DNA from: Xiphophorus maculatus
Lineage: Eukaryota > Chordata > Actinopteri > Cyprinodontiformes > Poeciliidae
Direction: 5' to 3'
Length of the DNA stretch: 64,000 nt
NCBI RefSeq assembly: GCF_002775205.1
Contig: NC_036451.1
Span: 20,942,351 to 21,006,350, forward strand
Shown here: positions 1-64,000 of the stretch, piece after piece
How positions within the stretch are numbered: position 1 is the stretch's first letter
Layout: each line of letters starts with the position of its first letter
The notes under the pieces: generated by a model
What the model was told of the DNA's origin: nothing
What the model saw: the letters and a program-made list of their open reading frames with translations, nothing else
The model's database searches: none
Made by a program: the position numbers and the translations under genes

Positions 1-222
1 TGGCATTAAATACACAAAGGGTAATCAAGGAGCGAGACACACCTAGGAACAATCAAGGGATAGACAGGACAACGTGGAGACTCAAGACACAGAAACCCAA
101 AAATAAACACACAGAAAACTCAAAACAACACAGAAAAAACCCAATCCTGACACAATTAAAGTTTGAGATATAGAAACAGGGGAAGCATCTAAATGAAATC
201 ATAATGCATGTGCAGGTTAGAC
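1..222. other. Intron 7 of gene A with repeat-like A-rich sequence
   Basis: This lies downstream of the exon 7 donor of gene A, so it is the start of its intron 7. Bases 1-180 are A-rich on the plus strand, with a run of phrases of the kind 'aatcaagg', 'gacacacctaggaac' and 'actcaagacacagaaac' that recur in fish interspersed repeats. I cannot name the family. No coding exon is seen. Confidence 0.4.
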
Positions 223-3200
223 CTTTGGGATGGAGTATTTATCCACTGTGATGTCCTGGTTAGCTGTGCGGGGCACATTTAACGGTATGATGTTCCCCAT
301 CCTCTGTATCTCATGGATGACAGCGTTGGTGTAAGGCATGTTGTCTCTGTCAGTCATAGACGGCTGCCTGGACGGACCAATCACAGCGTCTATCTCAGCC
401 TGGACCCGCTCTGCACGTAGAGAAGAACAGAACAATCTGAGTCTATGTGCTGGACTGATGAATATTATAACATACTGTATAATGTTATAATATAGTTGAG
501 TGTAGCAATGGGAAAATGTTTGACAGACTTAGAGATGTATCAGTCAAACCAACCTTGTATTTGTGGGTTCAGGATCATGAACAGCAGCCCCCAGTGTAAA
601 GTGGTGGTGGTGGTTTCGGTTCCAGCACCAAACAGGTCCAGAGCGCAAAAACACAAATTGTCGATATCAAAACCAGAATCCTTGTCTTCTTTCTGATTGA
701 GACACATGAGGCAGATGTTGTTTTCATGAGTCATGTGAGATGAGAAGAGCTTCAAAACAGCAGGGAGGTCTCACCTCTCCCATCTCTATGAGGAAGGAGT
801 CGATGTAGTCTCTGGGTGATGAAGGGTCCAGGTTCTCTTTGTGTTCCTTGATCCTTACTTTAATAAAATCTAATAATTCGTATGTTATGGTGAAAATCCT
901 CTGATGAGGTCCAGGCATCCATTTCATCAGCCAGGGCAATGCGTTGTAAAGCTACAGAAGAGACAGAGAAATATTGATTGTTCCATCAAAATGGTTCTGA
1001 CATCCAAGTAATGAATGAGAAGTCAGAGTTTCCATCAATCATCACATCACCACCACCAGACAAAACCAGTCAGTGCCTTTCATGAACACCAGTCCCTGTT
1101 GTTTTAGCCATTGCTGGGTTTGTCTTGTCTCCAGCCAGTCTACCCATCGTTCTCTGAACGCTGACATCCATTGAGCATTTTGGTATTGGTACAGACATCT
1201 GGATAGGTTCTCTATTTTCAGACCAGTCTTTGTAAACCGGTCTGGCACCAACCGTCATGTAACATTAAAAGCTACTTGAATTTTCTTCTTCCTCTTTCTG
1301 ATTCTCCATTTGAAATTGTCATCGTCGCCTTCACCAACTTCCTGCCATGTTATTGGCTGGCTCATTATTTGTGCTAAAAATGATGTGTTGAACTGACGTA
1401 TCTAAATGGTCAGTAAGTCTATATGTGTGAATGTATCACCTCCAACTTCACTAGACTGAATCAGAGATCGCTGTAAGACTTTATGACCAGAATTACTTGA
1501 ACAAAGATTTCCCATCTGTCTCTGTATTTCCATTATTGGTAACAGAAATTGTGGTTTATTAAGTTGCTCATTGGTTAAGTAGCGCTTATCTCTGTCCCAG
1601 AGTCATACAGCTCCAACCTTCTTCTTCTCTTGGAAACTTGTCCTCACCTGTGCCCACACAGTTCCTTCGAGGTAAATCGTCTCATTGAAGTGTTGAAGGA
1701 TGATCTTGAACTGCTTGTCGTTGTACTCAAATCGATTCCCAAAGACCAAGCAGCAGATGATGTTGGACACAGCGTTGTTGATTAGTTTTTGGACATTAAA
1801 TGGCTGACCTGAAGCAAAAACAAGAAAACTCATTAGACAACAGCATTGTTCAGTAATTCACTATGTACTGAATTTTGTTTTGGTGTTTGAAACTCTGTCA
1901 CTTTGAATCCACATATTTTACTATAAATGTTGGAATCCAGAGTTTAGTAAAACAATAATAATAATAATTCCTAAATTATTCCTAAAATTACAGCTTAGGC
2001 CATTTTTTGACCAAAGGAATATTTTTTTGCCTAACACATCTTTTGGAAATAGAGAGGTGTTGATTTCTTTCCTTTTTATTTTTTATTTATTTATTTTTGT
2101 CAAAATCACTTTTGACAAAAAAAGACAAAAAGACATTAATTTAGGAATGTGACAATATATTAAAGGTATAGAGAGACACCAGGCATTGAAATGGTAAAGA
2201 AAGAATATTTAAGTGACTTTGAATGTAACATGGTGACAAGCGTCTCTATAACTGGCCTGAGTATTTTAGAAACTGACTATCTGTTCAGATTTTAACACAA
2301 ACACTTACAGAGTGGACTAAAAACACATCTGTTCTTAGCAAACAACTAATAAACATATTTTTAAAAAATCCATAGAGTGGGGGTAGACTGGACACAAACA
2401 TATTGCTAATGTCAAAGGTCATAGAAGACTGGGCAGATTTAAAGCGACTTGAAATATTTTCATTAGTTAGTTCAAAAATTCTCCAGTTAGTTACAACCAA
2501 GATATGTGAATTAGCATCTCTGAACAGTCAACGCATCGAACATGGAAGCAGATGGGCTCCAGCAGCAGAAGATCAGACAATGTGCCACTTCCATCAGCTA
2601 AGAACAGGAAACCCATCAAAGTTTGACATTAACAGATAGAAAAATGTTTCATGGTTTCATGAGTCTCAATTTCAGCTGCAACATTTAGATGCCAGTGTAA
2701 CAATTTTGTACAAATTAAAGCGTGGCTTTGCTCAGTTTTGTATTACAGGCTTGGGTAGCATAATATTTGATGAGCGTGAGCTCTCTGTTCTCTGTTGGGC
2801 TCCAGATCTCAGCCTAACCCTGCTCTTTGTGGGAAGTGGTGAAACAGATACACAAGATAAAAAAAACCTGCAGGTCCTCTGCAATGCTATCATGTTCATA
2901 TAAACCAAAACTTTTGAGGAAATTTCGCAATATCTTGTTAACCTGCACCAACAGGAGTAAAAACAATTCTGGAGATAATAAAGGTGTCCAATGTGATACT
3001 GTTTAGGACAGCATAATAAATCTAATACAGCAAATATTTCTAACAAAACCTTTTTCTGAACACAAAATAAGATTTTCCTTTTGTTTTTGTTTTTTTACCT
3101 TGTAGATCAGCAAAAGCCTCAGTGAGATACTGACACTCCTGCTGGATGGATCGCTCCAGGGTTTTCTTTCCCAGACCAAAGTTTCTGAGTGTGTGAAGAG

Positions 3201-5302
3201 CAAATCTCCTCTGCTGCTTCCAATGATTACCGCTGGAACCTACAAGACCTTTTTGAAACCAATTAAATAAAAAGTTTTACGCTGACACTTGAATGAAATT
3301 AATACTGTAGTACAGAAGCCCTGAACGGCAAAGAGAAAATATATTTTCAAAGACCCATTTTCTAAGCCAAATTGTGTTTTCCCCTGAACTTTAAAAATCA
3401 TGTAAAAGTATATAAAAAAGGAAAAACGGTATATTTTAAATGAAAATATTGTCAAGCTTTGCTGTTTAGTTTTTACTTCTGGATTCTTTCCCCTTAAGAG
3501 AGCATAAAAAAAATTGTGAGGTGCAAAATTTGATCAATTGTGTTCTTCTATTAAGTATTTCTGATTATGCAACTTATATTCCTTTCAATTCTACAGAAAA
3601 CAACTACAGAGTGGAAAGAAGTTTTAATTTCTTACTTTTTAGTCACGTAAGTCCCATTTGCCTTTCAGGGCTTTGATAAATTAATGTAATTACTAAAACA
3701 GCCAAACATTTGTTGAGTGAAATGAGATGTATGGTTTGAGATTGATTGGAAATTTCAGCTTTGACACAAAACATAAAGAATGTCACCTTTATTCCCAACT
3801 AAGTCATCAAATAAGGGGATTTTGGGACGATCGATGAAGTTTTCTCCTTGTTGGATCAGAGTTTCTCTCACCAGCTTGTAGCCATTAATGACGACAACCC
3901 TTCCACCAAACAAACGAAGACTGAAAATGTTCCCGTATTTCCCTGCAAACTGAACACAGAGCAGATATTTGAGTTCATTCACGATTCAGAAAATAAACAT
4001 TTTAAAAACCTTTGAGAAAGAAATCCAAAGGACAACATCTCTGTATTTATGTATCTTCATTGAGGTCCTGGAGCTCAAAGATAAAATTGAGGTTTGTTTT
4101 CATAGATTTTCTAACATTTGAGATCAAAAACAGCAATCATAGTTATATTTTCTCTCAGTACTTTAGCTGTCTAAAATGAACCAAATCCTTGTTAACTTTT
4201 AGCCTGCTTTTGATCAATCCCTTTGTTCCCTTTGCTGACCTTTTTGTTAATTGAAATTGTGGTTTATTTATTCTTTGATGTCCAACTATATTCTCTGTTC
4301 TTCATAGTTTTCTTTTTCATCTATTAAGAAAGCCTCACTTAAACTCTGACGATATTTATCCTGAGTATTGATGAATGTGGCCTTTGTGAATAATCTTTCC
4401 TGGATGCATCTCACAAAGGTTTTATCAGATTAAATTGTGGGGAAATAGAAAGCCAGGTGAACACTTCTGACTTTGCTTTGCTTTGGTTTCCGAGCCTTTT
4501 CTCAGGCAAGCTGCTGCCAAATGAAGAAAAAGACAAGAGAGTGAGAATGTAGGAGGCTAAAATCAGCAGAAGCCTGAATTGTGACATTATAATAACTAAA
4601 ACCATATTTGGAGTCTTGTAGTTCTCTATTCCACAACATTCCTTCTTTACCAAGAAACAAATATTCATCCAGATGAATTATACAGTATGTTTGCAGCACA
4701 GTTCTAAATAAATTTATTTACATCACAAATGTGGATGTAAAGCAAACATGTAATATTTCTAAAAGGGTCAGTATCTTTTCACATACTAATCAATCAATGA
4801 ATGAACATTAAAAAGTATGTAGGCAAAAAGTCTAGGAAGTTAGAATGATGCACTTTACTCTACTAGAGAAAAATAAAAAGGTTAGAGTCCATTTCAGCCA
4901 CCTTTATACTCTTCAGTCAACAATGTCCTTGATAAAGTATTTTATCTGAACTTAATCTATGGTATCTTTTATTTTTTTAAAAAGAAATATAATTTTGTTA
5001 TTTGTTTCTTCATTTATTGTTTGAGTCACTGCTTTATATTTGGGAAACAACATTATTTAAAGACAGAATCTATACCTTATTGCTGTGTTGTTTTCTCCTA
5101 CCTCTTTAAACTGCAGGTGAATTTTGGACGCCTTAATGCGAGGAAGGTCTCCAATAAAAGGAAAAGACCACGGGCCTGGTGGAAAGTTACTAGGCACTCT
5201 GTTCTTCACAACATCTGTCAGCAGCAGAAAAACACAGAAAAATATCAGAAAACTTCTGAGGTCTATCCACTCCAAGCCCAGGACGCTCAGGATCGTCTCC
5301 AT
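223..5302 (-). CDS. Gene A: cytochrome P450 family 2 (CYP2P/CYP2J-like), exons 1-7, cut by window edge
   Basis: This encodes an ER-bound heme monooxygenase of family CYP2. Exons on the minus strand are 5302-5102, 3949-3787, 3248-3099, 1808-1648, 951-775, 692-554 and 410-223; exons 8 and 9, with the heme cysteine, lie beyond position 1. The start is the ATG at 5302, which gives the 67-codon first exon shared with genes B-F; an in-frame codon upstream would add only five residues. Residues 1-30 form the hydrophobic anchor, PPGP is at 41-44, the I-helix AGTETT at 307-312 and ExxR (EIQR) at 364-367. All splice sites are GT-AG and the visible frame is open. Exon 1 and exon 2 peptides are identical to gene B, but exon 4 differs at 12 of 54 residues. 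Family membership is certain. CYP2P-like is inference; automated annotation would probably say 2J-like. Confidence 0.95.
2094..2121. repeat. Short perfect hairpin in gene A intron 3
   Basis: Two perfectly complementary 12-base arms (2094-2105 and 2110-2121) are separated by a 4-base loop. It lies in intron 3 of gene A, in a stretch with no counterpart in the intron 3 of gene B. Confidence 0.6.
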
Positions 5303-5416
5303 GTCTTCTATGAACACCGAGGTGAAGCAAAGGAACCAAATGTTTTAGCAAATATAGCAGGAAGCAGATAAGACGCACTGTACTGGGTTAATGTTTCACT
5401 AGGAAACATTGCTGAG

Positions 5417-5429
5417 TTTCAAAATAAAA
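5417..5429 (-). promoter_or_regulatory. Putative core promoter element of gene A (TTTTATTTTGAAA)
   Basis: Read on the minus strand this is TTTTATTTTGAAA, 115-127 bases before the start codon. The same element, often extended to GCTTTTATTTTGAAA, occurs upstream of genes B, D and F and in modified form upstream of C. It resembles a TATA-like box at a plausible distance for a 5' UTR of 80-100 bases. Function is inferred from conservation only. Confidence 0.5.
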
Positions 5430-6237
5430 CCACCCAGCTTGTATGTATACTGTATGTCTCATTCAATACAAATAATACACAGCTTCTTTACATCACGTTT
5501 TTATTTTCTTTATTTAGGTTTGATTACAAAAGTGATGACCTGTCAATGAAACTGTTATGAATAAATTCATAAAATTCAGAACTTTTACCATGATGAACTG
5601 ATTTTTGGTCAATGAATGTATTTCTGACTGAAACACAATAGTCAATGGCTCCTTTCTTGAATATGTTGCATATTGGATTCATGTTCATGTGTATTTAAAG
5701 ACAACTTTGGATAAAAAACAAACAACTGAATATGTCAAATCAATCAGAAATTTTACAACACCCTCTTGTAGTACTGGCACAACGCCACTGGGGGTCGCGA
5801 CTCCCAACTTGAAGACCTCTAATCTAAGTCATAACACTTGGTTATCTGCAAATCCTTTTAAATCTGCGTTTTAAATTCATAAACCATTAAAGTTGCCAGC
5901 CAAACATTTGTGAGACTTGATGATTATCCTGAAAGTATTTGCAAGGAAAAGAAATGATAATACAGCATCCACTGAATCGTAGATTTGTTCAAAGTACTGT
6001 AAATACTGTAAATACTGGAGACTAACCTTTAAAAGATCAAAAAGAATCCAAAAAAGTGTTGCTAAACAAACGTACATGCAAGAAATATCTTAAGTAGGTT
6101 AATTACCTGAAATTGTTTTCATGAGTGCATTAATATATGTGTGCAAATTCAGTTTAAATGAAACAATTATTTAATGAGTCTGGTCCAATAAAATCACGTC
6201 ATTTACCTTATACAGCATTTTTCTAAACATTTTAATC

Positions 6238-6243
6238 TTTATT
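6238..6243 (-). promoter_or_regulatory. Poly(A) signal of gene B
   Basis: AATAAA on the minus strand, 85 bases after the stop codon of gene B. The same hexamer and context are kept in the relic near 12226. Confidence 0.55.
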
Positions 6244-6327
6244 GCACATTATAAGTTAATTTTCATGTTGACTGCCATTATGACTCATTTTATAGTGATT
6301 TTATGGCTGCAGTCATCAGGCAGCAGG

Positions 6328-9300
6328 TTAACGTGGTGCAGCACAGAGGCGGTAAGGTTTGGGACAATGAGTGAGTCCCAGTTTGAACTCCAGACTGGGC
6401 TTCTCTCCTGGAGGAGATGAAAATGTGAACCTCTGGAGGAGGGAGGTGAAGAAGAGGAACAGCTCCATCCTGGCCAGCTGCTCCCCGAGACACACACGTT
6501 TACCTGAGGATGCAGAATTATAACGTTTTTAATCAGATCTGATGTCACAGAGTTCATGATCGCCTTAAAATTTATGTAAAATGGCAAATTAATGCCAAGG
6601 TCAGCAATAATTGGAAGTGTGATGTGGTATTTCACTGAGACACTATATATCAAATCAATTTATATAGTTAGAGCCCACTTATAACAAGCTTCCTATTACA
6701 TTTAGATATACAACACAACACTGTCAAGATGAGGTCAAAAAACTGATTCAAAGTCTCAAACAACAAGTTAAAAAATAGTATTTATACATAAACAGAGGTA
6801 CAGCTCAATAAATTGGAATAGTGTGTAGCCCAGAAAAAGATTTTTGCGTTAAAAATATTTTTGTATTAGTCATTTAGATTTTCTGACAAACTGAATTTTG
6901 GGTTTTCATTAACAACAAACGGTTTTTATTAAATTAATGCTTAAAATACGTCACTGTCTGCAGCAGGTTTGATCTGAAATAAAATCAAGCATTAATTCAA
7001 CATGTGGTGACTGCATGCTAAGTTTTTGAACATCTGGTTGAGGTTTTTGAAGGTCTCTGAGACAAAAATGTCTTATTTTATGAGCTGTCCATAAAATGAC
7101 ATCAAAGTTCAACATCCAACCTGCAGAGAAGGGAAGAAATGCTTCTCTCTTCCTGAATTTGCCGTCCTTTTCCAGAAAGTGCTGAGGATTGAAGGTGTAC
7201 GGAGTTTCCCACATGGACTCATCGTGTAAAACTGAGTCCAGCATAGTGAGGATTATGGTGCCCTGAAAATCAGTGCAGTGTTAGTCAGATTGGACCGGAT
7301 ACATTATTTTACTGCTGATTTATGGAAAGTCATGTTATCACATTATAGGGGAAGCATCTAAACAAAATCATAATGCATGTGCAGGTTAGACCTTTGGGAT
7401 GGAGTATTTATCCACTGTGGTGTCCTGGTTAGCTGACCGGGCCACATTTAACGGTATGATGTTCCCCATCCTCTGTATCTCGTGGATGACAGCGTTGGTG
7501 TAAGGCATGTTGTCTCTGTCAGTCATAGACGGCTGCCTGGACGGACCAATCACAGCGTCTATCTCAGCCTGGACCCGCTCTGCATACAGAGAAGAACAGA
7601 ACAATCTGAGTCTATGTGCTGGACTGGTGAATATTATAACATACTGTATAATGTTATAATATAGTTGAGTGTAGCAATGGGAAAATGTTTGACAGACTTA
7701 GAGATGTATCACTCAAACCAACCTTGTATTTGTGGGTTCAAGATCATGAACAGCAGCCCCCAGTGTAAAGTGGTGGTGGTGGTTTCGGTTCCAGCACCAA
7801 ACAGGTCCAGAGTGCAAAAACACAAATTGTCGATATCAAAACCAGAATCCTTGTCTTCTTTCTGATTGAGACACATGAGGCAGATGTTGTTTTCATGAGT
7901 CACGTGAGATGAGAAGAGCTTCAACACAGCAGGGAGGTCTCACCTCTCCCATCTCTATGAGGAAGGAGTCGATGTAGTCTCTGGGTGATGAAGGGTCCAG
8001 GTTCTCTTTGTGTTCCTTGATCCTTACTTTAATAAAGTCTAATATTTCGTGTGATATGGTGAAAATCCTCTGATGAGGTCCAGGCAGCCATTTCATCAGC
8101 CAGGGCAATACGTTGTAAATCTACAGACAAAAAACAAAGAAAAATCGGTTGTTTCATCATAGTGGTTCTGACACTACGATCTTCTAATTGCATATCCAAG
8201 AATGAAAGCTGTTTTTCACGTAAATATTTTATTATTGTTTTACCATAAAATTTTCTGCTGTTCTCACCTGCGCCCACACACTTCCTTGTAAGTACAGTGA
8301 ATCGTCAAAGTGTTGAAGGATGATCTTGAACTGCTTGTCGTTGTACTCAAATCGACTCCCAAAGACCAAGCAGCAGATGATGTTGGCGACAGCGTTGTTG
8401 ATCAGTCTATGGGCATTAAATGACTGACCTGAAATAAAAATAAGAAAACACCATGGTCATTGAACCAGCTGTTGAATGCAGCTGATGAATGAAAAACAGG
8501 AAATGCTAGAGCACCTGCCTACAGGTGCTCTAGCATTTCCTGGTACACGGCTACATTGACTGTAGACTTCAGGAACCCAGTGGACCAACACCAGCAGATG
8601 AAATGAAACCCCAAAACCATCATCGACTGTGGAGACTTTACACTGGACATCAAGCAATGTGGATTCTGGTCCTTTCCTCTCTACCTGCAGACATTCGGAC
8701 CTTGATTTCCAAATGAAATGCAGAATTTTCCTTCATCTGAAAGTTTTATAGTTGCTTTATTCAATTTCTTCGTCACAGAAAAGTAAAATCTGTATTCACC
8801 ACGCTGTTAGTCTTCTCAGCAAAATTGCCAAAGCCTTCTTGAACAACATCGATTCTCCCTGCAAAAATAGGAAATAGGTGCTTCCAGAAAGCTAAGGTAA
8901 GTCTAGGTGAACCCAAACACCTGCTGTTTCCTGTTTACCATGAGAATGCAGATCTAAAAAGCTGCAGAAACAACATAATTGGGAATTCTCTTTTGCTGCT
9001 ACTTTTCTTTTCAAATACTTTTTTTGTGTGTTTCATGTGTCCCAGTTGCTATGCTTTCATAGTTTTTAACTTACGTACCATATTTGCAGTTGGTGAATGT
9101 ATTTTCTGATGGCTGTAATACCAGTAGGGTCAGTTTAATAAACCCAATATAGTGAATTTTTCAGACATGGTTGTCCTGAAGACAAAATAAGATTTTCCTT
9201 TTGTTATTTTTTTTTTTACCTTGTAAATCAGCAAAAGCCTCAGTGAGATACCGACACTCCTGCTGGATGGATCGCTCCAGGGTTTTCTTTCCCAGACCAA

Positions 9301-11306
9301 AGTTTCTGAGTGTGTGAAGAGCAAATCTCCTCTGCTGCTTCCAATGGTTGCCGCTGGAAATTACAAGACCTTTTTGAAACCAACAAAAAAGAAAAGTTTT
9401 ACGCTGACACTTGAATGAAATTAATACTGTAGTACAGAAGCCCTGAACAGCAAAGAGAAAATATATTTTCAAAGACCCATTTTCTAAGCCAAATTGTGTT
9501 TTCCCCTGAACTTTAAAAATCATGTAACAGTATATAAAAAAGGAAAAACGGTATATTTTAAACGAAAATATTGTCAAGCTTTGCTGTTTAGTTTTTACTT
9601 CTGGATTCTTTCCCCTTAAGAGAGCATAAAAAATTGTGAGGTGCAAAATTTGATCAATTGTGTTCTTCTATTAAGTATTTCTGATTATGCAACTTATATT
9701 CCTTTCAATTCTACAGAAAACAACTACAGAGTGGAAAGAAGTTTTAATTCCTTACTTTTTAGTCACATGAGTCCCATTTGCCTTTCAGGGCTTTGATAAA
9801 TTAATGCAATTACTAAAACAGCCAAACATTCTTTGCGTGAAATGAGATTGATTGGAAATTTCAGCTTTGACACAAAACATAAAGAATGTCACCTTTATTC
9901 CCAACTAAGTCATCAAACAACGGGATTTTGGGACGATCGATGAAGTTTTCTCCTTGTTGGATCAGAGTTTCTCTCACCAGCTTGTAGCCATTAATGACGA
10001 CAACCCTTCCACCAAACAAACGAAGACTGAAAATGTTCCCGTATTTTCCTGCAAACTGAACACAGAGCAGATATTTGAGTTCATTCACGATTCAGAAAAT
10101 AAACATTTTAAAAACCTTTGAGAAAGAAATCCAAAGGACAACATCTCTGTATTTATGTATCTTCATTGAGGTCATAATTTTCTTTTCCATCTATTAAGAA
10201 AGCCTCACTTAAACTCTGACAATATTTATCCTGAGTATTGATGAATGTGGCCGTTGTGAATTATCTTTCCTGGATGCATCTCACAAAGGTTTTATCAGAT
10301 TAAATTGTGGGGAAATAGAAAACCAGGTGAACACTTCTGACTTTGCTTTGCTTTGGTTTCCAAGCCTTTTCTCAGGCAAGCTGCTGCCAAATGAAGAAAG
10401 AGACAAGAGAGTGAGAATGTAGGAGGCTAAAATCAGCAGAAGCCTGAATTGTGACAATTATACAGTACGGTTGCAGCACAGTTATAAATATATTTATTTA
10501 CATCACAACTGTTGATGTAAATCCACATCTAATATTTCTAAAAGGGTCAGTATCTTTTCACACACTAATCGTCATAAATAATGCACTTTGGAAATCACTA
10601 ACATCAGACATTTATTAGGCTTTTGAACAGTTTGTCTCTATGCTATTACCACTACTGCAACAGTAATAATGAATTGTATCACCAAATGTTGTGTTTATGA
10701 AGGTGTACAATTTTTCATTACTGTGTTTTCTAAAAAAAAAAGTGAACTTTTTCAAGGTATATCTATAAGGAGAAGTGGTAAAGGCTCACAGGAAATATGA
10801 TGAATGAACATTAAAAAGTATGTAGGCAAAAAGTCTAGGAAGTTAGAATGATGCACTTTACTCTACTAGAGAAAAATAAAAAGGTTAGAGTCCATTTCAG
10901 CCACCTTTATACTCTTCAGTCAACAATGTCCATGATAACATATTTTATCTGAACTTAATCTATGGTATCTTTTAATGTTTTTAAAAAGAAATATAATTTT
11001 GTTATTTGTTTCTTCATTTATTGTTTGAGTCACTGCTTTATATTTGGGAAACAACATTATTTAAAGACAGAATCTATACCTTATTGCTGTGTTGTTTTCT
11101 CCTACCTCTTTAAACTGCAGGTGAATTTTGGACGCCTTAATGCGAGGAAGGTCTCCAATAAAAGGAAAAGACCACGGGCCTGGTGGAAAGTTACTAGGCA
11201 CTCTGTTCTTCACAACATCTGTCAGCAGCAGAAAAACACAGAAAAATATCAGAAAACTTCTGAGGTCTATCCACTCCAAGCCCAGGACGCTCAGGATCGT
11301 CTCCAT
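6328..11306 (-). CDS. Gene B: cytochrome P450 family 2 (CYP2P/CYP2J-like), complete
   Basis: A complete nine-exon CYP2 gene encoding 498 residues. Exons: 11306-11106, 10055-9893, 9369-9220, 8428-8268, 8120-7944, 7861-7723, 7579-7392, 7262-7121 and 6503-6328 (stop TAA). All introns are GT-AG. The product has an N-terminal membrane anchor (about 1-30), PPGP 41-44, AGTETT 307-312, EIQR 364-367 and the heme loop [10 protein letters not shown] with Cys445 as axial ligand. It should act as an NADPH-reductase-dependent monooxygenase on the cytosolic face of the ER; CYP2J/CYP2P relatives epoxidise arachidonic acid. It is a recent tandem copy of gene A: exon 1 and exon 2 peptides and about 0.8 kb of 5' flank are near-identical, while intron 3 is unrelated and exon 4 is divergent. 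The gene looks functional. Confidence 0.96.
8457..9170. other. Sequence private to gene B intron 3, origin unclear
   Basis: This replaces the intron 3 sequence found in gene A and contains the 21-bp hairpin at 8497-8542. The phrase around 8545-8660 looks like part of a dispersed repeat, but I could not assign a family. No open reading frame with a recognisable domain is present. Confidence 0.35.
8497..8542. repeat. Perfect 21-bp inverted repeat with 4-base loop
   Basis: Arms 8497-8517 and 8522-8542 are perfectly complementary over 21 bases, with the 4-base loop ccta. The hairpin lies in intron 3 of gene B, inside a 0.6-kb stretch that gene A lacks. Such structures can arise from template switching during replication; no RNA function is indicated. 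Confidence 0.85.
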
Positions 11307-11420
11307 GTCTTCTATGAACACCGAGGTGAAGCAAAGGAACCAAATGTTTTAGCAAACATAGCAGGAAGCAGATAAGACGCACTGTACTGGGTTAATGTTT
11401 CACTAGGAAACATTGCTGAG

Positions 11421-11433
11421 TTTCAAAATAAAA
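11421..11433 (-). promoter_or_regulatory. Putative core promoter element of gene B
   Basis: Identical to the element at 5417-5429 upstream of gene A, at the same distance (115-127 bases) from the ATG. It reads TTTTATTTTGAAA on the minus strand. Confidence 0.5.
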
Positions 11434-12124
11434 CCACCCAGCTTGTATGTATACTGTATGTCTCATTCAATACAAATAATACACAGCTTCTTTACATCAC
11501 GTTTTTATTTTATTTATTGAGGTTTGATTACAAAAGTGGTGACTTGTCAATGAAACTGTTATGAACAAATTAAGAAAACTCAGAACTTTTACCATGATGA
11601 ACTGATTTTTGGTCAATGAATGTATTTCTGACTGAAACACAATAGTCAATGGCTCCTTTCTTGAATATGTTGCATATTGGATTCATGTTCATGTGTATTT
11701 AAAGACAACTTTGGATAAAAAACAAACAACTGAATATGTCAAATCAATCAGAAATTTTACAACACCCTCTTGTAGTACTGGCACAACGCCACTGGGGGTC
11801 GCGACTCCCAACTTGAAGACCTCTAATATAAGTCATAACACTTGGTTATCTGCAAATCCTTTTAAATCTGCATTTTGAATTCATAAACCATTAAAGTTGC
11901 CAGTCAAACATTTGTGAGACTTGATGATTATCCTGAAAGTATTTGCAAGGAAAAGAAATGATAATACAGCATCCACTGAATCGTAGATTTGTTCAAAGTA
12001 CTGTAAATACTGGAGACTAACCTTTAAACGAGATGGACTTTGAGACAAAAGATAATAATGCAAAATCTTTAAAAAAAAAAAAAAAAGTGTTGTTAAACAG
12101 AAAGTAAATGCTAGAAATATCTTA

Positions 12125-12640
12125 AGTAGGTTGATTACCCGAAAGTGTTTTCATCAGTGTGGGCCAATAAAATCACGTCATTTTCCTTAAACAGCCATTT
12201 TCTAAACATTTTAATCTTTATTGCACCTTATAAGTTAATTTTCATGTTGACTGACTATTACATTTAGATATACAACACAGTCAAGATGAGGTCAAAAAAT
12301 CTGATTCAAAGTCTCAAACAAGTTAAAAAATAGTATTTATACATAAACAGAGGAACAGCTCAATAAATTGGAATATTGTGTAGCCCAGAAAAATATTTTT
12401 GTGTTAAAAATATTTTTGTATTAGTCATTTAGATTTTCTGACAAACTGAATTTTGGGATTCCATTAACAACAAACAGTTTTAATTAAATGAATGCTTAAA
12501 ATATGTCACCGAGGAACCAGATGTTTTATTATCAAACACAGCGGGAACCAGATAAGACAAACTGAACTGAGTCAAAGTTTCACAGGTGAAAACAGCTGAG
12601 TTTCAAAATAAAACCACTCAGTTTGGTTTAAGCTGTGTTG
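12125..12640 (-). pseudogene. Collapsed A/B-type CYP2 gene copy with all exons deleted
   Basis: Three pieces of an A/B-type unit are fused here. About 12125-12250 matches the 3' flank of gene B (near 6090-6275). About 12250-12508 matches part of gene B intron 8 (near 6690-6950). About 12509-12640 matches the 5' flank of genes A/B, including the TTTTATTTTGAAA promoter element at 12601-12613. Exon 9 is missing between the first two pieces, and exons 8 to 1 between the second and third. The second junction shares the bases 'cac' between the partners, as in end-joining or misaligned recombination. A third tandem copy therefore once stood between B and C and was lost by deletion. There is no coding capacity. 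Confidence 0.75.
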
Positions 12641-12652
12641 AACCAGGAACTA

Positions 12653-13220
12653 CACTGAAAAAATGAGAATTGAGGGGTCTTTGAATTTGCACAAACAAAA
12701 TAAGTTAATACTACACAAGTATTGTTGTACCTTTTCTAATTGTTGAGTGTTTTTTCTACCCTTTCACCCAGTGCTGTCTTAAAACACATAATGTAATACC
12801 ACTTAAAAAAATGTCTTTGAATTAACGTAATTCAATCATGGAAAGGATAGCTTTCTTTCAGCATGAAGCATGTTTGTTGAGCTAACTTAATTTTAATGAG
12901 TTGGATCAACTTAATTAAGTAGTGTGACGGTACCACTGTAACATGAGGTGGTTTCAACTAAATTTGCATTCATCTTAATCAAGTAAAGTCAATTATTTGG
13001 TCCAAAACTCTGCAAATTAGTTCGGCTGGTTCTATTAAATTACATTGGGTCCAACTATAGTAAATGAGTTGAATCAACCTTAATAAATTAAGTTGAACTA
13101 ACACATTTGCTTTAAATTGGAGTAACATAATTACATAGTGTTGAAATAAACAAAGTTATCAGGTGGAAATCCTTTCCATGATATTTTTAATGTTAATCCA
13201 ATTAGTTATTTTTTTTAGTG
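12653..13220. mobile_element. Non-autonomous DNA transposon (MITE), TA-flanked
   Basis: The ends are inverted: CACTGAAAAAATGA at the left and CACTAAAAAAAATAA read inward from the right. TA dinucleotides flank both ends (12651-12652 and 13221-13222). The inside is AT-rich with repeated phrases of the type 'agttgaactaac' and 'gagttgaatcaac', typical of abundant fish MITEs. It encodes nothing. It sits directly beside the collapsed gene copy. Confidence 0.6.
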
Positions 13221-13852
13221 TACGCTACATTATCACAAACTATTTATGGAGTAAAACTCTCTTTTTCAAACTGTATTTTAAACTACAGTGAAACCCAACT
13301 TAACAGTGAAGCAATAATTGTACATGAAACTTTTAAGGCTAAAATGATCACATCACTCAGAATATATACAATCACAATTGTGACAATGTATGACAAAGTA
13401 CAATTGTCATACATTGTATACATTGTTATACATTGTATGACAATGCATGTCATACATGTGAATGTATGTCATTCATACAAATGTTGCAATTATGAAAAAC
13501 GGATGCAAAATGTTCTCATCAGAAGATGCAACATTTACTTCAATTGTTGAGACTTGCGCAAGATTTCAAGATTATTTATTTTTGTACAACACAAAAGTGA
13601 CACAACAACAGCAGATATATTGCTTGTTTCAGGTTATTTAGTAAGTTGTAGCTAAGATAAACCCAACAATGTTAAAGTCTTTTCTGAAAGTCTTTAAAAA
13701 CAGATGATTTAAAAAATGTAAGTCACTCAAATGTCAGTGACTTTAAATGTCTTGATTGTGCGTCTACGTTACCAGCAAATATTTCATTCGACATATTTTT
13801 GATTTACGCCAAGATAGCAATATTTGAAGTCATTGCCATCTATTTTCATGGT
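13221..13852. other. Intergenic, 3' flank of gene C, with nested short inverted repeats
   Basis: An AT-rich stretch with repeats of 'catacattg' and its complement between 13385 and 13460 that make several overlapping imperfect hairpins. A possible poly(A) signal for gene C (AATAAA on the minus strand) is at 13575-13580. No gene is seen. Confidence 0.5.
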
Positions 13853-16800
13853 TTAACGTGGCACGGCACAGAGGCGGTAAGGTTTGGGACTACGAGCTGC
13901 TGCCATCCTGCACTCCAGACTGGGCTTCTCTCCTGGAGGAGGTGAGAACCTAAACCTCTGGAGGAGGGAGGTGAAGAAGAGGAACAGCTCCATCCTGGCC
14001 AGCTGCTCCCCGAGACACACACGTTTACCTAAGGATGCACAGTTCGACACATAGTTACTAGTTATGCAACACAAAGTAATATTACGGTAGTTTCCTACTT
14101 TTCTATTTGATATTAAATTTAACAAAAAGTCAAAATTATTGAGATGCAATGAAAATAATGTCTTATAGAAAAATGTAAAATACTAAAACTGTTTCTAAAC
14201 CTGTTTATTTACATAAGATATAGCTCCTGCAGGCCTATGCATCAATACTGTTTTTGTTCAATCTCAAAATAATAATTTTATTAGAAAAAATTATTATACT
14301 TTTAGTAATTTTTACATGTTTTTCCTCAGCATTTCACCTTTTTATTGTCATTTAAATTATTTTATACCCAATAAATAAGTTACTTTAACCAACAAATATT
14401 TGGGTTCCTTGATAGTTTGTGTGTTCAGTTTTAAATTTAAACCTAAATTAGATTAGATTTTTTTTGTTCCTTTATGTACTTTGTAGTAATAGATATATAA
14501 AATAAAAAATAAAAACGTTTTAAAAGCTCAATTCCATAAACTTAAAAACAGTTTTGCAGGCACATTTCGCTTTCTCTGAAGAATATTATTGATATAACCT
14601 GAATGAACATCAAAATTGATTACATTTCTACAAATAAATATATATGTAATAAACTTCTAATTCATTTTTTTTAAGTTACAAGAGCAACATTTAACATTTC
14701 ATCAATAACCACTTTCACTATGTTACTTCTCTTCAAAATAAGAACAAGCAGTCACCAAAAGGCTCTGGCTGACTACAAGTGAATATGTGCCAACTCTGTT
14801 AAACTGTATCAAGCAGAATAAAACACTTTAAAAAATTAAATAAAAGACTTACCTGCAGAAAAAGGCATGAAGGCGTCTCTCTTCCTAAATTTACCGTCCT
14901 GGTCCAGGAAGTGCTCAGGGTTGAAAGAGTGTGGCGTCTCCCACATGGACTCATCATGGAGGACAGAGTGAAGTGGAGCTAATATCAAGGTGCCCTGAGG
15001 AAAAAAACACAGCAAATACACGGCTTTATACTCCTACTTTTTAGTCACACCTTAATGTTTCCAAAAACAGTTTTATATGTCTGCCAATACGTTTGTTTAT
15101 GTCGCTGTGAAGAAACTGTGATCCACTCCGAATTGCAGAATTTATTTATTTTACACATCCAATCGTTTTTTTTTTTTAACAGTTTATGCTTTTTTAGATC
15201 ATGCAATGCATTTTAATCAAACTTTTTTGTAATTGTCTCCATTTTATGTATTACAAAGCTATGTTACCATTTTTCCCAAATAGGTGATGTATAGAACAAA
15301 GCACACTACTGGCTAAATGTAATTCAAGGATGCTAATCAATGCTTCACATCTACAACTTTCACTCTGTTTTAGGTGGCATTCTTGTTTTTGTCATCCTTA
15401 AACCCCGAGTATCATTCTTTTAGCCCATCATGCATGGGCAAAAAGAGTGATATTTATGATATATAAAAGGATGAATTTTGTGGTTGAAAAACTGTTTCAC
15501 CAAGTAATCAGATCAACCACAGCAGCTGCTTCTGCTTGTTAATCACTGCAGGAGGCTGACTGACAAGGAGGAGGATCTAATCAAAACAAATAAATAAATA
15601 ACAATAGATCTACCATTCACAAAACCTTGGATCTATAACATTAATAATTTAGCAAAAAATAAATTAATCTAATTCTTAAAAGGCTCCAACAGTGTGCATA
15701 AAGTTTAAATTCCTGTGTGTCTGCCCCAAGTGGTCAAATGTGTGAATTGCAGTTTGTCAAGATAAACAGATGATCTTCAGATTTTTACATCACCTTTAAA
15801 AAAAACAATCAAAGATGGAAAATATTCAGTAAGAGGAGCCCTGATACAGCAGGAGTCTACAGTCATTGTGTTTGAAGAAGTCAGTACAGAGCAATCTGTA
15901 ATGATCTATGACAGATAATTGTTCCTGGATGTTAAGATGCATTTATAAACTCATAATTAATGTTGTTTGCATATTTTGTACCTTTGGGATGGAGTATTTA
16001 TCCAAGGTGGTGTCTTTGCTTGCTATTCGAGGCACATTTAACGGGACGATGTTCCCCATCCTCTGTATCTCGTGGATGACAGCGTTGGTGTAAGGCAGGT
16101 TGTCTCTGTCAGTCGTAGACGGCTGCCTGGACGGACCAATCACAGCGTCTATCTCAGCCTGGACCCGCTCTGCATGCAGAGAAAAACAACCTTTGAATCT
16201 ATTGTTACACTGATACTCTGAAATGTAAATTTTATAAAGATTATACCCAACACCAGACTGATCTGTTAGTGAGTGGTGAATATGTAAAGTCATAGGAATA
16301 CTTGCTTCCTCACACACCTTGTATGTCAGGATAGTAGATCATGTACAGCAGCCCCCAGTGCAAAGTGGTGGTGGTGGTTTCAGTTCCAGCACCGAACAGG
16401 TCAAAAATGCAAAAACACAGATTCTCCAAATCAAAACCGGAGTCTTTGTCTTCTTTCTGTAAGTAACATAAATAAATGAATCAGATGAGAGCATGTGCTT
16501 AATGAGACACAGCAGAGTCCTCACCTCTCCCATCTCTATCAGGAAGGAGTCGATGTAGTCTCGTGGAGATGACGGGTCGAGGTTTTCTCTGTGTTCCTTG
16601 ATCTTGATTTTTATGAGTTCAACTATCTCCCTTGTTATGGAGAATAGCGTCTGATGAGGCCCCGGCAGCCGCTTCATCAGCCAGGGAATTACGTTGTAAA
16701 GCTAAAGACCATAGACATACACTTTTAGGTGTCAGAAACATTTTTATTTCAAGGTATGCCTTCATAAAAACAACACAAATCTACTCTACAAAATAAAAAA

Positions 16801-18057
16801 TGTGTTATGGATTTAGTCCATATTTTGATTCAAGGATTTTTTTTCTTTTTTTTTTTTGAGAGTTCTCACCTGCACCACTATGTTTCCCTGTAAGCGCATA
16901 ACTTCATTGAATTTCTGCAGTATCGCCTGCTGCTGCTGGTCTGTGTACTCAAATCTGTTCCCAAAGACCAAACAGCAGATAACATTGGACACAGCCTTGT
17001 TTACCAAAGTCTGGGAATTAAAAGGCTGACCTGTAAGATAGAGAAACGTTTCAGTAAGATTTCCACCGTTTTTAAACATCCTTTGTGAGTTTTTTCACTT
17101 TTTTTGTTATTCTATGTGTTTCATTTCTCTTTGTTATGTAATCTGGGGAAATACTGTGTCCCTCACTCTTATTATCATCTTGCTTTTCACAGATCTGCTT
17201 CCTCTTGTCATGCTGTTTGATCCTGCTTCTGTTCTTAGGATACAAGAGCCTCTCAGTGACTTAGAATATAATGGGAAAAGTTAATTGATTTAAATAATTC
17301 AAATCTGAGAGGGAAACTCGTATATAAATTCCTGGTAATATATTTCCAGCCTTTATATTAGGGATACACGATATACCTGCACTAACGTCAGTGTTGGTTG
17401 ATGTTAGTAATTTATTAACAGATCGGTATTGGTCCGATAAATAAGACTGGCCTGATGTTAACAACTAGTATTTATTTCCATCTTGTTTGCTTCTGGAGGA
17501 GATCGATGGTGGTATTTGTTTGATTGACCATGTGACGGTGACAGTCATGCACCTCAAGATTGTGGGAAATTTAACTGAAGCAGAGAATCAGTGGTGGAGA
17601 CAGCAGTGTGGTCCATTTTTTTAAAGGTATTGAAACGCTAATGAGATCAGTTATCAGCCATAACAACAATATTAATGTCAGATATCGATATTTGGCCCAA
17701 ATTTCCATAGTTAGATATGAAAATTTAGATACTTTTCAGTAAGTATCTAACTTCTAATATTAACTTTTAAAAGTTAATATTTTTTAAGTAAAATACTTTC
17801 ATTGGTCCTTTGTCATTTTTACATTTTCTAAGGAACTGAATGTTTTTCTTTTTTTTAATATGTCACTTTTGAAATAAAGTCACTGATATAAATCAACTAT
17901 AAATTCTAATTAACATGCACCTACACATAAAACTTGGTTTAGATTTTCTTTTAAAAGTCCTTAAAGTTTCTATTCCACTTGTGTCCTCTTATTTCTTCAC
18001 AGCTTTCAGGGTTGGTGTTCATAATATGTGTAAAATTAATAAAAAAAATAAGTCAAA

Positions 18058-18132
<75 letters not shown>

Positions 18133-19927
18133 GGATATATTTGCCTTTATGAGCGGCGTAGCCCTCTGTGAGGTACTGGCACTCCTGCTGGATGGATCGC
18201 TCCAGCGTTTTCTTGCCCAGGCCAAAGTTTCTGAGTGTTTGAAGAGCAAATCTCCTGTGTGTCTTCCATGGATAACCACTGGAACCAACAAGACCTATTG
18301 AAAGCAAAAAACAATGTTACAGTAAAGGTATTTGGGAATTACTCCATTAAGCAACATCTATATGATTTGTTTCTTGTGTGAAATAGTTGTTATCAATACC
18401 AAAACTAAAAACTGCAGATTTGGACACAAAATCTTTACCTTTATTCCCAACTAACTCTTCAAACAGCGGGATGACGGGACGATCTACGAAGTCTTCTCCT
18501 TGAAGGATCAGAGCCTCCCTTATTTGCTTGTAGCCACTAACGATGACAGTCCGGGCACCAAAGAGGCGAACACTGAAAACGTTCCCATATTTTTCTGCCA
18601 ACTGAGCACAAAGAATGGCCCCAATGACTCAACACAAAGGAAAAATGAATTGTCAAAACACTGAGGACACTTTCCTTTTGTGCTCAGTACCAGCAGTCCA
18701 CCCAGTCAGACGGGGAGCAGTGTCCCTAAAAGCTTTAGTTCGGAGGTTTAGTGACTTCCTAAATCTATAAAGAACCTTTGAATGTCTTCCTACTTTGTTA
18801 CAGTACAGCCCCAAGCTTGAATTTATTTTATTGCAGTTTTAAGTGATAAACCAACATTTCTGTTTGTGCATCTGTCAAACTGAGAAACACAGACCAAATG
18901 TTCAACCTCAAATCTAGAGATCTTGCACCAATTATTTTATGGTTATATGTTTTGGCTGAGATAGCTGATGAATGGATAGTGTGAACTTGGCTTTGAAATG
19001 GCCAAGTCAAAGTCCAGACCTACATTGGAAACACCTCAAAATGTTCAATTACAGAGGTCAAAAGGTTGTGCGTTAGCTATGTAGGAAATGGCATAAGCTG
19101 CTTTAAAGCTCCATTATGTAAGTTTTGTAGAAATATCTATTTTTCACATTTATATTGTGTCGAGACAGTACGTGTACGAGAAAAAATCTGAGCTTTTCTG
19201 CCTCCTCTCTATGGACCTGCTGTCTACTGAAATACACTGCTCCATCAGAAACAACACATCAGAAGAAGGAAGAGGGTCTTAGCACTGTCAATCACCCTCG
19301 TGTAAGCATCCCTCCGTCAGCATGGCCACCAATGACGACAGATATTGGTGGCCTGATAGGTTGGTTTTGCTCTGGTGCATTTCATCAGACAGCAAGAATA
19401 CCACTGGGAAGAGATGGAGGAGCTAAATCTTTTCACGGATTATCTGTCTCATCTTACATTGTCACAACACAGTTACAGTGTTAGGAAATGTGTAAAAAAT
19501 ATTATTGTAAAAGTTACACACTGCAGCTTTAATTGCAGTGAAATGTGGCGCAACAAACTACGGACTCCTGGGGTGGGGCCTGAATAAAAATATGTTGAAG
19601 TAGGGCAACTCTTACTTGAGCAAAGTTTTTGGATACTTTGCCCACCTCTGATTATACTTTATTTTTCTGAGTCTAACTGCTTGTATTCACAGTATCTACA
19701 TTATAAAACTATTTGACAATCAGACCAAGGTCCAAATTGTCGGTGAAATCCTGCGCTTCATTTGACTATAGTATAGTCACTATACCTTTACACTAGTTGC
19801 TTCCAAATCCGGATCATCGGGGTATTTTAGTTATTTTAATGTAAGAGCTGCAGTTTCATCTCCCACAGAGAAAACAAATCACTCTCAAAGAGATAAACCT
19901 GAAAATGTTTCAGAGTATTAAACTCAG

Positions 19928-19959
<32 letters not shown>

Positions 19960-20180
19960 TTTTGCATTTTATTGAATACCTCAGAAAACTGCAGGTGCAT
20001 CCGAGAGATGTCGATGAGATGAAGGTGTCCAACAAAAGGAAGAGACCAGGGTCCGGGTGGAAAGTTTCTCGGCACTCTGTTCTTCCAAACATCGCTCAGC
20101 AGCAGAAAAACAAACACAAATATGAGAAAGCTGCTGCTGTCGATCCAGTCCAAGCCCACAACACGCAGGAGGGACTTCAT
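13853..20180 (-). CDS. Gene C: cytochrome P450 family 2 (CYP2P/CYP2J-like), complete
   Basis: Nine exons encode 498 residues: 20180-19980, 18601-18439, 18294-18145, 17030-16870, 16701-16525, 16456-16318, 16169-15982, 14994-14853 and 14028-13853 (stop TAA). The start ATG gives the family-typical 67-codon exon 1. The anchor, PPGP 41-44, AGTETT 307-312, EIQR 364-367 and heme Cys445 ([10 protein letters not shown]) are all present. The exon 3 donor is odd: the length-conserving site is AAAG|GCAAAT, a GC donor. A GT donor lies 12 bases downstream, with its GT at 18132-18131 at the edge of an AT repeat, and would add four residues in frame. All other introns are GT-AG. The gene is more distant from A/B than those are from each other. 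Expected to be an ER monooxygenase; subfamily is inferred. Confidence 0.95.
17355..17705. repeat. Degenerate dispersed repeat in gene C intron 3
   Basis: A stretch starting 'gggatacacgatatac' with later phrases 'gatatcgatatttggcc' resembles the 'gggatgcacgatat' class of fish hAT-like repeats. Clean termini and a target duplication are not visible. It is probably an old, decayed insertion. Confidence 0.35.
17756..17781. repeat. Perfect 26-bp palindrome
   Basis: A gap-free perfect palindrome of 26 bases (arms of 13) in intron 3 of gene C. It is AT-rich, so chance is more likely than for the GC-containing hairpins listed elsewhere. Confidence 0.6.
18061..18131. repeat. (AT)n microsatellite abutting exon 3 of gene C
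   Basis: About 71 bases of uninterrupted AT. On the gene strand it begins 12-14 bases after the end of exon 3, so it directly adjoins the splice donor region. Confidence 0.95.
18781..19070. mobile_element. Tc1/mariner relic in gene C intron 1
   Basis: The left part has the sort of phrase ('ttgttacagtacagcc', 'gataaaccaac') found at the ends of a widespread fish Tc1-like family. Bases around 18998-19022 translate as WPSQSPDL, the conserved transposase block before the last catalytic residue. The rest is deleted or decayed. It lies upstream of exon 2 in intron 1. Confidence 0.5.
19107..19528. mobile_element. TTAA-flanked MITE (piggyBac-like by target site)
   Basis: TTAA flanks both sides (19103-19106 and 19529-19532). 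The ends are inverted and imperfect: AGCTCCATTATGTAAGTTTT on the left and AGCTGCAGTGTGTAACTTTT read inward from the right. The 422-bp interior has no transposase. The TTAA target suggests mobilisation by a piggyBac-type enzyme, which is inference. Confidence 0.45.
19929..19963. repeat. (ATTT)n microsatellite in gene C intron 1
   Basis: About eight tandem ATTT units, 17 bases downstream of the exon 1 donor on the gene strand. Confidence 0.9.
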
Positions 20181-20290
20181 GACTTCTCCTTAAACTGCGT
20201 CTGATTAAAATGCCTTAAGTTTTAATACGCAGAAACGCAGGAAGAAAACACTGCGTGACGTCACAGAATCACATTGGTACGCTGTTGGCC

Positions 20291-20304
20291 TTCAAAGTAA
20301 AAGC
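20291..20304 (-). promoter_or_regulatory. Putative core promoter element of gene C (variant)
   Basis: On the minus strand this reads GCTTTTACTTTGAA, one or two changes from the element of the sister genes, 111-124 bases before the ATG. Confidence 0.4.
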
Positions 20305-20389
20305 AGTAAGCGCAGAACATTGAAAGAAAAAAAGAATTATTAGTCGTAAAATTCATGGGAGCCTAAAATCTCCCTCCTGGTGCCATCTT

Positions 20390-20513
20390 ATATAATATAA
20401 TATAATATAATATAATATAATATAATATAATATAATATAATATAATATAATATAATATAATATAATATAATATAATATAATATAATATAATATAATATAA
20501 TATAATATAATAA
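20390..20513. repeat. (TATAA)n pentanucleotide array upstream of gene C
   Basis: About 25 near-perfect copies of a 5-base unit, starting about 210 bases upstream of the start codon of gene C. Read on either strand it contains many TATA-like words. Confidence 0.95.
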
Positions 20514-20533
20514 TTTATTGCCAGTAGTTGCAG

Positions 20534-20579
20534 CATCATGCTGTGGGAATACGTTTTGCAATATTCCCACTGCATGATG
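20534..20579. repeat. Imperfect hairpin beside the (TATAA)n array
   Basis: Arms 20534-20551 and 20562-20579 pair at 17 of 18 positions around a 10-base loop. It is just upstream of the pentanucleotide array, 5' of gene C. Confidence 0.7.
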
Positions 20580-21912
20580 GGAAACTGGACGGAACTAACA
20601 GGAAAATCCTGAAGAAGAAAAAATCTAATTGTATTTTAACAATTTCGCAGGGAAATGAGATCCAGTGATCGTAACATGGTGAGCAATGTCAACTTTCAGT
20701 TGAATTATTGTGTCTAACTGCTGTGGGTATTTATGATGTAGATCAACTTCATTTAGAAACGCCAAACTCACTTTCATTTTGGGCCGTATCAAAATTATTT
20801 TTATTTGCTTATTATAGAAAAGATTTACAAAAGCTGAGAAAATGAAACATGAACAGAATTTGACGAGAACCAGGAGAAAAGAGAACGGGGGAGAACCTTA
20901 GCAGGACACGGAATGAACAAAGCACAGAACAAAAGAAAGAACTGAGAAAGCCAAAACAAAGCAATGAACTAACTGATTGTGGAAACCATGACTGAAACAT
21001 TAAAAAATCAACAGCCAAAAGAAAGAAATAAACAAAACACCTCCACGAAAACCATGACAAAAGTACCCCAAAGTTTATGGTCGTAATCATATAATCCTGG
21101 TTGGCAACATGTGGAAAAGCTCAAGGGTTGTGAGCAGTTCTGCATCTGTTTTATTTACCTTTTATTGACTGATTCCTGTCCTGGCATTCAGCTTTACTTT
21201 TGCCCCACTGACTCGCACTTATCAGTGACATTTCTCCCAGTGGTAGATCAGCTTTATCTTATCTCCAAAACTTTTATATTACCCCTGAAGCTGAAAATAT
21301 CCAGCTGCTTTCACAATAACTTTTCTCCAAAGCTTATCAGGAGATACGCTGATTTTAAAGACAGAGGTAAAACCAAAGCTTTTCATTTAAGACTAGATGT
21401 ACTTTGTTGATCCCAGAATTGGAAGATTATTGAAGTCAAGTGATTATAGACATTTGTGAATACTGATAAAACATGAAAGTTATGATTTCATCACGTGATC
21501 ATTTCAAAGCTGTTCCTTTGGCCTTTTGTGTCGTCTTTCATATCTTCTAGCTTAAATACGTTCTATGCTTCTTTTTAAGGAAGTGAACATTACATCAAAA
21601 ACATTTCACTGTAAAAAAATATTAAATGGACATGAATCACAACCAACAGAACTTAACAGGTTATTGATCTGCTTCCCAACAACAGGTTCAAAATGTAAGC
21701 AAAATATTCCAGAGCAGGATGAAATGTGTTTTAGATTAAAATATAGCCATTTAAGTCAGACCGTTCATTTCTAGCATCAACAATTTGGACAACTTTATTT
21801 CTACACAATTTGATATCTTAATAGCTGTAATAGAAATAGGATTTAAGACACAGCTGCCACTGAGATCTTTGATTTCAGAGACAGTGTAATGGATCCAAGA
21901 GGTTCTGTTGGT

Positions 21913-24900
21913 TTAACGTTGTGCGACACAGAGGCGGTAAGGTTTGGGATAATGAGTGGCTCCCAGTTTGTACTCCAGACTGGGCTTCTCTCCTGGAGGA
22001 GGTGAGAACTTAAACCTCTGGAGGAGGGAGGTGAAGAAGAGGAACAGCTCCATCCTGGCCAGCTGCTCCCCGAGACACACACGTTTACCTGAGAATACAC
22101 AACACAACACCATTGATACACAACTGTGATGTACTAAAGACAGTCAAGATTGCTCCAGTTTGGTTTAATGCTTTGTTTGCCTATAATGCTTATTTCTCTA
22201 TTGTATATGATATGCCAGGTTGAATAAAATAACCATTTAAGCATGTTACTGGAGTTATTCACACGGCCACACTTTATTCTGGACTGATCAGTGTCAGCTC
22301 CTTACCTCCTGTACATAGCAAGAGCGCCATCAGTGGCAATTTGTTGGCTTTTATTTATCTTCAACTTAACAGAAAGCAAGCAAACACAGGAGCACAATCA
22401 TAACAAAATTGTCCCAAAAACACCTTGGTTACGCTACAGGTTCATTAGTTTCTGTCTGCAACACCACAATCTCTTTTCTGGCACTTCATATTTAAACCAA
22501 GCAAAGAAAAATCTAGTTATCCTATAACTTTTCAGTAGTTATTAACTCAAAGAAAATTTGAGCTATTTTTATTGATCGCTGATGGAATGGTTCCATTTTT
22601 TTTTAATAAGGACACATACGTATCATGCAGTCAAGCTGATTATCGTTTTACGAAGACTCAAGTAGAAATAAAGTGAATTTTAACAGACTGAAACCGACCT
22701 GCAGAAAAAGGCATGAAGGCGTCTCTCTTCCTAAATTTACCGTCCTGGTCCAGGAAGTGCTGAGGGTTGAAGGAGTGTGGAGTCTCCCACATGGACTCAT
22801 CATGGAGGACAGAGTGAAGCGTTGCCATGACCAAGGTTCCCTGGAGATTGAAAAAAGACAAGAGGCTCAGTAAGACATTTATTTCTGCTCAGTTTGTCGG
22901 TAGAATTTTATCTGTACAGGGAGCAAAACAAGATAAATAGTGAATAAAGATAAATAGTTTACACCCATTTATAATAAACCTGTAGGGGAATTATTAGATA
23001 GTAAGGTGAGTTTTCAATTCTTCTTGGGGGTTTTTTTATGGCAAAGAAACATTTAAAAAATAATTGTGAGTAAATTATGAATGAATAATTCTGTTTAAAG
23101 TAATCAGTTGTTTTTTTCTTTAGTTTATTTCTGTGTCCCTCAATGTGTGGGTTTGTCAGAAATAAAGGCTGTGCTGAGAAAATGTTAACCCACAATCACT
23201 GCTCCTAACTGAAATACTGTCCGCTGTAAATAATGTACCTTTGGAATAGAGTATTTATCCAGGGTGGTGTCTTTGGTTGTCATGCGGGCCACATTCAGTG
23301 GGACGATGTTTCCCTTCCTCTGTATCTCGTGGATGACGGCGTCAGTGTAGGGCATGTTCTCTCTGTCGGTCACCGCGGGTTGTCTGGATGGACCGATCAC
23401 GGCGTCTATCTCAGCCTGGACACGCTCTGAAGACATTAAAACACAACTGACTCTGGAGTCTGAGCAATGGGGAAAATGAATGCCTTACTCTGTTTTTATA
23501 TTTATATTTCAGTCTGCTGAGTGTTCCTCACACACCTTGTATGTCAGGATAGTAGATCATGTACAGCAGCCCCCAGTGCAAAGTGGTGGTGGTGGTTTCT
23601 GTCCCAGCAAAAAACAGGTCCAGAGTGCAGGCGCACAAATTTAAGATATCAAAACCAGAATCTTTGTCCTCTTTCTGCCAAAGATATGAGAGACAGGAGT
23701 GACAATGTGTCTACATACCTACTATATGCATTGTGCTGTTCAAGCTTTTTAATCTCCCTCTGATCTCTTAAGACTTAGCCAGACTTTCTAATGTTGTTTT
23801 TAAGAGAAACTCAAAAGTACTTTTGCAGACTTTAATGTCCCTGACTGTGATGGTTTATTCTTGCTACAAATGAGAAATATGGATGAAAAGGTTCCTGTAA
23901 ATTCAAATGACCATGTTACCTTCAGTTGTTATAAAAAATTTTGTATGCAATGTCGTGCTCTGTGAGAGACCGCAACTCCGAGAGCGAGTTTTGTAGGAGC
24001 AAGAGTTTAGCTGCCACAGAAGATTCAACGTTTCCTCAAACATGCATGTAAGAATTAAAACAAAACTCCATATATGTTTTTGATGAGGGAATAACTTTAT
24101 AACATAATATGAAGCTAAAAGGTCAACTTTACATAATATCTTCCATTTGAATATGTTTGCTGTTTATGTATAAAGTGTTGTCTGTGTGGCTTAGTGCAAG
24201 CAAAATGACATAAATAACAGACGAACATATTATGTATGGAAAAATGAACTATTCTGCCTTTCTTTAGGACAGAACTGAAGCAAAAATATAATGAAGACTG
24301 ACATGAGACTATAGGCTATATGGTTATAAACACAAACGTCCAAAATAGTCAAATAATTATATGTAATTTATTACTGAATTCAACACTTACGTCTCCCATT
24401 TCTGTCAGGAAGGAGTCGATGTAGTCTCTCGGTGATGAGGGATCAAAGTCCTCTTTGTGTTCTTTGATACGGATTTCTACAAAGTCAACTATGTTCTGTA
24501 GAAGATCAAATATTCTCTTTTGGGGTCCAGGTAGCCACTTCATCACAAAGGGAATCACGTTGAATATCTGAGGATCAAAGAAGATAAAATCTCATCCTTG
24601 GTGAAAAACCTTTAGACAAATATTGTTTTGCTGAATATGCAGTAAAGTATATCTTCAGCTACATTTGGATCTTCTGTCGAACAAATTTTGATTTGGGGAG
24701 TTGAAACTATAACTACACTTTGTCTGCATTCTTAGTGTGCAATATGTGTGCAAAGAGACTTACCTGCACCCACAAACCTTCCTGTAAGCGCAAAATCTCA
24801 TTTAAGTTCTCAAGGATAGTCTGGTAATGCTTGTCATTGTATTCGTATCGACTCCCGAAGACCAAACAGCAGATGATGTTGGACACGGCGTTGTTGATCA

Positions 24901-27304
24901 GCGCCTGGGCAGAGAAAGGCTTTCCTTTCAAATAAAAACAGATTGCAGACAAAACAGAGTCAAATAAAAAAAAGCATTAGGAACATGGGGGGAAAAAAAG
25001 ATGTATAGCTTGTAATATTGAAATAACAGCCCAATTTGGGATACGAATAAATCTGAAATCTGAATAACAGTAGCAGATATACAAAAATAAAAGCAAACGC
25101 TATAGCAAGAGTAAAGGACAGCATATTATCTGAGAATTATTATTTTTTTGTACCTTGTTGATCAGCAAAAACTTCAGTGAGATACTGGCACTCCTGCTGG
25201 ATGTATCGCTCCATGGTCTTCTTCCCCAGACCAAAGTTCCTCAGTGTATGAAGAGCAAACCTCCTCTGTACTTTCCATGGATTACCATTAGACATCACAA
25301 TGCCTTTTTTATAAATAAGTAAAATAATAGAAACTTGCATTAGCATTCAGGTCAGTGGAATTACATCTTCACCAACTCAACATTTTGACAAATCTTTAGA
25401 CAAAATGAATTACAAATTTAATAAACTACACCTTTGTTCTTGAAAATCTGAGAAAACAGTGGAATGGTGGGGCGATCCATGAAGTCCTCTCCTTTTTCAA
25501 CAAGTGCCTCTTTCACGTGTTTGTACCCGTTAACGATCACAGCTTTTTCCCCAAACAGATGGAGACTGAAAATATTTCCATATTTTTCTGCAAACTGAAC
25601 AACAAAAATGATGGCATGAGCATTGCTACTTTACTGAAAAAGACCCGGCAATTAGAGGTGCACCGACTGCAGTTTTCTGGCCGATCGCTGATCACCGATT
25701 TTTTAAAAACCTTAACGTGCCGATTCCAATTTTGGCTGATACCAATTAGATTTTTTCTGAAATGTTGCTCAATATAATAATAATAATAATAATAATTTTT
25801 ACTTTATTCATCCCAGCAGGGAAATTATTTCGCAGTTACAGCACACGACAGGAGCTGTGTCTGCAGGCAGCCAGCTGAGCCGGCGCCATTTTTTGAAGGA
25901 GGACATGAGGCAGAGGTCGTCGGGACCGGGAGTCAAACCCGCAACGTCCGCGGGCCTTAGACGTCGCCAACTCAAAGGAGTTTTTGAGTTGGCAGCAGTG
26001 GGGTCACTACTGTTAATTGTAAACGTGCAGACATAACTTGGTGGGCCGGTCTGTCAGTTAAACCTTTCTCACCAAAGAACAAAAGAGGACAGTGGTTGAA
26101 TCTTAGACCTTTGCAAAGCAAGATAAGATCGGTGGATAAGATCAGCTTCATATGTAAAAATCAGCCGATCACCGATCTCCCAAAATTAAGGAAATTGGCA
26201 CCGATAAATCGGCTGGCCCATACATCAGTGCACCCCTAACAGCGATGCAGAAATCAAACATACGAAGAGCGGGAGACATCTGTTCTCCCACCAAAAGCAC
26301 TCTCTCTGTTTGCCCAGTGACTATTACACAACTGAAATATTGACTTCACAGGACAACAAACCTGAACCTGAGGGATGCGAATACTAAAAAGTTCAGGCCA
26401 GGGCAACAACAAACTGTAGCTACAAGCCAGACCACTGAGGCAAACATGGGTGTTGTTTGTGAGCATAAAGTTCTCTCACAAAATTAGTTGTTTTAAAATT
26501 GTTCTTACATTTTATGTCCTCCTGTCAGTTCAAAACATCTCCTGACATCCACAGATAGTTTTATCAAAACAACCTAACACTCCTGTACAATAATTAACTG
26601 CAGCAGCCACAGTTTTTTTTTTTATTTATCTTTGTCTGAGCCACATGAATTATTGTATTTTGGTCCTTTATTTTGTGTTGATTATGCATTAGGTTAAAAA
26701 AGACATTTGGATCACATTACGTGCTGTTGTGGGAAATCTACTTAGCAAGTATGAATTACTATAAAGCGCATTACTTAGTGCTTTACAGTCTAATTAACTT
26801 CTAGAACTTACTTTCCTCTGTATCGTAAACTACCTATTCCTTTATTTCTACTACAATAAGTAGATTAACACAACTTTACATCATGAATTATAGTTAAATT
26901 TTTTTCTGTGATGTATGCAAGCCTATTTATGGTTCACACTAGACCTTATGTGGTTTATAAAAAACGCACTACAACCTGACCATCAAACTTATAATTTTTG
27001 GCCTGACGCGAAATTTGGGTCGAATTAAAGCATGCTCTGGCTATAAAATTAAACAATAAGCATCATAATAGTACTATATGTCTGTCTATGTAAGAACTCA
27101 CACCTCTGTGAACTGCAGGTGAAGTCTAGCAGGTCTGATGTGATGAAGATTTCCGATAAAAGGAAGAGCCCGCGGTCCAGGAGGAAAGTTTTTCGGTTTT
27201 CGGTTCCTTAAAATATCGCTCAGCAGCAAAAACACGCAGGAAAATATTAAAATGCTCCGCGTGTCCAACCATTCCAAGCCGAAAAGACTGTTTAGCGCCT
27301 CCAT
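21913..27304 (-). CDS. Gene D: cytochrome P450 family 2 (CYP2P/CYP2J-like), complete
   Basis: Nine exons encode 498 residues: 27304-27104, 25594-25432, 25303-25154, 24924-24764, 24567-24391, 23674-23536, 23426-23239, 22840-22699 and 22088-21913 (stop TAA). The ATG at 27304 is used because it gives the conserved 67-codon exon 1; an upstream in-frame codon would add nine residues. All introns are GT-AG. Motifs: PPGP 41-44, AGTETT 307-312, EIQR 364-367 followed by K instead of the usual M (EIQRKGN), and heme Cys445. Exons 7-9 and the 3' UTR are nearly identical to gene E, while exon 4 differs widely, so the 3' ends were probably homogenised. Intron 1 carries a hAT-type element. It is expected to be an ER-bound monooxygenase. 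Confidence 0.96.
25653..26238. mobile_element. hAT-like MITE in gene D intron 1 with a nested insertion
   Basis: The ends are TAGAGGTGCACCGA and, at the right, CAGTGCACCCCTA, matching the better-preserved copy at 53820-54192. The flanking octamers (25645-25652 and 26239-26246) agree at only 5 of 8 positions, so any target duplication has decayed. Compared with that copy, roughly 25770-25970 is extra: an ATA microsatellite, a 'gcagggaaattatttcgcag' phrase and a GC-rich piece with a tRNA box-B-like word. The insertion happened after this copy had landed. Confidence 0.65.
25773..25796. repeat. (ATA)n microsatellite at the nested insertion boundary
   Basis: Eight ATA units at the left border of the sequence inserted into the hAT-like element of gene D intron 1. 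Confidence 0.85.
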
Positions 27305-27384
27305 TACTCCGACACCGTGCTGCGATAACACAGGTGCAGGTCTGTCAGATGAGCTGTGTAATGTTGAGCCCGAACCTACCTGGT

Positions 27385-27399
27385 TTTCAAAATAAAAGC
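27385..27399 (-). promoter_or_regulatory. Putative core promoter element of gene D
   Basis: GCTTTTATTTTGAAA on the minus strand, 81-95 bases before the ATG. It is identical to the element of gene F at 41870-41884. Confidence 0.5.
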
Positions 27400-28334
27400 A
27401 TCACTCGCGGAGGCCTTAATCCTCAGCGGCCTTGTATTTATGTTGGGGGGGAAATCTGTAAATGTAGGGTGTAACGGTTCAAAACATGTCATAAACCTAC
27501 CATACTGTTATCACAACAACAACAAAATTAATCTTATCCTAAGTTTTTTTTTTTTTTTTTTTATAATTAGTTGAAACTTCCATAACCAGACAGAAAAAAA
27601 TCAACAGGAAAAAAACAGATAAAATTTCCATGTGCAAATATATTTGTTAAATACTTTTGCTCTGGAAAGAGAGAATTTTTTAACTTGAAAAAGGTAATTA
27701 ATTAATTACTAAAACAATGGTCAGAGCAAACCAAACCCAGTACATCACCTAGAATACTATGGTTTATTTTTAATTTTTTTGTTTCAATTCTAATTTATGA
27801 ATAAACCTGTGGTTTGCCATATAAGAGTGATATGCTTTGTGTATTTGTCATGTGGATTTAAATCTTGTCTGTTCTTGAATGTTTTAACTTTCTTACTTGA
27901 GTCTGATGCATTTTGCTAGATGAAGAGAAGATGTCACATTTTATTCCAGCATATTTTCTCTCCACAGGTAACTGAGTTTGTGAATTTGGTTTTGATTACC
28001 ATTTTTCTGCAAGCTTCAGCTCTCATCTATGCTTACAGGCCACTTTATTAGGTACACTTTGCTAGTGCCTGTCAACCAACAGGGACGGAGAGGCAGATTC
28101 ATTGGGTAGATTCAGGTTTTAATGGATGCCACTGCTGTTGGAGCTGATGAGATATTAATGTGGACCTGGATTGTTTTACTGAATCAGATGATCTAACAGT
28201 GGGGGGATATAGAGTCACGGCGTGTATGGAACTACAGCGATTGGAGGTGGGTGTGCTGACCAACCCATTATGCTCCTTTTGTAGTGAGGGAGGAGACCGC
28301 CAAGAGATCATTCATGGGGAGACTGATCTCCTAA

Positions 28335-28431
28335 ATATCAGGACATCCTGATATCTCACTGTAGTACTGGGGTAGTACAGTAGTTCCCCAGTACATTCAT
28401 GGGGAACTGATCTCCCCATGAATGTACTGGG
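28335..28431. repeat. Hairpin cluster between D and E
   Basis: Arms 28335-28343 and 28346-28354 are perfect (9 bases, 2-base loop). Arms 28387-28405 and 28413-28431 are perfect over 19 bases with a 7-base loop. A weaker palindrome around 'gtactggggtagtac' lies between them. Three palindromic units within 100 bases is unusual for this window. Confidence 0.8.
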
Positions 28432-29329
28432 TTGGACTCCCTTTTGCCTTAGTTCTATGAATCATACATTAATAAGACATTAAAAACAATCCTGAGAGCT
28501 GTTGGTCATTTGTGTAATTTATTATATCTTATGTAAATGCATAACATGCTTCTTTTTAAGGAAGTGGACATTACTTTAAAAACATTAAATCTCTGAGCAG
28601 ACATGAATCACAGCCAACAGAAACTGATTTAAACAGGTAAGATGCATGATTACATAATATGAGGCATCCCTAACACTGACAATGACATATCTTAGAAGTT
28701 AGCAGAATGGATTCTTTAAATAAAAGTCATTCCTGTTCTCAGTCAGCAGCTGTCATATTATGCGAAACAGTCACATATTCACCACAGATTTAACAACTTT
28801 ATCTAAACGTCTATGAATGCAGTAAAGGCCACTATCATGCTCCAATGTAAATATTGACCAAAAAGATGCTTTGTATCTGTTCATTTCCATTTTACATATT
28901 TAGTTATCTTGTCTGTGTGTTTTCTAATTAGGCTTGTCATCCAGAAATAGTTTTCAAAGGAAGGTTTCATTTTGATCAACTCCCCACCAGCAGGTTTGTC
29001 ATTTTGTCATTTGTTGAACAAATTCAAGCAACACATGAGGTTCCACAGAAAGCTTAAATACCTTTTACAATAAAAATATGGACATTTAGTTCACACTGTC
29101 AATTTCAACAATTTACACAAACATATTGCTACACAATTTATTCGAAAAGTATCAACAATCATTCAGTTTTATGGACTTATAGTCTAACTTTCACAAAAGC
29201 AGCAGATTAAAGTTTTGATATCTTAATAGCTGCAATAGAAATAGGTTTTAAGACACAGCTGCCACTGAGATCTTTGATTTCAGAGACAGTGTAATGGATG
29301 CAGGAGGTTCTGTCAACACTTCTGTTGGT

Positions 29330-32300
29330 TTAACGTTGTGTGACACAGAGGCGGTAAGGTTTGGGACAATGAGTTCCTCCCAGTTTGAACTCCAGACTGG
29401 GCTTCTCTCCTGGAGGAGGTGAGAACTTAAACCTCTGGAGGAGGGAGGTGAAGAAGAGGAACAGCTCCATCCTGGCCAGCTGCTCCCCGAGACACACACG
29501 TTTACCTGAGAATACACAACACCTCATTTTTCCACTGTAATCTGATGATGTGATGTAACTCTGTTTGGTTCCTCCAGAGGCTGGAGAGAAACTCTATAAT
29601 TGGATTAAGAATATGCAATCATGTTTACACTTTAAATGCCAAAACCCTCTTTTGTGCTTAATAGTAGGGAAATGCTAAACATAAACTCTGTACATTTATG
29701 TTTGTGATGGTAGGACAGAAAAGGGTTTTTTCCTGACATGCCACCGGAACATTGCCTTATAGTGACTGCTGATCGTAGGAACTCATCAGTCCAGATTGTA
29801 CTTCCAATACATGTTTGTTGCCAAGACATAAGCAAAGTCTTAATTTTACCGATGACTGAAAGTCGTTGTTGAATTTTGTAGTCTTGTCTTGAATCCGACA
29901 GGAATTTAAGCTGTTTATCGTTTTATAAAGGTTTCCTTAGACAGAGAAAGACTTACCTGCAGAAAAAGGCATGAAGGCTTCTCTCTTCCTAAATTTACCG
30001 TCCTGGTCCAGGAAGTGCTGAGGGTTGAAGGAGTGTGGAGTCTCCCACATGGACTCATCATGGAGGACAGAGTGAAGCGTCGCCATGACCAAGGTTCCCT
30101 TAAAAAAAGAAAAACATTGTTTTACTGCTATTTACAGGGTTCTAATTAGCTTCCTACAGAGTATAACTCATGATGACGTTCCCTTCTAAACAATAAGCTT
30201 GTTTGGTTCACTGTCATTTGCCATATTTCTTAGTTACATCCGTAATGCAAGAGGCAAACGGACTAAATTTAAAGAACTCTTTTCTAGTCATGGCGGCCAG
30301 TTAATGTTCCTCAGTGGATCATGTTTACCTCATGGGTTTCACAAACAGATTCATAGACTGACAGGCAAAATGAAGGAAAATTGGGGTTTAGCACCTTCAC
30401 ATTAACATTTGGCAGGAGGAAATTGGACCTTAACCCACAACTTTTGGATCTCAACAATTACCCATTTCACAGAGATATAGACACCCTCACAAATCTCCTT
30501 GGTGTTGTTTGGTAGAAATGTTATGTTTCTTACATCTGATATATAATTTTAATACCAAATCTATGCTCTAAGTTAAATAATGTGGGTTACACACCTTTGG
30601 AATAGAGTATTTATCCAGGGTGGTGTCTTTAGTTGTCGTGCGGGCCACATTCAGTGGGATGATGTTTCCCTTCCTCTGTATCTCGTGGATGACGGCGTCA
30701 GTGTAGGGCATGTTCTCTCTGTCGGTCACCGCGGGTTGTCTGGATGGACCGATCACGGCGTCTATCTCAGCCTGGACCCGCTCTGAAGACATTAAAACAA
30801 GCTTTTCTATCATGATCTCTCCCAATAAACACATAATACAAAGATTTGAGGAGATGCATACAACAGCAACAGATTTGTTTAAGATATTTGTCTTATACGA
30901 ACCTTGAATCTCAGGGTAGTAGATCATGTACAGCAGCCCCCAGTGCAACGTGGTGGTTGTAGTTTCACTTCCAGCAATAAACAGATCCAGAGTGCAAGAA
31001 CTCAAGTTGACGAGATCAAAACCAGAATCTTTGTCCTCTTTCTACCAAAGACACCAGAGAGAGGTGTTTAAATGTTTACTATATTTAAAGTGCTGCTCCA
31101 GCATTTTAAATCACCTCCCATGTCTTACTTAGCCAGATTTTGTAATGTTGTTTTAAGTTTTATACTTTTGCAGGCTTTAATGTCTCTGTACAGAAGCATG
31201 TGTGTCACCAAATGAAGAATATGGCCCTCTAGTAAGATGTGAAAACTGATGTTGTCAGACACTCTTTATCAAATCTGACTGAATTTAGGCTGTTTTGTAA
31301 AGAAAACTCAGGCCAAATTTTTCTTACATGTGTAAAGCTGGTAAAGAAATTTCACAAGACTTCAAGTTGTAGTTGGGGAACAAGTGTTTCCACAAGCTAT
31401 TGACTCAAAGAATGACATATAAATTCAAGCACAACTTTCTCTGTGATAAACAAGAAGACATTTAATATAAATTTAAGTCCATTCATCTTTCCCCTGCTAC
31501 TTTGCAATTGTGCTCTGTCATGGGTTTGTCAATCTCATAAAAGCCAATAAAGTTCGTGAAGGTCTGTGATTGTAAGATGACAAAATGTGAAATACCTAAA
31601 GGGGCATAATAATTTTGTAAGGCAATAAAGAACTCTAAAAATTATGTTCAAAGGCATCATTTTGTGTGTGTTAAGCTATTTTTCTGTAAATGTAGATGTG
31701 GTTCATCCCTATAAGAGGATCTGTTCTGGTCTGTAGATAACAAATGGAAAATGAATAAAATAACATTTGAGAGGCTTTCAGGAACCGATGGGAACTTCTG
31801 ATCAAACAATTCAAGAAGGTCTTGGCTAATCGAAGGTAAAACATACTCAAGACATTGAACATCTCACGTAATGAATAAAGGAACCCAAGACTCACCTCTC
31901 CCATCTCTATGAGGAAGGAGTCGATGTAGTCTCTTGGAGATGCCGGGTCAAGGTTCTCTCTGTGTTCTTTGATCCGAATTTCTATAAACTTAGTTATCTT
32001 CTTCATGAGACTGAAGATTTGTTGATGAGGTCCTGGCAGCCATTTCATTACTGAGGGGATTGTGTTGTACATCTGAAAAGCAAAGAAGATGCATCGTTTT
32101 TAATGTTAGAAATTGTTTTGATGCTAATATAATATGGGTATAAATTAATAGCAATTAATAGGAATAGCATTTTTAAATGTGTTTTGATGACACTTGTACT
32201 CATTTTAAATAGACTGTATGTTTTTTCCACAGCACTGAGAATGACGGGCCATCGTAGACAAAGTCACACTTTTAGAATCCTCTGTTGCTCTTAGGCTACA

Positions 32301-34055
32301 GCTCATATAAAAGACTTTCATCATCAATGCTTGTAAAAAGAAATTTTAGGAGAGAAGGCTGACCTGTATGAAAAAACTTCCTTGTAAGCTCACAATCTCA
32401 TTAAAGTCAAGAAGGATAGTCTGGTACTGCTTGTCGTTGTATTCGTATCGACTCCCGAAGACCAAGCAGCAGATGATGTTGGACACGGCGTAGTTGATCA
32501 GTGCCTGGGCATTAAACGCCTTGCCTATGAAATAATAACAGATTGCAAGCTAAATAAAAGCGAGGAATAATAAACCTAAAAAATAAAAAAGAAGATGAAA
32601 AACTGCAGCAATGACAATAATTGAATGTTTGTTTATTTGGTTGTTTGCTTAATTTGTACCTTGCTGATCAGCAAACGCCTCAGTGAGATACTGGCACTCC
32701 TGCTGGATGTATCGCTCCATGGTCTTCTTCCCCAGACCAAAGTTCCTCAGCGTATGAAGAGCGAACCTCCTCTGTACTTTCCATGGATTACCATTAGACA
32801 TCACAATGCCTTTCAGAAATAGGAAACTGTGTCAACATTGAGGTTTGTGGAGTCAGATACAAATGATATTGCTTAACATGAAAGAGTGACTTAGAAAGAT
32901 TTTCAACAGGAATGTAAAGAGACGCCATGCCTTGGTTCTTGAAAAGCTCAGAAATCAATGGAATGGAGGGACGATCCATGAAGTCCTCTCCTTTTTCAAC
33001 AAGTGCCTCTTTCACATGTTTGTACCCGTTAACGATCACCGTCCTTCTTCCAAAGACATGGAGACTGAAAATGTTGCCATATTTTTCTGCAAACTGAACA
33101 CAGACAACAGATTTCGGTTTTCAACAAAATGACATTGAGACACAGTTACTACCTGAGGAACATGTTTTACTGTTTGTCCAAAATTCAGGACTATTTGAAC
33201 TTGTCCATCCATTGTCTTCCATTTATGCAAGGCCGGGTCATCATGGGTAATAAGACCAGTAGGGAAACCCAGACATCCATCTATCCTGCTGCACTCGCCA
33301 CCTCATTTTGCAGCACAGGAAGCAGCCACACTACTTCAGTGCTGCCCCAATCTGTAGATCCATCTCCCTCTCTGTCCGGTCAACAACAGTGAGCAAAACA
33401 CCAAAATAGTTGAGGCAGAGACTGATTCCTAACTTTGAAGGAGCGTTGTCTCTCTTCATGGGAAACTCCAGAGTCGGACGAAGTTGGTTCTATAGCGCAA
33501 GTCATGTATGATGGTGAATCCGACTATAAATACATGCAATTGTTCAACCTCATACACCAGTCCTCACCAGCCCTCAGTGGTCAGAGACTGCTGTAAGTCA
33601 CCAGTACCACCAACCATCCAAGGATAGTGTAAACAGTTTACTCAGGTTATCTTTATTTGATTAGAAAAATTGTTTGATGGTACAATAAATTTAATGTGAT
33701 GAAATATACATTTTTTAAAGAAGGTTTGAACACTTTACATATCACCATGGTTGAGTTCATTAAGGGCTCGATAAGGAAAGTTAAAAAAAAAAGAAACAAA
33801 GGACAAAAGAGGAAGAACATCACATTTCTGCCCATGTAGGAACTCTAACTGTACCTCTGTGAACTGCAGGTGAAGTCTGGCAGGGTTGATGCGATGAAGA
33901 TCTCCAATAAATGGCAGAGCCTGTGGTCCTGGAGGAAAGTTTTTTGGTTTTCTGTTCTTTAAGATATTGCTCAGCAGCAGAAACACACAAAAATATATCA
34001 AGACACTCCTGGTGTCCAGCCACTCAAAGCCAAGGAGACTGTATAAAGTGTCCAT
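29330..34055 (-). CDS. Gene E: cytochrome P450 family 2 (CYP2P/CYP2J-like), complete
   Basis: Nine exons encode 498 residues: 34055-33855, 33093-32931, 32809-32660, 32524-32364, 32072-31896, 31041-30903, 30782-30595, 30098-29957 and 29505-29330 (stop TAA). The ATG at 34055 gives the conserved 67-codon exon 1. The exon 2 donor is CAAG|GCATGG, a GC donor with a poor match downstream of the GC; the nearest GT (7 bases on) would shift the frame. Other introns are GT-AG. Motifs: PPGP 41-44, I-helix AGSETT 307-312 (S for T), EIQR 364-367 followed by K, and heme Cys445. Exons 7-9 and the 3' UTR closely match gene D. Likely an ER monooxygenase; the weak donor leaves some doubt about splicing efficiency. 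Confidence 0.94.
33230..33530. other. Unassigned repeat-like sequence in gene E intron 1
   Basis: The stretch contains 'gggaaacccagacatcc' and nearby phrases reminiscent of decayed fish retroposon sequence. No open frame, termini or target duplication can be seen. Confidence 0.25.
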
Positions 34056-35905
34056 TGTTCAACCTGTGCTCTGCTAACACAGGTGCAGCTCTGTGAGGTG
34101 AGCTATGAATGAAACAAAAGAATCTCTGAATGTTTATATTTAACCATTCTGTTTATCAGTGATAAGACTTGTTATGCACTGTGAGTAACTGTTGAGTAAA
34201 CACACCATACTCTGTAAATAAGGTAAAGGTTGTGAACATAAAAGCTGTAATAAAACAGTTTCACAACCCTCTAAGTTTCTGCTTTGATCTGTAATCTGAA
34301 GTTCTACGTTCTTGGTGCTCTGCTACATTTTATATTAACTGTATTTGTGTTCAGGTAAATAAAAAAAATAGCCATGTAGATACGGATGGGAAAATGTTGA
34401 GTCAAATAATTTGCTTTTTAAAGTCAAAGTAATGGACATACTAGGAAGAGTGGAACGTTAAAGCTCACCCATAAACAAAGTAGAGATGAATTTTTGCTAA
34501 TACTGTGACTCGTGGTCTTCCTCTCACTTGATTAATACATGTGCTATGAAAGACTGAAGTAAAGAATTTAAGAGAAAAAAAATGACGTTCTCTTTTTATG
34601 CTGCTAAATATTCTCCTGTACACCTTGTCTTCAGTCTGTTTTGCCTTCTTACTGATCGCTTCAAGCACACATTCTCCACACAGCCGCAGAGAAATCTTAG
34701 TCAAAAAGTGCTTTGTTTAAATCGTCCAGGCTCTGCTGTATCTTCATACAAAATGGCCTGCTGCATAGTTTTCCCCTCTGCAACCAGCTGGAACAGGGCC
34801 AGCTCCCACATGATTTTCCTGTTGCGTGAGACTCCTGGGAGGGAAACTGTTATACAACTTCCTTATAGTCACTTATCACCCAGTTTGCCCGCCACCACCT
34901 CCATCTCTGTTGAAGCTTAAGCTTTTTATAAAGCATCTTTCATGTCAATTTCAAGCTATTTCGATCAATTAGATTCACTGGTTGGCTGTCGCTGAGCTTT
35001 TTATGGCTGCTTTTAAATCGGCTGCTTGTTGTTTGGACTCAAACGCCCTGAGCGACCCGTCCCACCCACCCTGCTCTCCAGCCCCCGGCTGTGCCTCTTC
35101 TTAGAAAACAGAGGAAAGGGGAGGAAGTGTTCTTTGTTTCCGTTTATTTTTACAATACGCAACTGAGAAAAACGTATCTTTCTGCACAGACCAAATATGA
35201 GCAAGAATGAAATGTGATTTATAAATTTTAAAATGAGAGTATGGATTGATGCGTAATGTTGGGATATGAGCCAAAGATTTAGCACTAAAAATCAGAGTGA
35301 TGCTGGATTTAGAGATTCAGGTTACAAAAGAAATCATCAAAGCATAACTCACTAAAGGTTTCTGGCTACAGGGCAAAATGCTCAGGTACTTGTAGAGTGC
35401 AAACCAAGTTCGTTTAAATGCACTGTCCTTTTTAAGAAATAAAAATGCAACATTTGTTTTATTTCTACTGAAACTTTAGAAGCAATAGTCACCTCGCTAG
35501 ATTTGTGAGTGAAAGGAACGTGTTGCATTTATTGCCCCAGCATAGATGAAATGAATGACATGACATGTTTGAGGCCTTTTTATTGCTGATTAATCTAAAA
35601 AATATTCAGGTGAATACAACACACTGCAACACCATTTATTTGTAAAGCCATGAAACTGTGATGTCTTTCAATCAACAAATTTTCAGGACAAATTATAATT
35701 GTTAAGCTGATTTTACATAAAGAGATATAACACTGTTTTTTTTTTTGATAACAAAGAGACACCGCACTGCTTAAATTTAATGTTCAGAGGATTGACAGCT
35801 GACAGAGTTGTTTCTTTGACCAATGTAATACAAGAAAAGAGAGGCTGTGCTCAGCTCAGCTCAGCTCAGCTCAGCTCAGCTCAGCTCAGCGAGGCTCAGC
35901 GAGGC
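34056..35905. other. Intergenic E-F
   Basis: The left part is the 5' flank of gene E; a clear copy of the promoter element of the sister genes was not found there. The right part is the 3' flank of gene F, with AATAAA on the minus strand at 35579-35584, and ends in the CTGAG-type tandem repeat at 35851-35910. The rest is AT-rich with nothing recognisable. Confidence 0.6.
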
Positions 35906-35910
35906 TCAGC
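35851..35910. repeat. Tandem repeat spanning the stop codon of gene F
   Basis: Eight TCAGC pentamers (35851-35890) followed by two GAGGCTCAGC decamers (35891-35910), and a third partial decamer start inside the last codons. Read on the gene strand, the decamer CCTCGCTGAG contains the codons for Pro-Arg-stop of gene F and is repeated three times before the array becomes CTGAG units. Confidence 0.9.
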
Positions 35911-38900
35911 GAGGTGTGGCGCTGAGGCGGTAAGGCTTGGGAGTGCGAGTCGCTCCCAGTTTGAACTCCAAGCTGGGCTGCTCTCCAGGTGGAGCTGAGA
36001 ACTTAAACCTCTGGAGGAGGGAGGTGAAGAAGAGGAATAACTCCATCCTGGCCAGCTGCTCCCCCAGACACACACGCTTACCTGGAAATCAACAATGCAG
36101 GAGACAAGGTTTATTGTCACACTGTGAAAAAGCAGAACATTGCAAAATAGGGTGAGAGGTCATCAGGTGAAGTTGCATGCCGGGAGGTTCTGAATTGCAC
36201 CCCCTACTGCTAAATGGGGGATTTTGTGGCTAAAATATGAGTGCTTGTAGGATCAGCAGTGGGTAAAGCTCAAACTCAAGGTCCTATGAAAATTACTCAA
36301 TTTTTGGTTGTTATCCATAACAGAAGGAGCAACGTTGGCTTGGTGATCATTGACTAATTGTTAGACTTTTTGTTGAGTGTGCAGATAATAGATCAGTGTA
36401 TCTACAGCGTATATTTGTTTTGCTACCAAAGTAACTAATTAATGCCGATCATCTGACGTGACTCATTTAGTTTAGTTTTCGCGTCCCGATGAACTTGCGA
36501 AATCTTAAGTCCGTCCAGATGTTCGCTTTCAAAACACAATCTGGTGTTTAATCTTTTCTTGCTGAGCTTCATTCCTTCTATTTACTTTGGCATAATGTAA
36601 ATAAAGGTCCTGCACACACTCGCTATTTATCAGAGCTTTCTATTTGCTTTACGTAGCTACTTAGGATTCTCTGGTTCTTACTGAGATCATGCTATGATAC
36701 TCCCCTCCAACTGAACCATTTTCAGGAGGGTTTTCCAGCTGTCTTACTAGAACTTTAAAATATATTTTGAAACATTTATCATAAAACTGAATCAATACAT
36801 GGACACTGAAGAGAAGGAGTTACAAATAGGAAACCGCAATAATGGCGGCTACGTTGTGTAAAACCAAGCGTCGACGTCTCTGACTGTGTGGTGCCCGTCT
36901 TTAGTAGGTCTTCACACAGTTATAAACAAGACAATTACCTGTACACAGACTCACTCTCAACCTTAAGGGCTATTTAGATTCACAATTTAGCCTGTTTTGA
37001 CCTGTGGAAAGAAGTTGGAGAACTCAGAAACAAGTGATGCATGCAGAAGCAGAATGTCTAACCTCAACACAGGAAGGCCTCAGCTGACATTTAGACTGTT
37101 TACCATTTAGAAACAAATAAAAATAAACCTGGAGATGCTAAACAGATGGTTTCCTGTTTCAGATGAATTTTAGCTGGATCAGCTCAGTGTGGTGACTGAT
37201 GGGAAACCTGAAGAGAAGGTACAATAAATGGCTTTTTCTGCTCAGTGAACTCACAACACGTAAGTTGTTACTGAGGGAGGAAGCCTTAAATTAACTTTCT
37301 TCAGCATCAGTGAGGAGCTTAAAAAAAGTCAGAGGAAGAACAAAAACTGTGAGAAGCTTTAAAAGGAAACTGAGGTGCCAATTGTTCCTTTAGACTGCTT
37401 CAGCAGAGAGCGAGACATTGGTGCGTGTTTGTCATTTTGATCCTTTACTGTTACTGATAAAGTTATTATTGTTTTGTACAAAAATGTTTTGGGATGAATA
37501 GTTGTCTACCAATTCAATTTACACCGTTTTGAATTGGTGAATGAGAACCAACTTCATCTAATAAGGCTACGCAGAAAATGTCACAGTCGGACAGTGTGGT
37601 AGCGGGGATGTTGTCCCATCAAACCATCAATTTCCAAAACAATACATTAAATAAACATTTTTAAAAAACTCATAAAAGCGCACACAGGGTCAGTGCAACC
37701 ATGCTGGACCGCGCACAGAGCAACAAAACAGAACAAAAATTGACCACAAAGTTTCTCAATTGTTCATCTATGAAATTAAACTGATTACAAGAACCAGTAA
37801 TTATTTTTTTGGTCTGTCAGTTTGTGTGTTTCGAAGACTTTACAGGAAGTAGAAGAGAGCTCAACTTTGAAGAACCAAAACAAACGACTCACCTGTAGAA
37901 AAAGGCATGAAGGCGTCTCTCTTCCTAAATTTACCGTCCTGGTCCAGGAAGTGCTGAGGGTTGAAGGTGTGTGGCGTCTCCCACACCGACTCATCATGGA
38001 GGACAGAGTGAAGTGTAGGCAAAATCATGGTTCCCTGAGAATTAGAAATATATGATATCATCAGATGAATCAAAAAGTGTAAATTATTGTATTTTAAGGA
38101 TGAAAATAACAATAATTCATATTAGTACCAAAAAATAAAATTAGGCAAAAGTAAATTTATTCAGTTTCTTTTAATTAAAAAACTTATGTAAATTTTTTTG
38201 GTTTGGTTTTTAGTTAAAACGTGTTTTTTCTTCATGTAGTGAAGTTACTCATAGTGGGTAGAGAATACAGAAATGTTACTCAAGTAAAATTTGTGATACT
38301 TCATAAAAATAAATTATTCAAGTAAAAGGAAAAAGCACAGCACAGTTAAAAAATACTTCTGAAAGTACCTTTTATTCAGAAAAGTTACTCAAGTAAATGT
38401 AATTGAGTAAAAGTAACTAGTTACTACCTCGCTCTGTGAAGCAGCCTCTCCTGGGTGGGCTCACCTCTGCTTTAAGTTACCTCCTATGCGTAGATATGAT
38501 TCTCATTGTGGTTCATTGAGATCCACAAATCTTACAAATGGCTTTTCAACCCTTTCCAGGCGAATAGATGTCAGTAACTTTTTATCTGTAACTTTTTTAA
38601 ACTGTACCTTTGGGATGAAGTATTTATCCAAAGTGGTGTCTTTGTTTGCAAGTCGTGCTAGATTCAGTGGGACAATGTTCCCCATCCTCTGTATCTCGTG
38701 GATGACGGCGTCAGTGTAGGGCATGTTCTCTCTGTCGGTCACCGCGGGTTGCCTGGATGGACCGATCACGGCGTCTATCTCAGCCTGGACGCGCTCTGAA
38801 GACACAGAAAACAGGATAAAATATGAGTTTTTGCACAGAGACAGAGAAATGCTTTTCCTTGTGAGTGAGAAAGTACAAACCATGTAAATTTAAAGGTAAT

Positions 38901-41797
38901 TATAGATAATATTTAACCTTGAATCTTAGGGTAGTAGATCATGTACAGCAGCCCCCAGTGTAACGTGGTGGTTGTAGTTTCAGTTCCAGCACCGAACAGG
39001 TCCAGAGTGCAAGCACTCAAGTTGAAGAGATCAAAACCAGAATCTTTGTCCTCTTTCTACCAAAGACACCAGAGGCAGCTGCAATAATCTGTTTACCATG
39101 TGCGGAGGATATTTGAGAGCGAACAGAAGACTCACCTCTCCCATCTCTATGAGGAAGGCGTCGATGTAGTCTCTTGGAGATGACGGGTCGAGGTTCTCTC
39201 TGTGTTCCTTGATCCGAATGTCTACAAAGTCAAGCAGCTTCTGTAAGAGCGTGAATATTTTTTTATGTGGTCCAGGGATCCACCTCATCAACCCGGGCAT
39301 TGAGTTGAAAATCTGAAGAGAAAGATGAATGTAGTGGAAATAGTTTTAAAATAATTTCAATGTAACCTCAGGTGTATAAATAAAAACATAATAGATCCTC
39401 CAGTGTTTCTTAAGTTGATTGGATACATTCAAAGAACCTTCACTGTCTACTGCTGCAGTATAAAATACTCAAGAATTGCATGCGGACAATTTTGCTATAA
39501 AACGCAATGTGTTTTAGAGAGAAGGTGTACCTGAACTGACAAACCTCCCTGTAAGAGGATTATATCGTTGAAGTACTTAAGGATAGTCTGGTAATGCTTG
39601 TCGTTGTACTCAAATCGACTCCCAAAGACCAAGCAGCAGATGATGTTGGACACGGCGTTGTTGATCAGTGCCTGGCCATTAAACGCCTTACCTGTGGAGA
39701 ATGAAAAGAATGAAGTTCTTTTGTTAAAACAATGAATATCTGAAAAGGTAGAAAAAGCTTGGTAAATTAAGAAAACAGTCACGTGCGACAGCTTCTTCAG
39801 GAGATCTCACAGTAGACCTAATAGAAATCAATAATACTTTTACAGAGTTTTATGAATACTGTAAAAATCTCAAGCATCAGGGGAGCAAGAAAGGTTCATC
39901 AGTTTAAGTTCACAAGATCAACAGAAGGTGAAAAAAATTCAGATAGTGATGAAAAGCTAAAGTAGCAAAGGGTTTCACACACATTTCAAATCACTACAGT
40001 TCAGTCCATTTAGGCTTGTAGTTGCGGTAAAGATGACTTGATGAAGTTTAACTCAAGCATCGTAATGGTCAAGAAAAGGGTGTCAAGTGACTTGGAAGTG
40101 GCACGATTGCTGTTGTTGGGGAAATGGGCCGGGGTATTTCAGAAACCGCTGTCTGATTTCGAGCACAATCATCTCTCAGTGTCTCTCTGCATCCATAACA
40201 GGATGTAGCAGAGGGCCTGCAGCAGCAGAGGGCCTGCAGCAGCAGAGGGCCTGCAGCAGCAGAGGGCCTGCAGCAGCAGAGGGCCTGCAGCAGCAGAGGG
40301 CCTGCAGCAGCAGAGGGTCTGCAGCAGCAGAGGGCCTGCAGCAGCAGAGGGCCTGCAGCAGCAGAGGGTCTGCAGCAGCAGAGGGCCACACCAGGTGGCA
40401 TTCATATCTTCCAAGTACAGGAAACTATACACACAGTTTGCACAGGCTTACCAAGATACCTGGTCTAACATAAAAATGGTATGGACACAATTTAAGTGTG
40501 AAAATAAATCTTTGTGGATACCTTGCTGTTCTGAGATAGCCTCAGTGAGGTACTGGCACTCCTGCTGGATGTATCGCTCCATTGTCTTCTTTCCCAGACC
40601 AAAGTTTCTCAACGTATGAAGAGCGAACCTCCTCTGTACTTTCCACGGATTACCATTAGACATCACAAGACCTAATGGAAAAAGGAAAAAAAAGCGTCAA
40701 TGTTTAAGTTTGGGTTGTCAGATATTCAAGAACTATATCCACGATGCAAGTGTAAATATATAAATATACCTTTATTCTCAAAAAACTCAGAAAACAGTGG
40801 AATGGAGGGGCGATCCATGAAGTCTTCTCCCTTTTGGACCAGCGCCTCTTTCACATGTTTGTAGCCATTAATGATCACAGCTCTGCCCCCAAAGATGTGA
40901 AGGCTGAAAATGTTTCCATACTTCTCTGCAAGCTGAAGAAAGAGAACTAATGAGGATTTCGCTGCAGTGTTTTTCAGGCCCGCTTGAATAATGACTTCTT
41001 CCTACAAACATGATGGCAGCTGAATAGCGCAGAGTAAACAAATCCACAGAGAATGGACCTGCCCCTTAAGTTCAAATGTCAGAGTACAACTACCTACAAA
41101 AAGGATTTCAAGTAAATACATTTCTACAAAAACAGCTCATGATAAGTCATCGCATGACTTATCATGTATCATTTATCAATAAGCTATAAAAGGAGTGACA
41201 CAGAAATGATAGAGCAACCATAAAGGTTTCGAATCAGTTTGTGTCAAAAGACAGCTGCAACCAATATTTTTCTCTTATCTATGCTGAGTTTTAATTTTTT
41301 TCTCCAAAGCATTTGGCATTTTAATAATATTATATCAATATCATCAAGTCAATCTGCAGATGATGGTCCATGTTTCATTAGCATTTTCTCTGAATTTTCT
41401 TCAGTGTTTATATTTTTAAAAAATGTATATTTAAATGCCAATTTTAGTCCATATAGTATTACTATATTGCTACATAGTAATAAGCCAAACTTCTGTAGTT
41501 CCACATTATGAGTTTCATTATTCCAATAAAATTTAAGTAGAAAAACAAAAATGTTTGTAATGTCTCTTCTGCCTATGCCAGCAGTCTGTGATCCACCTCT
41601 GAGAACTGCAGGTGAAGTCTTGCAGGTTTGATGCGGTGAAGATCTCCAATAAATGGAAGAGCCAGCGGTCCAGGAGGAAAGTTTTTTGGTTTCCAGTTCT
41701 TCAAAACGTCGCTCAGCAGCAGAAAAACAAAAAGAAAAATTAAAATAGCCCTGGTGTCGAGCCAGTCTAAACCCAGAACGTGCTGTACTGCCTCCAT
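35906..41797 (-). CDS. Gene F: cytochrome P450 family 2 (CYP2P/CYP2J-like), complete
   Basis: Nine exons encode 498 residues: 41797-41597, 40932-40770, 40671-40522, 39691-39531, 39312-39136, 39056-38918, 38795-38608, 38034-37893 and 36081-35906 (stop TGA). All introns are GT-AG. Motifs: anchor, PPGP 41-44, AGTETT 307-312, EIQR 364-367, and the heme loop FSTGKRVCLG with Cys445 (T where its paralogs have A). It ends in ...TPR-stop, and the stop codon falls in a tandem repeat. Intron 8 is the longest (1.8 kb) and featureless; intron 3 has a 17-bp minisatellite. It stands head to head with gene G, 2.25 kb away. Closest to D and E in exons 1-6 and in exon 7. Expected to be an ER monooxygenase; subfamily is inferred. 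Confidence 0.96.
38240..38430. repeat. Dispersed 'actcaagtaaaa' repeat in gene F intron 7
   Basis: Repeated phrases 'gttactcaagtaaa' and 'gagtaaaagtaact' match a very abundant fish interspersed repeat class. Termini were not resolved. It lies between exons 8 and 7 of gene F. Confidence 0.5.
40211..40387. repeat. 17-bp minisatellite, ten copies, in gene F intron 3
   Basis: Unit GAGGGCCTGCAGCAGCA, ten copies to 40380 plus a partial copy, with C/T variants (GAGGGTCTG). Because 17 is not a multiple of three, each reading frame shows a 17-residue repeating peptide, so open frames across it are artefacts. Confidence 0.95.
41138..41166. repeat. Perfect 13-bp hairpin in gene F intron 1
   Basis: Arms 41138-41150 and 41154-41166 are perfect around a 3-base loop (cgc). 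Confidence 0.8.
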
Positions 41798-41869
41798 CGC
41801 TTGACTGTTCTACTACAACTAAAGGTCAGTCAGGCGGGTTATGAGAGTATACTACAGAGTGTGTATAGC

Positions 41870-41884
41870 TTTCAAAATAAAAGC
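41870..41884 (-). promoter_or_regulatory. Putative core promoter element of gene F
   Basis: GCTTTTATTTTGAAA on the minus strand, 73-87 bases before the ATG, identical over 15 bases to that of gene D. Confidence 0.5.
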
Positions 41885-42261
41885 ATTTCTGCACTTTTAT
41901 AAGTGACAGGTGCATTTTGGGTCGGCTTTAGTCCAAGAGATCACTACAGGATGAAGTCCTACTACTAGGACTTCAGCAAATCTTTTACAGAAAGCGCACA
42001 AAGAGAATACATTTCTGCTGTTCATATTTTTGTTATTTAATTTTTGGTAAACTAAGATTTCTTCTGGATGTGCAGTTTTTGCCATAATGGGGCCTTTCAG
42101 GGCATCTGAAAAGCAATTTTTTTAAACAATATTCCGATAATATGTCTCTTTTCATTGGGTCACACAAGGAAAATCACCTAAAATCAAGAAGTTTTCTTGT
42201 CTGAACCGAGGCTTTGTTGGTTTTTCTGTGTGGGGTTTAGATATTCTCCATGGCTTTCTGT

Positions 42262-42336
42262 TTTATTTATTTCCTTTATTTAACCAGGTAAATCCCATTG
42301 AGATCTGGATCTCATTTTCAAGAGAGACCTGGGCAG
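42262..42336. repeat. Dispersed repeat fragment
   Basis: The phrases 'ctttatttaaccaggtaa' and 'aagagagacctgg' belong to a common fish interspersed repeat. No termini are visible. Confidence 0.45.
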
Positions 42337-42474
42337 AAGTCTGCAATACACAGCAACTGGTTACAAAATAAAACTAATTAATACATATGCACAAGTGTAA
42401 AACAATATAAACAATTTAAAAACAGTGACACAGTTTAATAGAGTCTTGTTGCCTGTTTTTAAGATCCTGTACGT

Positions 42475-42700
42475 CAGGGGTGTCAAACTCCAGTCCTCGA
42501 GGGCCGCTGTCCTGCAACTTTTAGATGTGCCTCTGCTGCACCACACCTGAATGGAATAATTAGGTCATTAGCAAGGCTCTGGAGAACTGATCTACACAAG
42601 GAGGAGGCAATTAAGTCATTTCATTCCAGTGTTTTGTACCTGTGGCACATCTAAAAACTGCAGGACACCGGCCCTTGAGGACTGGAGTTTGACACCCCTG
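42475..42700. mobile_element. hAT-type fold-back MITE, 226 bp, with 8-bp target duplication
   Basis: Long inverted termini begin CAGGGGTGTCAAACTC and end GAGTTTGACACCCCTG. The element is flanked by exact 8-bp direct repeats CTGTACGT at 42467-42474 and 42701-42708. An 8-bp duplication and CAG-type ends point to hAT transposase. It has no coding capacity and, with its intact duplication, is probably fairly young. Confidence 0.9.
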
Positions 42701-44050
42701 CTGTACGTGTTGGACCACATTAAGGAGCCTATGTGAGACTGTTTGATTGTGTTGGGTTGTTGTTTTTGTTGTTGTTGTTGTTATTTAGGAATAGACAACA
42801 GACCAGCAACCTGATCCAACGGATTAGACTCTTGTCATTTTACAGCCAAGTTGACTTTTCTGGAAATTGGTGCAGAAAAGTGATGGGCTGATGTGTATTT
42901 GTTCAGATTATATTCAGCCATGTGAAAAACATTTATTTAAGAAAAATATTTTTGTATATTTTAATCATGTTTGTTACAGTACCATGGTATGTATCGTCCT
43001 GACACCAGGGTAGGATTCAAACCACGGACTTTCTTTCTGCAAAGCAGCAGCACTAATTTGCACCCTGGACTTCTTTTCTTTATGACGGCGCTGGAATTAA
43101 CCCTTTTCTCTATCGTCATGTCTTTTTATTTTTTTGTATTTGCCAATCATTGTGCGAAAAGCTTAAGCTTTTACATGATTGACTTGAAAAACTCTCTAAA
43201 AAATAAAAAAGTTGCCATAATAAAACATGTTATCCAAAACTAATTGGTTAAGTTGCACAAAATTCAAGACCAAACTTCAGCATTAGGAGAGAACAAACAC
43301 AGCTTTAATTAACATTTGCAAATGGAGAAACCATACAAAGCTCACATCTCAGTGAGAATCGGATGAGTTCTGACTTGGGGCTGAACGTCCCCTCATCTAC
43401 ATAGGATACATCACACGTTACGTAGCCACACCCCCTGGCTCAAGTGTCAGTCAAAAATCTATAAGTTACTTATCTGTAAGTTTCAGTTGAGCAGGGTTAC
43501 ATACACATTCACAGCTCAACTCTAGGCGTTTATCCAAAACGACCTCTCTGCTGATGGCTGAACAGATACTAGTAACTGAACTTCTACAAAATAGGCTTAT
43601 CACCTAAACCATGTCTAACATTTCTAACTGCTGAACACCCTGTTCTTCACTTATTTGCGGAGGGTCAGAAGAGCATATGTCCTGTTGAGCTGCAACTGAG
43701 TGCAAACCTTTAATAAAAACATCATAAAGTGTACATTCAAATTTATTTAAACATTGTTAATACATTTTTCCTTCACAAATTGGTTAAGTTATTAGGACCT
43801 CCCACTGACCCCGGGGGAGTTTACATTCTTCCAGTCTGCAGTTGTCTGGAACATTTTCAACTTTGGCCGTGTTTATTCCTGTTAATGGGTCCAGAGAGGC
43901 CACCAGTGTTACATAACTCCACTGGAGCCAGTTTTTTTTCTTTTTCCCTCGACATCTGCCTTCCTGTCTTAGCCCACTCTGCACAGAACTAGTTGCAAGA
44001 ACAAGCTCAATTTTCATCTTAGCTGGGCCATTCTTACTATTTTCTTCACC

Positions 44051-47000
44051 ATGATTTTCCAAGCTCTTTTTGATTGCATGGACTTTACCGGCTGGCTTCT
44101 CTTAGGGTTTGTATTCCTGCTGATATTTGATGTTGTGAAAAACGGGAGGCCTTCTAACTTTCCACCCGGACCCTGGGCTGCACCTTTTGTAGGAAACATT
44201 TTCACGCCGTTGGACTTCAAAACAATGGATAAGGTGAACGAGAATGCTTGTTTATATAGGGGCATGTCAGTGCATGTCTCCAAACAAGAGTGTGTGGAAC
44301 TGTACAGTTGATTTTATGCTTTTAATCACAGAGAAGAATGTATTTATGAAATATGGTATAGGAAGGAATAACCACGAAAGCCATGTTGTGATTCCAAAAG
44401 TTTCCCAAAACTGAGCTTCACATTTTAACTTTAGCGTTAATTGGTTGTGGCCTTTTAAAATCATGTACACTAGCTTTGAAGGTTTTTACATCTTAACTGG
44501 GTAAAGAACTGCCTATATTTTCCTGAATCATCATCATCTTTAATTCTCGATGTGAATTTGTTTTTTACATGTAGGTTTCAAAGGAGTACGGTCCTGTGTT
44601 CAGCGTGAGAAAAGGCAGTGAGAGGCTGGTGTTTGTCTCTGGACTCAAGATGGTCAAAGAGGCTCTTATCAACCAGCTGGACAGCTTCGTTGATCGGCCC
44701 ATTGTTCCCCTTTTTCACGTTACCTTCAAGGGCCTTGGTGAGTAGCTAAACAAGTGTGTTAATTTATTATTCTCTGCTGAAAAAACATTGTCTTTGGTCA
44801 ATTTTCATGCTAGCTTGTCCCTATGCCTAACATATCTTGGGAGAGAGACATTGGGAGATGCTGAATAGGTCACCAGCTTATACTAGGGCAACACAACCTA
44901 TTTTACACAGACCCTGCTGCAGTTTATTGTTCATTTATTTGAAAATGCCAGCACGAATATTTGTGCTGAAAATGTATTTTAAAAATACTCTGATGTGACG
45001 TTATCACAGGTATAGCTCTGAGTAATGGGTACTTGTGGAAGAAACAGAGGAAGTTCGCCAACTCTCACCTTCGCTACTTTGGAGAGGGACAGAAAACTTT
45101 AGAAAAGTACATAGAAGTGGAGTCCAACTTTCTTTGCGAAGCCTTCAATGATGAGCAAGGTAAGCAGACTTTAACCAAAACCAGTGAAAGAATTATGATT
45201 TACGCTCATTTAAATGTTATTTCTCAATAATTCCAGGAAGGCCATTTAACCCCCACTACATCTTAACAAACGCTGTGAGTAACATAATCTCATCTGTGGT
45301 CTTTGGACATCGATTTGAGTACTCAGACCCAAGCTATCGGGAAGTCCTGGAGCTGGACAACGAAGCCGTTATTCTTGCTGGTTCCCTTCGGACTCAGGTA
45401 TTCTTTTCTATCCACTGAAAGGAAACTCTGTCTGGCTGGCCTGCAGCTGATCTGAGAGTCTGTCCCATCAACAGCTGTTTGACGCCTTCCCTGGACTGAT
45501 GAAGCACCTGCCGGGGCCTCACCAGACTGTGCATGCCAACTACAGGAAGATCCTGGTCTTTTTGGAAAAAGAGATAGAGAAGCACAAGGAGGAGTGGAAT
45601 CCAGACGATCCTCGGGATTATATCGACGTCTACTTGTCAGAGATGGAGAAGGTGAAAAATTCATACAACATGATAGAGTTTTGACAAAACACTGAAAAGC
45701 TTTGCTGCCATGTGATTGGTCATTTGACTAGTAGAGATAAACAGTTGAACAGATGAACCTAATAACATTTTATTATGGTGTAATATTCATTAACATTATT
45801 TATTAGATCCAATAGTCCATCCAATCACTGATAAACCAACATAAGTACTAAAAGTATCTGGTAAAAAGTAATGGTTGTCTTTTCATAAATTATTCACAAT
45901 ATATAATGTAACACAATTCTATTTTGCATCTTTTATGAATATGTTTTCTGGGAAGAAACTGCTTTTAGGCGCTGGGAGCATCTAAATTCAACTAAGGCAT
46001 AAGCAGCAAAGAAATAAATGAAAGAAATTTCTCTACAATCCTTGGTCAGCAATCACCACCGTCCCCCAGGCGGTGCTACATCTCCAATGTTACCATGTTT
46101 GGTACTGACCAAATGGGTGGTGTTAGTCTCCGCACGTTCATCAAGAAATCAAAACGAAAAAGTAACTAAAAAATAGCCATGGAGACAGTCAAAAACAAAA
46201 AGACAGCTGTCTCTTATCTGTGACTGTACATGTTGCATGTCTGCTGGTGTCTCTACATTGCTACAACATTAACAAGAAGCTGTGGTGTAAATATTCCCTG
46301 CTAGCTTTAAGCCATGCTTCATTTTTGGCATCTTGAGTTAGTCGAATTCATCAGCAAAGCCAAACCCTTAGAAGCTGGTCAACCATGAAAAAGTCCACTG
46401 CAGGACATTGATCACTGGCAAGAGAAACCGCACACAAGCTATGTGAATTATGCACAACTACGTTTAAAGTGAGCAATGTTAGCAGAGCTCTTGTTGTAAT
46501 GAGATTAAATTCTGATATTTGTTGATGTCTTGTTAGAAAAAAGAGGATCCCCAGGCTGGCTTCAACACTGAAACGCTGCTGGTTAGCACTCTTGACCTCA
46601 TTGAGGCTGGAACAGAAACCACTGCCACCACAATGCGCTGGGCCCTTGTGTTCATGTTGCACTACCCAGAGATACAGGGTCAGTGGCTCATTACGAAACT
46701 GAAATATCCCAACTAAGACCAAAAACGGTGTTAGATTTCAACGCTCTTCCGTCCTTTCTCAGAGAAGGTCCAAGCAGAGATAGACAGAGTGATCGGGCAG
46801 TCTCGTCAGCCCACCATGGCCGACAGGCCGAACTTGCCCTACACCGACGCCGTCGTCCACGAGGTTCAGAGGATGGGAAATATCGTTCCCATGGGATTTC
46901 CTAAAATGGCGAGTAAAGACACAACACTGGGAGGATACTTCATTCCTAAGGTAGGAGAATACGGACCTCAGTTAAAACTAAATTTTATGTGATGAAATCG

Positions 47001-48134
47001 TTGGTTAGCTGCTGAAGTCTGAAACATGTCTCGCTGTTCAGGGAACATATATGACGACAATGCTGGCATCTGTGCTGTTTGATAAGAATGAGTGGGCGAC
47101 TCCAGATGTCTTCAATCCCGAGCATTTCTTGGATTCAGAGGGCAAGTTTGTCAAGAGAGATGCTTTCTTGCCGTTTTCAGCAGGTTGGTTGCAAGTTTTA
47201 TGTTTGAAGCTCTCTCTCCTCTGTTTCTGCGCAATATTCACTCCAGAGTTTCCTCTTTTTACCAACCTAATTGAGGACATTTAAGTATTAAATGTTTAAC
47301 TTGGAAATGTGAGGTTGTCTGTCTGCTCCACAAACCGTAGAAGAGTACAACACTGAAGTTAGCTGTTCATTTGAGTGATAAAAAGGTTATTTAATTGTTT
47401 TCTTTTTTGGCATATGAACTAACTTAGATGAGCAACATTTTAAAATCTGTGATGAAAATCATGACAGAAGCGGTAAAGCACAGTCAGTTCAGTTTAACAA
47501 TCTATATGTTCAGTTGATATTTGTTATTTAAAGCGGACTGGAGGTCGAATCAGATACAGAAGAGTCAATTTTGAAGTTTCAAATAAATGTTTTTATGTGA
47601 AAATTCTCATCACAAATGAAACAAAACTAAATACTGACGGGTCAAACAGTCACGTTGGTACTTAAAAGGCTCTTTCACAACTGAAATATATATTTTTAGC
47701 ATGTTCCTGTTGTTTTTAAATGCATCAAATGGAGGGAAACATTGTCACCAATTAATTTTAGAATCCCACAGATTTTATTGACTTACCTTATAAACATATT
47801 GTAGTTCTATGTGGCTCTGCCCCAGATCCAATCGCCACCTTCCTAAGACAACCAAAAGATGCACTGACGTCACTTTTAAGCTCGTCATCAAAAATAAATG
47901 CACATGTACAATATGCTACGGCATATGCTGATCAAGCATGTCCCATTTCTCAACGCAGGTAAACGTATGTGTTTGGGGGAACCCCTGGCCAAAATGGAGC
48001 TCTTCGTCTTCTTCTCAGTTTTGCTGCAACGCTTCACCTTTGCCCCGGTTCCAGGAGAAATGCCCAACCTGGAGGGCGTGATGGGCTTCACTCATTCCCC
48101 TGAGGAGTACAGATTCCTGGCTGTGCCGCGCTAA
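44051..48134 (+). CDS. Gene G: cytochrome P450 family 2 (CYP2AD-like), complete
   Basis: Nine exons encode 493 residues: 44051-44233, 44575-44737, 45010-45159, 45237-45397, 45475-45651, 46537-46678, 46763-46950, 47042-47183 and 47959-48134 (stop TAA). All introns are GT-AG. The ATG at 44051 sits in CACCATGA; an internal Met10 is less likely because it would shorten the anchor. Motifs: PPGP 38-41, AGTETT 302-307, EVQR 359-362, and the heme loop [10 protein letters not shown] with Cys440. Phrases such as LDFKTMDK and [17 protein letters not shown] recall CYP2AD of fish, by memory. Exon 1 is 183 and exon 6 is 142 bases, unlike its neighbours. It is single-copy here and the most divergent member. 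AATAAA lies at 48264-48269. Expected to be an ER monooxygenase. Confidence 0.95.
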
Positions 48135-48263
48135 CATGTGTTTCACGTACTTCTCATTGGGACAACAATGATTAAAAATGTTTTTATTGGTCTGATGATG
48201 TCTTCAATCATAAATGTCAGGTTTTTTATTGGTTGTACGCAGGAAATCCTCGTAATTTACTGA

Positions 48264-48269
48264 AATAAA
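48264..48269 (+). promoter_or_regulatory. Poly(A) signal of gene G
   Basis: AATAAA, 130 bases after the stop codon of gene G. Confidence 0.55.
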
Positions 48270-49224
48270 GCCTTACTGAATTTGACTAAATATGATAACA
48301 TTTGGTAGTTTGAAGTGTTAATAGAAGAAACACAAAAATACGTGGCTCAAAACTCTACTTGTTTTTTGATATAAAAACCTTAGGAACATGGGATTTCTTC
48401 ATATGTGTCGAGCCAGAAAGGTTTACGATGCTTCGCCCTGGTGCTTCATTAATCTGTCCTACATCCCTGTACGTTTGTGAAAAATATATTCTTCTTGTAA
48501 ATGAAAACCATATCTTAGTCATGCTACACAAGTAGCTCTGTGAAGTTGGTTCTGCATCTTTAAATGACTCAGATTTGCTGCTGCATGAGAGCAATGTTCA
48601 TCGGTCTGCAAAGCAATTAATCATGATACGTGTTTTGTGTTCTGGGGTCACGTAAGCACAATCTAGTGTTCACTTTAACAGTAATTTAGAGAATGTTAAA
48701 AAACAAAACTGAAAAAAAAACTATTGAGAGAGAGGATGTTTGATAAGAGCATTTTGGGAAGTATTTAGATTGTAATTTGCAGATGATGTTTCATGTTCCT
48801 CTCATTTCAAGACAATTGTATAACATCAAACCAAAGAGAGAAGGGAGAATGTTGCAAGATGCCGATAGATAAACTTTTCATTCTTTTAATGTAATAAAGA
48901 GCTTAGAATATGAACATTCATAGTCTTTAAATGGTTATTCATTTGTCAGACAATTTTTGCATTACCAATAAGTGACAACAGTTCAGCTCAAAGAACAAAG
49001 AGAAGAAAAAGGGGGAAAAAACACAGTTTCTCTTATGACAATATTTGATAAATTTAGTGATTTTGCTGAATAATATTTGTGTTAGTGGCTGGGAGATTTT
49101 TCTGCACAGTCATCATGTGCCTGTGTGTAGTTAAGCTCCACATAAAAGCCCTGTAAAGCACAACTCATGTCTTTCCAGTTTGACCGTGAGACTGCCAAAC
49201 ATTTAGCTTCAGCTTAATTAGAAT

Positions 49225-49830
49225 AATAATGTAGTCGTCTCCAATTCCAGTCCCTTTGAGCCGATCACCTTCGGCTTTAATTACAGCTCCAAGCCTTTCA
49301 GATTAGGTCTTTAATGCTATTGCACACCTAAAGATCTGATTCTCATCAGAGTTTTGTTTGTAAAATAGTTCAAGCTCAGTCAGATTGGATGCAGAGCTTG
49401 TTGTGAAAGCATTCTGACTTGAATTTATGTCTGGACTTTGACTTGGCCATCCTAGCTTATGAATATGATTTGATCTAAAACTTTGTAGCTTTGGTGTTAT
49501 GTTTAGGTCCTGCTGAAAGGTGAAACTCCTTCCTGGTCCTCTGGAGCTTTCTGACAGTTTTTCCTCCACGGATCTTCTACATTTAGCTCCGAGCATTTTG
49601 CATTCAACTCTGTCAAGCTTTAATTTCTCACACTCTCTCCAGTTTGGGTTGATATGTGACATTCAAAGCTTAAGATGTACTGTAGTATATAGTGCATAAT
49701 TCACATAGCTTTTGTATAGTCTTACCTTAATTTTAACTTGCTCAAATCTTTTTCTGTGACCTTCCTCTTTCTTTGTGATGCCATTTGTTGACTAATATGA
49801 AATTAGATCCAATCAATCTGACACCCAAAA
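49225..49830 (-). mobile_element. Decayed Tc1/mariner transposon
   Basis: The minus strand carries FQQDLN and, after a short gap, WPSQSPD, the conserved blocks of Tc1-like transposases. Plus-strand phrases such as 'ctcaagctcagtcagattggatg' and 'ggtctggactttgac'-like text belong to a widespread fish Tc1 family. Large parts are missing and the frame is disrupted. Termini were not resolved; limits are approximate. Confidence 0.7.
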
Positions 49831-50608
49831 CTAAAATCACGTAGTACAAATGTTTTTATTTGCAGCTGGTTTAATTGCCATGTATGTATTTTTCTATTCT
49901 CATCACAATTTTGGAGTATTTAGTGTCGATCTGTCAAATAAAACACGGTGAATGATTTTTGAAGGCACATGCCTGACATTCCTCCAGTTTTCTCAAGTTC
50001 CAGCTTGTTGAAACTCCTGCACAGTAAATCTCCTGGGTGCCTTTTGCCACTGGTGCACTTTGTGTCGTTGGGCCTGGCTCTGCTTTCCTGTCAACAGCTA
50101 ATCTCTGATTTAGTTTTTTCACAATCAGTATCGAAGGTGGAGGATTGAAAAGTGCACAAACTGGCAGACGAATTAGGGGAGATGCCGACAGGAAGCCTTC
50201 CAAAACTTTCATTCTTATTAAATACAGACAAGCAAGTCGAGAACGGAGGAACTTCATTTGACACAGAGGACTGTAGCGAAGCCAATAATGCTGTTTTATG
50301 TTGGCGTCCATCATATTAAATATCCATTATCACAATGTCTGAACTCTAAACAGGGATAGATAAAAGTAGGTTTTATCTTCCATGGATTACAAAGGTTAGG
50401 CTTGGTAAAGGGCTGGGCATGCAGGTACTCTCTGCAACATTTACACCACTTTCCCCTTTGCACAGTCTAAGGTGTGCTGTGAGTTTGAGTTGCCTGCCAG
50501 GCGGCCGACGCTGCAGACTTTGACTGTAAACAGACATTACAAAAACAAGAAGACTGTTGAGATAAGCGTATTTTTTTCTGCTGCTGCCCGTTTTTGCGCG
50601 CTTTAACC

Positions 50609-51447
50609 ATGTGGCTTTATAATTTTTTGCTGAGCTTTGACCTGAAGGGGCTTTTTTTGTTTGTTTTATCATTTCTTCTGATAGCTGATTACCTGAAGAA
50701 CAGGAAACCATCAAACTTTCCTCCTGGACCAAGAGCTCTTCCCTTCGTGGGAAATATCTTGACTTTGGACAGCAAGCATCCACACGTTTATTTCACCAAG
50801 GTATTGCTTTGTCTAAAGTTGTATCTTTGTTTGGCTAAATTCAGTGTGAAATGTGAATAAAAATGTTATTTTCAGGTGTCCTGATTTCTTTCTCTCTTCT
50901 TTGTGGGATTCAAACATTCCTACTGATGATAAATTCTGCTGTGAAATATTAAAGTTTCTAAATGTTCTTGTTACAACATTTTCAAAGGGCTGCTCTGATG
51001 AGAACCGCCCCCATTTCTAGGGTGGATGACGGAAATCAAATAATATATTAAAGAATGTCAGTAGTTGAATTACGCTTTAGGGAGGCTGGGAAGACAAGGC
51101 TGGCAAAAAAAAATGACAGAAGTTAAATTTTAACTAAGGAAAGAATGGGTAGATACATAGCCAAGCAAATAGGTGTTGCAATTTCTTCTCATTTTTTCTT
51201 TTTTTAAAATTCACAGTAAAAATACATTGCGTTAAAAAAATTTTCACATATTTTGTTGTTTGTCAAGGGCTGCACAGTGGTTGGTAGCACTGTTGCCTTG
51301 CAGCAAGAAGGTCCTGGGTTTGATTCCCGGCCCTGGGTCTTTCTGCATGGAGTTTGCAGGTTCTCCCTGTGCATGTGTCAATACTCCGGCTTCCTCCCAC
51401 AGTCCAAAAACATGACAGTTAGGTTAATTGGTCTCTCTAAATTCTCC

Positions 51448-51538
<91 letters not shown>

Positions 51539-54500
51539 GTTGTTTGTCCTGTATGTCTCTGTGTTGCCCTGCGACAGACTGGCGACCTGTCCAGGGTGAC
51601 CCCGCCTCTCGCCCAGAACGTTAGCTGGAGATGGGCACCAACACCTCCCGACTCCACTAGGAACAAAGGTGTTAGAAAATGGATGTATGGATGAATTGTT
51701 GTTCGTCAATTTGCCACATTAAAATTTTTCAAATGATTAAATTTAAGGAAAAAGGTAACCTGCATACATAAAAATGTGGTAAAGTGATTATTTCATCTGT
51801 GATCGAATCATCACAGATTAAATCTGTGCTTATCTTATCTTCCTCTAAGATAAGCACAGCTCAGAGGATAAATTAACTTACCTCTTGGTTAATTAACTGT
51901 AATTAACTAGTTTTCTCTTTTTTTTGGAAAGATACATCAATAATGACAGTCCACTAAATTTTCTCCTAAAGTGAATCTCTAATTTATCCATGGAATCACA
52001 TAAGGACCCAGATCAACAACTAAAATACTGCAGGCCACAATTTCCTCAGTTAAGATTCAAAAACAGCATCTAGAAAAAACTTCAGTGGAGGAAAATGGAC
52101 TTACATTTACCACAAACTATCTTAACATCCAAGAGTTTGGAGAAAAAATGTTGTATACTGACAAGACAAAGTGGAATCCCTTTGTAAACTGTACATCTTG
52201 TCACATCTGGCAAAAAATATTAAAACACAGTGGTGATAAGTGCAATGATTGGAGGCCCTTTTGTTGTTGCTGTTACCCATAAAATGTCTTTTACGCCCAC
52301 ATATTAAAAAAAAATGGAAAGAATGAAGTCGATAACTGTTTGGGTGTCTAGAAGACACCGTACATACTAACCTGTTATATTCTCTGCAGCTGGCTGACCT
52401 CTATGGCAGCATCTTCAGAGTCCGCCTCGGCTGGGATACGTTGGTGATTGTGAGCGGCCACAAGATGGTGAAAGAGGCCATTGTGACGCAAGCTGAGAAC
52501 TTTGTGGACCGGCCGTACAATGCAGTCGCTGACAGGTTTTACGCTGAGCCCTCAGGTGTGGAAACATTTTGGTTTCGTTGGACAGACATGGGTTGTATGA
52601 GGCTTTAACATTTTCATGCCTGCATGCTTATTTCTAGTTGGTCTATTCTTGAGCAACGGTGAAAAATGGAAGAGACAGCGACGTTTTGCTTTGGCTACCT
52701 TACGTAACTTTGGTCTGGGGAAGAACATGCTGGAGCTCAGCATCTGTGAGGAGATCCGACACCTGCAGGAGGAAATAGAGAGTGAGAAAGGTGGGTTACA
52801 TTCACTGTGAAATACATCACACCGTGGCTCTTTTTTGAACCGGGCTTTTCTCTTCATCAGGTAAACTTTTCAGCCCTGCCGGCCTCTTCAACAACGCTGT
52901 GTCCAACATCATCTGCCAGCTTGTCATGGGGAAAAGATACGACTACACTGACCACAAGTTTCAGACGATGCTGAAGTACATGTCTGAGGTGATCTGGCTG
53001 GAGGGGAGCATTTGGGGTGAAGTAAGTTCAATAACCCCGATGGAGGACCACTCTGTGTCACATACCGCGATGTGAGAGGTGTATTATAAAAGAGGATATG
53101 TGATATTTGTCTTTATTGTCATCTTTTTATTTTGTCTTCAAACAGCTCTATCAGGCATTCCCCAGCGTGATGAAATATTTGCCAGGTCCTCACAACAAAA
53201 TCTTCAGGATTTACACCAGCATACAAGATTTCCTTCATGAGGAAATACAAGAGCACAAGAAGGATTTGGACCACAACAACCCTAGAGACTACATTGACTC
53301 TTTTCTCATTGAGATGGAGAACGTATGTAACCAATCAGAGTTATTTCACTCTCAAACACATCCCATTTCATTCTGCCATCATTAAGCAACTTGTCTTTTG
53401 TACATTTCTGTGCAGCAAAAAGACTCCAACCTGGGCTTCACAGAGAGCAACCTGGCTTTCTGCTCTCTTGACCTCTTCCTAGCAGGAACAGAAACAACAG
53501 CGACCACGCTGCTGTGGGCTTTGATTTTCCTCATTAAAAACCCCGATGTCCAAGGTTGGTGGAAGGCTCGGCTCTCTAAAGTGATTACAGCTTTGCTTAA
53601 AGTTAGCATGTTTTTTATATTGTAAAAGTGCCCCAATTAATTTTTGTTGTATGACACACAACAATAAAGTATTATCTTGAGCACAAAACTCCAGGTCATA
53701 TGGCACGGATGTCAGTTTCATAAATATTTCTGAACAACTGTAATAAAGAAAAGTTTGGGTTGGATAGAGCATTGACCTGTGGTTACCATGGATTAATTTC
53801 GCTCACCTAATGTAAAAACTAGAGGAGCACCGATTGTAGTTTTCTGGTTGATCACCGATCACCAATCTTTTAAAAAGTTTAACCTGCCAATTCCGATTTT
53901 GGCCAATACCAATTTTTTTCTCTGAAATGTTATTCAATATAGTAAGAAAGTCGTTTAATTGGCAACAGTGGAGTCACTATTGTTAATTGTAAACGTGCAG
54001 CTATATCTTGGAGGGAGTGTCTGTCAGTCAAACCTTTCTCACCAGAGAGCAAAAGAGGATAGTGGTTGATTCTTAGACTTTCGCCAAGCTAGATAAGATC
54101 GGTGGATAAGATCGGCTCCGTGTGTAAAAATCAGCCGATCACCGATCTCCCAAAATTAGGAAGATCGGCTCCGATAAATCGGTGCACCCCTAGTAAAAAC
54201 CCATTTCTTACATACTGTTACTTTGTTTCTTTTTTTTTTGCTTGTTTTTTATATTTATGCTGTTGCTAATTTTAAACTGACTGAATACATGAAGGACAGA
54301 CAGACAGGTAAGTTGAGGTAGGAGTGATGCAAAGTTCAAGGAGAGTACATCAGAGACCAGCTCTGATGCAAAACAGAATCAATGTTTGTTAGTGAGGCAG
54401 GAACAGGTGGAACCATGACGAGGACCGGGGAGATTTGACAGAAAGATAGCTGCATATATGCTGAATCATATATGGCTGAGAGAGATGTAAGCAAAAACTA

Positions 54501-55643
54501 TCTTTGTTGTTACAGAGAAAGTCCAGGCAGAGATTGATAAAGTGATCGGACAGAGTCGCCAGCCCTCCATGGCCGACAGACAGAACCTGCCGTACACTGA
54601 TGCTGTGATCCATGAGATCCAGAGGATGGGGAACATTGTTCCACTGAACGGATTCAGGGTCGCTGCCAAGGATACAACTCTGGGTGGTTACTTCATACCA
54701 AAGGTAAATTTACTGAGCAGCTAATAAGCAATAAGCATTTAGGTAAAAGTGTTAATTCTAGTTTTGCTTTGTTCTATTTAGTGAATTTTGATGTTTTTAG
54801 GGAACATCTGTGATGCCCATGTTGACATCCGTCCTGTTTGACAAAACTGAATGGGAAACTCCAGACACCTTCAATCCCGGACACTTCCTGGATGCCAATG
54901 GGAAGTTTGTGAAGAGAGAAGCATTCCTCCCGTTCTCTGCAGGTACAGCACTCACGTTTCTGAGTCAAGAGTTTCCAAACTTCCAAAGCAGAATTACTGG
55001 CATCACCACAAAATGTAAGAATGACTACATGTGGCACTACTTAAAGGGAAATAAAAAGGCTTTCTAAACAAGATGTTGTTTTAACAACAGCTGAAAAATA
55101 ATCAACCAAACTCAAATATCCTCACTTTTCGCTAAGCTTAGTGCAAGTACAGTCTTACAAAAAAGGGTTTAGGTTGAAAGTGATTCAAAGATCCTCAGAA
55201 AGCAAGACACAGGAATTAGTAACCCTGTCTTTACAGAGATCCTAGAGCCCATTCCCAGCCACAGGGTAAAGCTAATTAATCTAAGTCCAGTTCCTCAATT
55301 TTAAAAGAGAAAGCACTTACATAGTTGACAAGTGCTATACGATCTGAATAGTTGGCAAAAAAGATGTCAGAAACTGGCTTTAAAAAAAATAAATTTCCAC
55401 TGGGAACCACATAACTTAATCAAGAATATATATAGTTATGCTTTACGTGTCTGTGTTCATTGTGCAGGAAAACGTGTGTGTCTTGGTGAAAGCCTCGCTA
55501 AGATGGAGCTGTTCCTGTTTTTGGTCGCCTTACTGCAGAAATTTTCTTTCTCTGTTCCTGATGGAGTTGAGCTGAACACTGAAGGAATCACCGGAGCGAC
55601 GCGCGTACCTCACCCCTTCAAAGTGTCCGCTAAGGCTCGCTGA
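50609..55643 (+). CDS. Gene H: cytochrome P450 family 2 (CYP2N-like), complete
   Basis: Nine exons encode 497 residues: 50609-50800, 52390-52555, 52638-52790, 52861-53021, 53146-53322, 53416-53554, 54516-54703, 54801-54942 and 55468-55643 (stop TGA). All introns are GT-AG. The ATG in AACCATGTGG matches gene I exactly in position; upstream in-frame sequence has no ATG. Motifs: anchor, PPGP 38-41, AGTETT 306-311, EIQR 363-366, and heme loop [10 protein letters not shown] with Cys444. Exons 2 and 3 are each three bases longer than in genes A-G. Residues MWLYN and the [12 protein letters not shown] block recall fish CYP2N, whose known members oxidise arachidonic acid. Exon 7 differs from gene I at 2 of 188 bases. 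Intron 1 has a SINE-like insertion and intron 6 a hAT element. Confidence 0.96.
51267..51695 (+). mobile_element. tRNA-headed SINE-like element in gene H intron 1
   Basis: The head has an A-box-like word (CAGTGGTTGG) and a B-box-like word (GGTTTGATTCC), followed by a conserved body and a (GT)n tract (51452-51535). Direct repeats of 14 bases with one mismatch flank it (51253-51266 and 51696-51709), as expected for LINE-mediated insertion. It ends in a 'ggatgtatggatga' tail. Confidence 0.75.
51452..51535. repeat. (GT)n microsatellite inside the SINE-like element
   Basis: About 84 bases of GT. The sister copy at 58265 has only a short GT run at the same site, so the tract expanded here. Confidence 0.95.
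51825..51858. repeat. Perfect 13-bp hairpin in gene H intron 1
   Basis: Arms 51825-51837 and 51846-51858 are perfect around an 8-base loop. Confidence 0.75.
53820..54192. mobile_element. hAT-like MITE, 373 bp, with exact 8-bp target duplication, gene H intron 6
   Basis: The ends are TAGAGGAGCACCGAT and ATCGGTGCACCCCTA, inverted relative to each other. Exact 8-bp direct repeats GTAAAAAC flank it (53812-53819 and 54193-54200). It is the same family as the element at 25653-26238 in gene D intron 1. There is no coding capacity. Confidence 0.9.
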
Positions 55644-57727
55644 CAGATCCGCCATTACTGTTTGTTCTCAAGAGAAGAATAAGTACAATGTAGAAAAAAG
55701 CTCTTAAACGTCTTAGCAGTGCTTCTTGTTCGGCAAGACTCTGATTGTATGCATCTCTACTTTATAATCTGGGTGACGGTTTTACGTAACAATATGTGTT
55801 ATTAGCAAACAATGCAACACACTGTGACCTGCTGACTCCTACTGGGAGTTCAGGAGCAAGAAATCCTAGATGGCAGACAAAAAACAATTCACAAGACATT
55901 AAAATACTCCAGTTGATTGCAAAATAAGACAACTTATCAAATTGTGATGTAAAGATTTACAAGCATGTAATTTGATATGTTTCCCACTGCGTTGAATTAA
56001 TAAAGCAGAAAGATGAAACGTCTGTCATTTTTAATTGTAAATATTGTTAGGTTTTTAAAGATTGGTAAACTCCTTGGTCGTACACCACACTCCAAACTCA
56101 TTGGCACTCCTGGTGAAGATGTGTAATAGATGATCTCACAAAAATGTTTTAAAAGTGTTTCAAATTACTGCTTTTTGATGTATTTGTACTTTTCAATCAG
56201 GACTTCAACAACAGCAGCTCAGAGGCAGCAATTATAAAATCAGGCATATATCTCAACAGTGATGCAGCAAAAACGCTGCCCAAACATTACCGGATCTCAG
56301 TGTTGTGCCTGATCACTGCATTTTTATTGAGAGACCATAATAATAGGCATTAATTTCCACTTATAAATGTGTTCAAATTTTACTTGGTGCTCTGAGACTA
56401 CATTGTGTCGTTTGGCAACCTTGAATGTGGACAAAGAAAGGTCACACGTGGCGGTCGTCAAGGACCCATTCCTGGGCCACTTTTGTTGTTTGCTGAAACA
56501 ATACGTTTCTGACGCCACATAACCACATTTCCTTACGGTCACTTAGTGGAAGATTTTCTGAATCTGGATAAATATCTTAATCTCATCGCAGAAGAGACAA
56601 CCAACTTGTTTCCCTCCTCTCCAGAAAAATCTATTAAAAGCTGTTTGGTATGCCTGAATCCTTGGTTATGGACTCAGATCTTAATTTTAAAGCTCACATA
56701 ATGTTTGTCACCAGGGGCACCGCTAGGAATCTTAGGCCCCATGAGAAAAAAAATGAAATTTCACACCTGCTGTTTCAGTTTCTTGAGTCTATCTGATCCA
56801 TCAAAAGCATCAGAATTTTAAAGGCTTGCAACTGCCTTGCTTTTGTTGGTTTCATTCGTTTTGCTTTCGTTAACATCATGTAATCTGTTAGATTACATTA
56901 AAGTAACTTAAAGATTTTTTATTATTATTTGCATCGTGAACATTGTTCATGTACCAGTCATGTGTAAAGCACAATATATTACTGTTAACATAAGGGGAAT
57001 GCTTTTGAGAGAATTGGATAATCTATTGTCCACATTAAAAAAAAAGAATTTGAATATAGAAACATGTAATACTTTTGTTGCCTAAACAAAATTAGATTTA
57101 TGATTGTGTGGAGTTAACATTGTCTTATTATGAATTATAATGTATGAACTGCTGGAGAGTAAGGGTTCTCCTTTGTCACTCACACAGAAATATGTCCAAG
57201 ATTTCAGAAAGTAGCAATGTGTTTTGCACTTTGGAACATTTAAATAAATTGAACATGGTATAATTTCTGTGTGGAAAAAGGTAAAACAAAAAAAAGAGAG
57301 ATAAATGTCCATGTCCATGGTTCAGCTGCCTAATGAAGTGCTTTGTACATTCAATTTTTTCAAGGATTTCCACTCTAACACTTATATATTTCCCCAAAAT
57401 TCATGAACAGATTCAAATTCACAAAGGATTTTAGCACAATTGCAGACACACCCTGAAATCCCACGAGAGAGAGATTACAGCTGGTTACATCACGCATGTA
57501 CTGTACAACGGATGTTGATGGAGAGGCAGGTGGGAGTGGTCTACAGAGTATTATGTAACTCCTACTTTTTACTGAAACTCAGAAACTTTGTATGTTTCAG
57601 TAGTCAGACAAGCACTGACTTGCCTAAGTCAAGATATTTCAGACAATTCTCAACAGACTGTATAGAAACAGCGGGTGGAAAACCCAAAGGGCATTTCTTC
57701 TTCTGCTGCCTGTTTGGATCTTCAACC
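55644..57727. other. Intergenic H-I
   Basis: AATAAA at 55999-56004 probably ends gene H. A short repeat-like phrase 'ccaggggcaccgctagg' is at 56712-56728. The 5' flank of gene I is open upstream of its ATG for about 290 bases, but without coding similarity. No other gene is seen. Confidence 0.6.
55999..56004 (+). promoter_or_regulatory. Poly(A) signal of gene H
   Basis: AATAAA about 355 bases after the stop codon of gene H. No better hexamer was noticed nearer. Confidence 0.4.
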
Positions 57728-60700
57728 ATGTGGCTCTATAATGTTTTTCTGAGTTTGGACCTCAAGGGGATTCTTTTGTTCATGTTTTTCTTCCTTTTGA
57801 TAGCCGACTTCATTAGGAACCGGAAACCAGCAAACTTTCCTCCAGGACCGAAGGCTCTCCCCTTTGTGGGGAACATCTTAAGTTTGGACACCAAACATCC
57901 CCATGTTCATTTCAGCAAGGTATGGATTATGAAGACATAATTTACGAAAATATTTTAACTTGAAGGCTTGAAAATAAGATAAATATGCCTGCAGAAATTT
58001 CCTGTGAGTGGCGTGCATATTTTCAGAAATGATAATTTCAGCTAAGAAATAAGAAATCATTTTAATTTGTTTAGATGCCTCTTGTGGTAACATCTGTATG
58101 AATGTAGCAAAATCTGTCTTCAAAATATTTTAAAACCACATTACGTAATAACCAACACAAAATGTAATAAAATACTTCCTGCACATGTATCATTAATACA
58201 TTTTGTGCCGATTATTACAAAATGTGGAAGAGAAGCATTTTTTTGAAATGACAATAATGTGGCAGGGGCTGCACAGTGGCGCAGTTGGTAGCACTGTTGC
58301 CTTGCAGCAAGAAGGTCCTGGGTTCGTTTCCCGGCCGGGGTCTTTCTGCATGGAGTTTGCATGTTCTCCCTGTGCATGCGTGGGTTCTCTCCGGGTACTC
58401 CGGCTTCCTCCCACAGTCCAAAAACATGACTATTAGGTTAATTGGTCTATCTAAATTCTCCCTAGGGGTGTGTGTGTGTGAATGGTTGTTTGTCCTGTAT
58501 GTCTTTGTGTTGCTCTGCGACAGACTGGCGACCTGTCCAGGGTGTACCCCGCCTCCCGCCTGGAACGTAGCTGGAGATAGGCACCAGCAACCCTCCCGAC
58601 CCCATTAGGGACAAAGGGTGAACAGAAAATGGATGGATGGATGGAATAATGTGGCACATTGGGTTCATCCTAATTATACTTTTGATGTTACATTGCTAAT
58701 ACTGTCGGTATTTAATTTGAAATTTTGGTCAATAATGGGTGATCCTTTGGTCATCTTTTTTCCTTTCAGACTCAGGCAGAAGCTTCGGCATTAACCTCCT
58801 AGTCAAACTATTCAAAATATATTGAAGGATTTTACTGCATTTTGCGTCGACTATTACTCATTGCGGTACTGTTGTTTTCTTCCATTTTAAAACCCAATTT
58901 TATTTCATTATTACATATTGCAGCTTTACATAAAGCAATGTTGCAGGTTACCTTCATCATTCAGAATTACATTCAGGATCTACAGCAAAGTCTCAAATGG
59001 CAAAATCAAATGTTGGTTTTTATTTAAAGACATAAACTGCACGACGTGATTTTAATGAAAACATGTATAAGTAGCTGGTGGCAACATCTGGCTAAACTGT
59101 AACGGCACAAGCATATATTTTCACATGGTAAACTGTTTTATACAGTAACTCTGCCTGCTGCACTTTGACCTGTAGCCTTATTTGTTTCCATTTTAACTTT
59201 GTGAAATACGTCCACAGCTGGCTGACATCTATGGAAACGTCTTCAGCTTGCGTCTTGGCAGGCAGTCCTTGGTGATTGTGAGCGGCTACAAGATGGTGAA
59301 AGAGGCCATCGTGGGACAAGCTGAGAACTTTGTGGATCGGCCACTTAATGCAATCGGTGACAGGTTTTACCCTAAACCTTCAGGTGTGAAATCAGTTTCT
59401 ATTTCTCGGTGCACACTACCTTTTAAACTGCTAGCATGAAAGGCTTCTGTTTAAATATTTGTGGACTTGTATCTAGATGGTCTTTTTTTAAGCAATGGAG
59501 AGATATGGAAGAAACAGAGACGTTTTGCTTTATCTACTTTACGCACCTTTGGTCTGGGCAAAAACACCCTGGAGCTCAGCATCTGTGAGGAGGTCCGACA
59601 TCTGCAGGAGGAAATGGAGAGTGAGAAAGGTGGGTTAGATACACTGTAAAGGTCACTTTACTGATATTAATGTGCAAGGCTGATTTTTTTAATATGTATA
59701 TTCTTCAAAACTCCTCTTCAGGTAAACCCTTCAGCCCAGCAGGCCTCTTTAACAATGCCGTCTCCAATATTATCTGCCAGCTTGTTATGGGAAAAAGATT
59801 TGACTACAATGACCACAAGTTTCAGACGATGCTGAAGTGCATATCTGAAGGTGTTAGGCTTGAAGGAAGCATATGGGGTCAGGTAAGCCTGTTAACTCTG
59901 AATGAAGCTGCTCTGTATCACTGATTCTGACGGGTGAGATTTTTATCATGATGGGTTGGTTGTTTTATCATTTCTGTCAATACAAACAGCTTTATGACGC
60001 ATTTCCTCAAGTGATGAAATATCTGCCAGGTCCTCACAACAAAATCTTTAGCAATTATAACGCAGTAAGAGAGCTCCTTCTTGAGGAAATCCAAAAGCAC
60101 AAGAAGGATCTGGATCCCAGCAACCCCAGAGACTACATCGACACTTTCCTCATTGAAATGGAGAACGTAGGTAGACCATCCACCACTGAAGCTGTTCCAC
60201 TTTAACCAAAACGATTTCTGTCGAGGATCGAATCATTAACCAACGTGTTTATATGTTGGTGCAGCACAAAGACTCTAACCTGGGCTTCACAGAGAGCAAC
60301 CTGGCTTTCTGCTCCTTCGACCTCTTCACTGCAGGAACAGAAACGACAGCCACCACATTGCTTTGGGCTTTGCTTTACCTAACAAAATACCCTGAAGTTC
60401 AAGGTGAGTGACTTTCTACAGCGCCTTTCAAAAGTAACAACACACCTTGAATGTCTCACATTTTGTCACATGGCGACCACAAACACTGCAACCACAAACT
60501 TTAGGGACATAATGTGTTGAACCTACATCACTAAAAAAGGCAAAAAAAATCCCTTCAGATTTCCAGTTTTAATAAAACAATAATGGGCAGAGTTTTTAGT
60601 TGCTATATTTACTAATCTGACTTCCAGCTGCACTCGCAGCGAAAGGCAGTTTGACTAATTTGATATGAATACAAACGGATGCTACACTTAGTAGCATCCG

Positions 60701-62396
60701 TTTGTATAGTTTTTAAGTTTTTGTTTAGTTTTTAATTTATAAACAATGATGAAACCATGCATAATTTGTCTTTACTCTTAACAATTATGCTCTACTTTTT
60801 CTGTTCTACTACATACAATCCCTGTAAGACACAGTAAAATGAGTTCTTGTAATTTGACACCATGTGAAAAAGGTTAAGTTGCATAAATGATCCGCTTGTA
60901 ACTATAGGGAGGCTTATGACGCTACTAAACTTTTCCTGAATTAAATTGAAAATGTATTAACAGTTTTTTTAACTAAAGAAATAAAAAGAGCAGCTAAATA
61001 TGACTTAAACATTTTCGTTTGCAATGATAAATCAAGTTCAGCGACCTAAAAAACTCAGATTGTACCTATTGCACACTGGTCAAAGAGCTGCACCACCAGG
61101 TAAAATCTGCTTGTCAAATGTAATGGCAACATGCTGAAAATATTATTTTCCAAAGTCAAAAAGCTCTGCAGCGAGTTCAGTTGTGTCTACTCTCTCAATG
61201 ATATGAATCAAAGTAAAACACATGCCTTGTTTTAAACTGAGAAAGGAAATCTCTCTCTCCAGTCAAAGACAAATTCATCATATTTAAATCCTTTCACAGA
61301 GAAAGTCCAGGCAGAGATTGATAAAGTGATCGGACAGAGTCGCCAGCCCTCCGTGGCCGACAGACAGAACCTGCCGTACACTGATGCTGTGATCCATGAG
61401 ATCCAGAGGATGGGGAACATTGTTCCACTGAACGGATTCAGGGTCGCTTCCAAGGATACAACTCTGGGTGGTTACTTCATACCAAAGGTAAATTTACTGA
61501 GCAGTAAATGGTTAATGCATTAAAATGTGTTTTTGCATCAATGACTGACTGATACTTCGGATTTTTCAGGGCACACCTTTAATGCCCATGTTGACATCCG
61601 TCCTGTTTGACAAAACTGAATGGGAAACTCCAGACACCTTCAACCCCGGACATTTCCTGGATGCCAATGGGAAGTTTGTGAAAAGAGAAGCATTCCTACC
61701 GTTCTCTGCAGGTACAGCACATGTGCTTCAAATTTAAGGGTGGAGAATCTTTTGATTCAGCTATCAGACATGTTCTCCACAAACATAGAGAACTGGCTAA
61801 AGGAAGATATGACTGTACTGAGTAATCACATTCAAAGCTTATCATTGGAGCTACCTCGCATTGAAATGCTGGTAAAAAACGTTGTTAAAGGGTTAATAGA
61901 GGAAACTGTTGGGATGACTTCCTGTAGGCGAAGTTTTCTAAAGAGCAGGACTTTCTTAAAGAGATAGAGGTCCAATTTTAAGGCATGAAATTATGACTTC
62001 AAATATCTTTCAAGTGATATTTTATAAATATAGTATTTTTATAACAACTGAAGGTAACATAGTTACTTGATTGTACTTCAAAATGGCACTATGAGCCTGG
62101 AAAATACATAAAATCTTTAATAAAAACCTATTTAGTGCTGAGTTTTCCAGATATGACATTTTGAATAATAATCTCACTCTTCATATTAAAACATGGTGTG
62201 TATCTGTGTTTGCTCTGCAGGAAAACGTGTGTGTCTTGGTGAAGGCCTCGCCAAGATGGAGCTGTTCCTGTTCTTTGTTGGCTTACTGCAGAAGTTCACT
62301 TTCTCCGTTCCTGACGGAGTTGAACTGAGCACTGAAGGAATCACTGGAACGACACGAGTGCCTCATCCCTACAAGGTGTCTGCTAAGGCTCGCTGA
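57728..62396 (+). CDS. Gene I: cytochrome P450 family 2 (CYP2N-like), complete
   Basis: Nine exons encode 497 residues: 57728-57919, 59218-59383, 59477-59629, 59722-59882, 59990-60166, 60265-60403, 61300-61487, 61570-61711 and 62221-62396 (stop TGA). All introns are GT-AG. The frame is open upstream of the ATG, but MWLYN is chosen because it aligns with gene H and starts the membrane anchor. Motifs: PPGP 38-41, AGTETT 306-311, EIQR 363-366, heme Cys444 in [10 protein letters not shown]. It is a tandem sister of gene H; exon 3 peptides differ at 8 of 51 residues, yet exon 7 is almost identical. Intron 1 carries its own SINE-like insertion. Likely an ER arachidonate or xenobiotic monooxygenase. 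Confidence 0.96.
58265..58644 (+). mobile_element. tRNA-headed SINE-like element in gene I intron 1
   Basis: It has an A-box-like TGGCGCAGTTGG and a B-box-like GGTTCGTTTCC, then the same body as the copy in gene H and a (ATGG)n tail. An exact 12-base direct repeat AATAATGTGGCA flanks it (58253-58264 and 58645-58656), so it inserted on its own and was not copied with the gene. Confidence 0.85.
60425..60530. mobile_element. Possible Tc1-like terminal fragment in gene I intron 6
   Basis: The phrases 'tgtctcacattttgtcacatgg' (shortened here) and 'accacaaacttt' resemble the terminal repeat of a fish Tc1 family. Only a fragment is present. Confidence 0.3.
60669..60707. repeat. Perfect 17-bp hairpin in gene I intron 6
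   Basis: Arms 60669-60685 and 60691-60707 are perfect around the 5-base loop actta. Confidence 0.85.
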
Positions 62397-63286
62397 GCTG
62401 AGGACTTTTCACTAAACCTGGTTTCTGCTCAACAGTCGGCTGCCACAGCTTTAGAGGTTGCTGCTTGTTAAGAGTCCTTGTAGATGTGATGATATTCTGA
62501 GTAAGAGTTTAATTAATCATCATTAAAGACATCATACTTTGAGTTACTGAATTCAAATAGGACTGAGAAATAACTTGTCTTTTACAACAATGACTTCCTA
62601 AAAACTTTCTTAAAACAAAAAATATATATATGTTCACATTCTCCATTTTATTGAAAAGATTAAAGAGAATGTACCAAGTACAGAAATTAGGTAAAGTGTG
62701 TATTTATGAAGATATTCCCGTCTTCCCAAAAACAGTTGTTGAATTATAAAATTCAACAATTTTATAATTGTTGAATAACATACAAATACAATTAGTTTGT
62801 ATGTTAATTTTGATTAACATGCAAAGGTAAACCTGTTGTTTTGGCTTTATTATGAGAGCACACTAAATGATCCTGCAACAGTTATGATGCTGTTATGCAA
62901 AGATTTTTTAAAATCCATTTACATTTTAAGAAATGTTTATTTGTTTACAAATGAACATTTGTAACATGAACACTTTCCTGGCGTTTGAGTAAAAGAGGCT
63001 TTATGTCCTGATTATTTATCCATTCATGGCCAATCATTCTGGCCTATTGAGAGTCAATCTCCTCACATCATTTAACTAAACCTTTGAACTAGACACATAG
63101 CCTGGGGTAGGACATGTCTGAAGACACATTTTTCAGGTATTTATGGTGGATCAGCCTTCCTTAACTTTGCCAGTGCATCAAGCGTTGATATTTTCTACTT
63201 CTAGTTACTCCAGGTTTCAGTTCTGTAATGGCAGCAACAGAGGAGAGAGTGGGTTCCTGGTAGGTTCATGTTTGAACCTTCTCAAA

Positions 63287-63333
<47 letters not shown>

Positions 63334-64000
63334 TCTAAACATTTTTTACTGTTGACAATTTACAACAAGATGTTTGATGGTCTTGTGACCAATATTCTGA
63401 CTGTTTGAATATCGTTGTATCAATCTGAAATCTTTTTTTTACAATATCAGAGTCTTTTTGGCTCATTTTGCCAGACGAATAAAAGCCGTCTGCCTTGATG
63501 TAAGGTGTTGATTTCCTTAAGCCACACCCTCCCTCAGTATGCAGATACACATCATCTGGTATGCTCACTGTGCTTTGCTCCATCTTGGCTGGTACTGTAG
63601 TGTCTGAAGGAAAGGTATGAGAATTTGCTCACAGTGAAGACCTGCAGGCCACTGCACATAGAGGTGTGTGCCGATACAGACAATTGCTTGAAGAATTAAC
63701 ATACATAAGTGATGGTTAGACTACTGGTTAGAGGGCTGCTTAAGACAAGGGCTGAGCGTTCCCCTTTCAGCAGGACAATCTACATACTGCCAGAGCTACA
63801 ACAGAACAGTTTCTATGAAAGCATACTGAAGTGACAGAACGACCCACTTTACGTCTATAATTGAATTCAATTGAAAATCAGAGTCAAGCTGCGAAAACTG
63901 ATGTTCACAGATGTTCTTGATCCAACTGGAATGAGCCTGGTCGGTTCTGGAATAACTGTCGATAATTTTTTTTCTGAAATTTGATAGAAAAATACTCAAA
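62397..64000. other. 3' flank of gene I, no gene seen
   Basis: ATTAAA at 62522-62527 may be the poly(A) signal of gene I. Overlapping short inverted repeats lie at 62740-62800, and a (TA)n tract at 63288-63329. The rest is AT-rich and unassigned up to the window end. Confidence 0.55.
63288..63329. repeat. (TA)n microsatellite
   Basis: About 21 uninterrupted TA units in the 3' flank of gene I. Confidence 0.95.

Follow-up and report, generated by a model that had tools for sequence, protein, structure and literature searches.

An exon-free CYP2 relic in a fish P450 tandem array and the probable mosaic origin of the adjacent gene

The window analysed here, a 64,000-nucleotide stretch of DNA (C9:20942351-21006350 of a 704.3-Mb, 101-contig assembly), carries a fish CYP2 tandem array whose genes A-F lie on the minus strand. 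Between genes B and C is a stretch that resembles parts of gene B, and the question is what this stretch once was and how it came to be there. An earlier note had read positions 12125-12640 as the fossil of a third A/B-type copy, in which the 3' flank, intron 8 and 5' flank of gene B stand side by side. The fossil, or lost gene, is called Y below, and T1 and T2 denote parts of the spacer between genes A and B. The features concerned are as follows.

1-5302, minus strand: gene A; exons 7-1 inside the window, start codon at 5302
5460-5820, unstranded: a dispersed repeat within spacer T1; the copy adjoining gene B lies at about 11464-11824
6328-11306, minus strand: gene B, an intact CYP2 gene of 498 codons; probable mosaic of A-type and Y-type parts
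12029-12253, minus strand: T2, spacer remains adjoining the lost exon 9; aligned to 6030-6274
12254, unstranded: junction 1; a 418-bp gap in B coordinates (6275-6692) that includes exon 9, with one base unexplained
12255-12509, minus strand: intron 8 fragment of B type; 92.8% identity to B 6693-6954 (E 5e-108)
12507-12511, unstranded: junction 2; intron 8 meets the 5' flank at CAC, exons 8-1 absent
12510-12640, minus strand: 5' flank and putative promoter of the lost gene; blastn matches over 12512-12625
13853-20180, minus strand: gene C, a tandem CYP2 gene

Genes B and C both have intact 498-codon frames, with nine exons each in the splice models. Exons 8 and 9 of gene A lie to the left of the window, and the 3' end of that gene was fetched from the assembly. 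Gene B matches the Pfam p450 domain (PF00067) at E 2e-138, and all 38 solved chains that it matches at E<=1e-100 are named P450 family 2. Genes A-F can be assigned to the CYP2 family on this basis, the domain and solved-relative tests bearing on gene B only and the nine exons on B and C. P450-like pieces continue on the opposite strand beyond 44 kb. Intron 3 of gene B contains a 46-bp near-perfect palindrome (91%) at 8497-8542.

Comparison of 11001-13500 with the window by blastn, together with alignment, places three collinear exon-free blocks between genes B and C, in the order and on the strand that they have in the gene unit. The first belongs to a copy of the A-B spacer. Positions 11001-12253 match 4997-6274 (90.2% in blastn); the copy is near-identical up to about 12013-12028 and diverged from there to 12253, with 12081-12253 corresponding to 6052-6274. 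Judged by eye from the alignment and the sequence, the diverged stretch begins at about 12028 instead of 12125, and the block that had been taken for the 3' flank of gene B is actually A-B spacer. The reading of 12029-12253 as the inherited 3' flank of B was rejected once the left flank had been fetched: A's own 3' flank differs, and B's likeness to it ends about 16 bp beyond the stop codon.

The intron 8 fragment follows junction 1, and the gap at junction 2, 6955-11317 as counted in B, is at most 4363 bp long. Beyond this gap, 12512-12625 matches the 5' flanks of both gene B (11335-11445; 81.2%, E 3e-23) and gene A (5331-5441; 80.3%, E 3e-22). The 'cac' microhomology reported at the junction is present: intron 8 ends in GTCAC (12505-12509), and the fossil continues with CACCGAGG from 12507. 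Gene A carries CACCGAGG in its 5' flank as well, at 5315-5322 and 12 bp away from its start codon. If this motif marks the end of the retained flank, the flank would reach to 12 bp from the start codon, and an 11-bp loss between two AGG copies would have come later.

No exon was detected in 11307-13845 by tblastn, where protein B gave a single match at E 4.7 and protein C none at E<=10; an exon-based search does miss this copy, as the earlier note had predicted. As a control, the left flank from -19900 to -2275 was sampled in 60 overlapping pieces of 516 bp, and none of them matched 5303-11600 at E<=1e-10. Collinear similarity to gene parts, including an intron and flanks, and the absence of intact coding capacity are two marks of an unprocessed (duplicated) pseudogene relic, a third of which would be an intact gene at this site in an ancestor or relative; a solo or detritus exon would contain a recognisable exon, and the fossil has none. 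The data support its identification as the exonless remnant of an additional CYP2 gene copy.

The three blocks are unequally diverged. Between B and Y, 14 of 169 sites differ in T2 (12081-12252), 11 of 255 in intron 8 and 22 of 113 in the 5' flank. For the same flank the A/Y comparison gives 23 of 113 sites, and A and B differ at 1 site of 139. T2 is somewhat more diverged than intron 8 (p 0.096), and a single age for both is not proved; T2 and the promoter differ at p 0.01.

The blocks also differ in kinship. Among the informative sites of intron 8 (250 columns), 101 group B with Y, 3 group A with B and 3 group A with Y; for the promoter (114 columns) the corresponding numbers are 1, 22 and 0 (Fisher p 2e-20). 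With differences in 43% of the 250 columns, intron 8 of gene A is hard to align, and for this reason the test was run again on its best-aligned 60 bp. The 15 informative sites found there comprise 12 that group B with Y, 2 that group A with B and 1 that groups A with Y, and the switch persists against 113 promoter columns (1 site grouping B with Y, 21 grouping A with B; p 9e-7). A second anchor in intron 8, of 24 columns, contains no informative sites. Behind the Y promoter, in 12626-13240, there is no match to the T1/T2 sequence that the A and B promoters have behind them. By the divergence of its 5' flank, Y's promoter is an older lineage than those of A and B. What remains of the proposed third A/B-type copy is the lost CYP2 copy itself; the A/B label does not suit a relic whose promoter is older while its intron 8 resembles that of B and is distant from that of A.

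Gene B is itself uneven when compared with gene A. The two differ by 0-4% in exons 1-3 and 5-8, in introns 2, 5 and 6, in three stretches of intron 1, in the promoter and in T1. Higher values are found at the end of intron 8 and in exon 9 taken with the next 16 bp (6% each), in exon 4 (13%), in part of intron 7 (15%) and in two intron 8 stretches (14% and 49%). Comparison with the 3' end of gene A shows that A and B are old paralogs. The B/Y divergence in intron 8 (11/255) is similar to the A/B divergence in the A-type parts. As expected of a hybrid gene, parts of B group with different neighbours; a single crossover point was not found. The second patch unlike A surrounds exon 4 (8121-9219, against A 952-3098), where introns 3 and 4 align at their edges only. 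Since exon 4 of B is 13% off A and its flanking introns hardly align, more than one exchange, or conversion, is indicated, and one clean crossover appears too simple for gene B.

The reading that we prefer, with a probability of about 0.7, is that gene B is a recombinant of gene A and the lost gene Y, and that Y was the original second gene, later stripped of its exons. The original array would have been A-Y-C, with A and Y as old tandem paralogs and Y as a complete CYP2 gene between today's B and C. Unequal recombination between A and Y would have produced the recombinant B between its parents and duplicated the spacer. B would have inherited the A-type promoter, 5' flank, spacer and most exons, and taken the Y-type intron 8, probably with exon 9, Y's own exon 9 being gone. 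Y, then redundant, would have lost its coding part through two deletions. Assuming a gene Y of the size of B, one would have taken about 0.4 kb including exon 9, and the other as much as about 4.4 kb, reaching from intron 8 to a point some 12 bp short of the start codon; this second deletion would have used a 3-bp microhomology, as end joining does. The sequences themselves show the blocks and their order, the missing exons, the intact frames of B and C and the kinship switch between intron 8 and promoter; the direction, number and order of the exchanges, and a once functional Y, are what we infer from them. A variant, in which B was first copied from Y and afterwards overwritten by A through conversion, may also apply. 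On either variant the fossil promoter would be the last seen copy of the original promoter of the Y lineage; no other copy of Y's old promoter was seen.

Other explanations leave some of these observations unaccounted for. A deletion might have joined parts of two different lost or neighbouring genes, the intron 8 of a recent B-like copy and an older gene's promoter, more than one copy having been lost. The best two-rate partition of the divergences does set T2 and intron 8 against the promoter (AIC 305.5), but such a fusion requires an extra gene that left no other trace, and no further CYP piece was found in 12626-13848; we regard it as unlikely. If Y were simply a third tandem copy of the A/B unit, stripped of exon 9 and exons 8-1 by two deletions, only duplication and deletion would be needed; the block order and the microhomology fit this. 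One common divergence, however, fits badly (AIC 320.7 vs 304.6 for three rates), and the Y promoter stands without adjoining T1/T2. The switch in kinship between intron 8 and promoter argues for a recombinant B, which a plain third duplicate would not give, and this simpler history is distinctly unlikely. Finally, one break could have removed the whole coding part, its repair copying 255 bp of B intron 8 as a templated insertion. In its favour, divergence is lowest in the intron 8 block, and the two outer breaks fall near where the coding part began and ended; against this, pairing T2 with the promoter gives a worse partition (AIC 310.1 vs 305.5) and these two blocks differ in divergence (p 0.01), and we consider the insertion very improbable.

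That the blocks are dispersed repeats brought together by chance is hardly credible: the neighbouring T1 and 12723-13232 are repeats and part of B intron 8 has short matches elsewhere, but the whole intron 8 block matches B and Y only and the 516-bp stretch this cluster only. This stretch gave 5 matches in the whole assembly at E<=0.001, all in this cluster and including itself, so that the fossil reading stands in the comparison that the earlier note had named as its refutation. The assembly searches skip very common words; match counts are therefore lower bounds, and absence elsewhere is not proved. The 377-bp middle of B intron 8 gave 11 matches, namely itself, the fossil (93%) and 9 short ones of 33-99 bp, all within query positions 174-294 (about 6837-6957 in B intron 8). 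A short dispersed repeat thus sits within B intron 8, and the block as a whole is common to B and the fossil only in the assembly searched. The middle of A intron 8 matched only itself. For the query 5303-6330, which includes the T1 repeat at 5460-5820, 18 of 21 matches lie elsewhere in the assembly (66-83%).

Upstream of the fossil promoter, at a distance of about 100 bp, lies the dispersed repeat 12723-13232; at least 103 assembly matches to 12626-13240 were found, with 40 of 64 candidates scored. A mobile element as the cause was rejected, since this repeat starts about 100 bp past the fossil and accounts for neither deletion. A putative terminal inverted repeat, TACACTRAAAAAA, with arms at about 12651 and 13221, scores 21 against a maximum of 28 in 200 shuffles and is not above chance, and no target-site duplication is evident in the flanks of the block. 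A fish repeat motif has two matches in the window, one in B intron 8 and one in the fossil, and 15 of 100 shuffles have as many. The same motif occurs at 2 loci in viral contigs.

The promoter-like element described at 12601-12613 is present as TTTCAAAATAAAA. Its core, TTTTATTTTGAAA, is intact in the fossil and common to A, B, Y, D and F; gene C has a variant, and E is without a clear match. It stands about 70-135 bp ahead of the start codons. Taken singly, the pairwise matches that surround it are weak (E 0.004-0.085), and its sharing and position support TTTTATTTTGAAA as a candidate promoter core. The fossil core falls within a 23-bp identical run, a length reached by 952 of 20000 shuffles; the case for selective constraint on it is weak, and the core may have survived by chance.

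Two minus-strand AATAAA signals lie inside the fossil, at 12525 and at 12217 (12217-12222), the latter occupying the place of the first AATAAA behind the B stop codon (6238). Both would be met before gene B, which argues against read-through into B. Should the fossil promoter be active, a short non-coding RNA with its end at the AATAAA at 12217 or 12525 would be the likely product. Most likely the fossil has no present function. That the relic is still a promoter, yielding a short non-coding RNA just upstream of B (AATAAA about 0.4 kb off) or an alternative start for B, seems quite improbable; if true, a lost gene's promoter would have been retained to regulate the recombinant that took the place of that gene.

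Pseudogene remnants and hybrid or converted genes are kinds already known in P450 clusters, the latter two in CYP2 clusters (PMC3012610, PMC7692531, PMC3161012). Human CYP3A-se1 and CYP3A-se2 are described as P450 remnant pseudogenes consisting of single remnant exons (PMC3012610). Like fossil Y they are traces of a lost gene in or beside a P450 array, but they retain an exon, whereas in Y a promoter, a piece of an intron and spacer survive and every exon is gone. CYP2D6/CYP2D7 hybrid genes and tandems are reported as human alleles (PMC7692531), and there too neighbouring CYP2 paralogs recombine into a hybrid within a tandem array; by comparison, the exchange in gene B is deduced from one assembly, and one parent is an exonless relic only. 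According to the account of the primate CYP2abf cluster, CYP2A13 was overwritten by conversion from mostly non-coding donors (PMC3161012). This resembles gene B in that a CYP2 gene is mosaic and its partner can be a non-coding relic; method and species differ.

The teleost CYP2N/2P/2AD cluster, which is given as syntenic with human CYP2J2, includes mangrove killifish CYP2P16-19 of 1497 bp and 498 codons (PMC3012610, PMC5751882). Genes B and C have the same 498 codons, and the present array likewise consists of tandem nine-exon CYP2 genes of similar size, part of them on the other strand; the likeness is one of size and arrangement, and the portions of these accounts consulted mention no exonless relic. 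No exonless P450 relic appears in the titles and abstract openings of the papers listed in the literature searches, which is not proof that none is in print. The fossil is an unusual example of an ordinary process: promoter and intron survive without any exon, and the relic points to a mosaic origin of its neighbour. Gene counts in P450 clusters lean largely on exon searches. The present case suggests that such searches can lose sight of a whole gene whose non-coding remnant is still enough to expose recombination in a living neighbour, and discordant promoter and intron kinships can reveal hybrid genes and lost donors. The accepted picture of gene-family evolution is unchanged by Y.

Five intergenic stretches were scanned for other exonless fossils, and no second case was found in them. 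The left flank to -20000, past A exons 8-9 and their flanks, gave only a 60-bp match near -16333, which pairs with 58266-58325 and 51266-51320. A 38-bp match joins 43013-43050 to 51290-51327, and the 5' flanks of D and E share one 47-bp match. Two matching pieces, in gene D intron 1 (25650-26212) and in the plus-strand part of the array (53817-54182), with values of 81% and 87.5%, are probably a repeat. With inverted self-matches set aside, the C-D and D-E spacers share three matches. Their conserved pieces, 21518-21651 and 21707-21908 against 28502-28622 and 29041-29313 (70-96%), are possibly shared 3' flanks.
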